From NCBI RefSeq assembly GCF_017876575.1, contig NZ_JAGIOE010000001.1, positions 4,568,443 through 4,632,442 on the forward strand: a stretch of 64,000 nucleotides of DNA, read 5' to 3'. Positions 1 to 64,000 of the stretch are shown in pieces. Position 1 is the first letter of the stretch. Every line of letters begins with the position of its first letter. Made by a program: the position numbers and the translations under genes. This DNA comes from Paeniglutamicibacter psychrophenolicus (GTDB taxonomy: Bacteria; Actinomycetota; Actinomycetes; Actinomycetales; Micrococcaceae). The notes under the pieces are model-generated. The model ran no database searches. It worked only from the letters and a program-made list of their open reading frames with translations, and had not been told where the DNA came from.

Positions 1-338
1 GCCAGGCCGCGCCCGGACTCGGCCTCGGGACCGGGCATCCCCTTGGCTTCGGTATCCAGCTGGGGGTCGGTGGCGCCGAAGGCGCTGATCTCCGCCCGCA
101 GGCTGTGGGTCCTGACGCTGATGTCGACTCCCAAGTCCACCGGCGTGGGGAATTCCGGCAGGGCATGTTGGACGATGTTCGAGGCGGCCTCGATCACGGC
201 GGTGGCAAAGGTCATGCGGTCCATGTCCGGAACGAAGGGTGCATCTGCCCACAGCTCGTCGAGCAGGACATGGACGGCTTCGATGGACTCCGGGATGGCC
301 TGGTCGCGGAAGCTCCTGCCGGCAATCGGCTCATTCAT
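1..338 (-). CDS. RsbW-like anti-sigma factor serine kinase (3' end cut by window edge)
   Basis: A HATPase_c_2/RsbW-type ATP-binding domain. Such kinases phosphorylate a STAS antagonist on serine and bind a sigma factor. The visible 112 residues start MNEPIAGRSF. The N-box reads TAVIEAASNIVQHA (Glu and Asn of the Bergerat fold), and the last residues seen, ESGRGLA, are the start of a G2-like glycine box. The ATG at 338-336 overlaps the end of the STAS gene by eight bases, so the two are translationally coupled, as in rsbV-rsbW pairs. The remainder lies outside the window. The family is clear; the partner sigma factor cannot be seen. Confidence 0.8.
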   Translation of the reverse strand, partial: MNEPIAGRSFRDQAIPESIEAVHVLLDELWADAPFVPDMDRMTFATAVIEAASNIVQHALPEFPTPVDLGVDISVRTHSLRAEISAFGATDPQLDTEAKGMPGPEAESGRGL

Positions 339-663
339 TCCCGAAGGCTTCCTCGGTCGAGGAGTACGAGGTCAGCACCCGATCCATGCTGGTCAGCTCC
401 AGGACCATCTTCACCTGGGGCTGAACGGCCGCGATGCGCAGGTCCCCGCCGGCCTGCCGGGCGGCCTTGAGGCATCCGATCAGCGCGCCGAGCCCGGAGG
501 AGTCCATGAAGGTGGTCTGCGCCAGGTTCACGACGATGCGGTTCGAGCCGGAGGCCACGACCTCGCCCACGTAGGCCCTGAGGGTGGGCGCGGACACCAT
601 GTTCAACCTGCCGTTGGCCGTCACTTCCGTGTACGACCCCCTGGCCTGGTGGCTAAGCTCCAT
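331..663 (-). CDS. STAS-domain anti-sigma factor antagonist (RsbV/SpoIIAA-like)
   Basis: A 110-residue single STAS domain. Residues 54-59 read DSSGLG, the canonical segment whose serine is phosphorylated by the cognate kinase. Unphosphorylated antagonist binds the kinase and frees the sigma factor. An AAGGA-type ribosome site lies ahead of the ATG at 663. The gene follows the glycosyltransferase by 56 bases and overlaps the RsbW-like gene. Co-transcription with a polysaccharide synthase suggests a stress or envelope switch, which is inference. Confidence 0.9.
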   Translation of the reverse strand: MELSHQARGSYTEVTANGRLNMVSAPTLRAYVGEVVASGSNRIVVNLAQTTFMDSSGLGALIGCLKAARQAGGDLRIAAVQPQVKMVLELTSMDRVLTSYSSTEEAFGNE

Positions 664-719
664 CGAGGTTCCTTTCTGTGGCCAGCCGGGGAATCCGGCG
701 ACGCGTCGGGTGGATCGGG

Positions 720-2654
720 CTAATTCTCGCCGGGCGCATGGCCCCGATACCGCACGGCCTTGTACAGGACGCTGAGCACCAGCAGGTCAAAGACAACCCA
801 GGCGACGTTGACAAGCGTACCGACCGGTTCGGCCAAACCCGTGGCAAGGCGCACGATCCCGGCGATGGCGGCAACCACCAGAAGAACGGCAACCGTGATC
901 TGCGGCCGTATCAGGCTCCAGCGCGGCCCGCCGGCCTGCCGGCTCTTCGGGGTGACGGAGAAGCCCAGCGGGCGTCCGAACCAGACGTTGCAGGCCGCGG
1001 TGGTGCAGGCCTTGATCCAGGTGGGGAACAGCGCCAGGCTGTATTGCTGGCCCCGCCAGGTGGGGACGCCGTGCCCGGCAACGGCAAAGAGCACTTGGTT
1101 CACGACCATGAACGGAATGAAACGGATGAAGAAATCGGCGGTGAGGCTGGCCACCGGCAGGATGCCCAGCAGGAGATAGATGATGGGTGCGGCAAAGTAG
1201 ATGATCGCTGCGAAGCCACTGAGGTAGCTCCACATCGTGGAGAAGTACATCAGCCGCTGGCCCCACTTCAGGCCAGGCTGGGTCAGTGGGTTTTCCCGCA
1301 GCAGCACCTGAATGGTGCCCTGGGCCCAGCGCAGGCGCTGGGTCATCATGGTGCCGATGTCCTCGGGGGCCAATCCGTAGGCCAGGATCTCATGGTGGTA
1401 GACGCTCTGCCAGCCGCGGGCGTGCATGCGCATGGCGGTGGCCATGTCCTCGGTGACCGAGATCGTGGCCAGCGGCATCAGCGGCTGCGCCTCCCCGGTG
1501 CGCTCCACCGTCAGGGCGTCCAGGACCGCCTGGACCGATTCCATGGCGCCCAGCGGGGACCATTCCCGCCCCGAGAGCCGTTGGACTGCTTCGTCTGTGA
1601 TCACCTTGACCCCGGTTTCGCCCACCGCGGCCAGGTCCATTGCGGCGATCTCTTCCAGGTCCGCCTGCAGCGCCTGCACATCGGCCTGGACCAGGGTGCG
1701 GACCGCGGCATCCACCTTTCGTTGGACCTCGTAGGTGAGTTCGCCCAGCGACTGCCCGGCCGCCAGCTGGCTGTCGGCTTGGCCGATGGCAGCCTCAACC
1801 TCGTCCAGCATCGCACCGACCAGGGGCGAGTCGGCATCGGCAGCCTTCCGGGCCTGACGGATCGCTTTCTTGGAAGCGGCCAGGGCCCGGCGAATGCTCT
1901 TTTCGGTCTCCTGCACGTAGCCGAGCAGGCCGAGTTCCATGAGTGCCTCGCGGCGCAGCACGGCATTGGAGCCGCAGAAGTAGGCCGCATTCCAGCCGTC
2001 CTTGCCCTGCTGGATGGGCCCGTAGAAGAGCGGTGCCTGGCTGCCCAGCGGGTCGTCGTCGGGGACATTGTTGAAGTATTGCGGGGTCTGGACCAGCGCG
2101 ACCTTCCGGTCGTTGAAATAGCCCAGGGTCTTTTCCAGGATGTCGGGTTCCGGGACCTGGTCGGCATCCAGGATCAACAGGAACTCGCCCCCGGTGACCA
2201 TCAACGCGTTGTTCAGGTTGCCGGCCTTGGCGTGCCGCGGCATGTTGTCCCAGTCCTCGCCGCGGGTGACATACCCGAGCCCGTGATCGGCTGCCAGCTG
2301 CCGCAGTTCCGGCCGGTCCCCGTCATCAAGGATCCAGGTGCTGTGCGGATGCCGGATGCGCGCGGCGGCGAGCGCGGTGTTCATGACCAGCTCCAGCGGC
2401 TCGTTGTAGGTGGTGACGAAGACATCCACTGTCGCGTCCGGACGCGCCGGCGGCGCCCCGGTCCGTTCCTTCAAGCGCCATACCGTCATCCCGAATAGGA
2501 GCACGTCAATCAGGCTGTAGGTCTCGGCGGCAACCAGCGGAACCGCGATCCACCAGGCGTCCCAGTTCAACGAGGCTGCCCAGCGCCAACCGATGTAGTT
2601 CACGCCCAGTATCAGCGTGAGTACCACCATCAGGCGTGTCCAGAACCGTGCCAT
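720..2654 (-). CDS. Cellulose-synthase-like family 2 glycosyltransferase (BcsA-type, membrane)
   Basis: A 644-residue processive GT2 enzyme of the inner membrane. The visible catalytic motifs are DD at 110-111, DAD at 163-165, QTPQYF at 189-194, TED at 401-403 and QRLRW at 439-443. Two hydrophobic segments precede the domain (about 5-60) and several follow it (about 470-625). This order matches bacterial cellulose and related beta-glycan synthases. No PilZ domain is evident. Unusually, about 150 mainly helical, charged residues (about 245-395) separate the GSNAVLRREAL segment from TED; in BcsA these are close together. The polymer made cannot be read from the sequence. The gene probably shares a transcript with the downstream STAS and kinase genes. 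Confidence 0.85.
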   Translation of the reverse strand: MARFWTRLMVVLTLILGVNYIGWRWAASLNWDAWWIAVPLVAAETYSLIDVLLFGMTVWRLKERTGAPPARPDATVDVFVTTYNEPLELVMNTALAAARIRHPHSTWILDDGDRPELRQLAADHGLGYVTRGEDWDNMPRHAKAGNLNNALMVTGGEFLLILDADQVPEPDILEKTLGYFNDRKVALVQTPQYFNNVPDDDPLGSQAPLFYGPIQQGKDGWNAAYFCGSNAVLRREALMELGLLGYVQETEKSIRRALAASKKAIRQARKAADADSPLVGAMLDEVEAAIGQADSQLAAGQSLGELTYEVQRKVDAAVRTLVQADVQALQADLEEIAAMDLAAVGETGVKVITDEAVQRLSGREWSPLGAMESVQAVLDALTVERTGEAQPLMPLATISVTEDMATAMRMHARGWQSVYHHEILAYGLAPEDIGTMMTQRLRWAQGTIQVLLRENPLTQPGLKWGQRLMYFSTMWSYLSGFAAIIYFAAPIIYLLLGILPVASLTADFFIRFIPFMVVNQVLFAVAGHGVPTWRGQQYSLALFPTWIKACTTAACNVWFGRPLGFSVTPKSRQAGGPRWSLIRPQITVAVLLVVAAIAGIVRLATGLAEPVGTLVNVAWVVFDLLVLSVLYKAVRYRGHAPGEN

Positions 2655-2845
2655 GCCCAGCCTTCCAGCTGCTCCGTTTGATCATCTGCGAGGACGTACC
2701 GCACAGCACCCGACAGCGGTGTTTGGGCACGGCCCGGGCGCGGGAACAAGCCGAACATATCATGGTTGACCAGCACGAAGATGCCGGCACCGTGTCAGGT
2801 GGGCCTTGGCCGGCAGGGACCATCAGGCTTGGGGGCCGGAAAGCA

Positions 2846-2879
2846 GGAAGGTCCTGCCCGGGGTTGGGCAGGACCTTCC
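2846..2879 (-). terminator. Perfect 14-bp hairpin after the ABC permease gene
   Basis: Arms at 2846-2859 and 2866-2879 are perfect reverse complements around a 6-base loop (GGGGTT). It lies 20 bases past the stop of the minus-strand permease gene. The T-tract is short, so it may act as a terminator or as a 3' stabiliser. Confidence 0.7.
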
Positions 2880-2898
2880 ACACTGGATCACTCCGGCG

Positions 2899-5433
2899 TT
2901 ATTCGCTGGCCAGCCCCTGCACCGGGGCAAGCTTTGCGGCCCGGCGGGCCGGGACGATCGAGGCGGCAAGCGCGGCCACGACGGATACCGCGATGACCCC
3001 GGCCAGCTGCAGCCACGGGATGGACACGCTCATGGCGCCGAAGGCACCCATGACCGACTGGGCCCCGAGCAGCCCGTAGGCCGATCCGAGGACCACGCCC
3101 AGCAGGGCGGCAACCCCGCCAATGAGCACTGCCTCGGTCGCCAGCATCTTCTTGAGCTGTCCCCGGGTCAGGCCCAGGGCGCGCAGCAGCGAGTTCTCCC
3201 GGGTCCGTTCCAGCACCGAGAGGCTCAGCGTGTTGGCCACGCCGATCAGCGCGATCAGCACCGCGACGGCCAGCAGGCCCGAGACGATCATCAACAGCAT
3301 GTCGATGACGGTGTTGAACATCTGCTTTTCCATGACCCCGCCGCCCACGGCGTATTCCTCGACGTTCAGCTCGTCGGCGATGTCGGTCTGCAGCGTGCGA
3401 AGCTCCGCGTTGCCCAGCGAATCATCGACCTTCAACCACAGCACGGTGCGTGCGTTGGGGTCCTTGGCCACCGATTCCTTGGTCGCTCCCAGCATGGAAA
3501 TCGCGGTGTCCCAGCCCACGACCGGCTGCAGCGAGTTGCTTTCGGTGATGAGCATTTCCAGCGTGCCGCTCTTCCCGCCGAAGCCGGCGGCTTCCATGGT
3601 CTTGCCCTCGTTGTTGGCCGAGACCAGGACCTGGCCGGAACCCGGGACCTGGCTGCCGTTGTTGAGCACGGATTCGAGAGACGCCGGGTCGGTGGCGAAG
3701 AGTTCCTGGCCGCTCTTGGAGCTGCCCACGGCGGTGAGTTCCGCCAGGTCCTGGACGCCGTTCATGGCCTTGACCTTGGCCAGGGACTCGGCAGGGAAGG
3801 TGGTCCCGGAGTAGTCGTTGACCTCGACATCCACCAGGAATTCGCTGCCCAGGGCGTCGCCCAGCGAGGCCTTGGCGGTCTGTGCGCCGACCATCATCAT
3901 GGACACCAGCGTCACGCCGATCAGCAGCGCGGTGGCCGTTGCGGTGGTGCGCCCGGGGTTGCGGACCGCGTTGAGGCTGGCCAGCTTGCCCGGCACGGTT
4001 CCGCCTGAGGTCAGCGCGCCGATCGCCGAGACGGTCTTGGGCAGGAAGAGCGAGCCGAGCATCAGCACGCCCGGGAAGGACAGCACTCCGCCGCCGAAGG
4101 CGATCAGGATGTTTCCTTCGATGGCTCCGTAGGCAAGTGCCGCGGCGCCGGCGGCCACGAGCAGCGCGCCGAAGACGATGCGCACCTTGCCGGCCTTGTT
4201 TCCCACTGCTGCGTCGTCGGCCGGGCGCAGTGCCGCCAGCGGGGAGACCCGCATGGCCTTGCGGGCGGGCATCCACGCGGCCACCAGGGTGATCGCGGTT
4301 CCGGCCACGATGGGCACGATGACGGCCTGCGCGTTGACGGCAAGGGTCGCGATTGCCATCTCGGGCACCGTGGCGACCAGGATCTTGATCAGCGCCGCCA
4401 TGATGCCGGTGGCCAGCAGCACGCCGGCGGCCGAGGCCAGCAGGCCGACCAGCAGGGCCTCGATGAGCACCGAGGAGCGGATCTGTTTGCGGAGCGCGCC
4501 CAGGGTGCGCATCAATGCCAGCTCGCGGGTGCGCTGGGCGATGAGCACGGCGAAGGTGTTCATGACCACCAGCCCGGTGACCACCAGTGCGATCAGGGCG
4601 AAGACCAGCAGCACGATCGTCAGCTGGTCGTTGCCGCCGGAGAACGCGGCGATGTCCTTGACGATCTGCTCGTCGGGGGTGTTGACCTGGAAGTACTTCA
4701 GGCCGGTTCCCTCGAGGGCGGAGGTGATCGGGGCCTTGAGCCCTTGCAGGTCGATCCCGTCCTTGGCGGCCACCACGATGTTGCCATAGCTGGTCTCCCC
4801 GGGGCCGGAGAGCGCATTGAGCAGGGACTGGCCGATGGTCAGGTTCATGGCCGAGCCGGTCATCGGGTCGTTGGAGGCCGCGGTGATGCCCGAGACCTTG
4901 ACCTGGCGGCTGATTTCCTTGCCTTCTGCGGTGGTGGCGCCGATCTCGAGGACATCCCCCACGGAAATGTTGTATTCGCCGGCGTAGGTGGCATCGATCG
5001 CCACCTGCTCGCTGTCGGTGGGCAGCGCCCCGGATTCAAGCACCTTGGAACTGAGCTTTTTGTTGGTTGCCGCGGTGTTGGCCGAGGCGTAGTAGTCCCT
5101 GCCCCCGGCGTTGACGCTCACCCCGATATTGGCGGAGCCGTGGACGTCCGCCACACCGTCGACGGATTCGATGGCCTTCAGGGTTTTGGGGCCCAGGACG
5201 TGGGTTTCAGGCTTGTCCTCGTCTCCCGCGGCCATGTCCATCATGTAGTCCTGCCCGATGACCAGGTCGGCGTTGGCGTAGGAGGACCCGATGCTGTTTT
5301 TCAGGGTTTCGGTGGCCGAGGCGTTGACCATGAGGGTGGCTGCCAGGAAGGCGGTGCCGATCATGACCGCCAGGGTCACGGCGATGAAGCGCCGCGAGTA
5401 GGTCTTGAGGTTGGCTAGTGCGAGTTGCAGCAA
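2899..5433 (-). CDS. ABC transporter permease, MacB/FtsX family (844 aa, two FtsX domains)
   Basis: The membrane half of a MacB/FtsX-type ABC system. One hydrophobic segment near the N-terminus (about 13-33) is followed by a large extracytoplasmic domain and an FtsX core (about 265-395). The protein then has a second membrane cluster, a second periplasmic domain and a second FtsX core, ending in a VPARRAAKLAPVQGLASE tail. Two permease repeats in one chain is the usual actinobacterial form. These systems move lipids, peptides or drugs, or transmit force; the substrate here is unknown. The gene starts three bases after the ATPase gene, so the two form one operon. Confidence 0.88.
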   Translation of the reverse strand: MLQLALANLKTYSRRFIAVTLAVMIGTAFLAATLMVNASATETLKNSIGSSYANADLVIGQDYMMDMAAGDEDKPETHVLGPKTLKAIESVDGVADVHGSANIGVSVNAGGRDYYASANTAATNKKLSSKVLESGALPTDSEQVAIDATYAGEYNISVGDVLEIGATTAEGKEISRQVKVSGITAASNDPMTGSAMNLTIGQSLLNALSGPGETSYGNIVVAAKDGIDLQGLKAPITSALEGTGLKYFQVNTPDEQIVKDIAAFSGGNDQLTIVLLVFALIALVVTGLVVMNTFAVLIAQRTRELALMRTLGALRKQIRSSVLIEALLVGLLASAAGVLLATGIMAALIKILVATVPEMAIATLAVNAQAVIVPIVAGTAITLVAAWMPARKAMRVSPLAALRPADDAAVGNKAGKVRIVFGALLVAAGAAALAYGAIEGNILIAFGGGVLSFPGVLMLGSLFLPKTVSAIGALTSGGTVPGKLASLNAVRNPGRTTATATALLIGVTLVSMMMVGAQTAKASLGDALGSEFLVDVEVNDYSGTTFPAESLAKVKAMNGVQDLAELTAVGSSKSGQELFATDPASLESVLNNGSQVPGSGQVLVSANNEGKTMEAAGFGGKSGTLEMLITESNSLQPVVGWDTAISMLGATKESVAKDPNARTVLWLKVDDSLGNAELRTLQTDIADELNVEEYAVGGGVMEKQMFNTVIDMLLMIVSGLLAVAVLIALIGVANTLSLSVLERTRENSLLRALGLTRGQLKKMLATEAVLIGGVAALLGVVLGSAYGLLGAQSVMGAFGAMSVSIPWLQLAGVIAVSVVAALAASIVPARRAAKLAPVQGLASE

Positions 5434-5436
5434 GAC

Positions 5437-6189
5437 TTATGCACCCAACCCGGAAAGAGCCTGGGTGACCGTCTCGACGGTGGGGTCCTCGAGCTGGCCG
5501 ACCAGCTCGCCGTCCTTCATCAGGAGCACGGTGTCGGCGTAGGAGGCGGCCACGGCGTCGTGGGTGACCATGATGATGGTCTGGCCCATCTCGCGGGTGG
5601 AGGAACGCAGCAGCGAGAGCACCTCGGCCCCGGTGCGCGAGTCCAGGTTGCCGGTCGGCTCGTCCCCGAAGACGACCTCGGGCCGGGTAAGCAGTGCACG
5701 GGCCACGGCCACGCGCTGCTGCTGGCCGCCGGAAAGTTCGTGCGGCTTGTGGTTCAGGCGGTCGCCCAGCCCCAGGGTGGTGACGATGGTCTCCAACCAG
5801 GCCTTGTCGTGCTTCTTGCCGGCCAGGGCCAGCGGCAGCACGATGTTGGCCTCGGCGGTGAGCGTGGGGACGAGGTTGAAGGACTGGAAGACGAAGCCGA
5901 CCTTTTCGCGGCGCATCTTGGTCAATGCATCATCATTCAGCTTCGAGATGTCCGTCCCGCCAATGAAGATCTGCCCGTCGTTTGCGTCGTCGAGGCCTGC
6001 CAGGCAATGCATGAGCGTGGATTTGCCCGAACCCGAGGGGCCCATGATCGCGGTGAACTTGCCGCGGACGAAGGAGACGTCGACGCCGCGCAGCGCCTCG
6101 ACGCGGGTGGTGCCCTCGCCGTAGATCTTGGTCAGGTTGGTCGCATGGACAGCAAAGTCGGTGCTGGTATGTGGTGCAGTAATGGTCAT
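5437..6189 (-). CDS. ABC transporter ATP-binding protein, MacB/LolD type
   Basis: A 250-residue nucleotide-binding subunit. The Walker A GPSGSGKST is near residue 50, the Q-loop is in VFQSFNL, the signature is LSGGQQQR near 153, the Walker B is VVFGDEPT near 173, and the switch is MVTHD. Length and motifs fit the LolD/MacB ATPase class, which pairs with FtsX-type permeases, here the gene immediately downstream. The substrate is unassigned. Confidence 0.93.
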   Translation of the reverse strand: MTITAPHTSTDFAVHATNLTKIYGEGTTRVEALRGVDVSFVRGKFTAIMGPSGSGKSTLMHCLAGLDDANDGQIFIGGTDISKLNDDALTKMRREKVGFVFQSFNLVPTLTAEANIVLPLALAGKKHDKAWLETIVTTLGLGDRLNHKPHELSGGQQQRVAVARALLTRPEVVFGDEPTGNLDSRTGAEVLSLLRSSTREMGQTIIMVTHDAVAASYADTVLLMKDGELVGQLEDPTVETVTQALSGLGA

Positions 6190-6257
6190 GGTTCCACGTT
6201 ATGTTGCCGCTGGATGGTTTTGGATCATCCGCAGGGACCGTTTATTCCATCCCTTGG

Positions 6258-6275
6258 CTCATACTCGGGTATGAG
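6258..6275. promoter_or_regulatory. Palindrome between the ABC operon and the VanZ-like gene
   Basis: CTCATAC at 6258-6264 and GTATGAG at 6269-6275 form a perfect 7-bp inverted repeat with a 4-base spacer in the divergent intergenic region. This could be an operator for either direction. No regulator gene is adjacent, so the partner is unknown. Confidence 0.3.
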
Positions 6276-6315
6276 ACAGCGCTTTCACAGGGTCCGGCGA
6301 TAGAATCGCAAACCT

Positions 6316-6873
6316 ATGCTCTATTTCGCGGTTCCAACCGTTGCCCTGCTTGTCATCGTCAGCCTGGCCGCAAGCGCTGCCCTGCTGGCGGTGCTGCTGC
6401 ACTTCACCTCCCGCGGCCGCGAGCGGGCAGTGCGCCGGGTGTTGCTCGTGGCGATCGCGGTGTGGGCGTTGGGCTTGGCCGTGGCGGTTTTGCCGGCGGC
6501 GCCGCAGCCGGATCCCTCGATTCCGACCGGCACCTTCAACTGGGTTCCGTTCCTCGCGCACCAGCAACGCGACCTCGGAGTGGAGATGGTGGCGAACCTC
6601 GGGCTCTTTGCGCCGCTGGGTCTCATGCTGGCCTTCCACTGGCGCCGGTTCGCGGTGCTCAAGACCACCGCACTGGTGCTGGGCCTTTCCGTCTGCGTCG
6701 AGACCACGCAGCTGTTGCTGCGCAACAACCGGGCCTCGGACATCACCGACATCATCACCAACACCGCCGGAGGGTTTGCCGCGGCGCTCATCGGTTGGGC
6801 ACTGGTTTCCGCGGCCATGCACAGGCGGCCCACGGCCGAAGCCGCCGCCCAGGAATCACTGCGCCAGCGGTAG
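6316..6873 (+). CDS. VanZ-like family membrane protein
   Basis: A 185-residue protein with about four membrane segments (about 3-27, 43-60, 88-105, 112-165). It carries the VanZ-type stretches NWVPF and EMVANLGLFAPLG, and later ETTQLLL and SDITDIITNTAGG. VanZ proteins give low-level teicoplanin resistance in enterococci; the chromosomal actinobacterial members have no established role. A TAGAAT box at 6301-6306 sits nine bases ahead of the ATG, so the transcript would have little or no leader. Confidence 0.8.
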   Translation: MLYFAVPTVALLVIVSLAASAALLAVLLHFTSRGRERAVRRVLLVAIAVWALGLAVAVLPAAPQPDPSIPTGTFNWVPFLAHQQRDLGVEMVANLGLFAPLGLMLAFHWRRFAVLKTTALVLGLSVCVETTQLLLRNNRASDITDIITNTAGGFAAALIGWALVSAAMHRRPTAEAAAQESLRQR

Positions 6874-7000
6874 CACTTCGCATTCCACGTCCGTCTGCGG
6901 CTCAATATGCAGTCGTTCACAGACGTCAAGCCAGAAGTTGCCAGTAGACTGGGCAGAATTCCCGAATGTTTGGCTTGGAGTATCCGGTTTGGCTTTGAAC

Positions 7001-7750
7001 ATGTCTTTCCAATCGCAGATTTATCGCTCACTGCCTGAGCTGGAGCGCTCCGACGCCATCGTCAACCGCATCTCCAAGGCGATAACGCTTGGCATGTTGC
7101 GCGTCGGAGAACGCCTACCCAACGAACTCGAGATGTCCGAGATGTTCGGGGTTGCCGTAGCCACCCTTCGAGACGCACTTGCCGTCTTGCGCGAGCACGG
7201 GATCGTGGAAACGAGACGTGGGCGCAATGGCGGAACATTCATCCTGAAACAACCGCAATTCCAGATGGAAGCCATGAGGGATTGGCTAATGTCCACCTCA
7301 ATTGCCGAGATCAGGGATCTGGGCGACGAGCAGTCAGCCATTGCCGCCGCGACCGTACGGTTGGCGTGCGACCGGGCCGAGCCTCACGAATTGGAGAGGC
7401 TGCAGGACATGGCTCGCGCCTTGGTGCTGGCAGACGATGCGCAGTCCAGGGCACGGGCCGACAGCCGCTTCCACATCGAACTGGCCGTGACAGCCCAATC
7501 GACCCGCTTGGCCAACGCAGAGATTCGCTTGCAGGCCGAAACGGTGGAGGTGTTGTGGTCGCCGCTGGCGGGCGACTTTGACGCCGAACGGGCCACCGCG
7601 GAACACCTTGCCTTGGTGCGCGCCATCGCAGACAACCGTAGCCAGCAAGGTCAGCAACTGGTGATTGAGCATATCCGGCGCAATACGCACCATCTCATCG
7701 ACACGAAGTTGGCACTGAGCTACTCGACCGATTCAAAGGAGACCGAATGA
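7001..7750 (+). CDS. GntR-family transcriptional regulator, FadR subfamily (FCD domain)
   Basis: A 249-residue regulator. The winged helix occupies about 16-82 (LPNELEMSEMFGVAVATLRDAL) with a basic wing (TRRGRNGGTF). The FCD effector domain follows, with the metal/effector set D154-x3-H158, H202 and H224. ATG 7001 was chosen because it directly precedes the domain; TTG 6995 is an alternative. It overlaps the Cache-domain gene by four bases and converges on the P450/glutamine-synthetase operon, making it the obvious candidate regulator of that operon. GntR-type PipR controls the mycobacterial pip P450 genes, which fits, but control here is inferred. Confidence 0.88.
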   Translation: MSFQSQIYRSLPELERSDAIVNRISKAITLGMLRVGERLPNELEMSEMFGVAVATLRDALAVLREHGIVETRRGRNGGTFILKQPQFQMEAMRDWLMSTSIAEIRDLGDEQSAIAAATVRLACDRAEPHELERLQDMARALVLADDAQSRARADSRFHIELAVTAQSTRLANAEIRLQAETVEVLWSPLAGDFDAERATAEHLALVRAIADNRSQQGQQLVIEHIRRNTHHLIDTKLALSYSTDSKETE

Positions 7751-8451
7751 GTCCCTCCCAACCGGCGGTTGTGGCCTTGGGGTCCATCGCGAAATGGTTC
7801 AATGACGCATCGGCGGACACCTACGCGTTGGCCTCCGCGGTCAGCGACCTGTTCACGCTCGGCCCGGCCCCCGGCGTACCCGTTGCAAAAAACGAGCTTG
7901 CCGGATTGAAGGTCCTGGCCTGTGCCTTCCTGAAGGATCACCCATTCGCGGTGGGGTCCGGGGCAACGTTCGCCTCGGCGGTTGTCAGTGAAGGCCAGGG
8001 CCTGCTCGAATGGTGGTCGCCGGGACCGCAGGGGGTCGAGAAGCTGCAGTTTGACCTCGACCCGGGCGGAGAACGGTTTTATGACTACGAACGGCTTCCC
8101 TTTTTCACCTCCGCCGAACGAACCGGCGAGGAGACCGTTTGGGGCCCGTATGTCGATTACTTGGGTTCGGACGAATACATCCTTACCCACGCCGCTCCGT
8201 TCTATATCCACGGAGAATTTGCGGGTGTGGCGGGCTATGACGTCACGGTGCGGGTGCTGGAGGATATCTTCCTGCCGATAATGCGTTCGATTCCCGGGGA
8301 CGCGGCGCTGCTGAATGCCAGTAACCGGGTCATCATCGGCAATTCTGGCGCTTACCTTGTCGGAGAGCGGATCAAGTCCGCTCCGGACGGAAGCGACATC
8401 GTTCCGATGGACGTCCCTCATCTGGGCTTCTCCATGCTGGTCCCGTCATAG
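7747..8451 (+). CDS. Stand-alone soluble Cache (PDC)-type sensor domain protein
   Basis: A 234-residue protein resembling a single Cache/PDC ligand-binding domain. The segment around 115-175 has the typical YDYERLPFF, TVWGPYVDYLG and GVAGYDVTV features (strand, WGPY, gAGvD). A second half-domain holds INSNRVIIGNSGAYLVG-like sequence. Cache domains normally lie outside the membrane in chemoreceptors or kinases. Here there is no signal peptide, membrane helix or output domain. It overlaps the GntR gene by four bases (ATGA), so the two are co-translated. It may act as a cytoplasmic ligand sensor for the regulator, which is inference. Confidence 0.68.
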   Translation: MSPSQPAVVALGSIAKWFNDASADTYALASAVSDLFTLGPAPGVPVAKNELAGLKVLACAFLKDHPFAVGSGATFASAVVSEGQGLLEWWSPGPQGVEKLQFDLDPGGERFYDYERLPFFTSAERTGEETVWGPYVDYLGSDEYILTHAAPFYIHGEFAGVAGYDVTVRVLEDIFLPIMRSIPGDAALLNASNRVIIGNSGAYLVGERIKSAPDGSDIVPMDVPHLGFSMLVPS

Positions 8452-8500
8452 CGGGATGGCGGGTCAATGGTTCATCGACCCGCCATCCGACGGATGTCCC

Positions 8501-9325
8501 TCAGGCCTGCCGGGCCAGCTGCCGGCGCCGAAGGACGGCTTGTTCCACGAGGGCACCGAAGATCGCCCGGCGGTCCGCGTCCGATCCGTCACGGTCTTCC
8601 GGATGCCATTGCACCGCCACTGCCCAGGAGTACCCCGGGTGTTCGGTGCCTTCAATGATCCCGTCATCGGCCACGGCGCTGACCACCAGGCCCGGAGCCA
8701 CTTGGTCCACCGCCTGGTGGTGTCCGGAACGAACGGTGACCCGTTCGCGTCCCAAGATGGACCTGATCTTGCTGCCCGCGGCCAGGGACACCGATTCGTT
8801 GAGGAACATCGGCTGCCCGGGCTGCCCCTGGTGCAGGGTCGAGGGCACGATGTCCGGCACCAGTGTTCCGCCGAGCGCAACATTGAATAGTTGGGATCCG
8901 CGGCAGATGGCAAGCAGCGGTTGGTCCTGCCCGAGGGTTCGATGGATCATGTCGATGCAGAACTCGTCGGCTCTGCGATCCACGCCGTAGGCCTTGGGGA
9001 TGGATCCCCGGAGCCCGTACAGTGATCCGTCGACGTCCCCGCCACCGAGGAATAAAACGGCATCGGCAGCCTCCGCAGCCATGGCGGACTGCGGGTTGGC
9101 CGCCGAGCTGTCGATCAAGACGGCCCGCGCACCGTTCTCGAAGAGTTGGTCGAAGGCACTGCGTGTGAAGTCACGCATGATCTCGTAGCTTTCTCCGCTC
9201 ATGCCGGGGAAGGTCAGCGAGACCACAACCGCCACCAATGGCGCATCGGGGGGAAGCAAATCAAAACCTTCCGGGATGATCTCTTCCATGCCCAGCATCA
9301 TGTCTCCGGGGGCCTCCGCGCTCAT
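8501..9325 (-). CDS. Class I glutamine amidotransferase-like gamma-glutamyl hydrolase (PuuD-like), copy 1
   Basis: A 274-residue peptidase C26/PuuD-type hydrolase. The nucleophile elbow LAICRGSQLFN holds the catalytic Cys, and AVQWHPED gives the His-x-Glu pair. PuuD frees GABA from gamma-glutamyl-GABA. The start overlaps the stop of the preceding PuuD-like gene by four bases. It is the last gene of an eight-gene operon containing a glutamine-synthetase-like ligase, so the natural reading is removal of the glutamyl group that the ligase adds. The exact amide is unknown. Confidence 0.85.
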   Translation of the reverse strand: MSAEAPGDMMLGMEEIIPEGFDLLPPDAPLVAVVVSLTFPGMSGESYEIMRDFTRSAFDQLFENGARAVLIDSSAANPQSAMAAEAADAVLFLGGGDVDGSLYGLRGSIPKAYGVDRRADEFCIDMIHRTLGQDQPLLAICRGSQLFNVALGGTLVPDIVPSTLHQGQPGQPMFLNESVSLAAGSKIRSILGRERVTVRSGHHQAVDQVAPGLVVSAVADDGIIEGTEHPGYSWAVAVQWHPEDRDGSDADRRAIFGALVEQAVLRRRQLARQA

Positions 9326-10092
9326 AGTTTAATTGCCTCCAATATGTTCGTTTGATCGGTTGCTGAGAAATCGCTCCGGCGGGTCCGGGATGTTTCGACC
9401 ACCCAAGTGAACAGCGCATGGTCGGTGGACGAGGAAGCGGCCAGATCCTCGGGGTGCCATTGGACGGCAAGCAGCGGGGCGCCCGGAACCTCCAGTCCCT
9501 CGATGACCCCGTCCGTGGCCGTGGCGGAAACCCTCAGCCCGTCGCCGACCCGGTCCACGGCCTGGTGATGGTACGAGGATGTCATCACGGCGGCAGTGCC
9601 CAACACCAATCCAAGGAGCGTCCCCGGATCGCAGGTCACCGGGTGTTCGGCGCCTCGGTGTTCGACCGTGCCGGGTTCCAGGTGCCCCACCAACGTTCCG
9701 CCATGAACCACGTTGAGCAGTTGCAAGCCCCGGCAAATCGCCAAGGTCGGGGTTCCCGTCTCCAGACAGGCCCGCAGGATCTCTGCCTCGAATTCGTCCT
9801 GCCCCTCGTAGTCGGCCGGCCAGTAATGTTCGTCGGGCTCGTTTCCGTAGCGGCGGGGGTCGATGTCGGCACCGCCGGGAATGACCACGCCGTCGAGCCG
9901 TGCAACCTGTTCGGCCGCTGATTCGCTGCTGCCAGGAAACAGGACCACGGGTTCCCCTCCGGCCCGGTCGATCGACCGCAGGACTTCCACCGCGACTGCG
10001 GTGCCGGCGAAGCGCATGCCCTGGACCTTGCCCGACCACATGCCCGGGACACCGATCAACGGGCGTCGGCCCGTCGTCGCACCGGCGCTCAT
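9322..10092 (-). CDS. Class I glutamine amidotransferase-like gamma-glutamyl hydrolase (PuuD-like), copy 2
   Basis: A 256-residue homologue of the following gene, with LAICRGLQLLN (catalytic Cys) and AVQWHPED (His, Glu). The N-terminal RPLIGVPG and the VIPGGADIDPRRYG segment are typical of the PuuD/gamma-Glu-GABA hydrolase family. ATG 10092 overlaps the stop of the binding-protein-like gene by four bases. The two adjacent copies differ through much of their length, so this looks like an old duplication with possible division of substrates rather than a recent repeat. Confidence 0.86.
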   Translation of the reverse strand: MSAGATTGRRPLIGVPGMWSGKVQGMRFAGTAVAVEVLRSIDRAGGEPVVLFPGSSESAAEQVARLDGVVIPGGADIDPRRYGNEPDEHYWPADYEGQDEFEAEILRACLETGTPTLAICRGLQLLNVVHGGTLVGHLEPGTVEHRGAEHPVTCDPGTLLGLVLGTAAVMTSSYHHQAVDRVGDGLRVSATATDGVIEGLEVPGAPLLAVQWHPEDLAASSSTDHALFTWVVETSRTRRSDFSATDQTNILEAIKL

Positions 10093-10811
10093 GCCGACCT
10101 GCCCGCGGTTGCCTTTACCCCGTGCTCCAGCGGGAAGACGAGCCCGGGCATCCAGGTGTCCCACACCTCGCGCAGGCTGCCGTCGGCGATCACCTCCGCG
10201 AGCGCGGCGTTGAATTCCTCGCGCAGCCCCGGGTTGCCCTTGGCGACCCCGATCCCCCACGGGTTGCGGGTGGCCACGGTGAAGGCAACATCGTAGCGCG
10301 GGTCATCGCCCAGAGGCACCAGCACCACATCGTCATCAACCATTGCGTCCACGCTCGAATCGGCGACCGCAGCCAGCATGTCTTCGTAGACGGTGTCACC
10401 GCTAAAGGGAACGATGACCGCTCCCTCGAAGGTCCGGGCCAGGGCCATGTTGGCGCTGCCGTCGATGGCGGCCACCCGGTAGCCGACCAGGTCGGCCGGG
10501 GTGCGGGCGGGATCGTCCTTGCGGACCAGGACCGTCTCGTCGAACACTGCATACGGGCGGGTGAAGTCCACCACGGCCTGGCGCTCGGGAATGATGCCCT
10601 GCCCGCACCACACCGCATCCACCCGGTGGTCTCGAACCGCGGGCAGCATCTCGTCCCATCCCATGACGACCCATTCGACCGTAAGGCCCATGCGTGAGGC
10701 CACCAGCTCCGCTGCGGCGGGTTCGTAGCCGGTGCGTTGGCCGTTGCCATCGATCAGCGAAAAGAGCGGGGGTGCGACAGCGTCGATGCAGGCCAGTTTC
10801 AGCGTTGTCAT
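10089..10811 (-). CDS. SBP_bac_3-type amino-acid-binding protein without signal peptide
   Basis: A 240-residue polar amino-acid binding fold (family 3 solute-binding): LACIDAVAPPLFSL at the N-terminus, GYEPAAAELVASRMGL, DAVWCGQGIIPERQ and DFTRPYAVFDETVLVRKDD. Members normally carry a lipoprotein or Sec signal. Here the mature fold begins at residue 3, so it should stay in the cytoplasm. No ABC permease or ATPase is next to it. Its ATG shares one base with the stop of the glutamine-synthetase gene (TAATG) and it overlaps the hydrolase gene by four bases. It may bind or channel an intermediate or act as a sensor; its role is unknown. Confidence 0.75.
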   Translation of the reverse strand: MTTLKLACIDAVAPPLFSLIDGNGQRTGYEPAAAELVASRMGLTVEWVVMGWDEMLPAVRDHRVDAVWCGQGIIPERQAVVDFTRPYAVFDETVLVRKDDPARTPADLVGYRVAAIDGSANMALARTFEGAVIVPFSGDTVYEDMLAAVADSSVDAMVDDDVVLVPLGDDPRYDVAFTVATRNPWGIGVAKGNPGLREEFNAALAEVIADGSLREVWDTWMPGLVFPLEHGVKATAGRSA

Positions 10812-12226
10812 TACGGCATCGTCTCCCAGTACATTTCACGGTCCCATTCGGTGATCGACCCGCAGTAGCGGGCCCATTCTTCTTCCTTGAGCTTGGTGTA
10901 GATGGATACCAGGTCTGCAGGAAGCTGCGAGGTCAGGTAGGTGTCCGAGACGAACGCCCCAACGGCGTCGCCGAGGGTCAGCGGAAGCTGCGCCCCGAGT
11001 GCGGGTGCGCTGTCACAAGCCTCGTCGGGGGCCCCCGGCTCGAGCTTGCGGTTGATCCCGTCTTCCATCGAGGCGATGAGCAGGGTGTGGGACAGGTAGG
11101 GGTTCACCGCGGCGTCCGGCACCCGGTACTCCATCCGGCCGTTGGCGGAGATGCGGATCAGGCAGCCACGCGAGTCAAGGCCCCAGTTGGCGGTGGAGGG
11201 AGCAAATTGCCCGGCGTCCCAGAACCGCTTGTAGGAGTTCACAGTGGAGGCCATCACGGCCATGGATCCCTGGGCGTGGGCCAGCATGCCGCCGATGGCG
11301 TGCCGGGCGGTTTCCGAGACATGCAGTTCCACGCGTCCGGCGTCTTCGATGACGTTGGTGTCCCCGTCCCAGAGGCTGAGGTTGTGGTGGCAGCCGTTGC
11401 CCATCTGGCCGTTGTAGGGCTTGGGCATGAACGAGGCGGTGACCCCGAATTCGCGGGCGACCTGCTTGCATATCTGCCGGTAGGTGACCAGTCGGTCGGC
11501 GGTGTTTTCCACGCGGTCGTACATCCAGTTCAGTTCGAGCTGGCCGTCGTCCTCGTAGTCGCCCTCGATCATGTCCAGGCCCATGGCCTTGGAATACGTG
11601 ACGAGCTTCTTGTAGATCGGGCGCATGCGCTCGAGATTTTCCACCTGGTAGGCGGGGCTGGAGCCGGGACGCTTGACGACTTCGAGACCGGGGCCTTCCC
11701 ACGTCATTTCGGGTTCGGTGCCCGAACGCACCTCAAACCCGGTTCGTTCCGTGAACGCGGCGTGGGTCCGTGCCAGCAACGAGCGCGTGTCGATGGCCAG
11801 CGGACGGCCACCAACCTCCGGCAGGTGCGGGGGCTCGTAGGCGGTGCAGAAGATCCGGGCCACCGAGGTGTCCCAAGGCAATACCACGAATGAATCCGGC
11901 TCCGGCAGTGCCCAGAACTCGCGGGCCTCGATGCCGCCGCCGATCAAGTTGCCGTGGCGGTCGTTCTGCAGGTCGGAGAGCGCCGTGCGGTGGAAGGCGA
12001 TGCCCTTTTCCAGGTTGCGGCGGAAGTGGTTGGCCGGAACCATCTTGGCCACAACGCGCGAGCCGATGGTGGGCAGGGCGTAGTAGATGTACTCGACCCC
12101 TGCGGCCTCGATCTTCGCTGCAAGGTCCTTGACGACCCGGGGCTCGAGGTTGCTGGCCTGGTGCCGGAAGAAGGCTTCACGGTCCATCATGGCGTCGGTT
12201 TCGGTGCGGATTGCTTGCAAGGTCAT
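10811..12226 (-). CDS. Divergent glutamine synthetase, probable gamma-glutamyl-amine ligase
   Basis: A 471-residue glutamine-synthetase-fold protein. The visible active-site blocks are GTEPEMTWEG, DDGQLELNW, a GNGCHHNLSLW variant of the NGSGMH block, STVNSYKRFW, and a late NWGLDSRGCLIRIS/MEYRVPDAAVNPY region matching the arginine and glutamate segment. The canonical NRSAAIR motif is altered, which suggests a substrate other than ammonia. PuuA/GlnA-like enzymes join glutamate to amines. ATG 12226 has AAGAG upstream. A glutamine-synthetase-like gene next to a P450/ferredoxin/reductase set is known from the mycobacterial morpholine (mor) locus, and the PuuD-like hydrolases downstream support a glutamylated intermediate. 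Confidence 0.82.
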   Translation of the reverse strand: MTLQAIRTETDAMMDREAFFRHQASNLEPRVVKDLAAKIEAAGVEYIYYALPTIGSRVVAKMVPANHFRRNLEKGIAFHRTALSDLQNDRHGNLIGGGIEAREFWALPEPDSFVVLPWDTSVARIFCTAYEPPHLPEVGGRPLAIDTRSLLARTHAAFTERTGFEVRSGTEPEMTWEGPGLEVVKRPGSSPAYQVENLERMRPIYKKLVTYSKAMGLDMIEGDYEDDGQLELNWMYDRVENTADRLVTYRQICKQVAREFGVTASFMPKPYNGQMGNGCHHNLSLWDGDTNVIEDAGRVELHVSETARHAIGGMLAHAQGSMAVMASTVNSYKRFWDAGQFAPSTANWGLDSRGCLIRISANGRMEYRVPDAAVNPYLSHTLLIASMEDGINRKLEPGAPDEACDSAPALGAQLPLTLGDAVGAFVSDTYLTSQLPADLVSIYTKLKEEEWARYCGSITEWDREMYWETMP

Positions 12227-12254
12227 GGAACTCAACTCTTTTCTGCTGGAAGTC

Positions 12255-13484
12255 TTAGATGGTGACAAGCGCGCCGGCGTCGAGCACCAGCTGGCGGTAA
12301 TGCAGATTCCTGGATGCCGGTAGGCCGGCATTGACGACGCCGATGAGTGTGTCTCCCCGGTAGTACCCCACTGCCACTCCGGCGTGGGGCCGGTCCGGGT
12401 CGCCCTCCAAAACCCGGGTTTCCTCGGCCAGGGCAGGGGAACCGACGCCGTTGATCCGGGTCCCGAAGATGTCGGTCCAGAACGACGGGAGCGGAGCGGG
12501 TGCCTCTGCTGGAGGCTGCCCTGAGAGCCCGGCGACAAGCGCCGGCGCCGCGATCTTGGCGGTGTCTGTGGGGGTCGCCCAGTGCTCCACCCGCCGGGCC
12601 GGAAGCCCGTTGCGGTCGTCCGGGTACCGTGCAATATCCCCGACGGCGACGACTCCAGGAATCGGTTGCCCAGCTATTCCCAGGACCCGTAAGTGGCTGT
12701 CGCATTCCACGCCGTCGACGAGGTCAAATCCGTTGCCCTGCAGCCATTCAACGTTGGCACGTGAACCGACGGCTTCGACGATGACGTCGACGTCGATCAC
12801 GCTGCCATCGGAAAGCTCCATGCCCGTGCAGGATTCGGTGCCCCGATAGGCGACTACGGACACCGCCTGCCGACAGTCCACGCCGCGTTGCGCGAGCATG
12901 TCCCTCACGCCGGAGGAGAGTGCATGGCCCAATGGGCGCTCCATGGGGCCCGTGCGCCCTTCCACCAGCGTCACCGCACACCCCAGTGATGCTGCGGTGG
13001 CAGCGCTTTCGCATCCGATGAACCCCGAACCGATGACGCCCACCCGGGTTCCCGGCCGGAGTGCTTCATGCAAGGCCAATGCATCGTCGATGCTGCGAAG
13101 CACGTGACGCCCTGCCCGCGGACCGGGCGCAGCGACCCGTGCGGGCCGCAGACCGGTGGCAACGACCAAGCCGTCGAAGTCGAGTTCCTCCCCGCTGTCC
13201 AAGGTGATGGTGCGTGCCGCCAAATTGGATGCAGTGATCCGGGTTCCCAACCGCCATTGGATTCCGGTGGCGCTGCGTCTGGGACGGAAGGCCAGTTTGG
13301 CCAGGGCTTCCTCCGGGGTCCCGGGGGCCGCCAAGACGTCTTTGGAGAGCGGCGGCCGGTTGTAGGGTGGGTGCTCTTCCTCGCCAATGACCAGGATCTC
13401 TCCTGTCCAGCCGGCGGCCCTCAGCTGTTCGGCTGCGCGCAGACCCCCGAGCGAGGCGCCGGCGACAATGATCCGCTGGACCAT
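12255..13484 (-). CDS. NAD(P)H:ferredoxin reductase, FAD-dependent (P450 redox partner)
   Basis: A 409-residue putidaredoxin/rhodocoxin-reductase-type flavoprotein. The N-terminal FAD fold is VAGASLGGLRAAEQL, followed by YNRPPLSK, a second dinucleotide fold (VIGSGFIGCESA), and VVAVGDIARYPD near the FAD contact. It passes electrons from NAD(P)H to the small ferredoxin encoded immediately upstream (two-base gap), which would reduce the P450. ATG 13484 was chosen over longer forms because the first beta strand of the FAD fold starts at residue 4. Confidence 0.9.
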   Translation of the reverse strand: MVQRIIVAGASLGGLRAAEQLRAAGWTGEILVIGEEEHPPYNRPPLSKDVLAAPGTPEEALAKLAFRPRRSATGIQWRLGTRITASNLAARTITLDSGEELDFDGLVVATGLRPARVAAPGPRAGRHVLRSIDDALALHEALRPGTRVGVIGSGFIGCESAATAASLGCAVTLVEGRTGPMERPLGHALSSGVRDMLAQRGVDCRQAVSVVAYRGTESCTGMELSDGSVIDVDVIVEAVGSRANVEWLQGNGFDLVDGVECDSHLRVLGIAGQPIPGVVAVGDIARYPDDRNGLPARRVEHWATPTDTAKIAAPALVAGLSGQPPAEAPAPLPSFWTDIFGTRINGVGSPALAEETRVLEGDPDRPHAGVAVGYYRGDTLIGVVNAGLPASRNLHYRQLVLDAGALVTI

Positions 13485-13486
13485 GG

Positions 13487-13678
13487 CTAGTCCTTCAGGA
13501 AGATGGCTTGGACCGGGCATACGTCGATGGCTTCTTCGACCTCGTCGAGCAGCGCATCGTCGAAGGACTCCTTGTATTCCAGGATCCCCTCGTCGTTCAT
13601 CGAAAAGACCTTGGGGGCCGCAATGGCGCATTGGCCATGGTTGTCGCAAAGCGTGCGGTCGACGGTGATCTGTGCCAT
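13487..13678 (-). CDS. [3Fe-4S] ferredoxin for the P450
   Basis: A 63-residue ferredoxin with only three cluster cysteines, C11, C17 and C54, in CDNHGQC and DVCPVQA. The position normally holding a fourth cysteine is His14 (CxxHxxC), diagnostic of [3Fe-4S] ferredoxins that serve actinobacterial P450s. It sits between the P450 and reductase genes, in the same order as morB/morC-type loci. The ATG at 13678 is the only start matching family length. Confidence 0.93.
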   Translation of the reverse strand: MAQITVDRTLCDNHGQCAIAAPKVFSMNDEGILEYKESFDDALLDEVEEAIDVCPVQAIFLKD

Positions 13679-13730
13679 GGAAGTACTCGTTTCTTTGGTG
13701 CTGGTGGTGATGTCAGGCGTTGGGCGGGGC

Positions 13731-14942
13731 TTAGCCTCGTTTGGTGAATCCAATTGGCAACCGGATAGGGCCGGTGTTGCCCGAGTCGGGCAGCCATTCG
13801 TCCCCGCCAGTCAGGCGTGGATTGCCAAGGCGGCTGGCCAGCAAAGGCAGGGCCTCGCTCATGTCCGCGCGGGCCACGAAGTGTCCCAGACAGTGGTGGA
13901 CTCCGCCACCGAACCCATAATGGGCCGGGTGCTCGCCCAGCAGGTCCAGTTCAGGGTTCGGGAACGCAAGCGGGTCGGTGCCGGAGGCCTGGGTGAACAG
14001 GTGCACCGTGGTGCCCGCTGCGATCTCGAGCCCCTGGTAGGTGAAGTCCTCCACGGCCTCGCGGGTCACCCAAGTGACGGTCGGGTTGGTGCGCATGACC
14101 TCTTCGACGGCCTTGGGCCCAAGCTCCGGCCGTTCGGCCAGCAGTTCCCATTGGTCCGGGTTGCGCATGAAGGACTGCATGGCTAGGCCCAGTTGGTTGC
14201 GGGTGGTGTCCATGCCTCCGAAGATCAGTAGCACTAGTGCGTTGCGGAGCTCTTCGTCGTTGAGCTTGTCGCCGTCCCGGCTTGCCAACACCAGTCTGGA
14301 GACGAAGTCCTCTCCCGGATTTGCTTGGCGGTCTTTGATGAGATCCTCCGCGTAGGCGTAGAGCTCGGCCACTGCCGCGTCGACCTTGTCCAGGTCCTGC
14401 TTGAAAGTGACGCCCAGGGCCAGCCCGATGGTGGAGGCCAACCGGGCGATCGTGGGCCATTCGCTCTCGTCGATGCCCAACAGGATGGTCAGCACGCGGG
14501 TGGCGTAGGGCTCGGCAAAGTCGCCGATGAATTCGCACTCACCCTTGTCGATGAAGTCATCGATCAGCTCGTTTGCCAGCGCCTGGAAACGCGGGACGAG
14601 GTCCTTGATGAGCCGGGGGGAGAATGCCGGGTTGAGCAGGCGCCGTATTCGGTGGTGGTCTTCGCCCTCCAATACAAGCAGGTTCTTGGTCCACCACTCG
14701 AAGAACAACCCGCCGTGTATACCGTTGTGTGCCGGCCACTTGGCACTGCCCTGGATGAGCTTGGGGCTCTTGAGCAGTTTGCTGACTTCTTCATAGCGCA
14801 GCACGGCGATGCCATAGTTGGTTCTTGCGTACCAGCTGGCTCCTCGGGCGTTGCGTAGTTCCTCCGATTGCATGGCGAAGCTCGGATCGGAAATGTCTAG
14901 GTAGGGTACGGCAAGCTGGTTCGGGACGATTTCGACACTCAT
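13731..14942 (-). CDS. Cytochrome P450 (candidate secondary-amine hydroxylase, CYP151-like context)
   Basis: A 403-residue soluble bacterial P450. The heme loop FGGGVHHCLG puts the thiolate at Cys351. The I-helix is GGMDTT at 242-247 (oxygen activation), the K-helix ExxR is E281-VMR, and EDHHRIRR lies in the C-helix. It is followed by its own ferredoxin, reductase and a glutamine-synthetase homologue. That order is known from the CYP151 (mor/pip) systems that open morpholine, piperidine and pyrrolidine by alpha-hydroxylation. Membership of CYP151 is inferred from context, not from alignment. Confidence 0.92.
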   Translation of the reverse strand: MSVEIVPNQLAVPYLDISDPSFAMQSEELRNARGASWYARTNYGIAVLRYEEVSKLLKSPKLIQGSAKWPAHNGIHGGLFFEWWTKNLLVLEGEDHHRIRRLLNPAFSPRLIKDLVPRFQALANELIDDFIDKGECEFIGDFAEPYATRVLTILLGIDESEWPTIARLASTIGLALGVTFKQDLDKVDAAVAELYAYAEDLIKDRQANPGEDFVSRLVLASRDGDKLNDEELRNALVLLIFGGMDTTRNQLGLAMQSFMRNPDQWELLAERPELGPKAVEEVMRTNPTVTWVTREAVEDFTYQGLEIAAGTTVHLFTQASGTDPLAFPNPELDLLGEHPAHYGFGGGVHHCLGHFVARADMSEALPLLASRLGNPRLTGGDEWLPDSGNTGPIRLPIGFTKRG

Positions 14943-15016
14943 GGTGCGATCCTCTCGTTTTGTGTTGGTGGCCTTGACGGACTGATCCGGTTGACCGTTT
15001 CAGTTGATGCGAAGTT

Positions 15017-16534
15017 CTAGTTGCCGGCGGTGGCTCGCTGCTGCTTGATGGCGTCTGCGGCCGGGGCATCGCCCTTGAGATGTGGCTTGCGAAGGACCAG
15101 ATACACGAGGCCGATTCCCAGCACGAAGATCGAGGAAATCAAGACGATGTAATTGGCGAACCATCCAGCTTCCGGTGTGCGCGGCCAAGCCATGTTGATC
15201 ATGCCCAGCACGCCCCAGAGCATGGCCATCACGGTCACGGGCATGCCCCAGCGTCCGAGCTGGTACTTGCCGGCCGGCTTCCAGCCCTTGAGCCGGGCAC
15301 GCAGGGATGCCAGTACGACCATTTGGAAGCCCAGATACATGCCCATGGCGGCGAAGGAGATGATGGCGACCAGTGCGTCTTCGGAGATCTTGGAACCGAT
15401 CACCACCAGCGCGGGAAATATGCCAGCGATCAGCAATGCGTACGGCGGTACGTGGCGGTTCTCGCTGAACCGTGCGAGCAGGCCGCTGAACGGTAGAATA
15501 CCGTCGCGCGCCATTGAGTAGGTCAGGCGGCTTGCGGCGGCCTGCAGGCTCAAGACGCAGGAGACGAAGGAAATCAGAACGACTCCGAGGACGACCTTGT
15601 ATCCGACCGGGCCGAAGGCAGCCATCAGTACGCCAACGAGTGGATCGGAGTCGGCACCCGAAATCACGGCGCCGAAATCGGGGACGGCGAGGATCAGGGA
15701 GAGACAGACGAACATTGCTGCGGCTCCCCCTATGTAGATGGTCATGCGCATGGCCTTGGGGATGGTGCGGCCGGGATTCGGGACTTCCTCGGCGACGTCG
15801 CCGCATGCTTCGAATCCGTAGTACTGGAAGATCCCGATGAGTCCGGCCGCGGCGAATGCCACGAAGTAGTCGGATCCTTCACCAGCGCCGAAGGAGTCAA
15901 AGAGCACTGATAGGTCGTGGTTGCGGTGACCGATGATCAGCCAGAGGCCTACAACGATGGCACCGCCGAGTTCCGCGATCAGGCCGAGCATTGCGACCTT
16001 GTTCAGCACTCCGGTGCCAAGAAGGTTCAGGCACGTCGCCAGGGCGATGATGACAAGCGCTGCCAGAATTGTTGCGTTGACGCTGCTTTCCAGACCGAGG
16101 AATGCTGCGAGGTACGGGCCAGCTCCGTAGGCCACGGAGGCGATGGTGGTCAGTAGCGCGGCGAGGTAAACCCAACCATTCATCCAGCCCCATTTGCGGC
16201 CCCACAGCCGTCTCGACCATGGGTAGACGCCGCCGGCCACCGGATAGTTCGACACCACTTCACCAAAGACCATGGCGACGAAGAGCTGTCCTGCGCCAAC
16301 AATGACCAAGGACCAGATCATCGGCGGTCCGGCGGTGCCCAAAGCAATTGCGAATAGGGAATAGATCCCTACGACGGGCGACAGATAGGTGAATCCCAAG
16401 GAGACGTTTCCCCAGAACGTCATTTCACGTTTGAACTGGGTTTCATACTTGTAGCCGAGCGACGCCAAATGCGCCGCATCTTCGTCAAGATCGTGGGGCT
16501 TGGCCTCGGGTGCTTCACGTGACTCTATGGACAC
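15017..16534 (-). CDS. APC-superfamily amino acid/amine permease (505 aa)
   Basis: A 12-helix APC transporter of the amino acid/choline/GABA type. The N-terminal region reads YKYETQFKREMTFWGN, followed by FTYLSPVVGIYSLF and the GEVVSNYPVAGGVYPWSR segment typical of the family. GTG 16534 was chosen because AAGGAG lies five bases upstream; an ATG 48 bases further out lacks such a site. It is the first gene of the eight-gene operon, separated from the P450 by 74 bases, and probably imports the amine the operon degrades. Confidence 0.88.
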   Translation of the reverse strand: MSIESREAPEAKPHDLDEDAAHLASLGYKYETQFKREMTFWGNVSLGFTYLSPVVGIYSLFAIALGTAGPPMIWSLVIVGAGQLFVAMVFGEVVSNYPVAGGVYPWSRRLWGRKWGWMNGWVYLAALLTTIASVAYGAGPYLAAFLGLESSVNATILAALVIIALATCLNLLGTGVLNKVAMLGLIAELGGAIVVGLWLIIGHRNHDLSVLFDSFGAGEGSDYFVAFAAAGLIGIFQYYGFEACGDVAEEVPNPGRTIPKAMRMTIYIGGAAAMFVCLSLILAVPDFGAVISGADSDPLVGVLMAAFGPVGYKVVLGVVLISFVSCVLSLQAAASRLTYSMARDGILPFSGLLARFSENRHVPPYALLIAGIFPALVVIGSKISEDALVAIISFAAMGMYLGFQMVVLASLRARLKGWKPAGKYQLGRWGMPVTVMAMLWGVLGMINMAWPRTPEAGWFANYIVLISSIFVLGIGLVYLVLRKPHLKGDAPAADAIKQQRATAGN

Positions 16535-17009
16535 GACGACTCCTTGTTGGATTGCGGTGAGGGATCGAGAGATCAGAGCCACAGGACCTCGTGATGCTCG
16601 TCACGTGCGCTCTGAAAAAACTGTAACAGTGAATGATTTAGAAGACAAGGGTTTGCGAATATGCTTCTTCAGAGGCTGGCCTCGAGCAGGATTCCCACGG
16701 AACCGCATGGCTTTCCGCCGGTTATTTAGCTAAATGCCAACCATTCGTCGCCAATTCCCCGTCACGTCGCCCACGGGACTCGCTGCACGCGCGCGAGGCC
16801 GCGCCACATTACATTGAATTGCAAATGTTATCTGTGGCACTAAACGCGCCACCGAAGACAAAGACGTTCTCACGGCATGGACGGCATTTCCTTGCGGGAT
16901 CCGGCCAAGCGCGGGCTTCCCGGAGCGCCTTCCGCTACAAGACAAGAAACCCGTGGCGCAGTCCAAGGGACTGCGCCACGGGCATGACTTGCATACGGAA
17001 CCAAGTTTG
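16535..17009. other. 475-base intergenic region: promoter of the amine operon plus a terminator
   Basis: This holds the start region of the minus-strand amine operon and, at its right end, the terminator of the cation exporter gene. A small palindrome ACTGT-A-ACAGT lies at 16620-16630, about 85 bases upstream of the permease start, and is a weak operator candidate. The stretch is AT-richer than its surroundings (16610-16670). No convincing gene was seen. Confidence 0.5.
16950..16982 (-). terminator. Strong 15-bp hairpin terminator after the CDF exporter
   Basis: Arms 16950-16964 and 16968-16982 pair perfectly around a 3-base loop. On the minus strand the hairpin is followed by a T-rich run (GTTTCTTGTCTTG). 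It begins 27 bases past the exporter's stop, a textbook intrinsic terminator. Confidence 0.9.
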
Positions 17010-17924
17010 TCAGTCGTGCCGCCCGTGCTCCGGGGTCTGGTGGCTGTAGGACTCGATCTGGAAAGTGGAGTGTTCGATGCTGACCTCGAAGTGCTCGGCC
17101 ACGCAGGACTGCAATTCCCCCAGCAGGGTGGCCGCGGCACCGGTGTGGAACGCCGCGTCCTCGACCACCACGTGGGCCGAGAGGATCGGCAGGTTCGAGG
17201 CGATCTGGCTGGCGTGCAGGTCGTGGACGGCGAGCACCTGGGGGTGCGCAACCAGGTGGGCCCGGACGTCCTCGAGGTCCAGTCCCTTGGGCGTGGATTC
17301 CAGCAGGATGTGCGTGGTCTCCCCCAGCAGCTTCAACGCGCGCGGGATGATCAGGATCGCGATCAGCATGGCGGCGATCGAGTCGGCCTGCATCCAGCCG
17401 GTGGTGGAGATGACGATCGCGGAGATGATCACGGCGACCGAGCCCAGGGCGTCGTTGACGACCTCCAGGAATGCCGCTCGCATGTTCAGGTTGTCGTCCT
17501 TGCCCGAGGCGAGGACCAGCATCGAGGCGACGTTGCCGAGCAGGCCGATGATGCCGAAAATGAGCAGCCCGCTGCCGGCGATTTCCGCCGGCTGGAAGAG
17601 GCGGCGGATGCCGTCGACGAGCGCGTAGATGCCCACCCCCAGCAACAGGGTCGACTGGAGTGTTGCCGAGAGCACCTCGGCGCGGCGGAATCCCCAGGTT
17701 CTCTTGGCCGTGGGCTTGCGCATGATCAGGGTGGCCGCCGTGAGTGCCAGCAGCAGGCCCGTGGTATCGGTGAGCATGTGCGCGGCGTCGACGAGCAATG
17801 CCAGCGAGTTGGTCAACAGTGCACCAATGACCTCGGCCACGAGGATCGTCGCGGTGATGCCGAAGGCCCAGGCAAGTTTCTTTCGGTTGGTCGTTGCCAG
17901 GCCGTGGTCGTGGTCGTGGCTCAT
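17010..17924 (-). CDS. Cation diffusion facilitator exporter (CzcD/ZitB-like)
   Basis: A 304-residue CDF transporter with six membrane helices (about 18-205) and a cytoplasmic C-terminal domain. His-rich ends (MSHDHDHG at the start, HQTPEHGRHD at the end) suggest Zn, Cd or Co. The helix-2 metal site is DAAHMLTD. At helix 5, where CzcD has HxxxD, this protein reads AFLEVVNDALGS, so Glu replaces His, which could alter metal choice. It overlaps the ArsR gene by four bases, so regulator and exporter are one transcript. Confidence 0.9.
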   Translation of the reverse strand: MSHDHDHGLATTNRKKLAWAFGITATILVAEVIGALLTNSLALLVDAAHMLTDTTGLLLALTAATLIMRKPTAKRTWGFRRAEVLSATLQSTLLLGVGIYALVDGIRRLFQPAEIAGSGLLIFGIIGLLGNVASMLVLASGKDDNLNMRAAFLEVVNDALGSVAVIISAIVISTTGWMQADSIAAMLIAILIIPRALKLLGETTHILLESTPKGLDLEDVRAHLVAHPQVLAVHDLHASQIASNLPILSAHVVVEDAAFHTGAAATLLGELQSCVAEHFEVSIEHSTFQIESYSHQTPEHGRHD

Positions 17925-18319
17925 CGGTTGGCTCCTTCCCGTGCCGGAGCCGGGCCGTGGACCTCGGTGAAGTCGTGTGTATCCAGTTCGTTCCCGTCGC
18001 TGGTGCCGATGTAGTGGTTCGCGTCGCCGAGCAGGTCGAGCAGCAACCGCGGGTTGGCCAGTGAGTACATGCTGGCACGTCCCTGTGCACGGGATATCAC
18101 CAGGCCGCAGTCGCGCAGGCAGGAAAGGTGGGCACTGACGGTGCTCTGGGCCAGGCCGAGGTGGTCGGTGAGTTCCTTGACCTTGTGTTCCCCGGTGCGC
18201 AGGTGGGCCAGGATCATCAGCCGCGTGGGGTCGGCCAATCCGTGGAAGAGTGCTGCCGCCGCGGCATGGCCTTGGATGGCTTCCTGGCGCTCGTGGTTCA
18301 CACGATCTATCATCGTCAT
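17921..18319 (-). CDS. ArsR/SmtB-family metal-responsive repressor
   Basis: A 132-residue winged-helix repressor. The core is GLADPTRLMILAHL, then KELTDHLGLAQSTVSAHLSCLRDCGLV, with C67 and C71 spaced as in CmtR-type sensors and a His/Asp tail (DTHDFTEVHGP). ATG 18319 (or ATG 18313) lies inside a 9-bp inverted repeat, so the protein probably represses its own leaderless transcript. It precedes the CDF exporter gene with a four-base overlap and should release DNA on binding the metal that the exporter removes. Confidence 0.88.
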   Translation of the reverse strand: MTMIDRVNHERQEAIQGHAAAAALFHGLADPTRLMILAHLRTGEHKVKELTDHLGLAQSTVSAHLSCLRDCGLVISRAQGRASMYSLANPRLLLDLLGDANHYIGTSDGNELDTHDFTEVHGPAPAREGANR

Positions 18320-18331
18320 ATTACGATGATA
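18308..18331. promoter_or_regulatory. ArsR operator over the start of arsR-CDF
   Basis: TATCATCGT (18308-18316) and ACGATGATA (18323-18331) form a perfect 9-bp inverted repeat with a 6-base spacer, covering the ArsR start codons. The adjacent plus-strand tag gene begins 53 bases away and might also be affected. Confidence 0.75.
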
Positions 18332-18383
18332 TCGAATCATTCGGATAAAACAAACGGACGCAAGACCGTGGCAGGATTGGACC

Positions 18384-18980
18384 ATGAGCACCGGAATAAT
18401 CATTGGCGAAGACAGCCTTGCCCGCCCCGCATGGGCGGCGACAGACCCGATGATGCGCACCTATTACGACACCGAGTGGGGCATGCCCGTGCGCGACGAG
18501 CACGGGGTCTTCGAACGGCTTAGCCTGGAGGCGTTCCAGTCCGGGCTTTCCTGGGCAACCATCCTGCGCAAGCGCGAAAACTTCCGCGAGGCCTTCGCCG
18601 GCTTCGACCCCGAGGCCATCAAGGGCTTCGACGAGGCCAAGGTCGAGGAACTCCTGGGCAACGCCGGGATCATCCGCAACCGCGCCAAGATCCTGGCGAC
18701 CGTCAAGAACGCGAAGGCCACCATCGCCCTGCGCGAGGACGGCGGACTGGCCGACTTCATCTGGTCCTTCCGACCCGAATCCACCCCGATGCCCACCGCC
18801 ATCGAAGAAGTCCCGACCACCAGCCCCGAGTCCCTGGCCATGTCCAAGGCGCTGAAGAAGCGCGGTTTCGCCTTCGTGGGACCCACCACCATGTTTGCAC
18901 TCATGGAAGCGCTGGGAATCGTGGACACCCATCTTCTCGGCTCCCACCGCCGCGGCACCTCGGGCGTCTGGCCGGCATGA
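18384..18980 (+). CDS. tag: DNA-3-methyladenine glycosylase I (Tag)
   Basis: A 198-residue Tag enzyme that excises 3-methyladenine. Visible family features are RPAWAATDPMMRTYYDTEWGMPV at the N-terminus (in part), LSLEAFQSGLSWATIL, GNAGIIRNRAKI, the C-terminal KRGFAFVGPTTMFALMEALG, and a terminal HLLGSHRRG His site. Length is normal for the family. It overlaps the AlkA-like gene by four bases. Confidence 0.93.
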   Translation: MSTGIIIGEDSLARPAWAATDPMMRTYYDTEWGMPVRDEHGVFERLSLEAFQSGLSWATILRKRENFREAFAGFDPEAIKGFDEAKVEELLGNAGIIRNRAKILATVKNAKATIALREDGGLADFIWSFRPESTPMPTAIEEVPTTSPESLAMSKALKKRGFAFVGPTTMFALMEALGIVDTHLLGSHRRGTSGVWPA

Positions 18981-19921
18981 GCTCGCGCTTCCTGGCATCC
19001 AACGGTCCACTGGATCCCGGTCACATGATGCGCACGCTGGGCATCCACTCGATCCCCACGCTCGACATCCACGAGCCCGCCGAGCATCGGCACACCCGGC
19101 TGATCGCCGTCGATTCGGGCCCGAAGGCCGTAGAGCTGGAGTTCGCCACGAACGGAGTCCACCTGACCTGCTCCGGGGCCAATGCCAACGACCTTGACCA
19201 GCTTGAAGCCGCGGTCCGCGCATGGCTTGACCTGGACACCGACCTGTCCGGAGTGCAGGAATCCTTCTCCCCCGATCCTGTGCTTGGCCCGCTGGTTGAG
19301 GCGCGCCCGTGGTTGCGGCTGATCGGATATCTCAACGGCTTCGAGGCTGCGGCCACCACGATCTTGGGCCAGCAGGTGACACTGGCCGCCGGTAGGACCT
19401 TTGGTGGACGCTTCCTGGCGGCGTACGGTGGCGAGGGCCCCGGCGGACTGCGGGTATTCCCGGCCCCCGAGGCCGTGATCGCCCGAGGCGTTGACACCCT
19501 GCGCGAAACCATCGGCTTGACCAAGACCCGGGCGGGCACATTGTTCCTCATGGCCGAGGCATTTGCGGCGAAGGGTTTCACCGGGGCGCCCGAAATCCCC
19601 TTGGATCGCTCGGAACTGCTGGCCTTGCGCGGAGTGGGCCCGTGGACCGCGGACTACCTGCAGATGCGCGGGCGAAGCGATCCGGACGCCTTCGTGCCCG
19701 GGGACCTGGTCGCGCGTCGGGCCCTGGACAGGATCAGCGAACGCGAGGCGGCGGCACTTGCAAGATTGTGGGCGCCATACAGGTCCTACGCCATGGTCCA
19801 TCTCTGGGCCGCGGATTCGATGGGCAGTGCTCCCCGCGCAGCGAGCAGCCGAACGTTATTCACGAGTCCTGGGGGCGAGAACTCCACTGATGTTCAGATG
19901 ACTCCGGGATCTTCTACTTAA
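18977..19921 (+). CDS. alkA: AlkA-like DNA-3-methyladenine glycosylase II with an odd C-terminal tail
   Basis: A 314-residue HhH-GPD glycosylase without an Ada N-terminal half. An N-terminal AlkA_N-like part (about 1-85) leads to NGFEAAATTILGQQVTLAAG. The helix-hairpin-helix is LRGVGPWTADYLQMRG, and the catalytic-Asp segment is AFVPGDLVARRAL. Recognisable sequence ends near YRSYAMVHLW (about residue 277). The last 37 residues, rich in Ser, Gly and Thr, do not look like the family and coincide with the edge of the low-GC island, suggesting that an insertion replaced the native 3' end. It overlaps tag by four bases. Confidence 0.85.
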   Translation: MSSRFLASNGPLDPGHMMRTLGIHSIPTLDIHEPAEHRHTRLIAVDSGPKAVELEFATNGVHLTCSGANANDLDQLEAAVRAWLDLDTDLSGVQESFSPDPVLGPLVEARPWLRLIGYLNGFEAAATTILGQQVTLAAGRTFGGRFLAAYGGEGPGGLRVFPAPEAVIARGVDTLRETIGLTKTRAGTLFLMAEAFAAKGFTGAPEIPLDRSELLALRGVGPWTADYLQMRGRSDPDAFVPGDLVARRALDRISEREAAALARLWAPYRSYAMVHLWAADSMGSAPRAASSRTLFTSPGGENSTDVQMTPGSST

Positions 19922-19933
19922 CAGGTAGCGCCG

Positions 19934-20554
19934 CTAGAACTGTGTCTGCGTCCGCTCGGTGACAACCGGGATATCTCGACGTTCAAATTGGTCCAGGATC
20001 GATTCATAGAGTCGCATATATTCAACAGCAGGGTAATGGCGAAGAAAGATCCTCACACAAGGCCTTCCATTTTTCATTTTGCACCTCGGAATATCCAATG
20101 ACTCGTCAACATAGATATCCAATGAGTAGTTCAGGTCGGCACGGTCCCATAAAACTCGTACCTTCGCATCATTCGCATGATGAACACTCGTTACCGAGAC
20201 AACGGAATCCCACGAAATCTTGTGGCCACCGCGCACAGTGATCCCACTAGGCTTAACCTTCAAATCAATTGATTCATTCCCCTTGCGAGACGCCCCCACC
20301 AATCCCGTGGATAATCCGACGACGCCAAAAATAAGGAGTATCCCGCCAACAGCTGCCGGGATACCCTGCGAGACAATTTGGGCCAGATAACTGGAGGTCG
20401 CAGGCAAGTCGTTTGCAATCAGGTAAAGTCCGAGAAGAAAAATAATTCCACCCAACAACAATACGGAAATACTTTGTTCCATTCGTGGGTAATAATGCAA
20501 AGAATTTGTCACGAACTCTTTGGGATCCGGGGTCCTATTTCTGGAATTTTTCAA
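19934..20554 (-). CDS. Unknown two-helix membrane protein at the end of the type VII-like gene set
   Basis: Family not recognised. The frame codes 206 residues from TTG 20554, which overlaps the upstream stop by four bases; ATG 20476 is an alternative. Two hydrophobic segments (about 30-50 and 63-90) are followed by a soluble domain with alternating beta-like sequence (VKPSGITVRGGHKISWDSV), reminiscent of PH-like bacterial domains. It is the last of six minus-strand genes starting with a WXG100 protein. GC content is clearly lower than in flanking genes. It could be an immunity protein or a membrane component; neither is shown. Confidence 0.6.
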   Translation of the reverse strand: MKNSRNRTPDPKEFVTNSLHYYPRMEQSISVLLLGGIIFLLGLYLIANDLPATSSYLAQIVSQGIPAAVGGILLIFGVVGLSTGLVGASRKGNESIDLKVKPSGITVRGGHKISWDSVVSVTSVHHANDAKVRVLWDRADLNYSLDIYVDESLDIPRCKMKNGRPCVRIFLRHYPAVEYMRLYESILDQFERRDIPVVTERTQTQF

Positions 20555-21165
20555 AGATATTCCGTTCCGTACTCATCATCGTCCTCAAAAGAGACTGTAT
20601 CGAAGAGATCGACCATCGGATCCATCATGAAACCCAACGTTGCTAAATTAGCGTCATAGGCTTCCAGCAGGAAAACCAACCCATGACCGCGTGCAGCCGT
20701 TCTCACATGACCAATCGCGGGCAAGATGGCAGCCCCATCGTCTTCGTGAGGGAGATCAACAGCGATGGTCGACGTCGTTTGCACAATCTTGCCAAACACG
20801 TCCGATTCATAATCCTTGACTTGTATCGGGGTCGCCGACTCGTATTTCGGCAACGACAGTTCCGCCAGGCTCTGTTCCGTGTCATCATCGAGAATTATCA
20901 GGTGGGCAGTGCCCATCGCATGACCGTCTTCGGGCGAGTACCACAATGTATGCTCGGCCTCTGCCACTTGGTTATTCACCACGTCCAGAGCCATCATTCG
21001 ATAGACCTGCCGCAGATCAACATCGTCTGGAATGGCCACTTCGGCAAGGTCCTCGGCCCACTGCTCTGCCGAGGCCCATTCCTCTTCAGGGAAGGACCGT
21101 GGAACCGGGATCCAGTAGTCCAGATCCGGTGCGATTTCATATGACGTCACCGAACTGGCACCCAC
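20551..21165 (-). CDS. Unknown acidic protein in the type VII-like island
   Basis: Not recognised. A 204-residue acidic soluble protein. The start is GTG 21165 with AGGGA seven bases upstream, overlapping the previous gene by 19 bases; GTG 21150 would give a four-base overlap instead. It opens with YEIAPDLDYWIPVPRSFPEEEW and ends with a long alpha/beta-looking stretch (GLVFLLEAYDANLATLGF). No signal peptide or membrane segment is present. Its neighbour 21147-21773 has a similar size and outline (short Trp/Pro-rich opening, central strand region, hydrophobic end). Chaperone, immunity or secretion-accessory roles are possible. Confidence 0.6.
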   Translation of the reverse strand: MGASSVTSYEIAPDLDYWIPVPRSFPEEEWASAEQWAEDLAEVAIPDDVDLRQVYRMMALDVVNNQVAEAEHTLWYSPEDGHAMGTAHLIILDDDTEQSLAELSLPKYESATPIQVKDYESDVFGKIVQTTSTIAVDLPHEDDGAAILPAIGHVRTAARGHGLVFLLEAYDANLATLGFMMDPMVDLFDTVSFEDDDEYGTEYL

Positions 21166-21773
21166 TTAAACGTCCCTAAAATTGCATATCCAAGTTGTCG
21201 CAAACCGTCGGCGAATTCCTCGCCGTTGTCGGCCTCAACGTGCGCATAAGAATAGCGCAGCCACAGCCCAGCCTTCGGATCAGGGTCGACACTGCCGTCG
21301 GGCAATGGGCGAGGAACAACCATGTTCAAACCGTTATTTTGCAACTCCGGTGCTTCGTCGGCACGCTCCATAGAGGTCCAGAGATACCACTCCGCCCCGT
21401 CGACTGCTTCAGATTCCAGAGGGGTACCCCCTGCGGCTTTACGCACGGCATCCACTAGTGTTCCAGCGGGCCCGACCTTCAGCGGGGTCATGATCATGGA
21501 GACCGGCATACCACCACTGCTGAGTTGTTTGACCGGCATCGCGAACCCGAGCGAACCACGACGCCGTAAATACTCGAACAATTGATGCATTTTCTGTCGA
21601 AGCAACAAGACCACATCCGCACGTCCACGTGCTCTGGGTTCCGCTGTCACAAGCTTCGTCAACATTTGTTCATGCTCGACGCTCGTATTGAACTCACGCC
21701 ATCCCGATGGATACAGCATGCTGTATCCAATCCCCCGAGGATTCGTTTTTGACTCTGGAGGGCCTTGGCTCAT
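21147..21773 (-). CDS. Unknown soluble protein following the putative effector
   Basis: Not recognised. 208 residues without signal peptide. It opens with GYSMLYPSGWREF, has a positively charged helical stretch (LLLRQKMHQLFEYLRRRG) and ends with a beta-rich part (WLRYSYAHVEAD ... YAILGTFKW). It lies 64 bases downstream of the 466-residue putative effector gene, the usual place for an immunity or dedicated chaperone gene. An AT-rich gap upstream could hold its own promoter. The function is open. Confidence 0.6.
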   Translation of the reverse strand: MSQGPPESKTNPRGIGYSMLYPSGWREFNTSVEHEQMLTKLVTAEPRARGRADVVLLLRQKMHQLFEYLRRRGSLGFAMPVKQLSSGGMPVSMIMTPLKVGPAGTLVDAVRKAAGGTPLESEAVDGAEWYLWTSMERADEAPELQNNGLNMVVPRPLPDGSVDPDPKAGLWLRYSYAHVEADNGEEFADGLRQLGYAILGTFKWVPVR

Positions 21774-21837
21774 CGTTTCTCCCGCAATATCAAGGTCTAG
21801 TTTTAACGTACTATCATCAAGCCAATTTCCTCTGCGG

Positions 21838-23238
21838 CTACTTATCGCGAGTCAGATCCCAGATGGTTGGAGGAGCAGTCACAATTACGGTACCGCCATC
21901 TTCTCCGATGCCATGTTTCAGGATCTTCTTTGCCCAGTCTTGTGCCGCAGGGCCAAGTTCATCGGAGTTGTTCAGAATATATCGAGCCAGCTCTCGATGC
22001 CTGGTGGCCCCGCCGCTTGTCAAGTACCTGACGTACTTCAGCTTGTCGTCATCGAGGGACTTTTTGGATCCCGCCATGTAGCCGTCGTGCTTTCGGTTCT
22101 TTTCCTTGAACTTGACCTGCTGGTACTCCTTCTCCATCTCGCGGTTTTTGCGCCGGATCTTTGACTTGGTATTCCGGTGTCCACGAATCGTGGTTTTGAG
22201 CGGACGCTTGGTATTCGTCTTGATGGACGATCTGACTATGCCTCGCCCAGTACTGGTCCGCGTTTTGCTGAAGGCCTTGAATCCGCTCTTGGGCCCAGCC
22301 TTGATCCCGCTCTTGAAGCCTCCTTGGAACACCTTGCCCAAACCCGAAAAAGCCTTGCCTGCGAAACGGCCAAAGGGGATGAGTCCCACGATCGCAATTC
22401 CCAAGCTGATCCAATCGCCATCGCCTTGAACCATCTTGATGACCTCGATAGCCAAAACCGCTGCCGCCAGGACCATCGCCGCCAGAGCAACGATTGGCCC
22501 CCAGAATGGAGAGGTAACAAATACCGCTGCAATGCCTATTAAGAGCGCGGCCCAGCCCAAGATGGAGCCGAGTGTGGAGAGGAACTTGTCATCGTTATCT
22601 GCGGCATCGAAGGCGTCCTCGATCTCATTGACCGCTTCGTCATAGGCGCCTTCCCAGTAGGACACCCGGCCGTCGAACTTTCCCCACAGCTCACGCAGCT
22701 CTTCTTCGGCTTCATCGCGCGCTGAATTCGCGGTTGTAAGCTCATCTTTTGCTGCGGACTTCTGTTCGTCGGTCGGTTCATCTTCCCAAATCATCGTGCG
22801 ATCGTAGTCATCCACCGTGCCTTGTTTGTCTTCCGCGGTGTCCTTCGCTGCTTCCGCGGTCTGGTGCGCTTCCTCAATGTCATTAATCAGCGCGTTCAAC
22901 GACGAATATGAATCTATGCCACCCTCGGCAGTACACATCTGCAAGGAGCCCTGGACCTTGTCCAACGCCTCCGAGTATTTCTTCAAGGCCTGGCCGGTGC
23001 CGTCATATCGAATAGCGGCCTTGCGCAGGTCGGGAAACACCTCCCCGGCTGACTCACGAATCTTGGCTATGGCCTCGGACTTCAAATCCGATGTGCCCGT
23101 GCTGATGTCTTCCAACCGGTTGGCCGAGCGTTCCATCTCTTCGCCCGAAGTAATCAGGGCCAAGGCACTCCGGCGCAAATCGTCAGGGGTTCCGTCGATC
23201 AACTGCAGGGTCTCACCGTGTGGCGATTGCAAACTCAT
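21838..23238 (-). CDS. Putative type VII-secreted effector (helical N-terminus, hydrophobic middle, basic C-terminus)
   Basis: Not assigned to a named toxin family. The 466 residues divide into three parts. About 1-220 is charged, predicted helical, and shaped like an LXG/WXG-type secretion domain, with W in a WGKFDG segment. About 225-300 has two to three hydrophobic segments (GWAALLIGIAAVFVTSPFW, ALAAMVLAAAVLAIEVI) and a glycine-rich GRFAGKAFSGLGKVF. About 315-410 is very basic (RKNREMEKEY region), before a short acidic end. It is encoded 18 bases after the small helical partner gene. The architecture fits a secreted pore-forming or DNA/RNA-targeting effector, but no catalytic motif was recognised. 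Confidence 0.6.
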   Translation of the reverse strand: MSLQSPHGETLQLIDGTPDDLRRSALALITSGEEMERSANRLEDISTGTSDLKSEAIAKIRESAGEVFPDLRKAAIRYDGTGQALKKYSEALDKVQGSLQMCTAEGGIDSYSSLNALINDIEEAHQTAEAAKDTAEDKQGTVDDYDRTMIWEDEPTDEQKSAAKDELTTANSARDEAEEELRELWGKFDGRVSYWEGAYDEAVNEIEDAFDAADNDDKFLSTLGSILGWAALLIGIAAVFVTSPFWGPIVALAAMVLAAAVLAIEVIKMVQGDGDWISLGIAIVGLIPFGRFAGKAFSGLGKVFQGGFKSGIKAGPKSGFKAFSKTRTSTGRGIVRSSIKTNTKRPLKTTIRGHRNTKSKIRRKNREMEKEYQQVKFKEKNRKHDGYMAGSKKSLDDDKLKYVRYLTSGGATRHRELARYILNNSDELGPAAQDWAKKILKHGIGEDGGTVIVTAPPTIWDLTRDK

Positions 23239-23256
23239 ACTCTGTATTCTCTCCGT

Positions 23257-23580
23257 CTACGTGGCTGCCTTGGGCGCGTCAGTGGCGCGGGAATTCAAGA
23301 ACGCTTTCTTCGTATCCAAGTCCCACTTCTCAAAGCCCTCCTTGATGTCCTTCAGGCCCGTGTGCACACCTTCGAGATTCTTCACCAAATCATCGCGGGT
23401 ATCGTTCCAGTTGTTTTCGAAATCCTCAACCCGATCTTTCAGGTCACCCTTGCCCATCGGGTTGCCCACGGAATTGGCGATGCCCTTCGCGATTTTCGAG
23501 GCATCCTTAAAATCCTTGATGCTACTGTCGAGCTCGGTGACGATCTCATCGAGACGGGCCAAATAAATCTCATCAGCCAT
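23257..23580 (-). CDS. Small helical WXG-like partner protein
   Basis: A 107-residue, all-helical protein. The central NNWNDTRDDLVKNL and the heptad-like charged pattern resemble WXG100/LXG partner proteins (helix-turn-helix hairpins), although WxG itself is not conserved. The start at ATG 23580 has AAGGAG ten bases upstream. It lies between the WXG100-like gene and the putative effector gene. Type VII effectors are often exported with such small partners, so that role is the best inference. Confidence 0.62.
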   Translation of the reverse strand: MADEIYLARLDEIVTELDSSIKDFKDASKIAKGIANSVGNPMGKGDLKDRVEDFENNWNDTRDDLVKNLEGVHTGLKDIKEGFEKWDLDTKKAFLNSRATDAPKAAT

Positions 23581-23700
23581 GGTTGAACGACTCCTTAATG
23601 TCCCAGCACACTCCATAAACGCCGCTCATACGGCGTGCCAGCAAAATGTGGCCGCCTCGATGTTCTCTAAGACGACCACACGACCCAGCTACGCGGGGAT

Positions 23701-23988
23701 CTACTTGCCTGCCATGGAACGGTCGGTATCCTGGATCTGCTCCATCATGTCGCGCAATGCGGTCGCCATGTCGTTGATGCCTTCAAATGCCCGCTTCAGT
23801 CCGTCTTGCAGATCCTTGTAACCCTCGCCGAACTGGCCCGAAGCATGTTCCGTCGTGAAATCATCACCCAACAGCTTGTCCACACCGGACTGCAACTGAT
23901 CCAGCACGCCGTCCAGATCGTCGCGTCCGGTATCCAACTTGGAGGCCATGGCTTCCATTTCGCTGTAATTTGCCTTGAAATCGCTCAC
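23701..23988 (-). CDS. WXG100-family (EsxA-like) protein
   Basis: A 95-residue WXG100-fold protein. Two long helices are separated by a turn at DDFTTEHASGQFGEGY, where the Trp-x-Gly is replaced by a Ser-Gly-Gln-Phe turn. A Y-x-x-x-D/E export signal (YKDLQD) follows. The start is GTG 23988 with GGGAG upstream. It heads the minus-strand gene set and is divergent from the RDD-FHA/EssC-like pair, as expected for a substrate of that ATPase. Confidence 0.8.
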   Translation of the reverse strand: MSDFKANYSEMEAMASKLDTGRDDLDGVLDQLQSGVDKLLGDDFTTEHASGQFGEGYKDLQDGLKRAFEGINDMATALRDMMEQIQDTDRSMAGK

Positions 23989-24132
23989 AACAATGCTCCC
24001 TCAAACTTCGACAGGCCCTATCGCCGGGCCGCTCCGATTCGTACTAAATCTACGATAATGTGACAACTGGATTTATCCAATGGGTAGAACTCCCCGTAGC
24101 GGGTCAACACCCGATTAACGTAGAAAGGACAT
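23989..24132. promoter_or_regulatory. Divergent promoter region of the type VII-like island
   Basis: This 144-base AT-richer gap separates the WXG100 gene (minus) from the RDD-FHA gene (plus) and must hold both promoters. GAAAGGA ahead of ATG 24133 is a good ribosome site. No clear palindrome was seen. Confidence 0.45.
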
Positions 24133-25173
24133 ATGGACGCCGTCGCATCATCCCTCGCCAAGGCACACGAACTCGGGATGCGCCCGGCCGAGGCCCGCCT
24201 GCGCTTCTGGTCCTATGTGATCGACTACTCGGTGTCGCTCGCCGTCCTGCTCCCGGCCGGCATCGGGTACCTGATCTACGTTGTCACGAAGCAATACTCG
24301 GTGGTTCCACTGGTCCTGACCGGGGCCAGCGGTTTGTTGTTGGTCGTCTACTTGATCGTTTTGCTGAGCCTGAACAGCCGCAAGGGAAGCTCCCCCGGCA
24401 AGGCCGCAATGCGTCTGCGGTCCGTGCGCCTGTCCGATTTCGCGGCACCGGGCTTCCCGCGGGTCTTGGGCCTGGCGTTGGTATTCCTTGGCAGCCACCT
24501 GATCCCGGTGATTGGCCCGCTATTGTTGTTGGTCTCCTGCCTGTTCGATCGCCGGCACCGCCGCGGCTGGTTGGATAAGCTGGCCGGCAGCTACGTGCTC
24601 GACCTGCGCAGCGGAATCGACCCCGCCAATGAGCGGATCCTTGCCCGCGCCGAATACCTGCTCACCCGCCCCGACCGCGACAACTCCGAGCACCTGCCCG
24701 AGTTGGGCACGGTGGCCCACGGCGCACAAGCCGAAGAAGCGGTCCTGTCTCCACGCCCGCGGTCCAGCGCCGGGATCGTCGGGGCGCTGAACAGCGACTG
24801 GCATGCGGCCGCCGGCGGCACGCGGGTGGTCCGCCGCGCCGCCTTGGCCTTCGACGACGGGTCCTATGTCCCGGTCCCCGATTCCGGGCTGATCGGCCGC
24901 GCTCCGGTGGCCGACGCGGGTCCGTCCAACGCCTTGCTGATTCCGCTGAAGGACCCCGAACGCCTGCTGTCCAAGACGCATCTGTCGTTCGGCAGCGATG
25001 GGGCGGACGTGTGGATCATGGACCTGGGTTCCAGCAACGGCACCCAGGTCACCACCGCCTCCGGCCGGCCACACAACGTGCCGGCCCACACCCGAGCACT
25101 CCTGAACGACGGCGACATCGTCCAGATGGGCAGCCGCACGTTCCGCATCACCTTCCAGGAGACCGAGAAGTGA
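24133..25173 (+). CDS. RDD-family membrane protein with C-terminal FHA domain
   Basis: A 346-residue protein. The RDD domain (about 10-160) has RLRFWSYVIDYSVSLAV and three hydrophobic segments (about 28-52, 58-77, 113-138). A linker follows, then a C-terminal FHA phosphothreonine-binding domain (about 250-345) with GLIGRAPV, LLSKTHLSF and DLGSSNGTQV. Such RDD-FHA proteins occur beside WXG100/FtsK loci in Micrococcales. It overlaps the EssC-like gene by four bases (GTGA), so it probably works with that ATPase, perhaps through phosphorylation-dependent assembly. Confidence 0.85.
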   Translation: MDAVASSLAKAHELGMRPAEARLRFWSYVIDYSVSLAVLLPAGIGYLIYVVTKQYSVVPLVLTGASGLLLVVYLIVLLSLNSRKGSSPGKAAMRLRSVRLSDFAAPGFPRVLGLALVFLGSHLIPVIGPLLLLVSCLFDRRHRRGWLDKLAGSYVLDLRSGIDPANERILARAEYLLTRPDRDNSEHLPELGTVAHGAQAEEAVLSPRPRSSAGIVGALNSDWHAAAGGTRVVRRAALAFDDGSYVPVPDSGLIGRAPVADAGPSNALLIPLKDPERLLSKTHLSFGSDGADVWIMDLGSSNGTQVTTASGRPHNVPAHTRALLNDGDIVQMGSRTFRITFQETEK

Positions 25174-28100
25174 AAATCAAGGCCACACTCAGGCGCCACG
25201 ATGCCAGCACCGTCGACGTCGTATTGACCTGCGACGCAACCGCCACCGTTGGCGACGCGGCCAGGGCGCTCGCCCGGGACCAGGCCCCGGAGCACCCCAC
25301 GCTGCTGGCCACGGCGGCCGGAACCGCCTCGGTGCAGCTGGACCCGCAGACTCCGCTCGCCGAGGCGGAGCTCGGCTCCGGCTTCACCATCGAAGTGGTT
25401 CCGACCACCGATGCCTTCGTCTCCGGCGGCTCGGCCGCCGCGGTGCTGCGGGTAGCCAGCGGGCCCGACGCGGGCATGGCCTACGCGCTGCCCGCCGGAA
25501 CCTCAACGCTGGGGCGGACGGAACAGGCCACCGTCTTCCTGAACGACCGCATGGTCTCCACCAGGCATGCCCGCATCGAGGTCGGCAACAGGATCGAGCT
25601 GGTGGACCTCAACTCGGCCAACGGGATCCTGGTGGACGGCGGGCTGGTCCAGCGCTTGGCGGTCATCCCCGGCCAGCTGATCACCCTGGGCGCCACGGAC
25701 GTCTACTTCGAGATGCTGACCGGGCACACCACGCACGAGTCCCCGGTCTACGAAAAGGGCGGCTCGATCAATTTCAACCGCTCTCCGCGGGTCGAGATCC
25801 GCTACCCGGGCAAGGAGCTGAGCCACCCGGCCATCCCCCAGGAAGCCTCGCCGAGGCTCTTCCCCTGGCCGATGATCTTCGCCCCGCTGATCATGGGCCT
25901 GACGATCTTCGCCTTCACCCAGCGGACCCTGTCACTGATCGTGGTGCTGGTCTCGCCACTGATGATGCTCGGCAACCTGATCGGCCAGCGCACCCAGAAC
26001 AACAACAAGCTGCGCCTGGAAATCGAGACCTTCGAGCGCCAGTTCGAGCAGCTCGAGGACGAGCTGTTCGCCGGGGAGGAAGCCGAACGAACGCACCGGC
26101 GCAGCGAAGCGCCCGCCACGGCCACCGTGTACGACCAGGCCGAGGTTCTCGGCCCGCTGCTGTGGACCCGGCGCCCGGAACACTGGAACTTCCTGTCCCT
26201 GCGCCTGGGCTCCGGCCGGGCGGCCAGCCGCAATACCGTCACCGACCTCCACGACCGCGCCGGGCTGCAGGACTACGTACAGCGGGTCGAGGAACTGACG
26301 GCGAAATACCGGATGATCGACGACGTGCCGGTCATCGAGCTGCTGCCCTCCGCCGGGGCCATCGGCATCGCCGGCCCGCGCGTGCAATCCGCAGACGCGC
26401 TGCGCGCGCTGGCCGTGCAGCTCTTCGGCCTGCATGCGCCCAACGACCTGTGCACCGCCGCCATCATCGACCCCGCCTGGACCGATGACCTTGAATGGTT
26501 CAAGTGGCTGCCGCACACCACCGGCCCGCGCTCCCCGCTGGCCCAGGTGGCGCTGGCCGATACCCAGACCTCGGGCACCGTGCTGCTCAACGCCCTGGAG
26601 GAACTCATCTCCCTGCGCAGCCACGCGGAGTCCTACCGCCTGGGACCGCTGTCGGCGTCGGCCACCTCCATGGAGCTGGGCAAGGCCGTCGGGGAACACA
26701 GCGACAGGGGCTCGCGTGCCAAGGACCTTTCCCTGGTCCTGTTCGTCACCCATGATGCCCCGGTGGATCGCGCCCGGCTCTCCCAGGTCATTGAACGCGG
26801 GCCGGAGGTCGGAATCTACACCATTTTCGTCGCCCCGACCCTCGAATCCCTGCCGGCCTCCTGCCGCACCTTCGTGGATGTCAGCCAAGGGCTGGAAAAG
26901 GCGACGGTCGGCTGGGTGCGCGCGGGCGAGGAAGTCCGCCACGTCGCCATGGAAGGGGTCTCCCGCGAACACGCGGAACACTTCGCCCGGCGGCTGGCCC
27001 CCATCGTGGACTCCAGCTCGCTGATCCCGGACGCCTCGGACATCCCCGATTCCGTGTCCCTGCTGCGGATCCTCGGCACGGATCTGGCCGAGTCACCGGC
27101 CGCGGTCATCGAGCGGTGGCGGCAGAACAATTCGGTCATCGACCGCACCGCGGAAGCCGGGTCGCTGCCGCGGCTCAAACGCGCCGGGACCCTGCGCGCC
27201 TTCATCGGGCAGGGCACCCCCGATGCGATGAGCCTGGACCTGCGCACCCAGGGTCCCCACGCCCTGGTCGGCGGCACCACCGGCTCGGGCAAGTCCGAAT
27301 TCCTGCAGGCCTGGGTGCTGGCGATGGCCGCCGAGTACAGCCCCGACCGGGTCACCTTCCTGTTCGTGGATTACAAGGGCGGCTCGGCATTCGCCGATTG
27401 CGTGGACTTGCCCCACTGCGTCGGGCTGGTCACCGACCTGTCCCCGCACCTGGTCCGCCGCGCACTGACCAGCCTGCGCGCCGAGCTGCACCACCGCGAG
27501 AAGCTCTTCCACCGGAAGAAGGCCAAGGACCTGCTGGAGCTGGAGAAGCGCCAGGACCCGCAGACGCCCCCGGCGTTGGTGCTCGTGATCGATGAGTTCG
27601 CCGCCTTGGCCGGTGACGTTCCCGAATTCGTGGAGGGCGTGGTGGACATCGCCCAGCGCGGCCGTTCGCTGGGCATCCACCTGATCCTGGCCACGCAGCG
27701 CCCGGCCGGGGTCATCAAGGACAACCTGCGCGCCAACACCAACCTGCGCGTGGCGTTGCGCATGGCCGACGCCGCGGATTCCAACGACGTCGTGGAGGAT
27801 CCCGTCGCGGCGGGCTTCGATCCTTCCCTGCCCGGGCGAGGCATCGCCAAGACCGGCCCCGGCCGGCTGGTTCCCTTCCAAAGCGGTTACGCTGGCGGCT
27901 GGACCACCGACGAACCCGAACAGGCCGAGGTGCGCGTCGAAGACCTGCGCTTCGGCGGCACCCGGGTGTGGGAACAACTCGAGTCCCAGGCTCCCAACGT
28001 CGAGGAGAACAGCGGACCGAATGACCAGAAGCTCTTGGTCACCAGCTTTGTCGCGGCCGCGAGCAATGCTGCGATCCCGGCGCCGAGGCGCCCCTGGCTC

Positions 28101-29627
28101 GATGACTTGTCCGCCACGATCGACCTGCGCGACCTGAGCGCGGACAGTGACAGCAAGATCCCCCTGGCCCTGGCCGACATCCCAGAGCGCCAAGCCCAGG
28201 AAACGGCCTTCTTCGAACCGGATACCGACGGCCACCTGCTGATCTACGGCACGTCCGGTTCCGGCAAGTCCGCGGCCCTGCGCAGCATCGCGATCGCCGC
28301 CGGGGCCAACCCGGGGGCCGGTGCGGCCGCCGTATACGCGCTGGAATTCGGCACCAGCTCGCTGCGTTCGCTCTCGCCCATGCCGCACGTCGGCGCGGTG
28401 CTCGGAGGGGATGACGTGGAACGCATTCAGCGCGTTTTCCGCACGCTGGCCGAACACCTGGATGACCGTTCCGCCCGCTACGCCACGGCGAACGCCGCGA
28501 ACCTGAGCGAATACCGCCAGCTGACCGGGGATCTGGGCGAGCCGCGCATCTTCGTGCTGATCGACGGGTTCGGCCAGTTCCGCAGCGACTGGGAACTGGG
28601 CCACGGACGCAGCGAGTTCTACCAGGTGTTCATGCGGATCGTGGGCGAGGGCCGCCCGCTGGGCGTGCACGTGATCGCCACCGCAGACCGCTTCGGCGCC
28701 GTGCCCACCGCCATCAGCGCAAACATCACCCAGCGTGTGGTGCTGCGCATGGCGGACGAGCAGGCCTACAACGTGCTGGGCGTGCCCAAGGATGTGCTCA
28801 GCGAACGCAGCGCCCCCGGACGGGCCGTCATCAAGGGCCATGAGGCGCAGATCGCGGTCTTGGGCGGTACCGCCAACGTTGCCGAGCAGACGGCGCTGAC
28901 CACCGCATGGGCGCAGGAACTGCGCGCCGCCGGCGTCCCCCAAGCGGCCGGAATCGAAGCGCTCCCGCAGTCCTTCGAGGCCTCCGAATTGCCTGATTCC
29001 GCCAATGGACAGCCGGTGATCGGCCTGTCCGATTTGACCTTGGGCCCGTGCGGATTCGAATCGGTTGGCACCTTCGTCGTCGTCGGCCCGCCGCAAAGCG
29101 GCAAGACCAACACCATGCGCGCCATGGTCACTGCCCTGGCACGGCAGAATCCGGCGACCCAGTTCTTCCACCTCGGCGGGCGCCGCGCCGAGCTGCGCAG
29201 CTGGCGGGCCTGGAACGGCGCCGTCTCCGGGCAGGAGGAAACGCGGCGTTTCGCCAAGGACATGCTGGAGATCGTCACGGACGAATCCATGCCGGGCAAG
29301 ATCGTGTTCGTGCTGGAGAATATCAGCGAGTTCGCCGATTCGGATGCCGAACGTCCGCTGAAGGAACTGATCAAGGCCATCAACCGGTCCGACCACTTCC
29401 TGGTGGCCGACGGGGACGTCAATCAGTTCTCCTCCAGCTTCGGGCTGCTCGGCGAGCTGAAGTCCAGCCGGCATGGCCTGGTGCTCAAGCCCGACGGCTA
29501 CGACGGCGAATCGATCTTCAAGGTGCCTTTCCCTCGCGTCAAGCGCCACGATTTCCCGCCGGGCCGCGGCTTCATGGTCCAAAACGGCCAGCGCGCGCTG
29601 GTGCATGTTCCCCTGGCTGACCAGTAG
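25170..29627 (+). CDS. EssC/EccC-like type VII secretion ATPase (FHA plus three FtsK-type domains)
   Basis: A 1485-residue membrane ATPase that would drive WXG100-protein export. Its order is a ubiquitin-like stretch (about 1-80), an FHA domain (about 95-185; TLGRTEQATVF, STRHARIEV, NSANGILVDG) and two membrane helices (about 229-272). Three ATPase domains follow. D1 has GGTTGSGKSEF near 700 and LVIDEFAAL near 806, a complete Walker B with catalytic Glu. D2 has GTSGSGKSAAL near 1025 but VLIDGFGQF without that Glu. D3 has GPPQSGKTN near 1303 and a weak Walker B. A single chain with N-terminal FHA resembles Firmicutes EssC more than split mycobacterial EccCa/Cb. GTG 25170 overlaps the RDD-FHA stop. 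EccB, EccD, EccE and mycosin genes are not in the window. Confidence 0.88.
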   Translation: MKIKATLRRHDASTVDVVLTCDATATVGDAARALARDQAPEHPTLLATAAGTASVQLDPQTPLAEAELGSGFTIEVVPTTDAFVSGGSAAAVLRVASGPDAGMAYALPAGTSTLGRTEQATVFLNDRMVSTRHARIEVGNRIELVDLNSANGILVDGGLVQRLAVIPGQLITLGATDVYFEMLTGHTTHESPVYEKGGSINFNRSPRVEIRYPGKELSHPAIPQEASPRLFPWPMIFAPLIMGLTIFAFTQRTLSLIVVLVSPLMMLGNLIGQRTQNNNKLRLEIETFERQFEQLEDELFAGEEAERTHRRSEAPATATVYDQAEVLGPLLWTRRPEHWNFLSLRLGSGRAASRNTVTDLHDRAGLQDYVQRVEELTAKYRMIDDVPVIELLPSAGAIGIAGPRVQSADALRALAVQLFGLHAPNDLCTAAIIDPAWTDDLEWFKWLPHTTGPRSPLAQVALADTQTSGTVLLNALEELISLRSHAESYRLGPLSASATSMELGKAVGEHSDRGSRAKDLSLVLFVTHDAPVDRARLSQVIERGPEVGIYTIFVAPTLESLPASCRTFVDVSQGLEKATVGWVRAGEEVRHVAMEGVSREHAEHFARRLAPIVDSSSLIPDASDIPDSVSLLRILGTDLAESPAAVIERWRQNNSVIDRTAEAGSLPRLKRAGTLRAFIGQGTPDAMSLDLRTQGPHALVGGTTGSGKSEFLQAWVLAMAAEYSPDRVTFLFVDYKGGSAFADCVDLPHCVGLVTDLSPHLVRRALTSLRAELHHREKLFHRKKAKDLLELEKRQDPQTPPALVLVIDEFAALAGDVPEFVEGVVDIAQRGRSLGIHLILATQRPAGVIKDNLRANTNLRVALRMADAADSNDVVEDPVAAGFDPSLPGRGIAKTGPGRLVPFQSGYAGGWTTDEPEQAEVRVEDLRFGGTRVWEQLESQAPNVEENSGPNDQKLLVTSFVAAASNAAIPAPRRPWLDDLSATIDLRDLSADSDSKIPLALADIPERQAQETAFFEPDTDGHLLIYGTSGSGKSAALRSIAIAAGANPGAGAAAVYALEFGTSSLRSLSPMPHVGAVLGGDDVERIQRVFRTLAEHLDDRSARYATANAANLSEYRQLTGDLGEPRIFVLIDGFGQFRSDWELGHGRSEFYQVFMRIVGEGRPLGVHVIATADRFGAVPTAISANITQRVVLRMADEQAYNVLGVPKDVLSERSAPGRAVIKGHEAQIAVLGGTANVAEQTALTTAWAQELRAAGVPQAAGIEALPQSFEASELPDSANGQPVIGLSDLTLGPCGFESVGTFVVVGPPQSGKTNTMRAMVTALARQNPATQFFHLGGRRAELRSWRAWNGAVSGQEETRRFAKDMLEIVTDESMPGKIVFVLENISEFADSDAERPLKELIKAINRSDHFLVADGDVNQFSSSFGLLGELKSSRHGLVLKPDGYDGESIFKVPFPRVKRHDFPPGRGFMVQNGQRALVHVPLADQ

Positions 29628-29781
29628 GCGCGTCTGGATCCAGCGCCGGCGGCCACGCAATCGTGTGCTGCCGGCCAGGGCTGCCGCCGCCCGGAAAGAC
29701 GAGTGTGCGGCGGGCAACGTTGCGGCGGTGGGAGATGGCGCATGGACCGGAATGGAGCGCGAGCCGCATTGCCCCTGCGTG

Positions 29782-30612
29782 CTATTTCACAAGCGGGATG
29801 GCGTGCCTTCGATTCCCTGCAGGTTCGGCATTCATCCGTTGCAGCAAATGCGCGGCAACGCTCACGGCGATCGTGGCCGGGAACTTTCCGGCGACCTCGG
29901 GCAGCCCGATAGGGCAGTCGATCCGGTCAATCAGTTCGGGCGCATGGCCGCTTTGGCCAAGTTTCTTTTGAAAACGCACCCATTTGGCGCGCGACCCGAT
30001 CAAGCCGATGGAGCCAAGGTCCGGATGGCGCAAGGCTGCGTCGCACAGGTGGAAATCCTCGGCGTGATCATGGGTCATGATCAGCACATGTGTACCTTCT
30101 GGCAGGCAACTCAAGACCTGTTCCCCAAGCACCGCGACCTGCGAATGCACCCGTGCCACGCTCGGTTCCAGGACAGCAAGTTCTTCGAGGACTTCGGGAC
30201 GGGAATCGGTCAGATACAGTTCAAGATCATGCCGGGAAAGTATTCGGGCCAGCTCCATTCCGACGTTTCCGATACCAAAGATCGCCACCGATTCCGGTAC
30301 CGGCAAGGGTTCCAGCAATAGACTCACTTCTCCTCCACAGCATTGCCGCCCATAGGTCGCCGGGGTCTTGTCATTCAGCTTCAGGGTCATGGCCTGCGGC
30401 TCCTGCTCGCCGCGCGCAATCATTTCGCGGGCCCGGCTCATGGCCGCCATCTCCAGGTTGCCGCCGCCAATGGTGCCGAAAATTTCGTCCGCGGCGATCA
30501 CCATCTTTGCCCCGGCCTCACGTGGCGCATGGCCGCGCACGGCGGCGATGGTGAGCATCACCGCCGGGCGCCGTTCGCGACGCAGCGCCGCAACCGCCTC
30601 AATCCACGACAT
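29782..30612 (-). CDS. xdhC: XdhC-family xanthine dehydrogenase maturation factor
   Basis: A 276-residue XdhC/CoxI protein needed to insert sulfurated molybdenum cofactor into xanthine dehydrogenase. Visible are an N-terminal GHAPREAGAKMVI, IGGGNLE, a Cys pair in GRQCCGGEVSLL, and a C-terminal Rossmann-type part (VAIFGIGNVGMELARIL) ending GLPEVAGKFPATIAVSVAAHLL. It starts two bases after the stop of xdhB and closes the xdhA-xdhB-xdhC operon. Confidence 0.92.
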   Translation of the reverse strand: MSWIEAVAALRRERRPAVMLTIAAVRGHAPREAGAKMVIAADEIFGTIGGGNLEMAAMSRAREMIARGEQEPQAMTLKLNDKTPATYGRQCCGGEVSLLLEPLPVPESVAIFGIGNVGMELARILSRHDLELYLTDSRPEVLEELAVLEPSVARVHSQVAVLGEQVLSCLPEGTHVLIMTHDHAEDFHLCDAALRHPDLGSIGLIGSRAKWVRFQKKLGQSGHAPELIDRIDCPIGLPEVAGKFPATIAVSVAAHLLQRMNAEPAGNRRHAIPLVK

Positions 30613-30614
30613 GG

Positions 30615-32969
30615 CTACTGCGTCTTCTCCCTAACCTGGCCGTGTTCGCGAACAGATTCGATGGCCCAGAACACCGCTTCCGGGGTGGCCGGGGAGGCGA
30701 GCTCCACCGAGCAGCCATCCGGGCCAAACGCCGCGACGGCCTGCCGGAGTGCTTCACGGACGGAAAAAGCCAACATCAGTGGCGGTTCGCCAACCGCCTT
30801 GGACCCGTACACGGCACCATCCTCATGGGCTTTGTCCAACAGCGAAACGTTGAAGATCTCGGGCATTTCGGAAAAGCTGGGAATCTTGTAGGTGCTCGCC
30901 GCCTGGGTTGCAACTCGTCCGCGTCCCGGGCCGTCGGAGGTATCCCACCGCAGATCTTCCAGGGTCAGCCAACCGGTGCCCTGCACGAATCCGCCTTCGA
31001 TTTGCCCCAGATCCACCAGCGGCGACAACGAGTCACCTACGTCATGGACGATGTCGACCCGGCGAAGGGTGTAGGAGCCGTCAAAGCGGCTGACCTCGAC
31101 CTCGCTGGCAGCGGCCCCGTAAGCGAAGTATTTGAACGGGCAGCCGGACATCCGGCCCAAGTCCCAATGCAGTCCCTCGGTACGGTAGAACCCGGCGGCC
31201 GAGAGCTGGATACGCTGGAAGTAGGCCTCACGCACAACCTCTTCCCAGCTCAGTTCCTGGCTCTTGCCCAGGGCGCTGATCCTTCCGTTGCCAAATCGAA
31301 CTTCGTGAGCATGGACGCCGAATTTTCCAGCGGCAATCTGCGCCAGCCGGGTCTGGATCTGCTCGCAGGCGTCCTTCACGGCACCGCCGTTGATATCGCT
31401 GCCGGAGCTGGCGGCGGTCGCCGAGGTATTGGGCACCTTGTCCGTTCGAGTCGGAGCGTTGCGCACCTTTGACAGGGGCACTCCCAAGGTTGTGGCCGCG
31501 ACCTGCAGCATCTTGGTGTGCAGCCCCTGTCCCATTTCGGTGCCGCCATGGTTCACCAACACCGACCCGTCCTTGTAGACCAGCACGAGGGCACCACCCT
31601 GGTTGAAGGCGGTGAGGTTGAAGGAGATCCCGAACTTCACCGGAGTGAGGGCCAATGCCCGTTTGGTGTTTTCATTCCGCGCGTTGAATTCGTTGATTTG
31701 CGCCTCACGTTGCGTTATCTCGGCGGATTCGAGTACCTGTTGCCAGGCCACTTCAAGCCGTTCGGGATGGCGCACCGGTTGGTAGTACGGGGTGTCTTGA
31801 CCCTGCGTGTAGAAATTGCGCCGGCGCAGCTCGCGGGCCTCAATGCCCAGCTTGGGTGCGACCCGGCCCAGAATATCTTCCATCACCAGCATCCCCTGCG
31901 GTCCGCCAAAGCCACGGAATGCGGTTTGTGAGGTCTTGTGGCATTTGGCAATCCGTCCGTGCACACGGATATTCGGGACCCAGTAGCCGTTGTCTATATG
32001 GCACATCGCTCGGGTGAGCACCGGTTCGGATAAATCAAGGCTCCACCCGCCATCCGCGGTGAGGCTGGCGTCCAAGGCCAAGATCTTGCCTTGCGCGTCG
32101 AAGCCGATCTTCCAGGTCGCGTAGAACCCATGACGTTTGCCGGTCATGGTCATATCCAGGGTGCGGTCCAAGCGAACCCGCACCGGACGCCCGGTGAGTA
32201 CCGCGCCCAGCGCGGCCACGGCAGCATAGCCGTGTGACTGCGTTTCCTTGCCACCGAACCCGCCACCCATCCGCAACACCTGGACCGTCACCTCATGGGC
32301 CGGGATGCCGAGCACATGGGAGACAATGGCTTGGGTTTCGGTGGGGTGCTGGGTGGAGCAATGAATAAACATTTGACCTGATTCATCAACCAGCGCGAGC
32401 GAGTTCTGCGTCTCAAGATAAAAGTGCTCTTGGCCGGAGAATTCAAAGTCTCCTTCAAATAGATGTGTTGCGTCGGCAAAGGCCCCGGCGACGTCCCCCT
32501 TGTCGATGGTGGGCCTGATCCCGTGGAAGCTCTCCGCGGCGATGGCTTCCCTAATGGTGATCAGCGAGTCGAGCGGCTCGTAGTCCACTTTGACCGCACC
32601 GGCACCGGCCTTGGCTGCTTCCAGGTTTTCGCCGAGCACCCAGGCCACCGGCTGGCCGTAGAACATCACCTCATCTACCGGAAGCATGGGTTCGTCGTGT
32701 TTGGCACCCTGGTCATTTACACCTGGGATATCTGCGGCCGTGATGACCCGCACCACCCCAGGGATTGTGCTGGCACCGCTGGTGTCCAGGTTGAGGATTT
32801 TCGCATGCGCGTGGGTGGACTGCACCGGGTAGGCGTGGAGCACCCCGGTGAGGCGCTGCGCCAAATCATCGGTGTAGAGCGCGGTGCCGGTGACATGTCC
32901 GGCCGCGGATTCGTGCCGCTGGATCTGGCCAACAATGGCCCAGGCGGGACGTTGGGATAGGTGACTCAT
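30615..32969 (-). CDS. xdhB: Xanthine dehydrogenase molybdenum-binding subunit
   Basis: A 784-residue large subunit that oxidises hypoxanthine and xanthine to urate. Molybdopterin and active-site blocks are GGGFGGKETQSH, RGFGGPQGM (Arg of the substrate pocket), GTEMGQGLHTKM and SKAVGEPPLML with the catalytic Glu. The domain order is the N-terminal Ald_Xan_dh_C fold (about 20-135), then the Mo-binding halves. It overlaps xdhA by four bases. Base composition is lower in GC than in genes such as gcdH, and codon choice is more relaxed. Confidence 0.93.
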   Translation of the reverse strand: MSHLSQRPAWAIVGQIQRHESAAGHVTGTALYTDDLAQRLTGVLHAYPVQSTHAHAKILNLDTSGASTIPGVVRVITAADIPGVNDQGAKHDEPMLPVDEVMFYGQPVAWVLGENLEAAKAGAGAVKVDYEPLDSLITIREAIAAESFHGIRPTIDKGDVAGAFADATHLFEGDFEFSGQEHFYLETQNSLALVDESGQMFIHCSTQHPTETQAIVSHVLGIPAHEVTVQVLRMGGGFGGKETQSHGYAAVAALGAVLTGRPVRVRLDRTLDMTMTGKRHGFYATWKIGFDAQGKILALDASLTADGGWSLDLSEPVLTRAMCHIDNGYWVPNIRVHGRIAKCHKTSQTAFRGFGGPQGMLVMEDILGRVAPKLGIEARELRRRNFYTQGQDTPYYQPVRHPERLEVAWQQVLESAEITQREAQINEFNARNENTKRALALTPVKFGISFNLTAFNQGGALVLVYKDGSVLVNHGGTEMGQGLHTKMLQVAATTLGVPLSKVRNAPTRTDKVPNTSATAASSGSDINGGAVKDACEQIQTRLAQIAAGKFGVHAHEVRFGNGRISALGKSQELSWEEVVREAYFQRIQLSAAGFYRTEGLHWDLGRMSGCPFKYFAYGAAASEVEVSRFDGSYTLRRVDIVHDVGDSLSPLVDLGQIEGGFVQGTGWLTLEDLRWDTSDGPGRGRVATQAASTYKIPSFSEMPEIFNVSLLDKAHEDGAVYGSKAVGEPPLMLAFSVREALRQAVAAFGPDGCSVELASPATPEAVFWAIESVREHGQVREKTQ

Positions 32970-34471
32970 GAGAGCGGCTCCCCCTTTGCTGCGGTGGAGT
33001 GGTCAAGCTGTTCGGCATAGAAACGTTCTAATGAGGACCTGAGCATGGCCTTTCGGTAGCCCGAGCTGGCCCGGTGGTCATCCATGGGCGTGCCCTCTTG
33101 CGCCATCGACTCGGCGGCCGCATAGATGGTGTCTAGGCACCATTCTTGACCTTCCAAGGCAGCCTCCGTGGAGGTGGCTCTTAATGGGGTGGCTGCCACA
33201 CCTCCTAGTCCAATGCGAGCTTTGGTGATGTGGTTGTTTTCGACGGTCACCGCATAACCGATGGCCACACTGGAGATATCGTCAAAGCGTCGTTTGGAGA
33301 TCTTCTGAAAACTGGTCAGGGGTGCAAGCGGCAGTGGGATGCGAATCGCGGTGATCAGTTCCCCGGCGGCGCGTACGGTCTGTCGATAACCGGTGAAGTA
33401 CTGCGCTAGCGGCACAATGCGACTGCCCGAGGTGCTGCCCAACACCAGTTCTGCCTCCAGTGCCAGCAGCGCCGGAGGGGTATCCCCGATAGGCGAACCG
33501 GTACCCAAGTTTCCGCCAATGGTGGCGCCATTTCGGATAAGACGTGAGGCGAACTGCGGGAAGAGTTTACCCAGCAGCGGGATCTTTCCTGCTAATAGAC
33601 GTTCGAGTTCGCTCAGGGTGCAGGCCGCACCGAGCTCGATATAGTTTGCGGTGACGTGAATTTGGCGCAACTCGGCAAGCCGGTCGACGGCCAGCATCGA
33701 TCGGGCACGCGCGCCCTTGATATTTACCTCAACACCCCAGTCGGTGCCCCCTGCCACGAGCAGGGTTTCTGGTTCTGCGGCCAAGATGCCGAGCACCTCG
33801 TCCAGACTGGCGGGACGCCTGAAGCGACCAGTAGCTCCGGTGGGGGTGTCCACACGAATGATATCGGTGGACACCGCCGCCGGTGCGGCTAGATCACGCC
33901 GGGCAGCAAGCTCATCCTGTGCATCCGGTGCACCCAAGGCATAAGCCGCGTCACGGATGGGCCGATACCCGGTGCAGCGGCACAAGTTCCCGGAAAGCGA
34001 ATGCAGATCGAATCCATTGGGTCCGCACCGGTGCGCCTCGCCGTGATCCGCGCTGACTGCGGTGTTGGCGATTCGCTCCGGGCGGTAGTATTCGGCGGCC
34101 ATGGAGCAGACGAATCCGGGGGTGCAATATCCGCACTGGGATCCGCCGCGATTGGCCATCTCTTCCTGCACCGGATGCAGGTTTTCCACGCTACCTAGGC
34201 CTTCGGATGTGATCACTTCCTGTCCGTCGAGCGTCGCGGCAGGCAGCAGGCAGGCGTTCAACGCCGTCCAGCGGGTCCCCTGCCCGTCGCTGCGGGCCAC
34301 GAGGATCGAGCAGGCGCCGCATTCGCCCTCGGCGCATCCCTCCTTGCAACCGAAAAGCCCCTCGCCACGCAGGAAATCTAGTGCGTTGGTATGCGGTGGG
34401 CCATCGAATTCACGGACGGTTCCGTTGACGGTTATTAGACAGCTCGATTTTTCGGTTGTCTCGGCGGTCAT
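32966..34471 (-). CDS. xdhA: Xanthine dehydrogenase small subunit ([2Fe-2S] and FAD domains fused)
   Basis: A 501-residue fused subunit. Plant-type [2Fe-2S] cysteines appear in GCKEGCAEGECGAC, and the second cluster is QCGYCTPGF with NLCRCTGYRPI. The FAD domain has LLVAGGTDWGVEVNI and IGGNLGTGSPIGDTPPALLAL. It carries electrons from the Mo centre of XdhB to NAD. A roughly 22-residue histidine-containing insert between the two C-terminal cluster motifs (NTAVSADHGEAHRCGPNGF) is unusual. It is the first gene of the operon. Confidence 0.92.
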   Translation of the reverse strand: MTAETTEKSSCLITVNGTVREFDGPPHTNALDFLRGEGLFGCKEGCAEGECGACSILVARSDGQGTRWTALNACLLPAATLDGQEVITSEGLGSVENLHPVQEEMANRGGSQCGYCTPGFVCSMAAEYYRPERIANTAVSADHGEAHRCGPNGFDLHSLSGNLCRCTGYRPIRDAAYALGAPDAQDELAARRDLAAPAAVSTDIIRVDTPTGATGRFRRPASLDEVLGILAAEPETLLVAGGTDWGVEVNIKGARARSMLAVDRLAELRQIHVTANYIELGAACTLSELERLLAGKIPLLGKLFPQFASRLIRNGATIGGNLGTGSPIGDTPPALLALEAELVLGSTSGSRIVPLAQYFTGYRQTVRAAGELITAIRIPLPLAPLTSFQKISKRRFDDISSVAIGYAVTVENNHITKARIGLGGVAATPLRATSTEAALEGQEWCLDTIYAAAESMAQEGTPMDDHRASSGYRKAMLRSSLERFYAEQLDHSTAAKGEPLS

Positions 34472-35365
34472 GTCGCTGACACCTCCTGCGCCTGAGAGCT
34501 CAGGCGCACTGTGAATGATTTGGATGGCGGACTAGTTTCCGTCAGGGGTCATTCCTGGGGAAACGCTCGGTGAGCTACACGCGGAAGGTGAAGCTTCCGC
34601 GCGGCAGCGATTAGCTTCCGTGCGCGATCTGGCCCTTGGACCAGGCAACACATCCAGCCATGATTAGCCTCCAAATTTCGGATCATGGAAATTCAAGCTC
34701 ATTCATTCCAAGTGAAGTGCATCACAGCAAGTAATGTCAACTTTTTATCGTGACGAGGTCGGGCATGTAGTGCGGGGATCGGTCCGCGGGCAAAATACAC
34801 CAAGAACCCGGCGGAAACTACCCACATCAACGGATAAATCTTCCCATGGCGACCGGCCGCTGCATTCACCACAATCCAAGCGATAAACCGGCACCAATAC
34901 CGTTGGCAATGGAGTAGGCCGGTGGCATGGTGATCAGCGTCAGGAAGGCCGGCATTGCCGTCACCCGCACACACATTGCGGTCAAGGCTGGCTCAATCTA
35001 GGCTAGAAATGCAGACCCCCCGACGCACGTTGGATATGGGGGTCTAGCTGTTTAATCGGCTAGATCTTTTGCGGTTCAGTGGAAGGTGCGCACGCATGAT
35101 CCATTTGAAGTCACCGGGCACCAAAACAACGACGAGACCAGGCTGGGTCTGGACAACAGTCAGCTACCAAGCGCGCCAAGCGTGTGAACGAACTTTGCCT
35201 TCTTGGGCACCTGCCTTCGCGCAACGCAACGGCATGAGGCCTCAGCTTGAACTTGCTTCGGCGTAGGAACCCCGCCCGAGTCATTACCGCTTCGAGCAGG
35301 CGATGACTCGTCGAGGCAGAGCCGCAGCGAAGACCTGCGGGAGACCACCCGCCCCGAAGCCCATG
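34472..35365. other. 894-base region without an intact gene (xdh promoter, purine-permease remnant, hairpins)
   Basis: The left part must carry the xdhABC promoter. A decayed purine permease end lies at about 34760-34964. An 8-bp inverted repeat (AGACCCCC at 35013-35020, GGGGGTCT at 35038-35045) is followed by TGTTTAAT on the plus strand and may be a terminator. A 7-bp repeat GAGTCAT/ATGACTC (35278-35284, 35303-35309) lies past the siderophore-interacting gene. No other coding potential was convincing. Confidence 0.6.
34760..34964 (-). pseudogene. Remnant of an AzgA-type (NCS2) purine permease
   Basis: Two reading frames together spell the C-terminal end of an AzgA-like hypoxanthine/guanine permease. 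The first frame gives PAFLTLITMPPAYSIANGIG (34952-34893). After a frame change near 34886 comes FIAWIVVNAAAGRHGKIYP, then LMWVVSAGFLVYFARGPI. The break is explained by loss of one T in GGTTT(T)ATC. The N-terminal three quarters are missing upstream, so this is a deletion relic, not just a sequencing slip. Its place beside xdhABC suggests a former purine uptake and breakdown unit. Confidence 0.75.
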
Positions 35366-36214
35366 TCAGGCGTTGAGCGCTTCGGGGAAGATCTGTCCGA
35401 TGGGCGACTTCTTTTCGGCCTGGAATTCGTCCTCGGCACGGCCGTAGGCCCAGTAGGCGGACAACGACATGGCCCGGCGATCCACTCCGCGTTCGCCGTT
35501 GAGGTAGGCACGCAGCGACTTCATGGTCTCTCGCTCGCCGTGGGCAAAGACCTGGAGGGTGCCTTCGTGCCACTCGGCGTTGCGCACGGCTTCCTCGAGC
35601 TTGGTGTTTTCCGGGGTGAAGTAGCCGCCGCGGTGCAGCCAGTGCACGGTGATCCCTGCCGGCACATCCAGCTGGACCTCGTCCTCTGGTCCTGCGACCT
35701 CGAGGTAGATGTCCCCGACCATCTCCGGGGTCATGTCTTCGACGGCGGCGGAGATCGCCGGAAGCGCCGTCTCGTCGCCGATGAGCAGGTGCCTGTCGAA
35801 TTCGGGGTTCGGCGTGTAGAGGCCGCCGGGGCTGGCGAAGCAGATCTGGTCGCCGATCTTGGCGTTCTGCGCCCACGGGCCGGCCAGTCCCTGGTCTCCG
35901 TGGATCACGAAGTCGATCTGCACGGTTTGGGCTTCGAGGTCCACGTGCCGCAGCGTGTAGGTGCGTCGGACCGGGAAGTCTTCAGGGGCCAGCTGTTCAC
36001 GCAGGGCATCGAGGTCGTACGGGGGCACCAGGCCGAGCTCGGGCTTGGCGAAGAGGATCTTCACGTAGCGGTCGGAGACGGCCTTGTCCTGGAAGTTCAC
36101 GAATCCTGGACCCCCGAAGGTCAGGCGCATCATGTGCCGGGACAGTTGCTCGGTGGCCAAAACCTCGAGGACAACCTGGGGCCGAACCGGACGTGCCGAA
36201 CGCTGGATGCTCAC
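35366..36214 (-). CDS. Siderophore-interacting protein (FAD-dependent ferric-siderophore reductase, ViuB-like)
   Basis: A 282-residue SIP/ViuB flavoprotein that releases iron from imported ferric siderophores in the cytoplasm. FAD segment: RRTYTLRHVD. Then VIHGDQGLAGPWAQNAKIGD, LLIGDETALPAISA for NAD(P)H binding, and a C-terminal MSLSAYWAYGRAEDEFQAEK. GTG 36214 was chosen (AAAGGCGG upstream); TTG 36217 is possible. A DtxR/IdeR-like box lies 25 bases upstream, so expression should rise in low iron. No siderophore biosynthesis or uptake gene is adjacent. Confidence 0.92.
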   Translation of the reverse strand: MSIQRSARPVRPQVVLEVLATEQLSRHMMRLTFGGPGFVNFQDKAVSDRYVKILFAKPELGLVPPYDLDALREQLAPEDFPVRRTYTLRHVDLEAQTVQIDFVIHGDQGLAGPWAQNAKIGDQICFASPGGLYTPNPEFDRHLLIGDETALPAISAAVEDMTPEMVGDIYLEVAGPEDEVQLDVPAGITVHWLHRGGYFTPENTKLEEAVRNAEWHEGTLQVFAHGERETMKSLRAYLNGERGVDRRAMSLSAYWAYGRAEDEFQAEKKSPIGQIFPEALNA

Positions 36215-36238
36215 CAATTACCGCCTTTGTGGATTAGG

Positions 36239-36257
36239 GAAGATAAGCCTAGCCTAA
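36239..36257 (-). promoter_or_regulatory. DtxR/IdeR-type iron box upstream of the siderophore-interacting gene
   Basis: The minus strand reads TTAGGCTAGGCTTATCTTC, matching 14 of 19 positions of the actinobacterial iron box TTAGGTTAGSCTAACCTAA. It lies in the promoter region of an iron-acquisition gene, which strengthens the call. Confidence 0.8.
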
Positions 36258-36347
36258 TCGACCAAGCCCCCACTTAGCCAATGCCAACGTCATGAACCCG
36301 AGCCGCAAGGCCCCATGCAATCAACCGAAGGCCACGAAAAATTGCCG

Positions 36348-36959
36348 CTACTCCAGGTGTTGGCCCTGCCAGCTGCGCAGCCTCCAGCTCGATCCCGTCG
36401 CATCCTCCAGGGTCACCACACCGGTGTTGGCCAGCGGCACGGGGGAAAGCAGTGCAGAGTCGAAGTTGGCGCTCCGGGAGGCAAGCCAGGTCACCAGCAT
36501 TGCCGCGTGGCTGACCACCACCAGCTTCCCGGTCCCGGCATTTCTGGCCCCCTCGATGACCGCGTCGAAGCGATCCAGTGCGGTGCGGGCGTCCTCGCCG
36601 CCGGGCACCCTGGCCGAAAGGTCGCCCGAGAGCCAGCGGAAGAACACGTCGCGGTAGGCCAGTTGGGCGTCGCGGTCGGTGCGCATTTCCAGTTCCCCGG
36701 CGGAGATCTCGGTAAGCCCGGCGTGCTCGGCCACTTCCAATCCGCGGGCTTGCGCCAGCGGACCGGCCGTCATCCTGGCCCGCAGCAACGTCGAGGAATA
36801 CACCGCGTCGACGTCCCGCCCCTCGGCGCCCAACCGCTCCACCAGCGCCTGGGCCTGCGCAATCCCGGTCTCGTCCAGTGGTGCCCCGGGGGCAGCGGTG
36901 TCCAGTGCCTGCGCCACGTTCGAGGCGGTCTGCCCGTGGCGGATCAAGATCAGTCTCAT
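36348..36959 (-). CDS. Histidine phosphatase superfamily protein (phosphoglycerate-mutase-like)
   Basis: A 203-residue branch-2-like histidine phosphatase. The catalytic block LILIRHGQTASN is at the start. R-x-x-x-T/E features follow in VYSSTLLRARMTAGPLA, the acid loop is EISAGELEMR, and the second His is in LVVVSHAAML. Members dephosphorylate small molecules such as phosphosugars or alpha-ribazole phosphate; the substrate cannot be told. It is a single gene on its strand, well apart from its neighbours. Confidence 0.9.
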   Translation of the reverse strand: MRLILIRHGQTASNVAQALDTAAPGAPLDETGIAQAQALVERLGAEGRDVDAVYSSTLLRARMTAGPLAQARGLEVAEHAGLTEISAGELEMRTDRDAQLAYRDVFFRWLSGDLSARVPGGEDARTALDRFDAVIEGARNAGTGKLVVVSHAAMLVTWLASRSANFDSALLSPVPLANTGVVTLEDATGSSWRLRSWQGQHLE

Positions 36960-37226
36960 ACCATCACCCTAAATCGTCATCCCCGTTTTGGTACGATGAA
37001 ACCAGCTTCACGAGATGCGCGCCAGCTTTAGGCTCCGACCAGGCGCGTACACCAACCCCATGCTTCACGGGTGGTTCGGATGACGAAGCGGTCCTTGGCG
37101 GCAACCGCCCCGGGGACAAGAGCACACGAAAGGCGCCGTCCCTTGCGCAACCAGTCATGCCCGTCCGAATCCTGTACGTCCTTCCACCCCGGCCACCGCA
37201 CCAATCCGCGGGCGGTCAAGTCCCTG

Positions 37227-37577
37227 ATGGCCCGACCCACGCTGTGGGCTCCGGCCGATGTGGAGGTCATGGTCTCCCCCGTCCAGGGGCTCACGCTGCA
37301 CGTCTTTGCCGGCGGGACCCACCACCAGGTCTTCGCCCATGACCTTCCCGTGATCGCGCACCTGCTGCGCATCGCCCCGACCCGTCCCGAGGGCGTCTCG
37401 CTGGGCCGGGTGAATTTCCACAACAACGCGCTCGCGCTTCCGGCGGACCCGCGGCGCAGCGCCGGGCTGGGTTACTTTTCCTTCAGCACCGAGCCGCTTG
37501 AGCCGTGCAGCTTCGAGCGGGACGAGGCCCTGGCCCGGGACTTCGACGCGTTGACGGCCGAGCTGCAGCGCTCCTAG
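37227..37577 (+). CDS. Small conserved-looking protein of unknown function
   Basis: Not recognised. From ATG 37227 the frame codes 116 residues with strong third-position GC and a protein-like composition (DVEVMVSPVQGLTLHVFAGG, HNNALALPADP, LGYFSFSTEPLEP). The open frame extends upstream to 37071, but that part is Arg/Ser/Cys-rich and unlike coding sequence. Its stop overlaps the stop of the convergent thioesterase gene by two bases. A short open frame on the opposite strand (37028-37240) competes for the first bases. Confidence 0.55.
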   Translation: MARPTLWAPADVEVMVSPVQGLTLHVFAGGTHHQVFAHDLPVIAHLLRIAPTRPEGVSLGRVNFHNNALALPADPRRSAGLGYFSFSTEPLEPCSFERDEALARDFDALTAELQRS

Positions 37578-38038
37578 CGGAAGATCGGCTCGGCCGCGTA
37601 GCGGGCCATCGCTTCCTTGTTTTCCGCCGACAGCCGCAGCAGCCGCTGGGTCTCGACGGAAAAGAAAGCCAGGGTCGTGGCGGCACGAACGCACACCCCG
37701 CCGTCGACCGGATCGTGGAATTCGTAGCAGATGTCGAAGCTTGCTGCCTTGATGGCGCTGATCCACAGGTCCACGTGCGCCGGGACGTTGCGGTAATCCA
37801 GCGGCTTGACGTAGCGCACCCGGTGCTCGACCACCAGGATCTGGGTGTTTTCCGGGACCGCGGAGAACAGGTCGACCAGCGGCTCGATCCCGGGCTTGCC
37901 GGTGCCGCCGGGCACGCCGAAGCCGGCGATGCGCGCCTCTTCCATCATGCGGACCAGGTTCACGTTGTTGATGTGGCCGTACGCGTCCATGTCTCCCCAG
38001 CGCATGGGGACCTCGACGCGGAGCTTGGGTTCGTTCAC
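37574..38038 (-). CDS. Acyl-CoA thioesterase, hot-dog fold (4HBT/FcbC type)
   Basis: A 154-residue hot-dog-fold thioesterase. The catalytic segment is MRWGDMDAYGHINNVNLVRMMEEAR (Asp of the DxxGHxNN-type motif), then VVEHRVRYVKPLDYRNVP. Such enzymes hydrolyse acyl-CoAs of varied chain length. GTG 38038 overlaps the stop of the App1-like gene by four bases. It converges tail to tail with the small gene on the other strand. Confidence 0.9.
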   Translation of the reverse strand: MNEPKLRVEVPMRWGDMDAYGHINNVNLVRMMEEARIAGFGVPGGTGKPGIEPLVDLFSAVPENTQILVVEHRVRYVKPLDYRNVPAHVDLWISAIKAASFDICYEFHDPVDGGVCVRAATTLAFFSVETQRLLRLSAENKEAMARYAAEPIFR

Positions 38039-39117
38039 TTGCCCGGCCCCTGCTCGGCGTCGGGGCTGATGAGGCCCAGCTCCTGAAGCTTTTCGGCGAT
38101 GCGTGCCCCGTCGGACTCGTACACCCACGGCACCCCGGGAGTGGAGTTCAGGATCCCCTGGCTGCGTCCGCCGGCCAGCACGGCCTCCGAGGGGGTCAGC
38201 TGGCGGATCACGATCGCCGCGACGTGGTCGGGGTAGCGCCTGGCGAATTCGGCGTAGAGGTAGGGGTCGTGCTGGCCGTCGTCGCCGATCAACAGCCACT
38301 TCAGGTTCGGGAACTCATTGGCCAGGCGGCGCAGCTGGTCGGCCTTGTGCTGCATGCCCGAACGGAACCAGCCCCTGTCGGTGGGCCCCCAGTCGGTCAG
38401 CAGCAGCGGGCCCTGCGGGTAGAGGTTGCGCGAGAGGAAACGGGTGAGCGTCTGGGCAACGTTCCAGGCTCCCGTTGACAGATAGAAGGTGGGGGCGCCG
38501 GGCTTGTCACGCATCAGCTTCTCCATCATCACCGGCATCCCCGGGGTGGCGAGGCGGGCGTGCTCGGACAGGACGAAGGAGTTCCAGGCGGCCAGCAGCG
38601 GGCGCGGCAGTGCGGTGACCACGATGGTGTCGTCCACGTCGGAGAGCATCCCGAATTCGGCGGCCGCGTCGACCATCATGACCGGGGCGGCCACGGCCGC
38701 GGAACCATCGGTGTGCAAGGTGATCTCGTGCCAGCCCGGTGCCAGCGTGGCGGCGACCCTGACGTCGAGCACTCCCCCGCGGTCGGCCTGCACGGCAAAG
38801 CGTTCGCCGTTGATGTGCACCTCGAGCTGCCCGTGCGGGACGATCGGGGAGATGAAGTTCCGCCAGCCACGCACCCCGTCGGCGATGACCTTGGCGCGGT
38901 GGCGCCCCGCATCGAATGCGCCGGGCTTGGCCAGCACCAGCCGCGCAAAGATGCGCACCCAGCCGTTTTCCGGGTCCGAGAGCCCGTAGCCGGTGTAGGG
39001 CAGGACGGTGGGCACCAGGCCCCGTTCGCGGGCCCGTGTTGCGCGCAGTTCCAGGGCGCGGTCCTCGAAGCGTGCGGCAATGTGCCGGGCGCGTTCGGCT
39101 CCTGTTTCCTTGACCAT
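38035..39117 (-). CDS. App1-family (DUF2183) phosphatidate-phosphatase-like protein
   Basis: A 360-residue DUF2183 protein. The HAD-like catalytic motif is SDVDDTIVVT (DxDxT), followed by TFYLSTGAWNVAQTLTRFL, LLLTDWGPT and LLIGDDGQHDP with late aspartates. Yeast App1 is a phosphatidate phosphatase; bacterial members have no settled substrate. The N-terminal 130 residues form a beta-rich part. ATG 39117 was chosen over longer frames, whose added residues are low-complexity. The gene is followed by the thioesterase with a four-base overlap, so the two may both act on lipids. Confidence 0.85.
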   Translation of the reverse strand: MVKETGAERARHIAARFEDRALELRATRARERGLVPTVLPYTGYGLSDPENGWVRIFARLVLAKPGAFDAGRHRAKVIADGVRGWRNFISPIVPHGQLEVHINGERFAVQADRGGVLDVRVAATLAPGWHEITLHTDGSAAVAAPVMMVDAAAEFGMLSDVDDTIVVTALPRPLLAAWNSFVLSEHARLATPGMPVMMEKLMRDKPGAPTFYLSTGAWNVAQTLTRFLSRNLYPQGPLLLTDWGPTDRGWFRSGMQHKADQLRRLANEFPNLKWLLIGDDGQHDPYLYAEFARRYPDHVAAIVIRQLTPSEAVLAGGRSQGILNSTPGVPWVYESDGARIAEKLQELGLISPDAEQGPGK

Positions 39118-39218
39118 GAAACCCAGTCTTTCACGAGCCGGGGGCAGGGAGTGGATCGAAAGGATGAATTGGGCCGCGTTGCCGGAAAGTTCACTTGCCG
39201 TTGTCAACTCTGGTATTT

Positions 39219-39235
39219 TTCTACGTTTCGTAGAA
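39219..39235. promoter_or_regulatory. Palindrome at the promoter of the FMN-barrel gene
   Basis: TTCTACG (39219-39225) and CGTAGAA (39229-39235) form a perfect 7-bp inverted repeat with a 3-base spacer, ending 10 bases before the ATG at 39246. Its place between divergent genes suggests an operator; the regulator is unknown. Confidence 0.45.
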
Positions 39236-39245
39236 TTATGAAGGC

Positions 39246-39677
39246 ATGATGTTTGACCATGATGCAGATGAACCCGTGCTGGTGCTGACCGAAGAGCAGG
39301 CCTGGAGCTTGCTCGAGAGGACCTCCCACGGCCGCCTGGCCACCGCGGTGGGCGGCACCGTCGATATCTTCCCGCTGAACTTCGGCCTGGTGGGCAAGAC
39401 CATATACATCCGCACGGCTCCAGGCGAAAAGCTTGCGGCCCTGACGGTGCACGATGCGGTGGCCTTCGAGGCCGACGGCATCCTCTCCGACGAGGCCTGG
39501 TCGGTGGTGGTCCACGGACACGCGCACCAGCTGCAGACCACCGCGGAGATCGAGGAGGCACGCAGCTCCGGGGTCTCGCCGTGGACGCCCACCATGAAGG
39601 AAGCCTGGGTCAAGATCGAGGTCGCCAACATCTCGGGTCGCCACTTCCGCCTCGGCACACAGCCCGAGAGCGACTAG
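39246..39677 (+). CDS. Pyridoxamine 5'-phosphate oxidase-like flavin/split-barrel protein
   Basis: A 143-residue FMN-binding split-barrel protein. LTEEQAWSLLERTSHGRLATAVGGTVDIFPLNF is the recognisable PNPOx_2 opening (only part needed), then TAPGEKLAALTVHDAVAFEAD and WSVVVHGHAHQLQ. Relatives include F420- or FMN-dependent oxidoreductases and nitroreductase-like stress proteins. Two ATGs in tandem (39246, 39249) follow AAGG. The DUF3626 gene starts 41 bases downstream, so co-transcription is likely. Confidence 0.85.
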   Translation: MMFDHDADEPVLVLTEEQAWSLLERTSHGRLATAVGGTVDIFPLNFGLVGKTIYIRTAPGEKLAALTVHDAVAFEADGILSDEAWSVVVHGHAHQLQTTAEIEEARSSGVSPWTPTMKEAWVKIEVANISGRHFRLGTQPESD

Positions 39678-39718
39678 CACCACGGCACCTTCCGACCGGA
39701 AACACCCGAGGAACGACC

Positions 39719-40555
39719 ATGGTCGATGCGCGTGCACAAGCCGCACTGGCGCATGTGCGCGCCCTGTCCCGCGGTGGACAGATCGATCCAAACGCCAGTG
39801 TCACCATCCATTTCCATCCCGATGCACCGTTCGGGGACACCACCGTGATCGAGTCCCTGGCCCGCGAGGGGATCTACCGGTCGCAATTCGAAACCGGCAC
39901 CGGCAACGGCGGGCTCACGGCAGTGCCCGGCGGGGACCGCTACCTGTGGGAAAGCAGGCTCTTTGGCGGGCACTACGACGACGCCGAGGCTGCACTCCGG
40001 CCCAAGTACTGGTCCCTTGACCTGCGGCGCGACGGGTTCGGCGGCTCCCCGCGATTCGGCTCAAGCTACCTGCGCCTGAACCCGGCAGTGCTTCAGCGGA
40101 GCACCTTTTGCTTTCCCGACAGCGTGTTCGGCCCCACGCATTTCGGGACCGCGAGGCGCTTCGGGATTCCGGAGCCGAAGGGCATAAATCCTTCCAGGGA
40201 CCCACTCGATGACTACATCGAGGCCCACGTCCACGGGGTGCTGGAATTGCGCAGGGACGTCGAGGCGATCGTGCTGGACCCCTCGTACCGCGGCACACCG
40301 ATCGAGGCGGCGGCCCGGAAGCTTGGCTGCCCGGTCCATTGGCATCAGGGCTTCGCGGCAACGGGCACCATGCTGCACCAACCCGGCTACCGCGGGAAGG
40401 GACCGGCCGAACTCGCCTCGCGGCTGGCCGGGGACGGGGAGCTTGACCCCTCCGGGCTCGGGCACGCCCGCTTGCGGCCCGGGCTGGATCCCCAGGAGCT
40501 CAAGAAGGTCTGGCACCTGTTGGCCCGCTACGGCCGCAAGCCGGGCGGCCCGTAG
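39719..40555 (+). CDS. DUF3626-family protein
   Basis: A 278-residue member of the uncharacterised DUF3626 group. Recognisable stretches are VTIHFHPDAPFGDTTVIESL, GIYRSQFETGTGNGGLTAVPGG, LWESRLFGGHYDD, SLDLRRDGFGGSPRFGSSYL and EAHVHGVLELRRDVEAIVLDPSY. Conserved His, Asp, Glu and Arg residues in these blocks suggest an enzyme, but no reaction is known. ATG 39719 has GAGGA upstream and removes 46 non-family residues from the longer frame. Confidence 0.75.
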   Translation: MVDARAQAALAHVRALSRGGQIDPNASVTIHFHPDAPFGDTTVIESLAREGIYRSQFETGTGNGGLTAVPGGDRYLWESRLFGGHYDDAEAALRPKYWSLDLRRDGFGGSPRFGSSYLRLNPAVLQRSTFCFPDSVFGPTHFGTARRFGIPEPKGINPSRDPLDDYIEAHVHGVLELRRDVEAIVLDPSYRGTPIEAAARKLGCPVHWHQGFAATGTMLHQPGYRGKGPAELASRLAGDGELDPSGLGHARLRPGLDPQELKKVWHLLARYGRKPGGP

Positions 40556-40561
40556 ACGCGC

Positions 40562-41440
40562 CTACTTGTAGTCGTAGAACCCGGCCCCCGACTTGCGGCC
40601 CAGCTTGCCCTCGGCGACCAGCGCGGCCACACGCTCGTTGGGGGCGTCCTCGGCGGCACCGGTCTCGGCGTACGTGGCCTGGGCGATGAAGTCGATGACA
40701 TCCAGGCCGACCATGTCCATGAGCGCGAACGGGCCCATCGGGTGGCCCAGCGCGGTGCGCGCGGTGGTGTCGATGTCCTGAACGCTGGCGATGCCCGAGT
40801 CGGCCAGGAACAACGCCTCGCGCTGGATCGCGCCCATCAGCCGGTTGGCGATGAACCCGGGGATCTCCCGGTTGATCAGCACCGGTTCCTTGCCCAGCCG
40901 GCGGGCCAGCTCCATGGTGGTGTCCACCGTCGCGTCGCTGGTGGTTTCGTGGCGCACGACCTCGACGCACTTCATGACCAATGCGGGGTTGAAGAAGTGC
41001 ATGTTGCACACCTGCCCGGGGCGCCCGGTGGCTTCGGCGACCTTGGAGGATCCCAGCGTGGAGGAGTTCGTGGCCAGAATGGCATGGGCCGGGGCCAGTA
41101 CGCCGAGCTTCTCGAAGATCTGCGTCTTGATGTCCAGCCGCTCGGTGGCTGCCTCGATCACGAAGTCGGCGTTGGAGGCGGCGGAGTCCAGGTCGGTGCT
41201 GTAGGCCAGCGCATCAAGTGCCGCCGTTGCGGCGTCCTGCCCCAGCTTCCCCTTGGCCACCCGGGAGGCGGCCCAGGTTTCCAGTTCGGTGCGTGCCGCG
41301 GCGAGGCCTTCCTCGGAAATGTCCTGGATGGTGGTGGAATACCCGGCCAGGGCTGCGGTCATGGCGATCTGGCGTCCCATGGTTCCCGCGCCGATGACCA
41401 GGATGGTGGAAATGTTCTCGATGCCGGTTGCTGTGCTCAT
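40562..41440 (-). CDS. 3-hydroxyacyl-CoA dehydrogenase (3-hydroxybutyryl-CoA dehydrogenase type)
   Basis: A 292-residue NAD(P)-dependent dehydrogenase of the PaaH/Hbd type. The dinucleotide fold is ILVIGAGTMGRQIAMTAALAG, the catalytic region ATNSSTLGSSKVAEATGRPGQVCNMHFFNPA includes the His, and the C-terminal helical domain has GFIANRLMGAIQREAL. ATG 41440 has GGAG six bases upstream. It follows the aldehyde dehydrogenase gene by 138 bases in the gabT-gcdH-ALDH set. Oxidation of 3-hydroxybutyryl-CoA to acetoacetyl-CoA fits the step after crotonyl-CoA hydration. Confidence 0.88.
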   Translation of the reverse strand: MSTATGIENISTILVIGAGTMGRQIAMTAALAGYSTTIQDISEEGLAAARTELETWAASRVAKGKLGQDAATAALDALAYSTDLDSAASNADFVIEAATERLDIKTQIFEKLGVLAPAHAILATNSSTLGSSKVAEATGRPGQVCNMHFFNPALVMKCVEVVRHETTSDATVDTTMELARRLGKEPVLINREIPGFIANRLMGAIQREALFLADSGIASVQDIDTTARTALGHPMGPFALMDMVGLDVIDFIAQATYAETGAAEDAPNERVAALVAEGKLGRKSGAGFYDYK

Positions 41441-41578
41441 TGTTGGCTCCATACATTCGTAAGGTGTTCGCTGGCTCACGTTGGCGGCCATGCCCGATGC
41501 TTATCCTAGACACGGCGCGAGGCGCCCGCCGCATCCGGACATGCCGGATGACGGAGGACGCCCCGATTCGACGTGCGG

Positions 41579-43042
41579 CTAAGCCCCGCGCAGGTACACG
41601 GTGGTGGTGTGCGTGAAGAACTCCTTCGCCGCCCCGCCCTGTTCCTTCGGACCGTAGCCGGATTTCTTGGCCCCGCCGAACGGGACGTGCGGATCGGCGC
41701 CGGCCGATTCGGAGTTCACGTGCAAGATGCCCACGTCGATCGATTCCATGGCATCCAGCGCCTTGGTCAAATCCTGGGTGAACACCGCGCAGCTCAGGCC
41801 GTACTCCGAGTCGTTGGCCAGCGCGAAGGCCTCGGCGGTGCTGGCCGCGCGGCACACGGAGATGACCGGACCGAAGAACTCGTCCCGCCAGGAAACGTTT
41901 GCCTCACCGGCCGGGATTTCCAGCACCGTGGGAGCCACGAAGGCCTCGCCGAGCCCCGAAACGTCGCCGGCGAAACGCACCGTGGCCCCCTGGGCTATCG
42001 AGGCTTCGATGCCCGCACGGATCTGTGCGGCGGCCGCGGCCGAAACCACCGGGCCCATGTGGACGGCCGGGTCGGTGGGGTCCCCCACCTTCCATTCATC
42101 CAGGCGCTCGGTGAGCCGGGCGAGGAATGCCTCGGCAATGCCGTCCTGGAGCACCAGGCGCGAGGTGGCCGTGCACTTCTGCCCGGTGGAACGGAAGGCG
42201 CCAAAGAGCACTTGCTCGGTGGCAAGTTCCAGGTCCGCGTCGTCGAGCACCACCGAGGCGTTCTTTCCGCCCATTTCCGCCTGGATCGGCACCCCGGCAC
42301 CGGCAGCGGCGGCGGCGAGCTGGCGTCCCACCCCGGTGGACCCGGTGAAGGTCAGCCCGTCCAGCTCCGGGTGGTTCACGATTGCATCCCCGAGCGAGCC
42401 CGAACCGATCACCAGGTTCAGCACGCCGGCCGGCAGGCCGGCCCCGACCAGCGCCTGGGCCAGGCGCAGCGCCAGCAGCGGAACGCTGGATGCCGGCTTC
42501 CACACCACGGTGTTGCCGAAGACCAGCGCCGGGGCGATCTTCCACGCCGGGATGGCAATGGGGAAGTTGAACGGGGTGATCACCGCGACGACACCCAGCG
42601 GCTTGCGGGTGACCAGGATCTGCTCGCCGCGGCGCGGGGAGGAGAAGACCTCCCCGGCCAGGCGGTCGGATTCCGCGGAGTAGTAGGTGAAGATCTGCGC
42701 GGCACGCAGCACCTCGCCGCGGCCCTCGGTGAAGGTCTTGCCTTCTTCCCGGGCCAGTTCGGTGCCCCAGGCATCGGCGTTTGCGGTGATGATGGCCGCG
42801 GCGCGGGAGAGGTATCCCCCGCGTTCGGCCATGGGCGTTGCGGCCCAGCCGGCCGCGGCCTGGCGGGCCGCAGCCATGGCGGAGTGAACGTCGGCCTCGG
42901 TGGCGGTGCCGCCGGCGGCCAGCAACTGGTTCGGGTTGGTCGGCGAGCTGGATTCCAGCTCGCGCCCGGTGCCTTCGACCCATTGGCCGTCGATCAGCAG
43001 GCGCAGCGGAACAACATCGGTCTGCGTAATGGTTTCAGTCAT
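41579..43042 (-). CDS. NAD(P)-dependent aldehyde dehydrogenase (candidate semialdehyde dehydrogenase)
   Basis: A 487-residue ALDH. The coenzyme region is TPFNFPIAIPAWKIAPALVFGN, the general-base Glu lies in QAEMGGKNASVVL, and the nucleophilic Cys in STGQKCTATSRLV. The C-terminal FGGAKKSGYGPKEQGG is as in semialdehyde dehydrogenases. The GQKCTATSR block resembles alpha-ketoglutarate-semialdehyde and related enzymes more than GabD. It starts 31 bases after gcdH in the same operon as gabT, so succinate or glutarate semialdehyde is the likely substrate; which one is not decided by sequence. Confidence 0.87.
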   Translation of the reverse strand: MTETITQTDVVPLRLLIDGQWVEGTGRELESSSPTNPNQLLAAGGTATEADVHSAMAAARQAAAGWAATPMAERGGYLSRAAAIITANADAWGTELAREEGKTFTEGRGEVLRAAQIFTYYSAESDRLAGEVFSSPRRGEQILVTRKPLGVVAVITPFNFPIAIPAWKIAPALVFGNTVVWKPASSVPLLALRLAQALVGAGLPAGVLNLVIGSGSLGDAIVNHPELDGLTFTGSTGVGRQLAAAAAGAGVPIQAEMGGKNASVVLDDADLELATEQVLFGAFRSTGQKCTATSRLVLQDGIAEAFLARLTERLDEWKVGDPTDPAVHMGPVVSAAAAAQIRAGIEASIAQGATVRFAGDVSGLGEAFVAPTVLEIPAGEANVSWRDEFFGPVISVCRAASTAEAFALANDSEYGLSCAVFTQDLTKALDAMESIDVGILHVNSESAGADPHVPFGGAKKSGYGPKEQGGAAKEFFTHTTTVYLRGA

Positions 43043-43073
43043 GTTTCCCTCGGGATAATCGTGCGGGGACTTC

Positions 43074-44261
43074 TTAGCGGAAGGCCGGGACGCCGGTGAG
43101 CTTGTTGCCCAGGATCAGCGTGTGGACCTCGTCGGTGCCCTCGTAGGTGCGCACCGATTCCAGGTTGTTGGCGTGGCGCAGCGGCGAGTAGTCAAGGGTG
43201 ATGCCGTTGCCGCCCAGGATGGTGCGGGCCTCGCGGGTGATCTTGATGGCCTCACGGCAGTTGTTCAGCTTGCCCACGGAGATCTGGTGCAGGTCAAGGG
43301 TGCCGGCGTCCTTCATGCGTCCGATGTGCAGGGCCAGCAGGTAGCCCTTGTTGATTTCCAGGGCCATGTCCACGAGCTTGAGCTGGGTCATTTGGTAGCC
43401 GGCCAGCGGCTTGTCGAATTGCAGGCGTGTCTTGGAGTAGGCCAGCGCGTCCTCGAAGGCGTCGCGGGCCGCGCCCATGGCGCCCCAGATGATGCCGTAG
43501 CGGGCCTCGTTCAGGCAGGAGAACGGGCCTTTGAGCCCGACGACGTTCGGCAGGACCGCGGTGGCCGGCAGGCGCACGTCGGTCAGTTCGATCTCGCACT
43601 GGATGGAGGCACGCATCGAGAGCTTGGGCTCGATCGGGGTGGCCTTGAAGCCGGCCGTTTCGGTGGGGACCACGAAGCCGCGGATGCCCGTCTCGGTCTG
43701 CGCCCAGATGACGGCGACCTGGGCCACGTTGGCCAGGCCGATCCAGCGCTTGGTGCCGTTGATGACCCAGTCATCGCCGTCGCGGCGGGCGAAGGTCTTC
43801 ATGGCGGAGGGGTCCGAGCCGGCGGTCGGTTCGGTCAGCCCGAAGCAGCCGATGGCCTCGCCCTTGGCCATCTTCGGCAGCCACTCGTTCTTCTGTTCCT
43901 CGGAGCCGTGCTTGTGGATCGCGCTCATGGCGAGGGAACCCTGCACCGAGACGAAGGTGCGCAGCCCGGAGTCCCCGGCTTCCAGCTCACTGCCGGCGAG
44001 GCCGTACTCGACGGCGGTGGCCCCGGCGCAGCCATAGCCTTTCAGATGCATGCCCAGCAGGCCGAGCCTGCCCATTTCCGGGACGATTTCCAGGGGGAAG
44101 ACCGCGTCGGCGTACCAAGAGGCGATGTTGGGCTTGATGGCTTCTTGGACGAAGGTGCGCACCTTGGCGCGCAGCGCCAGTTCCTCGGCGGAAAGCAGCG
44201 CATCGAAGTTGATCAGGTCGGCCGGGTCCAGTTGATGGGTTTCGTGGGTGGTGATGGTCAT
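43074..44261 (-). CDS. gcdH: Glutaryl-CoA dehydrogenase
   Basis: A 395-residue acyl-CoA dehydrogenase that oxidises and decarboxylates glutaryl-CoA to crotonyl-CoA. Family-specific blocks are YGCAGATAVEYGLAG, DSGLRTFVSVQGSLAM with the Arg that binds the glutaryl carboxylate, and GCFGLTEPTAGSDPSAM. YEGTDEVHTLILG carries the catalytic Glu (YEGTHDIHALILG in human GCDH). ATG 44261 has AAGGAG upstream. The gene lies 49 bases after gabT and 31 before the aldehyde dehydrogenase gene, which ties the set to glutarate/5-aminovalerate rather than only to GABA. Confidence 0.93.
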   Translation of the reverse strand: MTITTHETHQLDPADLINFDALLSAEELALRAKVRTFVQEAIKPNIASWYADAVFPLEIVPEMGRLGLLGMHLKGYGCAGATAVEYGLAGSELEAGDSGLRTFVSVQGSLAMSAIHKHGSEEQKNEWLPKMAKGEAIGCFGLTEPTAGSDPSAMKTFARRDGDDWVINGTKRWIGLANVAQVAVIWAQTETGIRGFVVPTETAGFKATPIEPKLSMRASIQCEIELTDVRLPATAVLPNVVGLKGPFSCLNEARYGIIWGAMGAARDAFEDALAYSKTRLQFDKPLAGYQMTQLKLVDMALEINKGYLLALHIGRMKDAGTLDLHQISVGKLNNCREAIKITREARTILGGNGITLDYSPLRHANNLESVRTYEGTDEVHTLILGNKLTGVPAFR

Positions 44262-44310
44262 GGTGTGCTCCTTGGAAAAAGTGGGTGGGGAAGCCCGGGT
44301 GCCGGGCGGG

Positions 44311-45672
44311 CTACTTGGCGGCGTCGGCGATGGCCTGGGCAAGGACGATCAGGCCGTCGCGCAGCAGCTCCTCGCCGATGACCAGCGGGGGCAGCAGGCG
44401 CACGACGTTGCCGTGGGTGCCGCAGGTCAGGGTCAGCACGCCGGCCGCGTGGCAGGCCGCGGAGATTTCCTTGGCCAAATCCGCGCGCGGTGCCAGGGTC
44501 CCGGCATCGGCGAGTTCGATGGCGAGCATGGCGCCGCGGCCGCGGATCTCGGCAACCACGTTGGTCGAGGTGAGCAGCGGCTCGAGGATTTCGCGGGCGA
44601 CTTCCTCGATGCGCTTCGCGTTTTGCATCAGCGTCCCGTCCTCGAACTGCTCGAAGACGGCCAGTGCGGCCTCGCAGGCCAGCGGGTTGCCGGCGTAGGT
44701 GCCGCCCAGCCCGCCGGCGTGTGGCGCGTTCATCAGCTCTGCGCGTCCGGTGACCGCGGAGAGCGGGACGCCGTTGGCCAGTGCCTTGGCGGTGAGGATC
44801 AGGTCCCCGGCGACGCCCTCGTGCTCGGAAGCGAAGAGGGTTCCGGTGCGGCCCATGCCGGCTTGGATCTCGTCGATGACCAGCACGATGCCGTACTTGT
44901 CGGCGAGTTTGCGCAGGCCGGGGATGAAGCCGGCGGCCGGGACGATGAAGCCGCCCTCGCCCTGGATCGGCTCGATGACCATGGCGGCGAACGTGTCCGC
45001 GCCGTGCTCCAGGATGGTGGCTTCGACCGATTCCAGCGCGGCCTCGGCTCCGGCGGCCAGGCCCTGCGCGGGACGCAGCGGGTTTGCGGAGGCCGCGCGG
45101 ATGATCTCTGCCGGCAGCGGACCGAAGTTCAGTTTGTACGGGTTGACCTTGGCGGTCATGGCCATGGTGAGCAGCGAGCGGCCGTGGTAGGCCTCGTCGA
45201 AGACCAGGACGTTGGCCCGGCCGGTGGCGGCGCGGGCGATCTTGATGGCGTTTTCCACTGCCTCGGCGCCGGTGGAAAACAGGCCGGTTCGCTTCTCGAA
45301 GTCGCCCGGGGTGTTCTCGTTGAGCCATTTGCAGACCTGGGTGAAGGATTCGTATTCGGTGACCATGAAGCAGGTGTGGGTGAAGGCCTCGAGCTGCGCG
45401 GCGACGCGCTGCGCCACGCGCTTGTTGCTGGCGCCCAGCGATGTCACCGCGATGCCGGAGGCGAAGTCGATGAGCCGGTTGCCGTCGACGTCCTCGATGA
45501 TGCCGCCGTCCGCGCGGGTCACGAAGACCGGCAGGGCGATCCCGAAGCCGTTGGTGACCTGGGCCGTGCGTTCAGCGTGCAAAGCGGCCGAACGCGGGCC
45601 GGGGATGGCGGTGGCGAGGTGGCGGGACTGGGCAATGGTGGCGGCATCGACGGCCGGGAGCGTTTCGGTCAT
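44311..45672 (-). CDS. gabT: 4-aminobutyrate/5-aminovalerate aminotransferase
   Basis: A 453-residue class III, PLP-dependent omega-aminotransferase. Blocks: FSTGAEAVENAIKIARAATGR, VFDEAYHGRSLLTMAMT, VIDEIQAGMGRTG (PLP-binding Asp and Gln) and LTAKALANGVPLSAVTG with the Schiff-base Lys. GabT enzymes also accept 5-aminovalerate. ATG 45672 was chosen (GGAG four bases upstream) over ATG 45708. It is the first gene of the operon with gcdH and lies divergent from a PucR regulator, a layout known for GABA genes in corynebacteria. Confidence 0.92.
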   Translation of the reverse strand: MTETLPAVDAATIAQSRHLATAIPGPRSAALHAERTAQVTNGFGIALPVFVTRADGGIIEDVDGNRLIDFASGIAVTSLGASNKRVAQRVAAQLEAFTHTCFMVTEYESFTQVCKWLNENTPGDFEKRTGLFSTGAEAVENAIKIARAATGRANVLVFDEAYHGRSLLTMAMTAKVNPYKLNFGPLPAEIIRAASANPLRPAQGLAAGAEAALESVEATILEHGADTFAAMVIEPIQGEGGFIVPAAGFIPGLRKLADKYGIVLVIDEIQAGMGRTGTLFASEHEGVAGDLILTAKALANGVPLSAVTGRAELMNAPHAGGLGGTYAGNPLACEAALAVFEQFEDGTLMQNAKRIEEVAREILEPLLTSTNVVAEIRGRGAMLAIELADAGTLAPRADLAKEISAACHAAGVLTLTCGTHGNVVRLLPPLVIGEELLRDGLIVLAQAIADAAK

Positions 45673-45754
45673 GCGCTCCACGTTATGCCAGGGCGTGACA
45701 CGCGTCATTAGATGATTTGCCCAAGGAGCCCGTCCGTGTTGGATAATTCAACCC

Positions 45755-47308
45755 ATGATTTCCTTGTTGCAGATGGGTGCCGAGCTCGGGCCCGAGCTGG
45801 TGCCCGCCCCGGGCGCACAATTCAGTGCCAAACCGGTGACCGGCGTGCACGTCTCCGAGCTGGAGGATCCGACCCCGTACCTCGAGGGCGGGGAGCTGCT
45901 GCTGACCACCGGCATGCCCTTTGCCAAATCCGCCGCGCTCTCCGCCGCCTACATGGCGCGCCTGGGCGAAAGGGAGGTCCGCGCCGTGGGTCTGGGCCTG
46001 GGTCCGTGGCTCACCGCGGTGCCGGGGCATGTGCTGGTGGCAAGCCAGGCCGCGGGCATCGAGCTGGCGATCGTGCCCGACGGGGTGCCGTTCCAGCACG
46101 TCTCACGCGCCTATTGGCGCTTGTCCGCCCGGGACGACACCGCCAACCTGATGGATTCGCTGGGCACGCAGACCGCGCTGGCACGGGCGGCGATGCGCCC
46201 GGATGCCACCAATGCCGTGGTGCGCGGGCTGGCCCAGGCGCTGGGCGGTTGGGCCGCCTACCTTCCTGCCGATGCCGGAACCGAGACCGTGTGGCCGGCC
46301 TCGGCCGGTTCGCTGGTGGGGCACCTGCGCGCCGAATCGATCCGCTTCACCAAGGCCGGGGTGCCCTCGGCCGCCACCTTCGAGGTGCAGGGCCAGCCGG
46401 TGGTGCTCTATCCGATCCTGCTGGGCACCCGCATCCACGGGTTTCTGTGCATCGGCTCCGGGCGCATGCTGACCCGCGCCGACCGGCAAGTCATCATGAC
46501 GGTCTCCACGTTGCTGGCCCTGCGCGCGCGGCAGCGCGAGGTCGTGGTCGGCACGACCAACGCGCTGGGAGCGGCGACCACCAAGCTGTTGCTGCACGGG
46601 CAGACCGAGGCCGCGCACATGGTTGCCGAGGATGTGGGCCTGGCAGAACTGCCCAACCGGGTCCGGCTGCTCGGGGTCAGGCTCTCCGACGGGGACGATC
46701 CGGGGCTGGCGGCGCGGGCCGCCGCGAAGCTGGTGGCCGATCCGGGGTTGCCGGATCTGGTCGCCGCGGTGGACGCCTGCACGCTGCGGCACGTGCAGGA
46801 CGAGGTCCTCTACCTGGTGCTCCCGGCCTCCGGGATCGGCAACAGGCCGGCGGACAGGGGCGGGCAGTCCCTGGAGCAAGATGCGCTGCTGGGGATTGCC
46901 GGGGCCGCCGAGCCGGAGGCCTTTGGCTCGCTGGCCGCGGCACTGGGCGACCCGGTGTCCCTGGGCGAGATCCCGGGGAATCTTGCTGTGTTGCGCCGGG
47001 CTGTGCTGCAGGCCCCGGCCGGGCACCTGGTGGCGGTGGACGCCAGCGAGGACACCAAGGCGTCGGTCTGGGTGCAACTGCTGGAGGAGTATCCGCGCGC
47101 CGACCTGCTGGCCACCGTCCGCGCCTACCTCGGGGCCCGCGGCACGTGGGAAGATGCGGCGCGGGCCCTGGGCATCCACCGGAATTCGCTGCGCCACCGG
47201 ATCTCGGTGGCCTCCGGCCTCCTGGGCGTGGACCTGGATGACCCGGATGTCGCCGCGCACCTGTGGCTGGCTTTGCGCCGCGAGGAATCCGGCGTGGGGA
47301 AGCGCTAG
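45755..47308 (+). CDS. PucR-family transcriptional activator
   Basis: A 517-residue regulator. The N-terminal PucR domain (about 5-125; VTGVHVSELEDPTPYLEGGELLLTTG in part) is followed by a GGDEF-like central part. The C-terminal HTH_30 (about 450-515) reads LLATVRAYLGARGTWEDAARALGIHRNSLRHRI. It is divergent from gabT across 82 bases. The PucR-type GabR of Corynebacterium activates gabTDP, so control of the neighbouring operon by an amino acid or semialdehyde is the natural inference. GATAAT lies about 12 bases ahead of the ATG. Confidence 0.9.
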   Translation: MISLLQMGAELGPELVPAPGAQFSAKPVTGVHVSELEDPTPYLEGGELLLTTGMPFAKSAALSAAYMARLGEREVRAVGLGLGPWLTAVPGHVLVASQAAGIELAIVPDGVPFQHVSRAYWRLSARDDTANLMDSLGTQTALARAAMRPDATNAVVRGLAQALGGWAAYLPADAGTETVWPASAGSLVGHLRAESIRFTKAGVPSAATFEVQGQPVVLYPILLGTRIHGFLCIGSGRMLTRADRQVIMTVSTLLALRARQREVVVGTTNALGAATTKLLLHGQTEAAHMVAEDVGLAELPNRVRLLGVRLSDGDDPGLAARAAAKLVADPGLPDLVAAVDACTLRHVQDEVLYLVLPASGIGNRPADRGGQSLEQDALLGIAGAAEPEAFGSLAAALGDPVSLGEIPGNLAVLRRAVLQAPAGHLVAVDASEDTKASVWVQLLEEYPRADLLATVRAYLGARGTWEDAARALGIHRNSLRHRISVASGLLGVDLDDPDVAAHLWLALRREESGVGKR

Positions 47309-47634
47309 CGCTTTTCCGGACGGAGATTGGGAGCAACAGTCAGCTCCGCATTTTTGCGCCCGCTAAAAGTCCTCCAAGGACGAGGCCCCCGCCCCGCCGG
47401 CATCATCGTTTCGTCGGCGGACCCCAGCCCTCCGGCTGGTTGGCGGTCCTCATGGCGGATCGGGGACGCGATCTCTCAGTTCTCAGCCTTGATGACGCAG
47501 GGTCCCAAACCCGCTTCAGCCCACTGTTTCACGAATCCAAGCCGGGGTTCACTCTGCCAGTCATGAATTTCTTGGTTGCCAATTTTTCCTGATGATACGT
47601 AGAGATACTCCGTATATGCTCGTATCATTCAGGC
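47309..47634. other. 326-base gap with the promoter of the Xre/RES pair
   Basis: The open frame seen across much of it (47263-47592) has no ribosome site and a non-protein-like composition, so no gene is called. The last 45 bases are AT-rich and hold an inverted repeat and the promoter of the toxin-antitoxin pair. Confidence 0.55.
47592..47628. promoter_or_regulatory. Probable autoregulatory operator of the Xre/RES operon
   Basis: ATGATACG (47592-47599) and CGTATCAT (47621-47628) are perfect 8-bp inverted copies, 21 bases apart, ending seven bases before the antitoxin ATG at 47635. Antitoxins of this class normally bind palindromes at their own promoter. Confidence 0.65.
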
Positions 47635-48231
47635 ATGAGCTACATGGCTTTCGACTACGAGGCGGGACTGGACCAGGCGTTGCGTCGGCGAGGTGGCCCG
47701 ATGAGTGCACAGGATTTCATCACCGTCGTGGAAGAGGTCACCAACATTTCAGCCGAGCCCCTGACAGCCGGTGAAGTTGATTTCTTGATGAAGCACACGG
47801 ACCTGACCGAGGCCGATCTCAGCCCTCACGGACGTGCAAAGACGCATCTCCGCGTCCTGGCCGAACGGTCCAGATCGAGGGCCTTGCTTGATGAAGCGTC
47901 CCTGAGCACCGCTGAGGTGGCAGCCTTGCTGGGTCGCGATCCCGCCAACATTCGCCGTTCGCGACTCGAAGGCGACCTGTATTCACCCGGAGTCGGAGTT
48001 CCCGGACAAAGCCTGCGCTTTCCGAAATGGCAGTTCGTCGACAACACCTATGTGCGGGGGCTCCGAAAGATTATTCCCGCTTTCCCCGACCAGTTCCATC
48101 CACTGTCCATTGAACGGTTCATGACAGAGCCCAACGATGAATTGCACAGCATGAGCCCAGTTCAATGGCTTGTCTCAGGCGGCGATCCGGATGCCGTAGC
48201 CAAGCTTGCTGACGAGCTCGGGTACGAATGA
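47635..48231 (+). CDS. Xre/MbcA/ParS-type antitoxin
   Basis: A 198-residue antitoxin-like protein. The middle has a helix-turn-helix (LSTAEVAALLGRDPANIRRSRLEG). The C-terminus fits the toxin-binding domain (FMTEPNDELHSMSPVQWLVSG then DPDAVAKLADELG). An extra N-terminal segment of about 80 residues (ending LLDEAS) makes it longer than the usual 120-150. The stop overlaps the RES gene start by four bases. It should bind DNA at the upstream palindrome and cover the toxin active site. Confidence 0.78.
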   Translation: MSYMAFDYEAGLDQALRRRGGPMSAQDFITVVEEVTNISAEPLTAGEVDFLMKHTDLTEADLSPHGRAKTHLRVLAERSRSRALLDEASLSTAEVAALLGRDPANIRRSRLEGDLYSPGVGVPGQSLRFPKWQFVDNTYVRGLRKIIPAFPDQFHPLSIERFMTEPNDELHSMSPVQWLVSGGDPDAVAKLADELGYE

Positions 48232-48863
48232 GGCCCAAGAACCCGCGCAAGCCCACAGCACCACTCACCATCGAACCTGATCACGTCATGACATTCGAGG
48301 GTCCGCTCTGGCGCATTCACACGACGTCAGGCTCGCATCCCTCAGCCTGGAACGAGATGCACAGATTCGGGCCGATCTCGCGATTCCGATGGGACCCGCA
48401 TCCACCCCCAACCCGAGTCCACCTTGACGTGGCGATCTCCTATGCGGCTCCGGGATACACCACGGCCTTCGCAGAGGTTTTTCAAGACGACAAGGCAATC
48501 GTGCTATCAGCTGGACAGGCGCTGTCGGGCTGGGAGACGGCCCGACAGTTGACCCTGTTGGACTTGGTCGAGAGCGACTGGGCAATCCATCAGGGCGCAT
48601 CGGCATCCCTCCCTCAAGCCACCAAGGACATCTGCCGCAATTGGTCGAACGCGATCTGGAAAGAACTCAGCGAAAGTTCAGCCATCCCCGTTGACGGACT
48701 CTACGTCCCCTCCACAAAAATTGGGGATCCCATGGTGGTGTTGTTTCCTCGTGCAGCAGATGCCTTCCCTCCCGCGCCGGCATTCTCACGCGCGTTGAAC
48801 CACGCCGATGTGGCAACCATGGCCGCTACCGCCGCGAACAGACTCCGCTGGCATATCCGCTGA
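48228..48863 (+). CDS. RES-domain toxin (NAD+ phosphorylase/ART-like)
   Basis: A 211-residue RES-domain protein. RES toxins (MbcT, ParT, Res) break down NAD+ or transfer ADP-ribose. Visible signature parts are GPLWRIHTTSG (first Arg), HRFGPISRFRWDP, AISYAAPGYTTAFAEVFQD with the Glu, and later SNAIWKEL with the Ser region. The four-base overlap with the antitoxin gene gives the usual antitoxin-toxin order. GC content is slightly lower than in flanking genes, consistent with a mobile small operon. Confidence 0.82.
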   Translation: MRPKNPRKPTAPLTIEPDHVMTFEGPLWRIHTTSGSHPSAWNEMHRFGPISRFRWDPHPPPTRVHLDVAISYAAPGYTTAFAEVFQDDKAIVLSAGQALSGWETARQLTLLDLVESDWAIHQGASASLPQATKDICRNWSNAIWKELSESSAIPVDGLYVPSTKIGDPMVVLFPRAADAFPPAPAFSRALNHADVATMAATAANRLRWHIR

Positions 48864-48957
48864 CCGGAATGCGCAAGCGCGCCGACATGGCCACTGAGGA
48901 GCCTGCGGATAGCCGTCGAAAACCACCACCATTGGTTCCGCACTCATGCGGAGGCAT

Positions 48958-50157
48958 TCAGCCGGCCAGTTGTCCCTCGCGTGTGCCCGGCCGGCGGCGC
49001 TCCGCCGGACCGGCGAGCCATGCGCGGACCGCCTCGGTGTGTTCGCCCAGCTGCGGCGGGGCCAGGGTGGGTGCATCAAGCTCCGGGGTCCAGGTGATCG
49101 GATGGCGCACCTGCTTGCCGACCGTCAGGCCCTCGGCGTTCTGCACCTCGATGACCGGGTCCAGTCCCAGGGACTGCGCGTAGGCCAGGCCCTCGTCGAT
49201 GCCCGCGACCTTTCCGGCCGGCACCCCGATGCCGGTGAAGCGGGACTGCCAGTTCGCGCCGGTGTCGGCACCCAGCGCGTCCTCGAGCAGCGGGATGAGC
49301 ACCTCGCGGTTCGACACGCGGGCCGAATTGGTCCCGAAGCGCGCATCGGAGGCAAGCTCCGGAGCCCCGATCTCGGTGCAGAGCCTGGCGAACTGGCCGT
49401 CGTTGCCGCAAGCCACGGCGACCGAGCCGTCGGCGCACCCCAGCAACTGGTAGGGAACGATCGAGGGGTGCTCGTTGCCCATGCGGGTGGCGACCTTGCC
49501 CGCCCCCAGGTAGGCCTGGCCCTGGTTGGCCAGGGCTCCTTGCAGGCTGGAGAGCAGGTTGACCTCCACGTGCGCGCCGTGCCCGGAGGAGTTTCGGGCA
49601 CTCAGCGCCGCGAGGACCCCGATGCTTGCGTCCTTGGCGGTTAGCACGTCCACCAGCGCGACCCCTGCCTTCATCGGGTCTGCATTGGCCTCACCGGTGA
49701 TCGACATGAGCCCGCCCAGGGCCTGGACGATGAAGTCGTAGCCGGGCAGGTGGGCTCCCCCGGTGGAGCCGAAGCCGGAGATCGAGGCGTAGACCAGCCC
49801 GGGGTTCTGCGCCGAAAGTTCCGGATATCCCAGGCCGAGCTTGTCCATGCCGCCGGGCTTGAAGTTTTCAACCAGCACGTCGGCGCGCAGCGCCAGCCCC
49901 CTGGCCACGTCCCTGTCGGCGGGGTCGGCGAGGTCCAGGGTGACCGATTGCTTGTTGCGGTTCACCGATTCGAAGTAGGTCGAGCCGGTGGCGGAGAAGG
50001 GCGGACCCCAGCTGCGGGTGTCATCCCCGGTGCCGGGGCGCTCGACCTTGATGACGGTGGCCCCGAGGTCGGCCAGCGTCATGGTGCACAGCGGGCCGGC
50101 CAGGACCCGGGAGAAGTCGGCGACGATGATTCCCTCAAGGGGGCGGATCTTGCTCAT
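48958..50157 (-). CDS. Class III (CaiB/BaiF) CoA-transferase
   Basis: A 399-residue family III CoA-transferase. The start reads PLEGIIVADFSRVLAGPLCTM, then LGATVIKVERPGTGDDTR, SVTLDLADPADRDVARGL and VLVENFKPGGMDKLGLGY with the catalytic Asp expected in the SGFGSTG-GYDFIVQAL region. The gene overlaps the permease stop by four bases (ATGA). Substrate is uncertain. Human SUGCT (succinyl-CoA:glutarate CoA-transferase) belongs to this family, and the gcdH operon lies 5 kb away, so glutarate is a reasonable guess, not shown. Confidence 0.85.
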   Translation of the reverse strand: MSKIRPLEGIIVADFSRVLAGPLCTMTLADLGATVIKVERPGTGDDTRSWGPPFSATGSTYFESVNRNKQSVTLDLADPADRDVARGLALRADVLVENFKPGGMDKLGLGYPELSAQNPGLVYASISGFGSTGGAHLPGYDFIVQALGGLMSITGEANADPMKAGVALVDVLTAKDASIGVLAALSARNSSGHGAHVEVNLLSSLQGALANQGQAYLGAGKVATRMGNEHPSIVPYQLLGCADGSVAVACGNDGQFARLCTEIGAPELASDARFGTNSARVSNREVLIPLLEDALGADTGANWQSRFTGIGVPAGKVAGIDEGLAYAQSLGLDPVIEVQNAEGLTVGKQVRHPITWTPELDAPTLAPPQLGEHTEAVRAWLAGPAERRRPGTREGQLAG

Positions 50158-51677
50158 GCGCGTTCGGATTCCTTCACGTTGTTTTCGGTGGGCGCGACCT
50201 GCGGGACCTGCCCGAATACTGCCCCGGCCTTGGCGGCCTTGCGCATCGCCAGGCGGGCCAGCAGTTCGTCCTCGGCGTTGATGCCCGGTTCGATGCCGCG
50301 CGGCACCCGCACCAGGAAGGCGAAGCCCATGGCCCACCAGGCCCCGAAGAGCAGCCACGGCTGGATGCCGATCGCGGCGGGCATGCCCGGCAGGTAGAGG
50401 CTGATCAGTGCCGCACAGAAGATCACCGAGGTGACGCCGATGGCCTTGCCGAAGTTGCCCTTCCCGCCGATGCGCAGCGGGCGCTCCATCATCGGTTCGC
50501 GCTTGCGCAGGATCACGAAGGCGACACCGACCAGCAGGTAGGCGATCACGATCGAGGGCGATCCGGAGTCAACGAGCCAGCCGAGCATGGCCGAGCCGAA
50601 GAACGGGGCCAGCACCGAGAGCCCGCCAATGAACAGCAGCGCGTTGACCGGGGTGTGGTACTTCGGGTGCAGCTTGGCGAACCAGGCCGGCAGCATGCCG
50701 GAGGCGGCCATCGCGTAGAGCAGCCGGGAAGCACCCATGAGCAACGAGTTCCAGGAGGTCAGGATGCCGGCGATGCCGCCGGCGATCAGCACCTTGGCCA
50801 TCATGGCCGAACCGAACAGCGCGCCCATCGCATCGGCGGTGGCCAAATCCGAGTTCGCCAGGGCCGCCGGGCCCATGCCCGAGGAAGTCGCCATGATGAC
50901 CATGACGTACCAGGCGGTGGCGATGAGCACGGCAATGACCACGTACTTTCCGATGCGCCGCGGTTCGATGTCGCATTCCTCGGCGGACTGCGGGATCACG
51001 TCGAAGCCCACGAACATGAACGGGACGATGATCATCACGCCGAAAAACCCGGCGACGCCGTTGTTGAAGAACGGTTCCATGGTGGCCGTGGATCCGCCGG
51101 TGAAGGACCCGAAGAGCAGGACGGCGCCGATGGCGAAGAGGAAGAGCACCACGAAGGTCTGCACCACGCCGGCGGTCTTGATGCCGCGGATGTTGATGGC
51201 CGTGATGACCACCCCGCCCAGGACGCCGACCAGCGCCCAGGTCAGGTAGACCTCGGATCCGGCGATGTCCCAGAGGTGGACCTTGTTCAGGTCGGGGAAG
51301 AGGTACAGCGCGGTCTTGGGCAGGGCGACCGCCTCGAAGGCGACGATGGTGATGTACCCACCCACGATGGCCCAGGATCCGGCGAACGACCAGCGGGCGC
51401 CCATGGCCCTCAGCAGGTAGTTGTGCTCGCCGCCGGCCCGCGGCATCGCGGCCACCAGTTCGGCGTAGGTCAGCCCGACCACGGCCATGATGCCTCCGCC
51501 AACGACCATGGCCAGGGATGCACCCAGCGGGCCGGCGGTGGTGATCCAGTCGCCGGTGAGCACCACCCAGCCGAAGCCGATCATGGCACCGACTCCAATG
51601 GCGAGGGTGTCCCATCGGCCCAGGACCTTCTTGAGTGCGGGTGCTGCGGTGCTGCCTTGCGTGGGGGTGCTGGTCAT
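50154..51677 (-). CDS. APC-family amino acid/organic-acid permease (507 aa)
   Basis: A 12-helix APC transporter. KVLGRWDTLAIGVGAMIGFGWV at the first helix, then YAELVAAMPRAGGEHNYLLRAMG, GFDVIPQSAEECDIEPRRIGK, and WNSLLMGASRLLYAMAASGMLP match the amino acid-polyamine-organocation family. ATG 51677 has AAGGA upstream. It is co-transcribed with the CoA-transferase gene, so the pair may import and activate the same acid, for example an amino acid degraded to a dicarboxylate. Confidence 0.88.
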   Translation of the reverse strand: MTSTPTQGSTAAPALKKVLGRWDTLAIGVGAMIGFGWVVLTGDWITTAGPLGASLAMVVGGGIMAVVGLTYAELVAAMPRAGGEHNYLLRAMGARWSFAGSWAIVGGYITIVAFEAVALPKTALYLFPDLNKVHLWDIAGSEVYLTWALVGVLGGVVITAINIRGIKTAGVVQTFVVLFLFAIGAVLLFGSFTGGSTATMEPFFNNGVAGFFGVMIIVPFMFVGFDVIPQSAEECDIEPRRIGKYVVIAVLIATAWYVMVIMATSSGMGPAALANSDLATADAMGALFGSAMMAKVLIAGGIAGILTSWNSLLMGASRLLYAMAASGMLPAWFAKLHPKYHTPVNALLFIGGLSVLAPFFGSAMLGWLVDSGSPSIVIAYLLVGVAFVILRKREPMMERPLRIGGKGNFGKAIGVTSVIFCAALISLYLPGMPAAIGIQPWLLFGAWWAMGFAFLVRVPRGIEPGINAEDELLARLAMRKAAKAGAVFGQVPQVAPTENNVKESERA

Positions 51678-51814
51678 CGCGGTTCCTTCCGTGGGTACGA
51701 CGCAGCTCACATTACGCAAGCGGCGTGACGGAAGTCTCGGACGCATCATCCAAAGCCCGGGTCAATTCATCCGAAACGACCGGTCTTTGCCCACGTCAAC
51801 CCGTGATCACACTT

Positions 51815-53377
51815 TTACACCGTTCGGCGCAGCGGCACTTCCTTGATAAACAGGATGCACACCAGGCCGATGACGGCGACGATGGCCGAAGTCATGAACA
51901 CCACGCCGGTGGCATCGCCGAGCGCATTCTCATACATGAGGCGCACCGCGGGCGGCATCTCCGTGAGGTTCAGCGAGGTTCCCCCTGCCGCGACCCCCGT
52001 GGAACCGTCCGGCGAAACCAGGTGCGCGGACTTCAACGCATCGAGCACCAGCACCGAGACCTTGTCCGAGAGCATCGCACCGAGCACCGCCACGCCGGCG
52101 GCACCCCCGACGGCCCGGAAGAAGGCCACCGAGGAGCTGGCGGTGCCGATGTCGGTGACCTTCACGGTGTTCTGCACCGCCAGGACCAGGTTCTGCAGCA
52201 TGAACCCCATGCCCAGGCCGTTGAAGAACATGCCGGTGGCCAGGATCCAGTAGTTGGTGTCGTGGGACATCATGCCCAGCAGGCCCAGTGCGCCGACGTT
52301 GAGGATGGCGCCGATGACCAGGAAGATCTTCCAGCGCCCGAAGCGGGAGATCAGCTGGCCGGAAAAGACCGAGCCGAAGAGGTTTCCCGCGATCATCGGC
52401 AGGGTCATGACCCCGGCCAGGGTGGGGCTCGCCTCGCGGGCCACCTGGAAGTACTGGCCCAGGAAGGCTCCGGATCCGAACATGGCCACGCCGATGGAGA
52501 TCGAGGCCAGGATCGCCAGGGCGGTGGTGCGGGTGGCGATGATGCGCAGCGGGATCACCGGTTCCGGGACCCGGCCCTCGACCCAGAGCAGCAGGGCGAT
52601 GAGCACCAGCGAGCCGCCGACCATCGCGTAGGTCTGCCAGGAGTTGAACTCGTAGAAGCCCTCCTTGCCCACGTAGGAAACCCAGATGAGCAGCACGGAG
52701 ACCGAAATGGTCACCAGCACCGCGCCGGCCCAGTCGATGTAGACCTTGCGCGGGATGTGCGCGATGTGCAGGGTCTTGTGGATCAGCCACATGGAGATGA
52801 TGGCGATGGGGATCCCGATGAAGAAGGTCCAGCGCCAGCCCAGCGGGGAATCGACGATCAGGCCGCCCAGCAGCGGCCCGCCGGCCGTCGCGGCCGCCAT
52901 GACCCCGCCGAAGTAGCCGGAGTACTTGCCGCGCTCGCGCGGCGGGATGACGGTGCCGATCACCGCCATGCCCATGGCGGTGAGTCCGCCCATGCCGATG
53001 CCCTGGATGACGCGCGCACTCATGAGCATGGGGATGTTGATGGCGAACCCCGCCAGCACGGAACCGGTCACGAAGATGACGATGCTGATTTGCAGCAGCT
53101 TCTTCTTGTCAAAGAGGTCGGCAAGCTTGCCCCAGATCGGGGTGGTCGCGGCGTTGGCCAGCAGGGCCGCGGTGATGACCCAGTTGAAGTCGGTCTGCGT
53201 GCCGTCCAGGGCATCCATGATGGTGGGCAGGGCGATGGCAACGATGGTGGTTGCCAGCATGGCCGCGAAGAAGGACGCCAGGACGCCGGTGATGGAGCGC
53301 AGCACTTCCTTCTGGCTCATCTGCGTCTGGTCGCCGTGGCGCTCCCGCGTCAGGTCGACCGACTGCTGCTCAGACAT
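51815..53377 (-). CDS. MFS efflux transporter, DHA2 (EmrB/QacA) type
   Basis: A 520-residue, 14-helix drug:proton antiporter. Motif A-like GKLADLFDKKKLL, motif B-like ARVIQGIGMGGLTAMGMAVI and motif C-like GGPLLGGLIVDSPLGWRWTFFIGIPI (in part) are visible, with an extended extracytoplasmic loop near 415-455. ATG 53377 lies within the end of the MarR gene (eight-base overlap), with GGGAG upstream. Regulator and pump form one operon. Confidence 0.92.
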   Translation of the reverse strand: MSEQQSVDLTRERHGDQTQMSQKEVLRSITGVLASFFAAMLATTIVAIALPTIMDALDGTQTDFNWVITAALLANAATTPIWGKLADLFDKKKLLQISIVIFVTGSVLAGFAINIPMLMSARVIQGIGMGGLTAMGMAVIGTVIPPRERGKYSGYFGGVMAAATAGGPLLGGLIVDSPLGWRWTFFIGIPIAIISMWLIHKTLHIAHIPRKVYIDWAGAVLVTISVSVLLIWVSYVGKEGFYEFNSWQTYAMVGGSLVLIALLLWVEGRVPEPVIPLRIIATRTTALAILASISIGVAMFGSGAFLGQYFQVAREASPTLAGVMTLPMIAGNLFGSVFSGQLISRFGRWKIFLVIGAILNVGALGLLGMMSHDTNYWILATGMFFNGLGMGFMLQNLVLAVQNTVKVTDIGTASSSVAFFRAVGGAAGVAVLGAMLSDKVSVLVLDALKSAHLVSPDGSTGVAAGGTSLNLTEMPPAVRLMYENALGDATGVVFMTSAIVAVIGLVCILFIKEVPLRRTV

Positions 53378-53870
53378 TGGGGTTCTCCCTTGGGTCCTGC
53401 GGGGCCATGGTGGTCTTGCCGCCACGGGCATCCAGGCCGGCGCGAAGCACGCCCTGGATGTCGTTCACGGTGGCTGCGGCAGCGGAGATTTCCGTCTCGT
53501 CCCAGTCCTTGAGCAACCCTGCGAGCAGGCCGGCACGCCTGGTGTAGGCCTGTCCGATCTCTTCCGCGCCCCTGGGGGTGAGCGAGATCAGTTGGGCCCG
53601 GGCGTCGGTGGGGCTCGGCGCGCGCACGAGCAATCCCGCACCCTCGAGTTCGGCGACCTGGCGACTCAGCGCCGCGGGACCGATGCCGATCCATTGGGCG
53701 ACGTCGGTGGCGCGGGTCGGCTGGTGGCGCTGGATGTAGGCCAGCACGCCCAGGGCGGCAAACCCCAGGGAACCGCTGGTCTCCCCCGCGTGCTCGATGC
53801 AGCGCAGCGTGCGCCGCAGCGCCATGAGGCTTTCTACCAGTTCAAGGGTTGGTGTTTCGCCGCGCGACAA
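53370..53870 (-). CDS. MarR-family repressor of the adjacent MFS pump
   Basis: A 166-residue winged-helix regulator with ATDVAQWIGIGPAALSRQVAELEGAGLLVRAPSPTDARAQLISLTPRG (recognition helix and wing; only part needed). It shares a transcript with the EmrB-type pump and starts 20 bases from a dense set of palindromes that are likely its binding sites. Ligand-triggered release is standard in the family; the ligand is unknown. Confidence 0.9.
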   Translation of the reverse strand: MSRGETPTLELVESLMALRRTLRCIEHAGETSGSLGFAALGVLAYIQRHQPTRATDVAQWIGIGPAALSRQVAELEGAGLLVRAPSPTDARAQLISLTPRGAEEIGQAYTRRAGLLAGLLKDWDETEISAAAATVNDIQGVLRAGLDARGGKTTMAPQDPRENPNV

Positions 53871-53890
53871 GGGGATCGAGCTCCTTCAAG

Positions 53891-53948
53891 AATATGGTTG
53901 ACCAAGGCAAATGTTGCCTCAGGCAACCATATTGGCAATTTAGTTGCC
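53891..53948. promoter_or_regulatory. Array of nested palindromes (MarR operator)
   Basis: AATATGGTTG (53891-53900) and CAACCATATT (53924-53933) are perfect 10-bp inverted copies. Within and beside them GGCAA/TTGCC half-sites pair as GGCAAATGTTGCC (53906-53918), TTGCCTCAGGCAA (53914-53926) and GGCAATTTAGTTGCC (53934-53948). The cluster lies just upstream of the MarR gene and may also touch the divergent phosphatase promoter. Confidence 0.8.
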
Positions 53949-53997
53949 CAGTCAAACTAATTTGATGCTTCTCACACCGGCGCTAGGCTGGTGGATC

Positions 53998-54858
53998 GTG
54001 AGCACCGCAAACTTCAACACCTCCGATATCGACCTGGCCGCACGATTGCGCACCATTGCACTGGACGCCGCGCGGCTGGCCGCACCGATCCTGCGCGACG
54101 CGTTCCGGTCCGGGGTGGAACGTGAGAACAAGACCAACGCCCATGACCTGGTCACGGCCTTCGACAGGCGCAGCGAGGCGGTGATCCGCGAACACCTCCT
54201 GGCGGCCGAACCCGACTCCTGGGTGCTGGGCGAAGAGGGCGGTCGCACGGGCTCCGGTTCCATCCAGTGGATCGTGGACCCCATCGACGGCACCAGCAAC
54301 TTCACCCACGGCGTTGCCTTCTTCTGCATCTCCATTGCCGCTGCCCGCAACGGGGAACTGCTCGCCGCGGTCGTGCTGGACCCGATCGCCGATTTGGAGT
54401 TCACCGCCGATGCCGAGCATGCCTACCTGAACGGAAGCATCCTGGCTCCCTCGCCCAGGCCAGAGCAGCGGCACGCGAACATCATGACCGACTACCCCTC
54501 GGCCGAGGCAATCGCCCTCGACGGGGAATCGGCGCTGCGCGAGTTCGGCTCCTGGGTCTCGTCCTTCGCCACGGTGCGCCGCAAGGTCTCCGCGGCCCTG
54601 GCGCTGGCCCACGTGGCCGCCGGATGGTGCGACGCAACCATCGGCTTTGACACCAAGCCCTGGGACGTCTCCGCCGGCGCCCTGCTGGTGCGCCGCGCCG
54701 GCGGGCACTACCTGGGCTTCCGCTACGACGGGCTAACGCTCCCGGACCACGAGGCCCCGTGCTTCATGGCCCTGGGCCCCGGCGCCGACTACCCGGTGCT
54801 GGATCTCTCGATCCGCCGGATCATCGAGGCCCGCAAGGACCGGGACGCCGGAAAATAG
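53998..54858 (+). CDS. Inositol-monophosphatase-family phosphatase
   Basis: A 286-residue Mg-dependent phosphatase of the IMPase/CysQ/FBPase class. Metal-site blocks: GEEGG, WIVDPIDGTSNFTHG and late KPWDVSAGALLVRRAGG. Substrates in actinobacteria include inositol-1-phosphate, histidinol-phosphate and PAP. GTG 53998 was chosen: the TAGGCT box at 53984-53989 sits eight bases ahead, as in leaderless transcripts, and the frame upstream of it overlaps the MarR operator. Its stop directly abuts the stop of the convergent DUF4190 gene. Confidence 0.87.
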   Translation: MSTANFNTSDIDLAARLRTIALDAARLAAPILRDAFRSGVERENKTNAHDLVTAFDRRSEAVIREHLLAAEPDSWVLGEEGGRTGSGSIQWIVDPIDGTSNFTHGVAFFCISIAAARNGELLAAVVLDPIADLEFTADAEHAYLNGSILAPSPRPEQRHANIMTDYPSAEAIALDGESALREFGSWVSSFATVRRKVSAALALAHVAAGWCDATIGFDTKPWDVSAGALLVRRAGGHYLGFRYDGLTLPDHEAPCFMALGPGADYPVLDLSIRRIIEARKDRDAGK

Positions 54859-55623
54859 TCAGTCCAGCTCGCGCGCATTGACCTGGTCGGGGAACTGGAT
54901 GTCCTCGACCTTGCGCACCAGCACGTCACTGAGCTCGCACACGGCCACGGCATGGGGGCCGGACTGCGAGTCCTCCACCAGCAGGTTTCCCGCCGTGTCG
55001 TGGATCCGGCAGCTGACGTCCTCGTCGCTGCCGCCCGGGTTGGTCGCGGTGATACCGCCAAAGAGCGTGGAGGCTTCCACCGTCTGCGCATACGGCTCGC
55101 GCAGGGTGGCGGTTTCCGGCGGATCCGCGGTCTTGGCCACCGTGACCTCGTATTCCCCGGTCCCGTTGGCACTGAATTCAAAGCTTTGGGTGTTGTCAAA
55201 GTACGAGAGCATCGTGGAGAACAGCACCGCGTAAAGGATCGACACCAGCAACGCGAAGGTTCCTGTCACCAGGGCGGTGACGCTGAAGCCGCGGCTGCTG
55301 ATCCGCCTGGCGATGCCCACGATGCCCAGCACCATCGCCAAGGGACCCAACACAAAGGAAACAAAGCCCACGAAGGGCACCAGAGAGAGGACCGCGGCCA
55401 CGATGCCGGTGACCATCGCGAAGACAGTCATCCCGTGCGTGCGCGGGGGCAGGTGGCCGCCGGTTCCATAGTGGCCCTGCGGAGGGTATTGCCCCGGGTA
55501 CGCCCCCTGGTAATGCCCCGGATAGGGCTGTTGGTTCCGGGCGTATTGCCCCGGGTACCCGCCGGGGGCCGGCCACGATCCATGGCTCGGATCGCCACCG
55601 GGGCGGGCATAGGGGTCAGACAT
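54859..55623 (-). CDS. DUF4190-type membrane protein with Gly/Tyr/Pro-rich N-terminus
   Basis: A 254-residue protein. The first 60 residues are low-complexity, rich in Gly, Tyr, Gln and Pro (repeated YPGQY/YPGHY-like units), exposed to the cytoplasm. Two hydrophobic segments follow (about 65-90 with GMTVFAMVTGIVAAVLSLVPF, and 105-140), matching DUF4190, then an extracytoplasmic C-terminal domain (about 145-254) with a Cys pair. The role is unknown. ATG 55623 has AGGAG upstream. Confidence 0.75.
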   Translation of the reverse strand: MSDPYARPGGDPSHGSWPAPGGYPGQYARNQQPYPGHYQGAYPGQYPPQGHYGTGGHLPPRTHGMTVFAMVTGIVAAVLSLVPFVGFVSFVLGPLAMVLGIVGIARRISSRGFSVTALVTGTFALLVSILYAVLFSTMLSYFDNTQSFEFSANGTGEYEVTVAKTADPPETATLREPYAQTVEASTLFGGITATNPGGSDEDVSCRIHDTAGNLLVEDSQSGPHAVAVCELSDVLVRKVEDIQFPDQVNARELD

Positions 55624-55689
55624 GGGGCTCCTGGAACGCGGGGACGGAAAGTGGCAAATGCCGGAAACCGTTCACAAAGAAATTACCTC

Positions 55690-55848
55690 TTGGGGGCGGT
55701 TGGCACAATTTCCGTTCCTAGACAATATGTAAGTGAGGCCGAAACCTCCGCTTCAAGCTTTCGTGGTTTGCCATGCGTTCGGGTCTTGGCCTTGCAGCCA
55801 AACCGCTGTGGAATGGTAGTGCCACATTGAAGGTTGGAGGTCCCGGCT
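55690..55848 (+). ncRNA. Candidate bridge-RNA region at the 5' end of the IS110-family element
   Basis: IS110-group elements encode a structured bridge RNA in the non-coding end ahead of the recombinase gene. This stretch has no reading frame and contains a clear small hairpin (TTGGC 55786-55790, GCCAA 55797-55801, 6-base loop) and other short repeats (GGTTTG, GGTTGG). Loops and guide sites were not defined. The call rests on position and family knowledge. Confidence 0.3.
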
Positions 55849-57180
55849 ATGTCCGAGCGTACCTATATCGGGCTCGATGTCCATGCCCGCAGCATCGTGG
55901 GATGCGCCCTGAACATCGACACCGGCGAATTGACCCGTTCACGTTTCGAGGACGACCTGCTGGGCACCGCGGAATGGGTACGGGGATTCGGCCCCGGGGT
56001 CCGGGTCGTCTACGAGGCCGGTCCCACCGGCTTCGGGCTGGCCCGGCACTTCCGGGCTGCCGGCATCGACTGCGTGATCGCCGCACCCTCGAAACTGCTG
56101 CGGGCCCCCGGAGACAAAATCAAGACGGATCGGCGCGACGCCAAAATTTTGGCGACCATGCTGGCGCTGGGCGAGGTCACCGAGGTCACGATCCCGGACC
56201 CCGGGCAGGAGGCCCTGCGGGACCTCTCCCGCGCCCGGCATGTCGCCTCGGCCGACAATGCGCATGCCAAGCAGCGGGTCAATGCGATCCTGCTGCGCCA
56301 CGGCATCCTCTTCCAAGGCGGCAAGTCCCGCTGGACCCGGGAACACCTGAGGTGGCTGCACCAGCAGCACTTCGAGGACCCGGCGCTCGAGTTCGCCTTC
56401 CAGGAATCCCTGGCGCAGGAGGAGTCCATGTCCGTGCGGCTGAAGCGGATCGACAAGGAGGTGGCCCGCGTCGCCGCGGACTGCCGCTACACCGAGATCA
56501 TCAATGCCCTGGCGTGCCTGCGCGGCATCAGCACCGTGGGTGCCTTCGGGCTGGCCACCGAGATCGGGGACTGGACCCGCTTCAACGGGGCCACCATCGG
56601 CTCCTATCTGGGCCTGGTTCCCTCGGAGCATTCCTCGGGCGAGACCCGCACCCAGGGGCGCATCACCAAGGCCGGAAACGCCTACGCCCGCCTCCTGCTG
56701 ATCGAGGCCGCAACCGTGCACAAGCGCCCGTACCGCAGGCCCGGGATCCTGGAGCTGCGCCAGCTCGAGCTGGTGTCCCCGGCCACCGCCGCCCGCGCCC
56801 GGCAGGGCAACCAACGGCTCCATGCCCGCGCCGCGGCCCTCGAGGAACGCCACAAGATGCCGGCGAAGGCCAGGACCGCCATCGCCCGCGAACTTGCCGG
56901 CTGGTGCTGGTCCCTGGCCGCACCCCTGCAGGAAGGCCGCCCCATGGCAGGACGGTGACCCCAAGACGTGCCCCGGCGCGCGCACCCGGACGAGGCAACA
57001 TGCGGAGCCAACACGAGAACCGACTATGGGCAGGCCCCCAAGCCGACGCCCGATCCTAGACGACGTCACGCTCCACTCGAATTCCTTGTCATGCGGTACC
57101 CAACCCGCGTTTGTCAGTCTGACCATGCCGTCGACCATGACCTGCCGAACCGGGCCCGACGCCACCGCCGGGGCATGGGA
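55720..57180 (+). mobile_element. IS110-family insertion sequence (ends approximate)
   Basis: A single DEDD recombinase gene is flanked by non-coding DNA, about 130 bases on the left and up to 220 on the right, in a size range (about 1.4-1.5 kb) normal for IS110. No long terminal inverted repeats or target duplication are seen, which is typical of this family. The right end must lie before the terminator at 57183, which belongs to the next gene. The exact ends could not be fixed from sequence alone. Confidence 0.7.
55849..56958 (+). CDS. IS110-family transposase (DEDD recombinase)
   Basis: A 369-residue recombinase, full length for the family. The N-terminal RuvC-like part shows YIGLDVHARSIVG (Asp), VVYEAGPTGFGLARHF (Glu) and KIKTDRRDAKILATML (two Asp). 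The C-terminal transposase_20 part has LRGISTVGAFGLATEIG and GLVPSEHSSGETRTQGRITKAGN with the catalytic Ser (in part). ATG 55849 has GGAGG upstream. The frame is intact, so the element may be active. Confidence 0.93.
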   Translation: MSERTYIGLDVHARSIVGCALNIDTGELTRSRFEDDLLGTAEWVRGFGPGVRVVYEAGPTGFGLARHFRAAGIDCVIAAPSKLLRAPGDKIKTDRRDAKILATMLALGEVTEVTIPDPGQEALRDLSRARHVASADNAHAKQRVNAILLRHGILFQGGKSRWTREHLRWLHQQHFEDPALEFAFQESLAQEESMSVRLKRIDKEVARVAADCRYTEIINALACLRGISTVGAFGLATEIGDWTRFNGATIGSYLGLVPSEHSSGETRTQGRITKAGNAYARLLLIEAATVHKRPYRRPGILELRQLELVSPATAARARQGNQRLHARAAALEERHKMPAKARTAIARELAGWCWSLAAPLQEGRPMAGR

Positions 57181-57182
57181 AA

Positions 57183-57217
57183 GGCGGCTCCCGGAAGCCA
57201 ATGTCCCGGGAGCCGCC
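57183..57217 (-). terminator. 12-bp hairpin terminator after the DUF2087 gene
   Basis: Arms 57183-57194 and 57206-57217 pair perfectly with an 11-base loop. On the minus strand the hairpin is followed by TTTCCC. It starts 33 bases past the stop of the 57250-57753 gene, as expected for its intrinsic terminator. Confidence 0.75.
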
Positions 57218-57249
57218 CACCTCTGTCACTTGACAAACCTTCTTACATA

Positions 57250-57753
57250 TCAGTCGGAGCCGTCGGCCAGGCGATACACCGAGCCATCCGGCTGGCGCAG
57301 CAGCATCCCGTGGTCGACGAGATAGCGGCGCAGCAGCACCGGGTCGTCGGTGAACTCCCCCAGCCTGGCGGTCAGTTCCACCTCGGTGAGTTGCTGCCCG
57401 TGGCCCATGACCTTGCCCGCCACCACGCGCAGCAAGCCCAGGCGTTCCTCATGGTTCTTGGGGTAGCGATCGATGCGCCCGGCGGTGTCGAGGAAGCGGT
57501 CGACCCCTTCCGTTGGGGCCTTCCGTGCACCGGAGGCCAGGACGCGCGCGAACAGGCGGTCATCCACCGCTCCGTCGCCGTCCAAGAGACCCGCGCTGGA
57601 GAGGTTGGCCCTGGCCTTGGCCGCGCGTTCGGGCCGCAGGTCGCTGTCCAGGCCCAGGACCTGCTGGGCGTAGTAGCGGCGGGTCTCGTCGTTGGCCAAG
57701 GCACCAAAAACCTGGCGCCAGTCACCGGCCGTTTCCTGCATTGGATCCTTCAT
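57250..57753 (-). CDS. DUF2087-domain protein
   Basis: A 167-residue protein. The C-terminal DUF2087 region (about 90-163) shows RIDRYPKNHEERLGLLRVVAGK, the stretch QQLTEVELTARLGEFTDDPVLLRRYLVDHG, and GSVYRL. The N-terminal 80 residues are helical (ALANDETRRYYAQQVLG) and resemble the ArsR-like part found with DUF2087 in putative transcription regulators. Both halves look like winged helices, so DNA binding is plausible. No partner gene is evident. Confidence 0.75.
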   Translation of the reverse strand: MKDPMQETAGDWRQVFGALANDETRRYYAQQVLGLDSDLRPERAAKARANLSSAGLLDGDGAVDDRLFARVLASGARKAPTEGVDRFLDTAGRIDRYPKNHEERLGLLRVVAGKVMGHGQQLTEVELTARLGEFTDDPVLLRRYLVDHGMLLRQPDGSVYRLADGSD

Positions 57754-57799
57754 GATTCTTTCCCTCGTATTTCCCGGTTCTTCGGCTTACCCTGAGGTT

Positions 57800-58012
57800 A
57801 TGGCTACTCTATTTCATCGAAATGTACAGGCCGCCGTGCACCACCATGGCGGTGGATCGATCATCCTCGGCGGAATCCTGGCGACGTTGCTGTTTACGAC
57901 GTTCGCCATCTTCCTGATTGCCGCCCAGGGGACATGGGCACCGATGATGATCGGTGTCGCATTCAGCCTCTCGGCTGTGCTCTTCGGAACGGTGTACCAC
58001 TTCACGCACTGA
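57800..58012 (+). CDS. Small two-helix membrane protein
   Basis: A 70-residue protein with two hydrophobic segments (about 19-42 and 46-64), a His-rich start (VHHHGGG) and a short HFTH tail. Not assigned to a family. ATG 57800 follows a TACCCT box (57788-57793) by six bases, so a leaderless transcript is likely. The longer upstream frame runs through the DUF2087 gene on the other strand and is unlikely. Confidence 0.55.
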   Translation: MATLFHRNVQAAVHHHGGGSIILGGILATLLFTTFAIFLIAAQGTWAPMMIGVAFSLSAVLFGTVYHFTH

Positions 58013-58051
58013 CGGTCCCTCCCACCCTCGAGCCACGGACTCCCCGCATCT

Positions 58052-59752
58052 TCAAGGGGAAGTTGGTGGCTCGACCCATGCCCGCGCCCGGGCCGCTGCG
58101 GCATGACGTCCGGCCGCCCTTCCGCTGAAGAGGCATCCACCCAGGAACGTTCCCTCCAGCGCACGGTAGCCGTGATATCCCCCGCCGCCGAATCCCGCGG
58201 CTTCGCCCGCGGCGTAGAGCCCGGCGACCCGGTTCCCCGCAGCGTCCAGCACCCGCGAATCCAGGTCGGTCTGGATGCCGCCGAGCGACTTGCGCGTCAG
58301 GATCCTCAGCCGCACCGCAACCAGCGGACCGGCCTGGGGATCGGTGATCCGGTGCGGCTTGACGCTGCGGACCAGCTTGTCGCCCAGGTACTTCCTGGCC
58401 GAGGTGATGGCCGCGATCTGTCCGTCCTTGCCAAAGGGGTTTGCCACCGCCGAGTCCCGGGCCTTGAGGACCTCGGCCACCCGGATGGGGTCCAGGAGGT
58501 CGGAGCCGGTGAGCCGGTTCATCTTGGCCACCAGTTCGTCGATGGTGGGCGCCTGGAGGAAGTCTTCCCCGTGGTCCAGGAAGGCCTGGACCGGGCCCGG
58601 GACATCCACGCGGGCCCGTGCCAGCACCGCACGGATGTCCTTGCCGGTGAGGTCGGGGTTCTGTTCCGATCCGGAAAGCGCGAATTCCTTGCCGATGATG
58701 CGCCGGTTCAGGATGAACCAGCTGTGGTCGTGCCCGGTGGCGCGCAGGTGTTCCAGGGTGCCCAGGGTGTCGAAGCCCGGCCACAGCGGATCGGGCAGCC
58801 GCTTGCCTGTTGCGTCCAGCCACAGCGAGCTGGGTCCGGGCAGGATGCGGATCCCGTGGTTCTTCCAGACGGGGTTCCAGTTGGCGATGCCCTCTGTGTA
58901 GTGCCACATCCGGTCCCCGTTGACCAGCCGCGCACCGGCCCTTTGCGCGATGTCAAGGCCGCGCCCGTCCACGTGGGCGGGCACTCCGGACACCATGGTT
59001 TCGGGAGGGGTTCCCAGCCGCTGCGGCCACGCGGCGCGCACCTTCTCCAGGTTTCCCCCGATGCCGCCGGTGGCGATGACAACCGCAGGGGCGAAGTACT
59101 CGAAGCCCCCGGCCCTGGTGCGGTTGCTGGCCACGCCCCGGGGTGCCGGGTCGGGTTCCAGCACCGTGCCGCGCACCCCGGTGACGGCTCCGTTCCCGGT
59201 GGCCAGCTCGTCGAGCCGGTGGCGCCAGAGCATCACCAACTGCCCCTTGGCCTCGGCCGTGCGGGCGGCCCGGATGAAGGGATCGAGCAAACCGGGCCCG
59301 GTGCCCCAGGTGATGTGGAAGCGCGGCACGGAGTTGCCCGGGCCCTGGGCTCCGGCCCCGCCGCGTTCGGCCCAGCCGACCACGGGGAAGAAACGGATGC
59401 CGCGCTGGTGCAGCCATTCGCGCTTGCCGCCGGCCGCCCACCGCACGTAGGCCCGCGCCCATTTGCGCGCCCATTCGTCCTCGTCGCGGTCGAAGCCCGC
59501 GGTGTTTTCCCAGTCCTGCAGGGCCAGGTCCTCGGAGTCCTTGATGCCCAGCCGGCGCTGTTCCGGCGAATCGACCAGGAAGATCCCGCCGAAGCTCCAA
59601 TGGGCCTGGGCCCCGAGATTCGTCTCGGGCTCCTGGTCCAGCAGCAGCACGCGAGCTCCGGCCGCCGTGGCCTCGGTGGCGGCGACTAGCCCGGCGAGGC
59701 CGGCGCCGACGACGATGACATCGAAGTGTTGCGAATGCGGGGTGTTCGACAT
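58052..59752 (-). CDS. FAD-binding dehydrogenase (KstD/fumarate-reductase fold, Rv0785-like)
   Basis: A 566-residue flavoprotein. The N-terminal FAD fold is DVIVVGAGLAGLVAATEATAAGARVLLLDQ, of which the GxGxxG is key. Then VVIATGGIGGNLEKVRAAWP and a C-terminal LYAAGEAAGFGGGGYHGYRALEGTFLG closing the FAD site. This long form with a tryptophan-rich insert (AHWSFGGIFLVDSPEQRRLG) matches the uncharacterised Rv0785-type group. Substrate unknown; steroid or dicarboxylate oxidoreduction is only a family-level guess. Confidence 0.85.
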   Translation of the reverse strand: MSNTPHSQHFDVIVVGAGLAGLVAATEATAAGARVLLLDQEPETNLGAQAHWSFGGIFLVDSPEQRRLGIKDSEDLALQDWENTAGFDRDEDEWARKWARAYVRWAAGGKREWLHQRGIRFFPVVGWAERGGAGAQGPGNSVPRFHITWGTGPGLLDPFIRAARTAEAKGQLVMLWRHRLDELATGNGAVTGVRGTVLEPDPAPRGVASNRTRAGGFEYFAPAVVIATGGIGGNLEKVRAAWPQRLGTPPETMVSGVPAHVDGRGLDIAQRAGARLVNGDRMWHYTEGIANWNPVWKNHGIRILPGPSSLWLDATGKRLPDPLWPGFDTLGTLEHLRATGHDHSWFILNRRIIGKEFALSGSEQNPDLTGKDIRAVLARARVDVPGPVQAFLDHGEDFLQAPTIDELVAKMNRLTGSDLLDPIRVAEVLKARDSAVANPFGKDGQIAAITSARKYLGDKLVRSVKPHRITDPQAGPLVAVRLRILTRKSLGGIQTDLDSRVLDAAGNRVAGLYAAGEAAGFGGGGYHGYRALEGTFLGGCLFSGRAAGRHAAAARARAWVEPPTSP

Positions 59753-59835
59753 GGCTTCACACTATCGGGAAGTGGCTTGGCCCACACCCGGCACGCCGGG
59801 GCCAACCGGCCTTGGGGGGTACATGAACCAGTGAA

Positions 59836-59851
59836 TACATCGATGGATGTA
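59836..59851. promoter_or_regulatory. Operator of the CmtR-like regulator
   Basis: TACATC (59836-59841) and GATGTA (59846-59851) form a perfect 6-bp inverted repeat with a 4-base centre. It lies just ahead of ATG 59862 and overlaps an earlier ATG (59847), which makes the later start more likely. Confidence 0.65.
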
Positions 59852-59861
59852 CCATGGGTGC

Positions 59862-60188
59862 ATGGAAACCCTGACCCACGCCCCGGTCCTGGCCCGGTTC
59901 GGCTACGCGATCTCCGACCCGACACGCGCCAGGATCCTCCTGGCACTCACCAGTGCCCCGGCCTACCCCGCAGACCTGGCCGAGTCCCTGGGGGTTTCAC
60001 GGCAAAGCATCTCCAACCACCTCTCCTGCCTGCGCGGCTGCGGGCTGGTGGTGGCGGTGGCCGACGGGCGGCGCAGCCGCTACGAGCTGGCCGATGCGCG
60101 GCTCGGCCATGCGCTGGTCGACCTGCTGGGCGTGGTCCTGTCCGTGGACCCGGACTGCTGCGCCCCCGACGGCACCTGCCGCACCTAG
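59862..60188 (+). CDS. cmtR: CmtR-type ArsR-family Cd/Pb-sensing repressor
   Basis: A 108-residue ArsR/SmtB repressor closely resembling mycobacterial CmtR. The DNA-recognition helix runs into NHLSCLRGCGLVVAV, placing C56 and C60 where CmtR has C57 and C61. The third ligand is supplied by the tail DPDCCAPDGTC (C99, C100, C106), comparable to C102 of CmtR. The gene precedes a P1B-type ATPase by 57 bases. Metal binding should free the operator and switch on the pump. Confidence 0.87.
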   Translation: METLTHAPVLARFGYAISDPTRARILLALTSAPAYPADLAESLGVSRQSISNHLSCLRGCGLVVAVADGRRSRYELADARLGHALVDLLGVVLSVDPDCCAPDGTCRT

Positions 60189-60245
60189 GCGTTCCCGCCC
60201 CCGAGCCCTCCCGCCACTTCAAGACACCACGGAGCACCTGCCCCC

Positions 60246-62198
60246 ATGAGCGACGCCTGCTGCAGCCACGACGCCCCCGCACCCTCGGGCGCCACAGTCA
60301 ACGAAGCACCCCCGCGGTTCTGGAACGGCACCGACGCCCGCCTTGCCGCGCTCTCCGGCGTGCTGCTGCTGGTTTCCTGGGTCGCCGGAGTGTTGGGCGT
60401 GCACGATGGCGTGGTGCTGGCCCTCGAGATCGCGGCGCTGCTGCCCGCTGCCTCCACCTTCGTGCCGTCGGCCCTGCGGCGGTTGGCCAAGGGCCGGATC
60501 GGGGTCGGCACCCTGATGAGCCTGGCGGCCATCGGCGCCCTGGCGCTGGGCCAGGTCGCCGAGGCAGCGGCACTGGCCTTCCTCTATGCGATCGCCGAGG
60601 CCCTCGAGGACCATTCGATGGCCAAGACCCGGCGCGGGCTGCGAGCACTGCTGGACCTGGTGCCCGAAAGCGCAACGGTCATCCGCGCAGGCACCGAAAA
60701 GGCCGTTGCCCCGGGCGAGCTGGTGCTCGGGGACCTGCTGGTGCTGCGCCCCGGCGAGCGGCTGGCCACCGACGGCACCGTGCTCAGCGGGCAGACTTCC
60801 CTTGACACCTCGGCGCTGACCGGCGAATCGGTTCCCGTCGAGGCCGGTCCCGGGGATGCGGTGTATGCGGGATCGGTCAACGGCACCGGCCCGCTGGAAA
60901 TCACCGTCACGGCCACCGCTGAATCCAATTCCCTGGCCCGGATCGTGCACATCGTCGAAACCGAGCAGTCCCGCAAGGGAACAGGCCAGCGCATGGCCGA
61001 CTCGATCGCCCGCTTCCTGGTACCCGGGATCCTGGTCGTGGCCGGGCTGATCGCTGCCTACGGGCTGCTTGCCGGGGACCCGCTGACCTGGATCGAACGT
61101 GCCCTGGTGGTGCTGGTCGCCGCGTCCCCGTGTGCACTGGCGATCTCCGTGCCGGTGACCGTGGTGGCCTCGGTCGGGGCGGCCAGCCGCGCCGGGGTGC
61201 TGATCAAGGGCGGGGCCGCGCTCGAATCGCTGGGCCGCATCCGCACCATAGCCCTGGACAAGACCGGGACGCTGACCCGGAACACCCCTTCCGTCATCGA
61301 GGTCCTGGCCGTCCCCGGCCGCGGCACCCAGGAGGTGCTGGCGCTGGCCGCCGCACTGGAGGCACGTTCCGAGCACCCGCTGGCCCGCGCCATCCTGGCC
61401 GCATCCCCGGCGGCAGGCGCCGCCACCGAGGTGGAAACCATCCCCGGATCCGGAGTGCGCGGTACGGTCGATAAGGTGCCTGCCCGGCTGGGCCGCCCGG
61501 GCTGGATCGAGGCCGCGTCCCTGGCCGCCGGCACCGCACGCCTGCAGGGCGCCGGGGCCACGGTGGTGCTGCTCGAGGAGGGCGGACAGACCATCGGGGC
61601 CATTGCGGTGCGTGACGAGCTGCGCCCCGAGGCCGCGGGCGTGGTGGCCGAGCTGCGCCGGGCCGGCTACCAGGTCGCCATGCTCACCGGCGACAACCAA
61701 TTGACGGCCGGCGCCCTGGCCGCGGCGGCGGGCATCGACACCGTCCATGCGGAATTGCGTCCCGAGGACAAGGCCGGGATCGTGCGGTCGCTGCAGGAAA
61801 CCGGCGGCGTGGTGATGGTCGGGGACGGCATCAACGACGCCCCCGCGCTGGCCACCGCGGAGGTCGGGATCGCCATGGGGGCGATGGGCGCGGACGTGGC
61901 CATCGAGACCGCGGATGTCGCGCTGATGGGCGAGGACCTCTCACACCTGCCGGCGCTGCTGGCCCACGCCCGGCGGACCCGGGCGATCATGCTGCAGAAC
62001 ATCCTCGCCTCGCTGGGCCTGATCGCAGTGCTGATCCCGTTGGCGTTCCTCGGTACCCTGGGGCTGGCCGCGGTGGTACTCATCCACGAGCTTTTCGAGG
62101 TCTTCGTGATCGGCAACGGCGTGCGTGCCGGGCGGTCGAAGGCATTTACTTCCCCATACGGCCGGCTGCCCGCCGGCATCTCACCGATCCCCGCATAG
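60246..62198 (+). CDS. P1B-type heavy-metal ATPase (CtpG-like)
   Basis: A 650-residue metal efflux ATPase. The membrane metal motif is AASPCALAIS (SPC instead of CPC), as in CtpG-type pumps, TGES in the actuator domain, DKTGTLT for phosphorylation, GDGINDAPAL in the hinge, and SEHPLARAI in the nucleotide domain. The N-terminus begins with a short Cys/His stretch (ACCSHDA) in place of a full metal-binding domain. It sits directly downstream of the CmtR-like repressor, as ctpG does in Mycobacterium tuberculosis, so Cd, Pb or Co is the expected cargo. Confidence 0.9.
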   Translation: MSDACCSHDAPAPSGATVNEAPPRFWNGTDARLAALSGVLLLVSWVAGVLGVHDGVVLALEIAALLPAASTFVPSALRRLAKGRIGVGTLMSLAAIGALALGQVAEAAALAFLYAIAEALEDHSMAKTRRGLRALLDLVPESATVIRAGTEKAVAPGELVLGDLLVLRPGERLATDGTVLSGQTSLDTSALTGESVPVEAGPGDAVYAGSVNGTGPLEITVTATAESNSLARIVHIVETEQSRKGTGQRMADSIARFLVPGILVVAGLIAAYGLLAGDPLTWIERALVVLVAASPCALAISVPVTVVASVGAASRAGVLIKGGAALESLGRIRTIALDKTGTLTRNTPSVIEVLAVPGRGTQEVLALAAALEARSEHPLARAILAASPAAGAATEVETIPGSGVRGTVDKVPARLGRPGWIEAASLAAGTARLQGAGATVVLLEEGGQTIGAIAVRDELRPEAAGVVAELRRAGYQVAMLTGDNQLTAGALAAAAGIDTVHAELRPEDKAGIVRSLQETGGVVMVGDGINDAPALATAEVGIAMGAMGADVAIETADVALMGEDLSHLPALLAHARRTRAIMLQNILASLGLIAVLIPLAFLGTLGLAAVVLIHELFEVFVIGNGVRAGRSKAFTSPYGRLPAGISPIPA

Positions 62199-62244
62199 CC
62201 CCCGCGACGCCCCGGGCGCCACGGCATGCTGCTAGCGTGCAGGG

Positions 62245-63057
62245 GTGCACTTTGTAGAATTTGGCTCCGGAACACCGATCCTCATGATCCACGGGCTCTG
62301 CGTCGACCACCGGCTCCTGCTCGGGCTCGACCCCGTGTTTGCCGCGCGGGGCACATGGCGGCGGATCTACCTTGATCTGCCGGGAATGGGCCGTTCCGTG
62401 GCCGGGGCGGGCATCCGCAGCTCCGACGCGGTCGCCGCGACCCTGGTGGACTTCGTCCGCGAAAACCTTGGAAGCCAGCGCTTCGCGATCCTGGGCAATT
62501 CGTTTGGCGGAATGCTTGCGCGCCACCTCGTGGCCGAATTCGGCGACCAGGTCTTGGGCCTGGGGCTGTTGTGCCCGGTGGTCGTGGCCGAGAAGTCCGG
62601 CCGCACCCTGCCGCCCCGGAAGATCCTGCGCACCGACCCGCAGCTGCTGGCCTCGCTGGACCCGGACGACGCGGCGGCCTACGCGGAGCTGGCGGTCATC
62701 CAGTCCCGCGGGAACTGGGAGCGCTTCCGCGATGGCGCGCTCCCGGGCCTGCGCGCCTTTGACCGCAGGGCCGTCGGCCGGATTGCCGGGAACTACCCGT
62801 TGGCCGTCGAGCCCGAGGAGCGGGTGTCGTCATTCGGCGGACCCGTGGTTCTCATCGCGGGCCGCCAGGACCACGTGGTGGGGTTCGAGGACCAGCTGGC
62901 ACTGTCGGGGCGCTACGGGAACTGCACGGTTTCGGTCCTCGAGGAGGCCGGCCACAATGCGCACCTTGACCAGCCGGGGCAAACCGGCGCGCTGCTCGAC
63001 GGGTGGCTCGCGGACATGGAAGCCCGGCAGCGCCCGGTCACCGACCGTGGGTACTGA
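62245..63057 (+). CDS. Alpha/beta-fold hydrolase
   Basis: A 270-residue hydrolase. The oxyanion region is ILMIHGLCVDH, the nucleophile elbow GNSFGG (Ser), the acid in LIAGRQDHVVG (Asp), and the His in EEAGHNAHLDQP. GTG 62245 follows a TAGCGT box (62233-62238) by six bases, a leaderless arrangement. A single gene; no substrate can be inferred. Confidence 0.87.
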   Translation: MHFVEFGSGTPILMIHGLCVDHRLLLGLDPVFAARGTWRRIYLDLPGMGRSVAGAGIRSSDAVAATLVDFVRENLGSQRFAILGNSFGGMLARHLVAEFGDQVLGLGLLCPVVVAEKSGRTLPPRKILRTDPQLLASLDPDDAAAYAELAVIQSRGNWERFRDGALPGLRAFDRRAVGRIAGNYPLAVEPEERVSSFGGPVVLIAGRQDHVVGFEDQLALSGRYGNCTVSVLEEAGHNAHLDQPGQTGALLDGWLADMEARQRPVTDRGY

Positions 63058-63080
63058 GCGCGGGTACTGAGCGCTGCCAC

Positions 63081-63491
63081 TCAGGGATTCCGGCCCCGGG
63101 CCGCACGGGCCGCGGCCAGGGAACCGAACGAGGAGAAGTCCTTGTGCCCGGGTTCGCCCCAGACCACCAGCACGCGCAGCACGCCGTCCCCGGTGTTGCG
63201 CAGATCGTGCTCCACGCCGGCCGGGGCCAGGACGCTGTCCCCGGCGCGCAGCTGGTGGTGCTCGGCCCCGACCTGCATCCGTGCCGTGCCCTCGAGCACC
63301 AGGTAGAACTCCTCCAGCGCCATGGCGTCCGGGTCGTGGGAGTGCATGCCCTCGTGTCCCCCGGGGTCCAGTTCCCAGGTCTGGACGGCCACGGGCATGG
63401 CCATGGAGTCGGCAAAGTGGAATTGCATGCGGGTCGGCGTGCCTTCGTGCAGGCAGTAGTCGAAGGCGTGCGCACCACGTGGTTCAAACAT
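63081..63491 (-). CDS. Cupin-domain protein
   Basis: A 136-residue single-cupin protein. Motif 1 is GGHEGMHSHDPDAMALEEFYLVLEG (two His, Glu; only part needed) and motif 2 is GDSVLAPAGVEHDLRN with the last metal His. Such small cupins can be oxygenases, isomerases or sugar-binding sensors. It lies 16 bases after an IclR-type regulator gene on the same strand, so the two may form an operon. Confidence 0.82.
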   Translation of the reverse strand: MFEPRGAHAFDYCLHEGTPTRMQFHFADSMAMPVAVQTWELDPGGHEGMHSHDPDAMALEEFYLVLEGTARMQVGAEHHQLRAGDSVLAPAGVEHDLRNTGDGVLRVLVVWGEPGHKDFSSFGSLAAARAARGRNP

Positions 63492-63507
63492 GACAGGACC
63501 CCGTTCC

Positions 63508-64000
63508 CTAGGTCACCTGGGCTCCCAGGCGAATGCTGATTTGACGCGCGGCCCGCATGCAGGCGGCACCGAGCTGGTGGAGTTGTTCCTCGGAGACCCG
63601 GTAGTACGGGGCGGCGATCATGGCGCTGGCGACCACCGCGCCGCGGTGGTCGAAGATCGGGGCGGCCACCCCCACCTCGTCGGGCGAGGTCTCCCCGTGG
63701 TTGGCCGCATAGCCGCGGCGGCGCACGGCCTCGAGGCGCGTGAGGTAGTCGGCGCGGGCGCGGGCGGTGTTCTGGGGCAGCACCACGGCCCCGGATTCCA
63801 GCAGCGCCGCTGCGCGCCCCGCTTCCTCATGGGCCAGGAAGACCTGCACCGAGGCGCTGAGCGCGGTGTTGTAGCGGCTGCCCATGGCCGAGGTGTGCTT
63901 GACCTGGTGGAGGCTGGGGATCTGTTCGACCGAGACGGATTCGAGCCCGTCCCAGATGGTCAGCACCGCGGTCTCACCGGTGCCCAGCGCCAACTCGTTC
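63508..64000 (-). CDS. IclR-family regulator, C-terminal effector domain (5' end outside window)
   Basis: At least 164 residues of an IclR effector domain run in from the right edge. Visible blocks: LHQVKHTSAMGSRYNTALS, RRRGYAANHGETSPDEVGVAAPIFDHRGAVVASAMIAAP (family core, cited in part) and a final helix. The DNA-binding half is not in the window. It probably regulates the cupin gene downstream or an adjacent pathway not seen here. Confidence 0.85.
   Translation of the reverse strand, partial: NELALGTGETAVLTIWDGLESVSVEQIPSLHQVKHTSAMGSRYNTALSASVQVFLAHEEAGRAAALLESGAVVLPQNTARARADYLTRLEAVRRRGYAANHGETSPDEVGVAAPIFDHRGAVVASAMIAAPYYRVSEEQLHQLGAACMRAARQISIRLGAQVT

Follow-up and report, generated by a model that had tools for sequence, protein, structure and literature searches.

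Cyclic amines are widespread, both as pollutants and as fragments of drugs. Among the closest described systems, the mycobacterial mor/pip clusters combine CYP151 with a ferredoxin, a reductase, a glutamine synthetase (GS) homologue and the GntR regulator PipR. For individual enzymes, the parts of a report on a molinate/azepane degrader considered here cite PipA for piperidine and MorA for morpholine, and describe BioI of Gulosibacter as up in molinate medium compared to LB (PMC9477822). The P450s of that degrader (PMC9477822) and Paracoccus TOH, a piperazine degrader going by a title cited in PMC3873909, belong to clusters related to the one analyzed here. In the open-access literature that we searched, no report of gamma-glutamylation with CYP151-type P450s was found.

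Here, we analyzed a window of 64,000 nucleotides from the soil bacterium Paeniglutamicibacter psychrophenolicus. The gene family is already known, and the set in the window is a fuller form of the mor/pip kind. Judged by sequence comparison, its operon very probably serves cyclic-amine catabolism, and we favor, with moderate confidence, a role as the upper part of a route that degrades a cyclic secondary amine, with piperidine as the likeliest candidate, and that uses gamma-glutamyl tagging. This offers a testable role for the GS homologue that adjoins the mor/pip P450s.

An eight-gene operon and its relatives

The operon and the regulator pair that faces it are as follows:

15017..16534, minus strand: APC-type amine/amino acid permease (AA_permease_2, 162.8 bits; GTG start)
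13731..14942, minus strand: cytochrome P450 (p450 by Pfam; heme Cys351 in FGGGVHHCLG)
13487..13678, minus strand: putative 3Fe-4S-type ferredoxin (C11/C17/C54; His14 replaces the second Cys)
12255..13484, minus strand: FAD ferredoxin reductase (Pyr_redox_2, 179 bits)
10811..12226, minus strand: GS-like amine ligase (Gln-synt_C; ammonium-site residues replaced)
10089..10811, minus strand: amino-acid-binding fold of solute-binding protein family 3 (SBP_bac_3; R77 and D161 kept; N-terminus not signal-like)
9322..10092, minus strand: C26 (PuuD-like) hydrolase a (Peptidase_C26, 174 bits; C120/H213/E215)
8501..9325, minus strand: C26 (PuuD-like) hydrolase b (Peptidase_C26, 146 bits; C141/H241/E243)
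7747..8451, plus strand: stand-alone cytoplasmic dCache-type protein (profile matches; most amine-motif residues)
7001..7750, plus strand: GntR regulator with FCD domain (Pfam; convergent to the operon)

The open reading frames and their coordinates confirmed the eight genes of the initial annotation, all on the minus strand within 8501..16534 and in the order claimed. From the permease to hydrolase b, they are separated by gaps of 74, 52, 2 and 28 bases and then overlap by 1, 4 and 4 bases, and Pfam assigns them, in operon order, to AA_permease_2, p450, Fer4_15, Pyr_redox_2, Gln-synt_C, SBP_bac_3 and twice Peptidase_C26. The extent of the annotated unit stood for these genes but omits the convergent regulator pair (7001-8451) and a linked lower pathway (40562-51677). 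Also borne out were the heme ligand Cys351, which with C136 makes up all the cysteines of the P450; C11, C17 and C54 as the only ferredoxin cysteines; and a mor/pip-like layout, with the P450, the three-Cys ferredoxin, the reductase, an adjoining GS homologue and a GntR regulator all present.

The window P450 is 65% and 64% identical to those of two Mycolicibacterium loci (L075 and L110, respectively) and 69% identical to that of a Gulosibacter MAG (L116). Every pair among 98 cluster-type P450s shares at least 40.9% identity, and the 98 form one clade with an SH-aLRT of 99 in a quick tree confined to these sequences and an outgroup on long branches (XplA, two other P450s of the Paeniglutamicibacter genome and one Pseudonocardia P450). 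The ferredoxin cysteines C11, C17 and C54 occur in 64/64 alignment rows and H14 in 63/64, and we infer from the three cysteines that the cluster is of the 3Fe-4S type. For the reductase, HcaD is the top NCBIfam model, under its cut-off.

The window shares its gene kinds and the order P450, ferredoxin, (reductase), GS homologue with the mor/pip clusters. It differs in that the operon starts with a permease and meets a convergent regulator pair at its other end. Mycolicibacterium loci, called mor/pip-type by genus and layout rather than by a named sequence, carry GntR, cache, binding-protein and C26 genes as in the window. With the Puu system (PuuA, PuuB, PuuC, PuuD and PuuP), the operon has an amine ligase, an APC permease and PuuD-like hydrolases in common, whereas it replaces the flavin oxidase by a P450 system and adds the binding-protein and cache genes; in a Pfam scan of the eight operon genes, the gamma-glutamylputrescine oxidase PuuB was absent.

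All ten gene kinds, that is, the eight plus the two regulators, recur in 24 of 50 single-ligase loci from many actinobacterial genera, counted as presence in the locus and not as strict contiguity, which argues that the grouping is not due to chance. The ligase and binding-protein genes were found in the same 26 of 295 family genomes, all 26 of which have the P450. The score cut-offs behind the genome and locus counts given here and below are our own choice, and absences from loci are weak since the loci differ in flank length.

The putative gamma-glutamyl branch

The best PDB matches of the ligase are a type III GS (7cql, which we take to be GmaS) and a glutamate-methylamine ligase (9qur). 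We take the ammonium-site residues of GS to be D50, S53 and E327 (Salmonella numbering). The window protein has H, A and F at these positions, in keeping with the "altered" GS of the initial annotation, and the replacements recur throughout the alignment (D50 to H and E327 to F in 51/51 rows, S53 to A or V in 51/51). Residues E129, E212, E220, H269, R321, R344 and E357 are kept in 75/75 rows, as is the GxEPE motif by motif search. At two further positions, R339 and R359, the window protein has R but 39/51 rows have K. Since the ammonium-site residues are lost, we ruled out an ammonia ligase on sequence grounds, and gamma-glutamylation is the likely activity of this protein.

The two hydrolases had been called PuuD-like, and both do have intact Cys-His-Glu triads. 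The triad of hydrolase a is kept in 42/42 alignment rows, and C141, H241 and E243 of hydrolase b are kept in 37, 36 and 36 of 37 rows. The idea that Halomonadaceae loci are C26-free held in part: they have no match to either window C26 protein, but the second Paracoccus TOH amidotransferase has a weakly scoring relative there (53-61 bits).

If a Puu-like branch follows ring opening, a PuuC-like aldehyde dehydrogenase is expected near the ligase. Such a gene lies at most 4 kb from the ligase in 19/50 single-ligase loci; 15 of these have it on the same strand, and it sits between both hydrolases in, for example, L048, L052 and L099; for the L048 dehydrogenase, PuuC is the top NCBIfam model at 605 bits against a cut-off of 850. 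The Puu-like glutamyl branch of the initial annotation is supported in part, by the ligase without ammonium-site residues, the intact triads and these relatives. Against it, a Pfam scan of the window operon showed no PuuC-like gene, and the closest counterpart elsewhere in the genome has only 44% identity.

In solute-binding proteins, an Arg and an Asp grip the alpha-amino acid. The corresponding R77 and D161 of the binding-protein fold are kept in 51/51 and 49/51 rows. Its gene begins on the last base of the ligase stop codon, and by eye its N-terminus is not signal-like. Since, in addition, ABC genes are absent among the operon genes in a Pfam scan, we ruled out a role as a transport receptor; the signal-less protein probably holds a gamma-glutamyl intermediate by its free alpha-amino acid end. 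The binding protein is not exclusive to the module. In a sample of 396 genomes of the phylum, it occurs in the window genome and three others; two of these have a ligase adjoining, whereas in the third (L199) neither a ligase nor a P450 lies within about 9 kb in either direction.

A linked putative glutarate route and the likely ring

By family resemblance, with several models under their cut-offs, 40.6-51.7 kb of the window holds a 5-aminovalerate/glutarate-type route, with the aminotransferase, aldehyde dehydrogenase, CoA-transferase and glutaryl-CoA dehydrogenase together in 41579-50358:

50154..51677, minus strand: putative second APC-like permease (reading frame; a relative adjoins the operon in L047)
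48958..50358, minus strand: CoA-transferase III (top NCBIfam model succinate-glutarate CoA-transferase, 343 bits against a cut-off of 750)
45755..47308, plus strand: PucR-type regulator (family scan)
44311..45708, minus strand: omega-amino acid aminotransferase (GABA-AT model TIGR00700, 487.9 bits against a cut-off of 506.65)
43074..44261, minus strand: glutaryl-CoA dehydrogenase (PDB 3swo, 532.9 bits, and 3sf6, 530.4 bits, both so named; the NCBIfam model of that name third and under cut-off)
41579..43042, minus strand: aldehyde dehydrogenase (top NCBIfam model alpha-ketoglutaric semialdehyde dehydrogenase, under cut-off)
40562..41491, minus strand: 3-hydroxyacyl-CoA dehydrogenase (family scan)

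We infer that the aldehyde dehydrogenase at 41579..43042 performs the glutarate semialdehyde step. Orthologues of most glutarate genes lie no more than about 4 kb from the operon in 5/6 Arthrobacter loci compared. In Paeniglutamicibacter, the lower pathway is 13-32 kb away, and the glutarate genes are absent within the flanks of L051, L058, L059 and L066, a weak absence since flank lengths differ. Glutaryl-CoA dehydrogenase lies at most 32 kb from the P450 on the same contig in 19/26 family genomes; the linkage was not seen in the other seven, two of which have no such dehydrogenase over the cut-off. Among single-ligase loci, 15/50 have the CoA-transferase and 12/50 the glutaryl-CoA dehydrogenase, compared to none of the other 36 loci at the same cut-offs; these cut-offs also miss the CoA-transferase and acyl-CoA dehydrogenases that are annotated close to the P450 of R. 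opacus 1CP (L034). Since the linked glutarate route favors a C5 ring, most likely piperidine, we narrow a choice that the initial annotation had left open, and a C5 substrate seems a reasonable prediction.

In the pathway that we propose, the permease would bring the amine into the cell, and the reductase, ferredoxin and P450 would hydroxylate the carbon next to the nitrogen. The resulting hemiaminal would open, giving an amino-aldehyde that equilibrates with a cyclic imine, and the ligase would then add a gamma-glutamyl group to the freed amine and so block re-closure. An aldehyde dehydrogenase, encoded in the cluster in some relatives and elsewhere in the window genome, may yield gamma-glutamyl-5-aminovalerate, which a C26 hydrolase would split into glutamate and 5-aminovalerate. 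Finally, the genes at 40.6-51.7 kb would convert 5-aminovalerate to glutarate, glutaryl-CoA and crotonyl-CoA.

The same chemistry may instead act on another ring, such as pyrrolidine (giving GABA), morpholine, piperazine or azepane, with the glutarate neighbors serving lysine or cadaverine breakdown. The PipA, MorA and Gulosibacter BioI cases (PMC9477822) and the cited title on Paracoccus TOH (PMC3873909) speak for this reading. Of six neighboring aminotransferases, four exceed the cut-off of the GABA-transaminase model (L040, L052, L072 and L077), one is under it (L042), and one is truncated by the locus end (L075). The aminotransferase is also at least 89% identical in 14/15 genus genomes, including seven without the P450, so the lower pathway presumably serves other 5-aminovalerate sources as well and looks like a core trait of the genus. 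We nevertheless consider another ring unlikely, as the C5-type glutaryl-CoA dehydrogenase and CoA-transferase recur near the operon in several genera.

It is also conceivable, though quite improbable, that tagging precedes oxidation, with the ligase acting on the intact amine and the P450 hydroxylating the gamma-glutamyl conjugate. The Puu, Ipu and aniline routes do tag before oxidation, and such a conjugate would be a possible ligand of the binding-protein fold, but ligases act poorly on secondary amines in rings. Moreover, the mycobacterial MorA system oxidizes free morpholine, according to the part of PMC9477822 compared. Least probable is an open-chain secondary or tertiary amine that the P450 N-dealkylates, the ligase glutamylates as a primary amine and a hydrolase later frees, as with methylamine via gamma-glutamylmethylamide; the PDB neighbors of the ligase would suit it, but N-methylglutamate genes were absent from the operon in a Pfam scan, and the link with a C5-type route for omega-amino acids speaks against it.

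Putative amine sensing, the KTR9 cluster and a promoter-like element

In piperidine catabolism as we propose it, the GntR-dCache pair would detect the amine inside the cell. The dCache profile matches chemoreceptor sensor domains, including PctA and McpU. In the text compared, the dCache_1AM amine motif of PctD consists of W155, F188, Y189, M215, S217 and D235 with R103 and D133, and single mismatches can abolish binding (PMC10104139). With columns matched by eye, the cache proteins have W89, aromatic residues at 119 and 120, and D165 in 44/44 rows, and a mostly hydrophobic residue at 145, but Thr at the PctD Ser217 column in 44/44, which speaks against a full motif; the window protein is probably an amine sensor. 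It is not exclusive to the module, occurring in all 26 cluster genomes and in 64/269 others. The same source describes, in the portion compared, two-gene units of an intracellular dCache_1AM protein and a transcription factor in Actinobacteria, with GntR named in a figure legend (PMC10104139). The window pair resembles them in its stand-alone cytoplasmic dCache protein, regulator and mostly kept motif columns; the text compared ties those units to no catabolic operon, whereas the window pair faces one. Our reading would give an orphan amine sensor of the cell interior its metabolic operon and point to a likely ring size.

A cluster on plasmid pGKT2 of Gordonia sp. KTR9 has GntR, cache, P450 (61% identity) and GS-domain (52%) genes in the same order as the window. 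This is presumably the XplA/XplB cluster. Unlike in the window, its GS domain shares one protein with a ferredoxin-reductase-type domain, a second P450 comes next, and the 25 kb stretch has no match to the binding protein or C26 proteins. More tentatively, a gamma-glutamyl protecting group added after P450 ring opening, a binding protein turned cytosolic carrier or enzyme for gamma-glutamyl intermediates, and intracellular dCache-GntR amine sensing could together form a general actinobacterial piperidine-type route on which the KTR9 explosive-degrading cluster was based. The ligase would then trap the amino-aldehyde before the ring re-closes, the solute-binding protein would have lost its export signal, and the KTR9 RDX plasmid cluster would gain a possible parent.

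Two elements lie upstream of the permease:

16620..16648, minus strand: promoter-like element TTGTCT-N17-TACAGT (upstream alignment)
16590..16605, no strand assigned: palindrome CGTGA-N6-TCACG directly 3' of that element, a candidate operator or CRP-like site

The CTTG and TA..GTTTTT parts of the promoter-like element are kept in 10/10 aligned upstream regions. The palindrome has a single exact match in the window and is largely kept upstream of relatives. Its core GTGA-N6-TCAC, a candidate GntR operator that also resembles CRP-type sites, was scanned for in 43 loci; exact matches lie at the permease in seven Micrococcaceae loci, but not in L053, L055 and L067, and two other loci have it far from the listed genes.

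The operon and the spread of its gene set

The initial annotation described an eight-gene operon (8501..16534), encoding a permease, a P450, a ferredoxin, a reductase, an altered glutamine synthetase (GS; the ligase below), a binding-like protein and two PuuD-like hydrolases (C26a and C26b below). We confirm this layout, on the reverse strand of the 4.9-Mb genome: positions, gaps and overlaps agree, all eight genes received a Pfam assignment, and the genes are spaced by gaps of 74, 52, 2 and 28 bases and then by overlaps of 1, 4 and 4 bases. Two genes with a 4-base overlap face the operon at 7001-8451; one encodes a GntR-FCD regulator and the other a short cache-domain protein that is cytoplasmic. 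Seven related P450s were aligned and used to scan named genomes, and the best 80 of 415 relatives were retained; the ten window proteins were then compared with open frames from 86 loci (these 80 P450 loci and six plasmid loci). Fifty loci with a ligase match of >400 bits were treated as single-ligase loci, and the complete set of ten gene kinds occurs in 24 of them.

Other gene kinds counted at >35 bits in the 50 single-ligase loci
Binding-protein gene: 47
GntR regulator: 46
Cache protein: 45
Ferredoxin: 44
Permease: 40
C26a hydrolase: 38
Reductase: 37
C26b hydrolase: 33

A more distant ligase was found in 24 further loci, alphaproteobacterial where the organism is named and mostly with a second, shorter GS gene; neither the binding protein nor the cache protein had a match in these 24. 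Halomonadaceae loci hold the P450, ligase and binding protein along with a weak relative of another amidotransferase, and gave no match to C26a or C26b. At the P450 loci L033, L046, L062, L101 and others, one long GS gene accompanies one short and divergent GS gene, which suggests a paired ligase. When 295 Micrococcaceae genomes were surveyed (cut-offs of 1e-60 for the P450, 1e-40 for the binding protein and 1e-90 for the ligase), the P450 was present in 27, and the ligase and binding protein in one identical set of 26. The single P450-bearing genome of the 27 with neither partner (G275) has its P450 within an ectoine-like cluster. Ectoine-like biosynthesis clusters containing a cluster-type P450, ferredoxin and reductase were seen at L035:5824-15092 (a Streptomyces plasmid) and L195:6798-14936 (a Micrococcaceae genome). 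Both have ectA and ectB, ectC is found only in the Streptomyces plasmid, adenylation and decarboxylase genes occur as well, and the P450 might possibly oxidize an ectoine-like ring.

Evidence for a proposed gamma-glutamyl branch

Among solved structures, the ligase is best matched by 7cql, a type III GS, and 9qur, a glutamate-methylamine ligase. Positions are given in Salmonella GS numbering for 75 aligned rows, of which 51 are single-ligase rows (50 loci plus the window) and 24 are more distant. All 75 rows retain E129, E212, E220, H269, R321, R344 and E357 as well as a GxEPE motif, while R339 and R359 are arginine in the window ligase and lysine in 39 of the 51 rows. At the ammonium site, D50 is replaced by H, E327 by F, and S53 by A or V in each of the 51 single-ligase rows. 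With the former residues kept and D50, S53 and E327 changed, the enzyme seems still able to use glutamate and ATP, whereas its ammonia pocket seems lost, and the GS homologue would thus appear to be an amine ligase.

Both enzymes proposed as PuuD-like hydrolases keep their Cys-His-Glu triads, C26a in 42 of 42 rows and C26b in 37, 36 and 36 of 37 rows. In 19 of the 50 single-ligase loci, a gene for an aldehyde dehydrogenase resembling the Paracoccus TOH enzyme (>430 bits) is found 1.8-3.7 kb away from the ligase, on the ligase strand in 15 and between C26a and C26b in several; for the L048 enzyme, PuuC ranks first among NCBIfam models at 605 bits, short of its cut-off of 850. The proposed route, in which the P450 would open a cyclic amine that is then gamma-glutamylated and released, is partly supported at the level of genes, where it fits the computational tests run. 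One gap is that the TOH/PuuC-like dehydrogenase is absent from the window operon, the nearest gene in the genome being 44% identical.

A signal-like N-terminus is lacking from the binding-protein fold: in the window its start codon and the stop codon of the ligase overlap, and in its relatives the upstream frame is, as read by eye, the ligase end out of frame. R77 is conserved in 51 of 51 rows and D161 in 49 of 51, and their counterparts grip the alpha-amino acid in related binding proteins. Because gamma-glutamyl compounds expose that end, we predict that the protein holds them by it. A relative of the binding protein also occurs at L199:9187-9864 with no ligase or P450 within ~9 kb. In the cache protein, a candidate dCache_1AM amine sensor, most amine-motif columns are retained in 44 of 44 rows, with one Ser replaced by Thr; profile matches include PctA, McpU and other chemoreceptors, and the protein is also found in 64 of the 269 family genomes lacking the module. 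Actinobacteria, Arthrobacter and Mycobacterium among them, are reported to have an intracellular dCache_1AM protein that forms a pair with a transcription factor (PMC10104139). A palindrome at window 16590-16605, CGTGA-N6-TCACG, lies immediately downstream of a conserved promoter-like element and is the sole exact match in the 64 kb.

P450 kinship and related plasmid clusters

The P450 of Paeniglutamicibacter gangotriensis shares 97% identity with the window P450. A quick tree of 102 rows groups the 98 cluster-type P450s in one clade (SH-aLRT 99; lowest pairwise identity 40.9%); the second P450 of Gordonia KTR9, two others from the window genome and one from Pseudonocardia fall outside it, each on a long branch. 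The Gulosibacter molinativorax P450s BioI and PipA are, as reported in PMC9477822, ~53% and ~52% identical to mycobacterial PipA and MorA and adjoined by reductase, electron-transfer and GS genes, with BioI up and PipA not up in molinate medium. A locus from a Gulosibacter MAG (L116) encodes a P450 69% identical to the window's and holds much of the module (permease end, P450, ferredoxin, ligase, binding protein, C26b, cache and GntR); the reductase and C26a were not matched among its open frames.

The title of Cai et al. (2013) presents Paracoccus sp. TOH as a piperazine degrader. Its plasmid p2 encodes a P450 57% identical to the window P450 and a dehydrogenase with PuuC as best model, together with two GS genes, one gamma-glutamyl-GABA-hydrolase-family gene and one type 1 glutamine amidotransferase gene. 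The Gordonia KTR9 plasmid carries GntR, cache, P450 and GS domain in the window's order, but there the GS domain is fused to a reductase-type domain. This RDX plasmid cluster (L031:11977-17469) resembles the module with a shortened GS domain in the fusion, followed by a second P450 (XplB and XplA).

A linked, probably glutarate-type lower pathway

At window 40562-51677 lie genes for a 3-hydroxyacyl-CoA dehydrogenase, an aldehyde dehydrogenase, a PucR regulator and an APC-like permease. The same stretch encodes a glutaryl-CoA dehydrogenase, which matches 3swo at 532.9 bits, an aminotransferase of GABA type (487.9 bits against a model cut-off of 506.65) and a CoA-transferase whose best match, succinate-glutarate CoA-transferase, scored 343 bits against a cut-off of 750. 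In five of the six Arthrobacter loci compared (L042, L047, L050, L053 and L067), most of this set has orthologues no more than ~4 kb from the P450 operon; these were not found near it in the sixth, L055. In the Mycolicibacterium loci L075, L082, L088, L098 and L113, CoA-transferase, aldehyde dehydrogenase and glutaryl-CoA dehydrogenase genes start ~1.5 kb past the last hydrolase. The CoA-transferase occurs in 15 and the glutaryl-CoA dehydrogenase in 12 of the 50 single-ligase loci, and neither in the 36 other loci, over identical cut-offs that we chose ourselves and below which the annotated Rhodococcus opacus 1CP genes of these kinds fell. Among the 26 module-carrying family genomes, 19 have the glutaryl-CoA dehydrogenase on the P450's contig, at most 32 kb away. 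This gene linkage suggests that the ring is C5, with piperidine the likeliest candidate, which narrows the initial annotation's reading. The aminotransferase (at least 89% identity) is present in 14 of 15 genus genomes, 7 of them without the P450, so the glutarate route looks core in the genus, and the operon looks like an accessory that came to lie near it.

Inside the glutarate set, a two-gene unit at 47635-48863, with a RES domain in its second product, is a possible toxin-antitoxin pair. Elsewhere in the window, a low-GC stretch (~52-55%) at 19934-23238 encodes one protein just over the T7SS_signal model and three without a Pfam match, and is perhaps an inserted secretion-type island.
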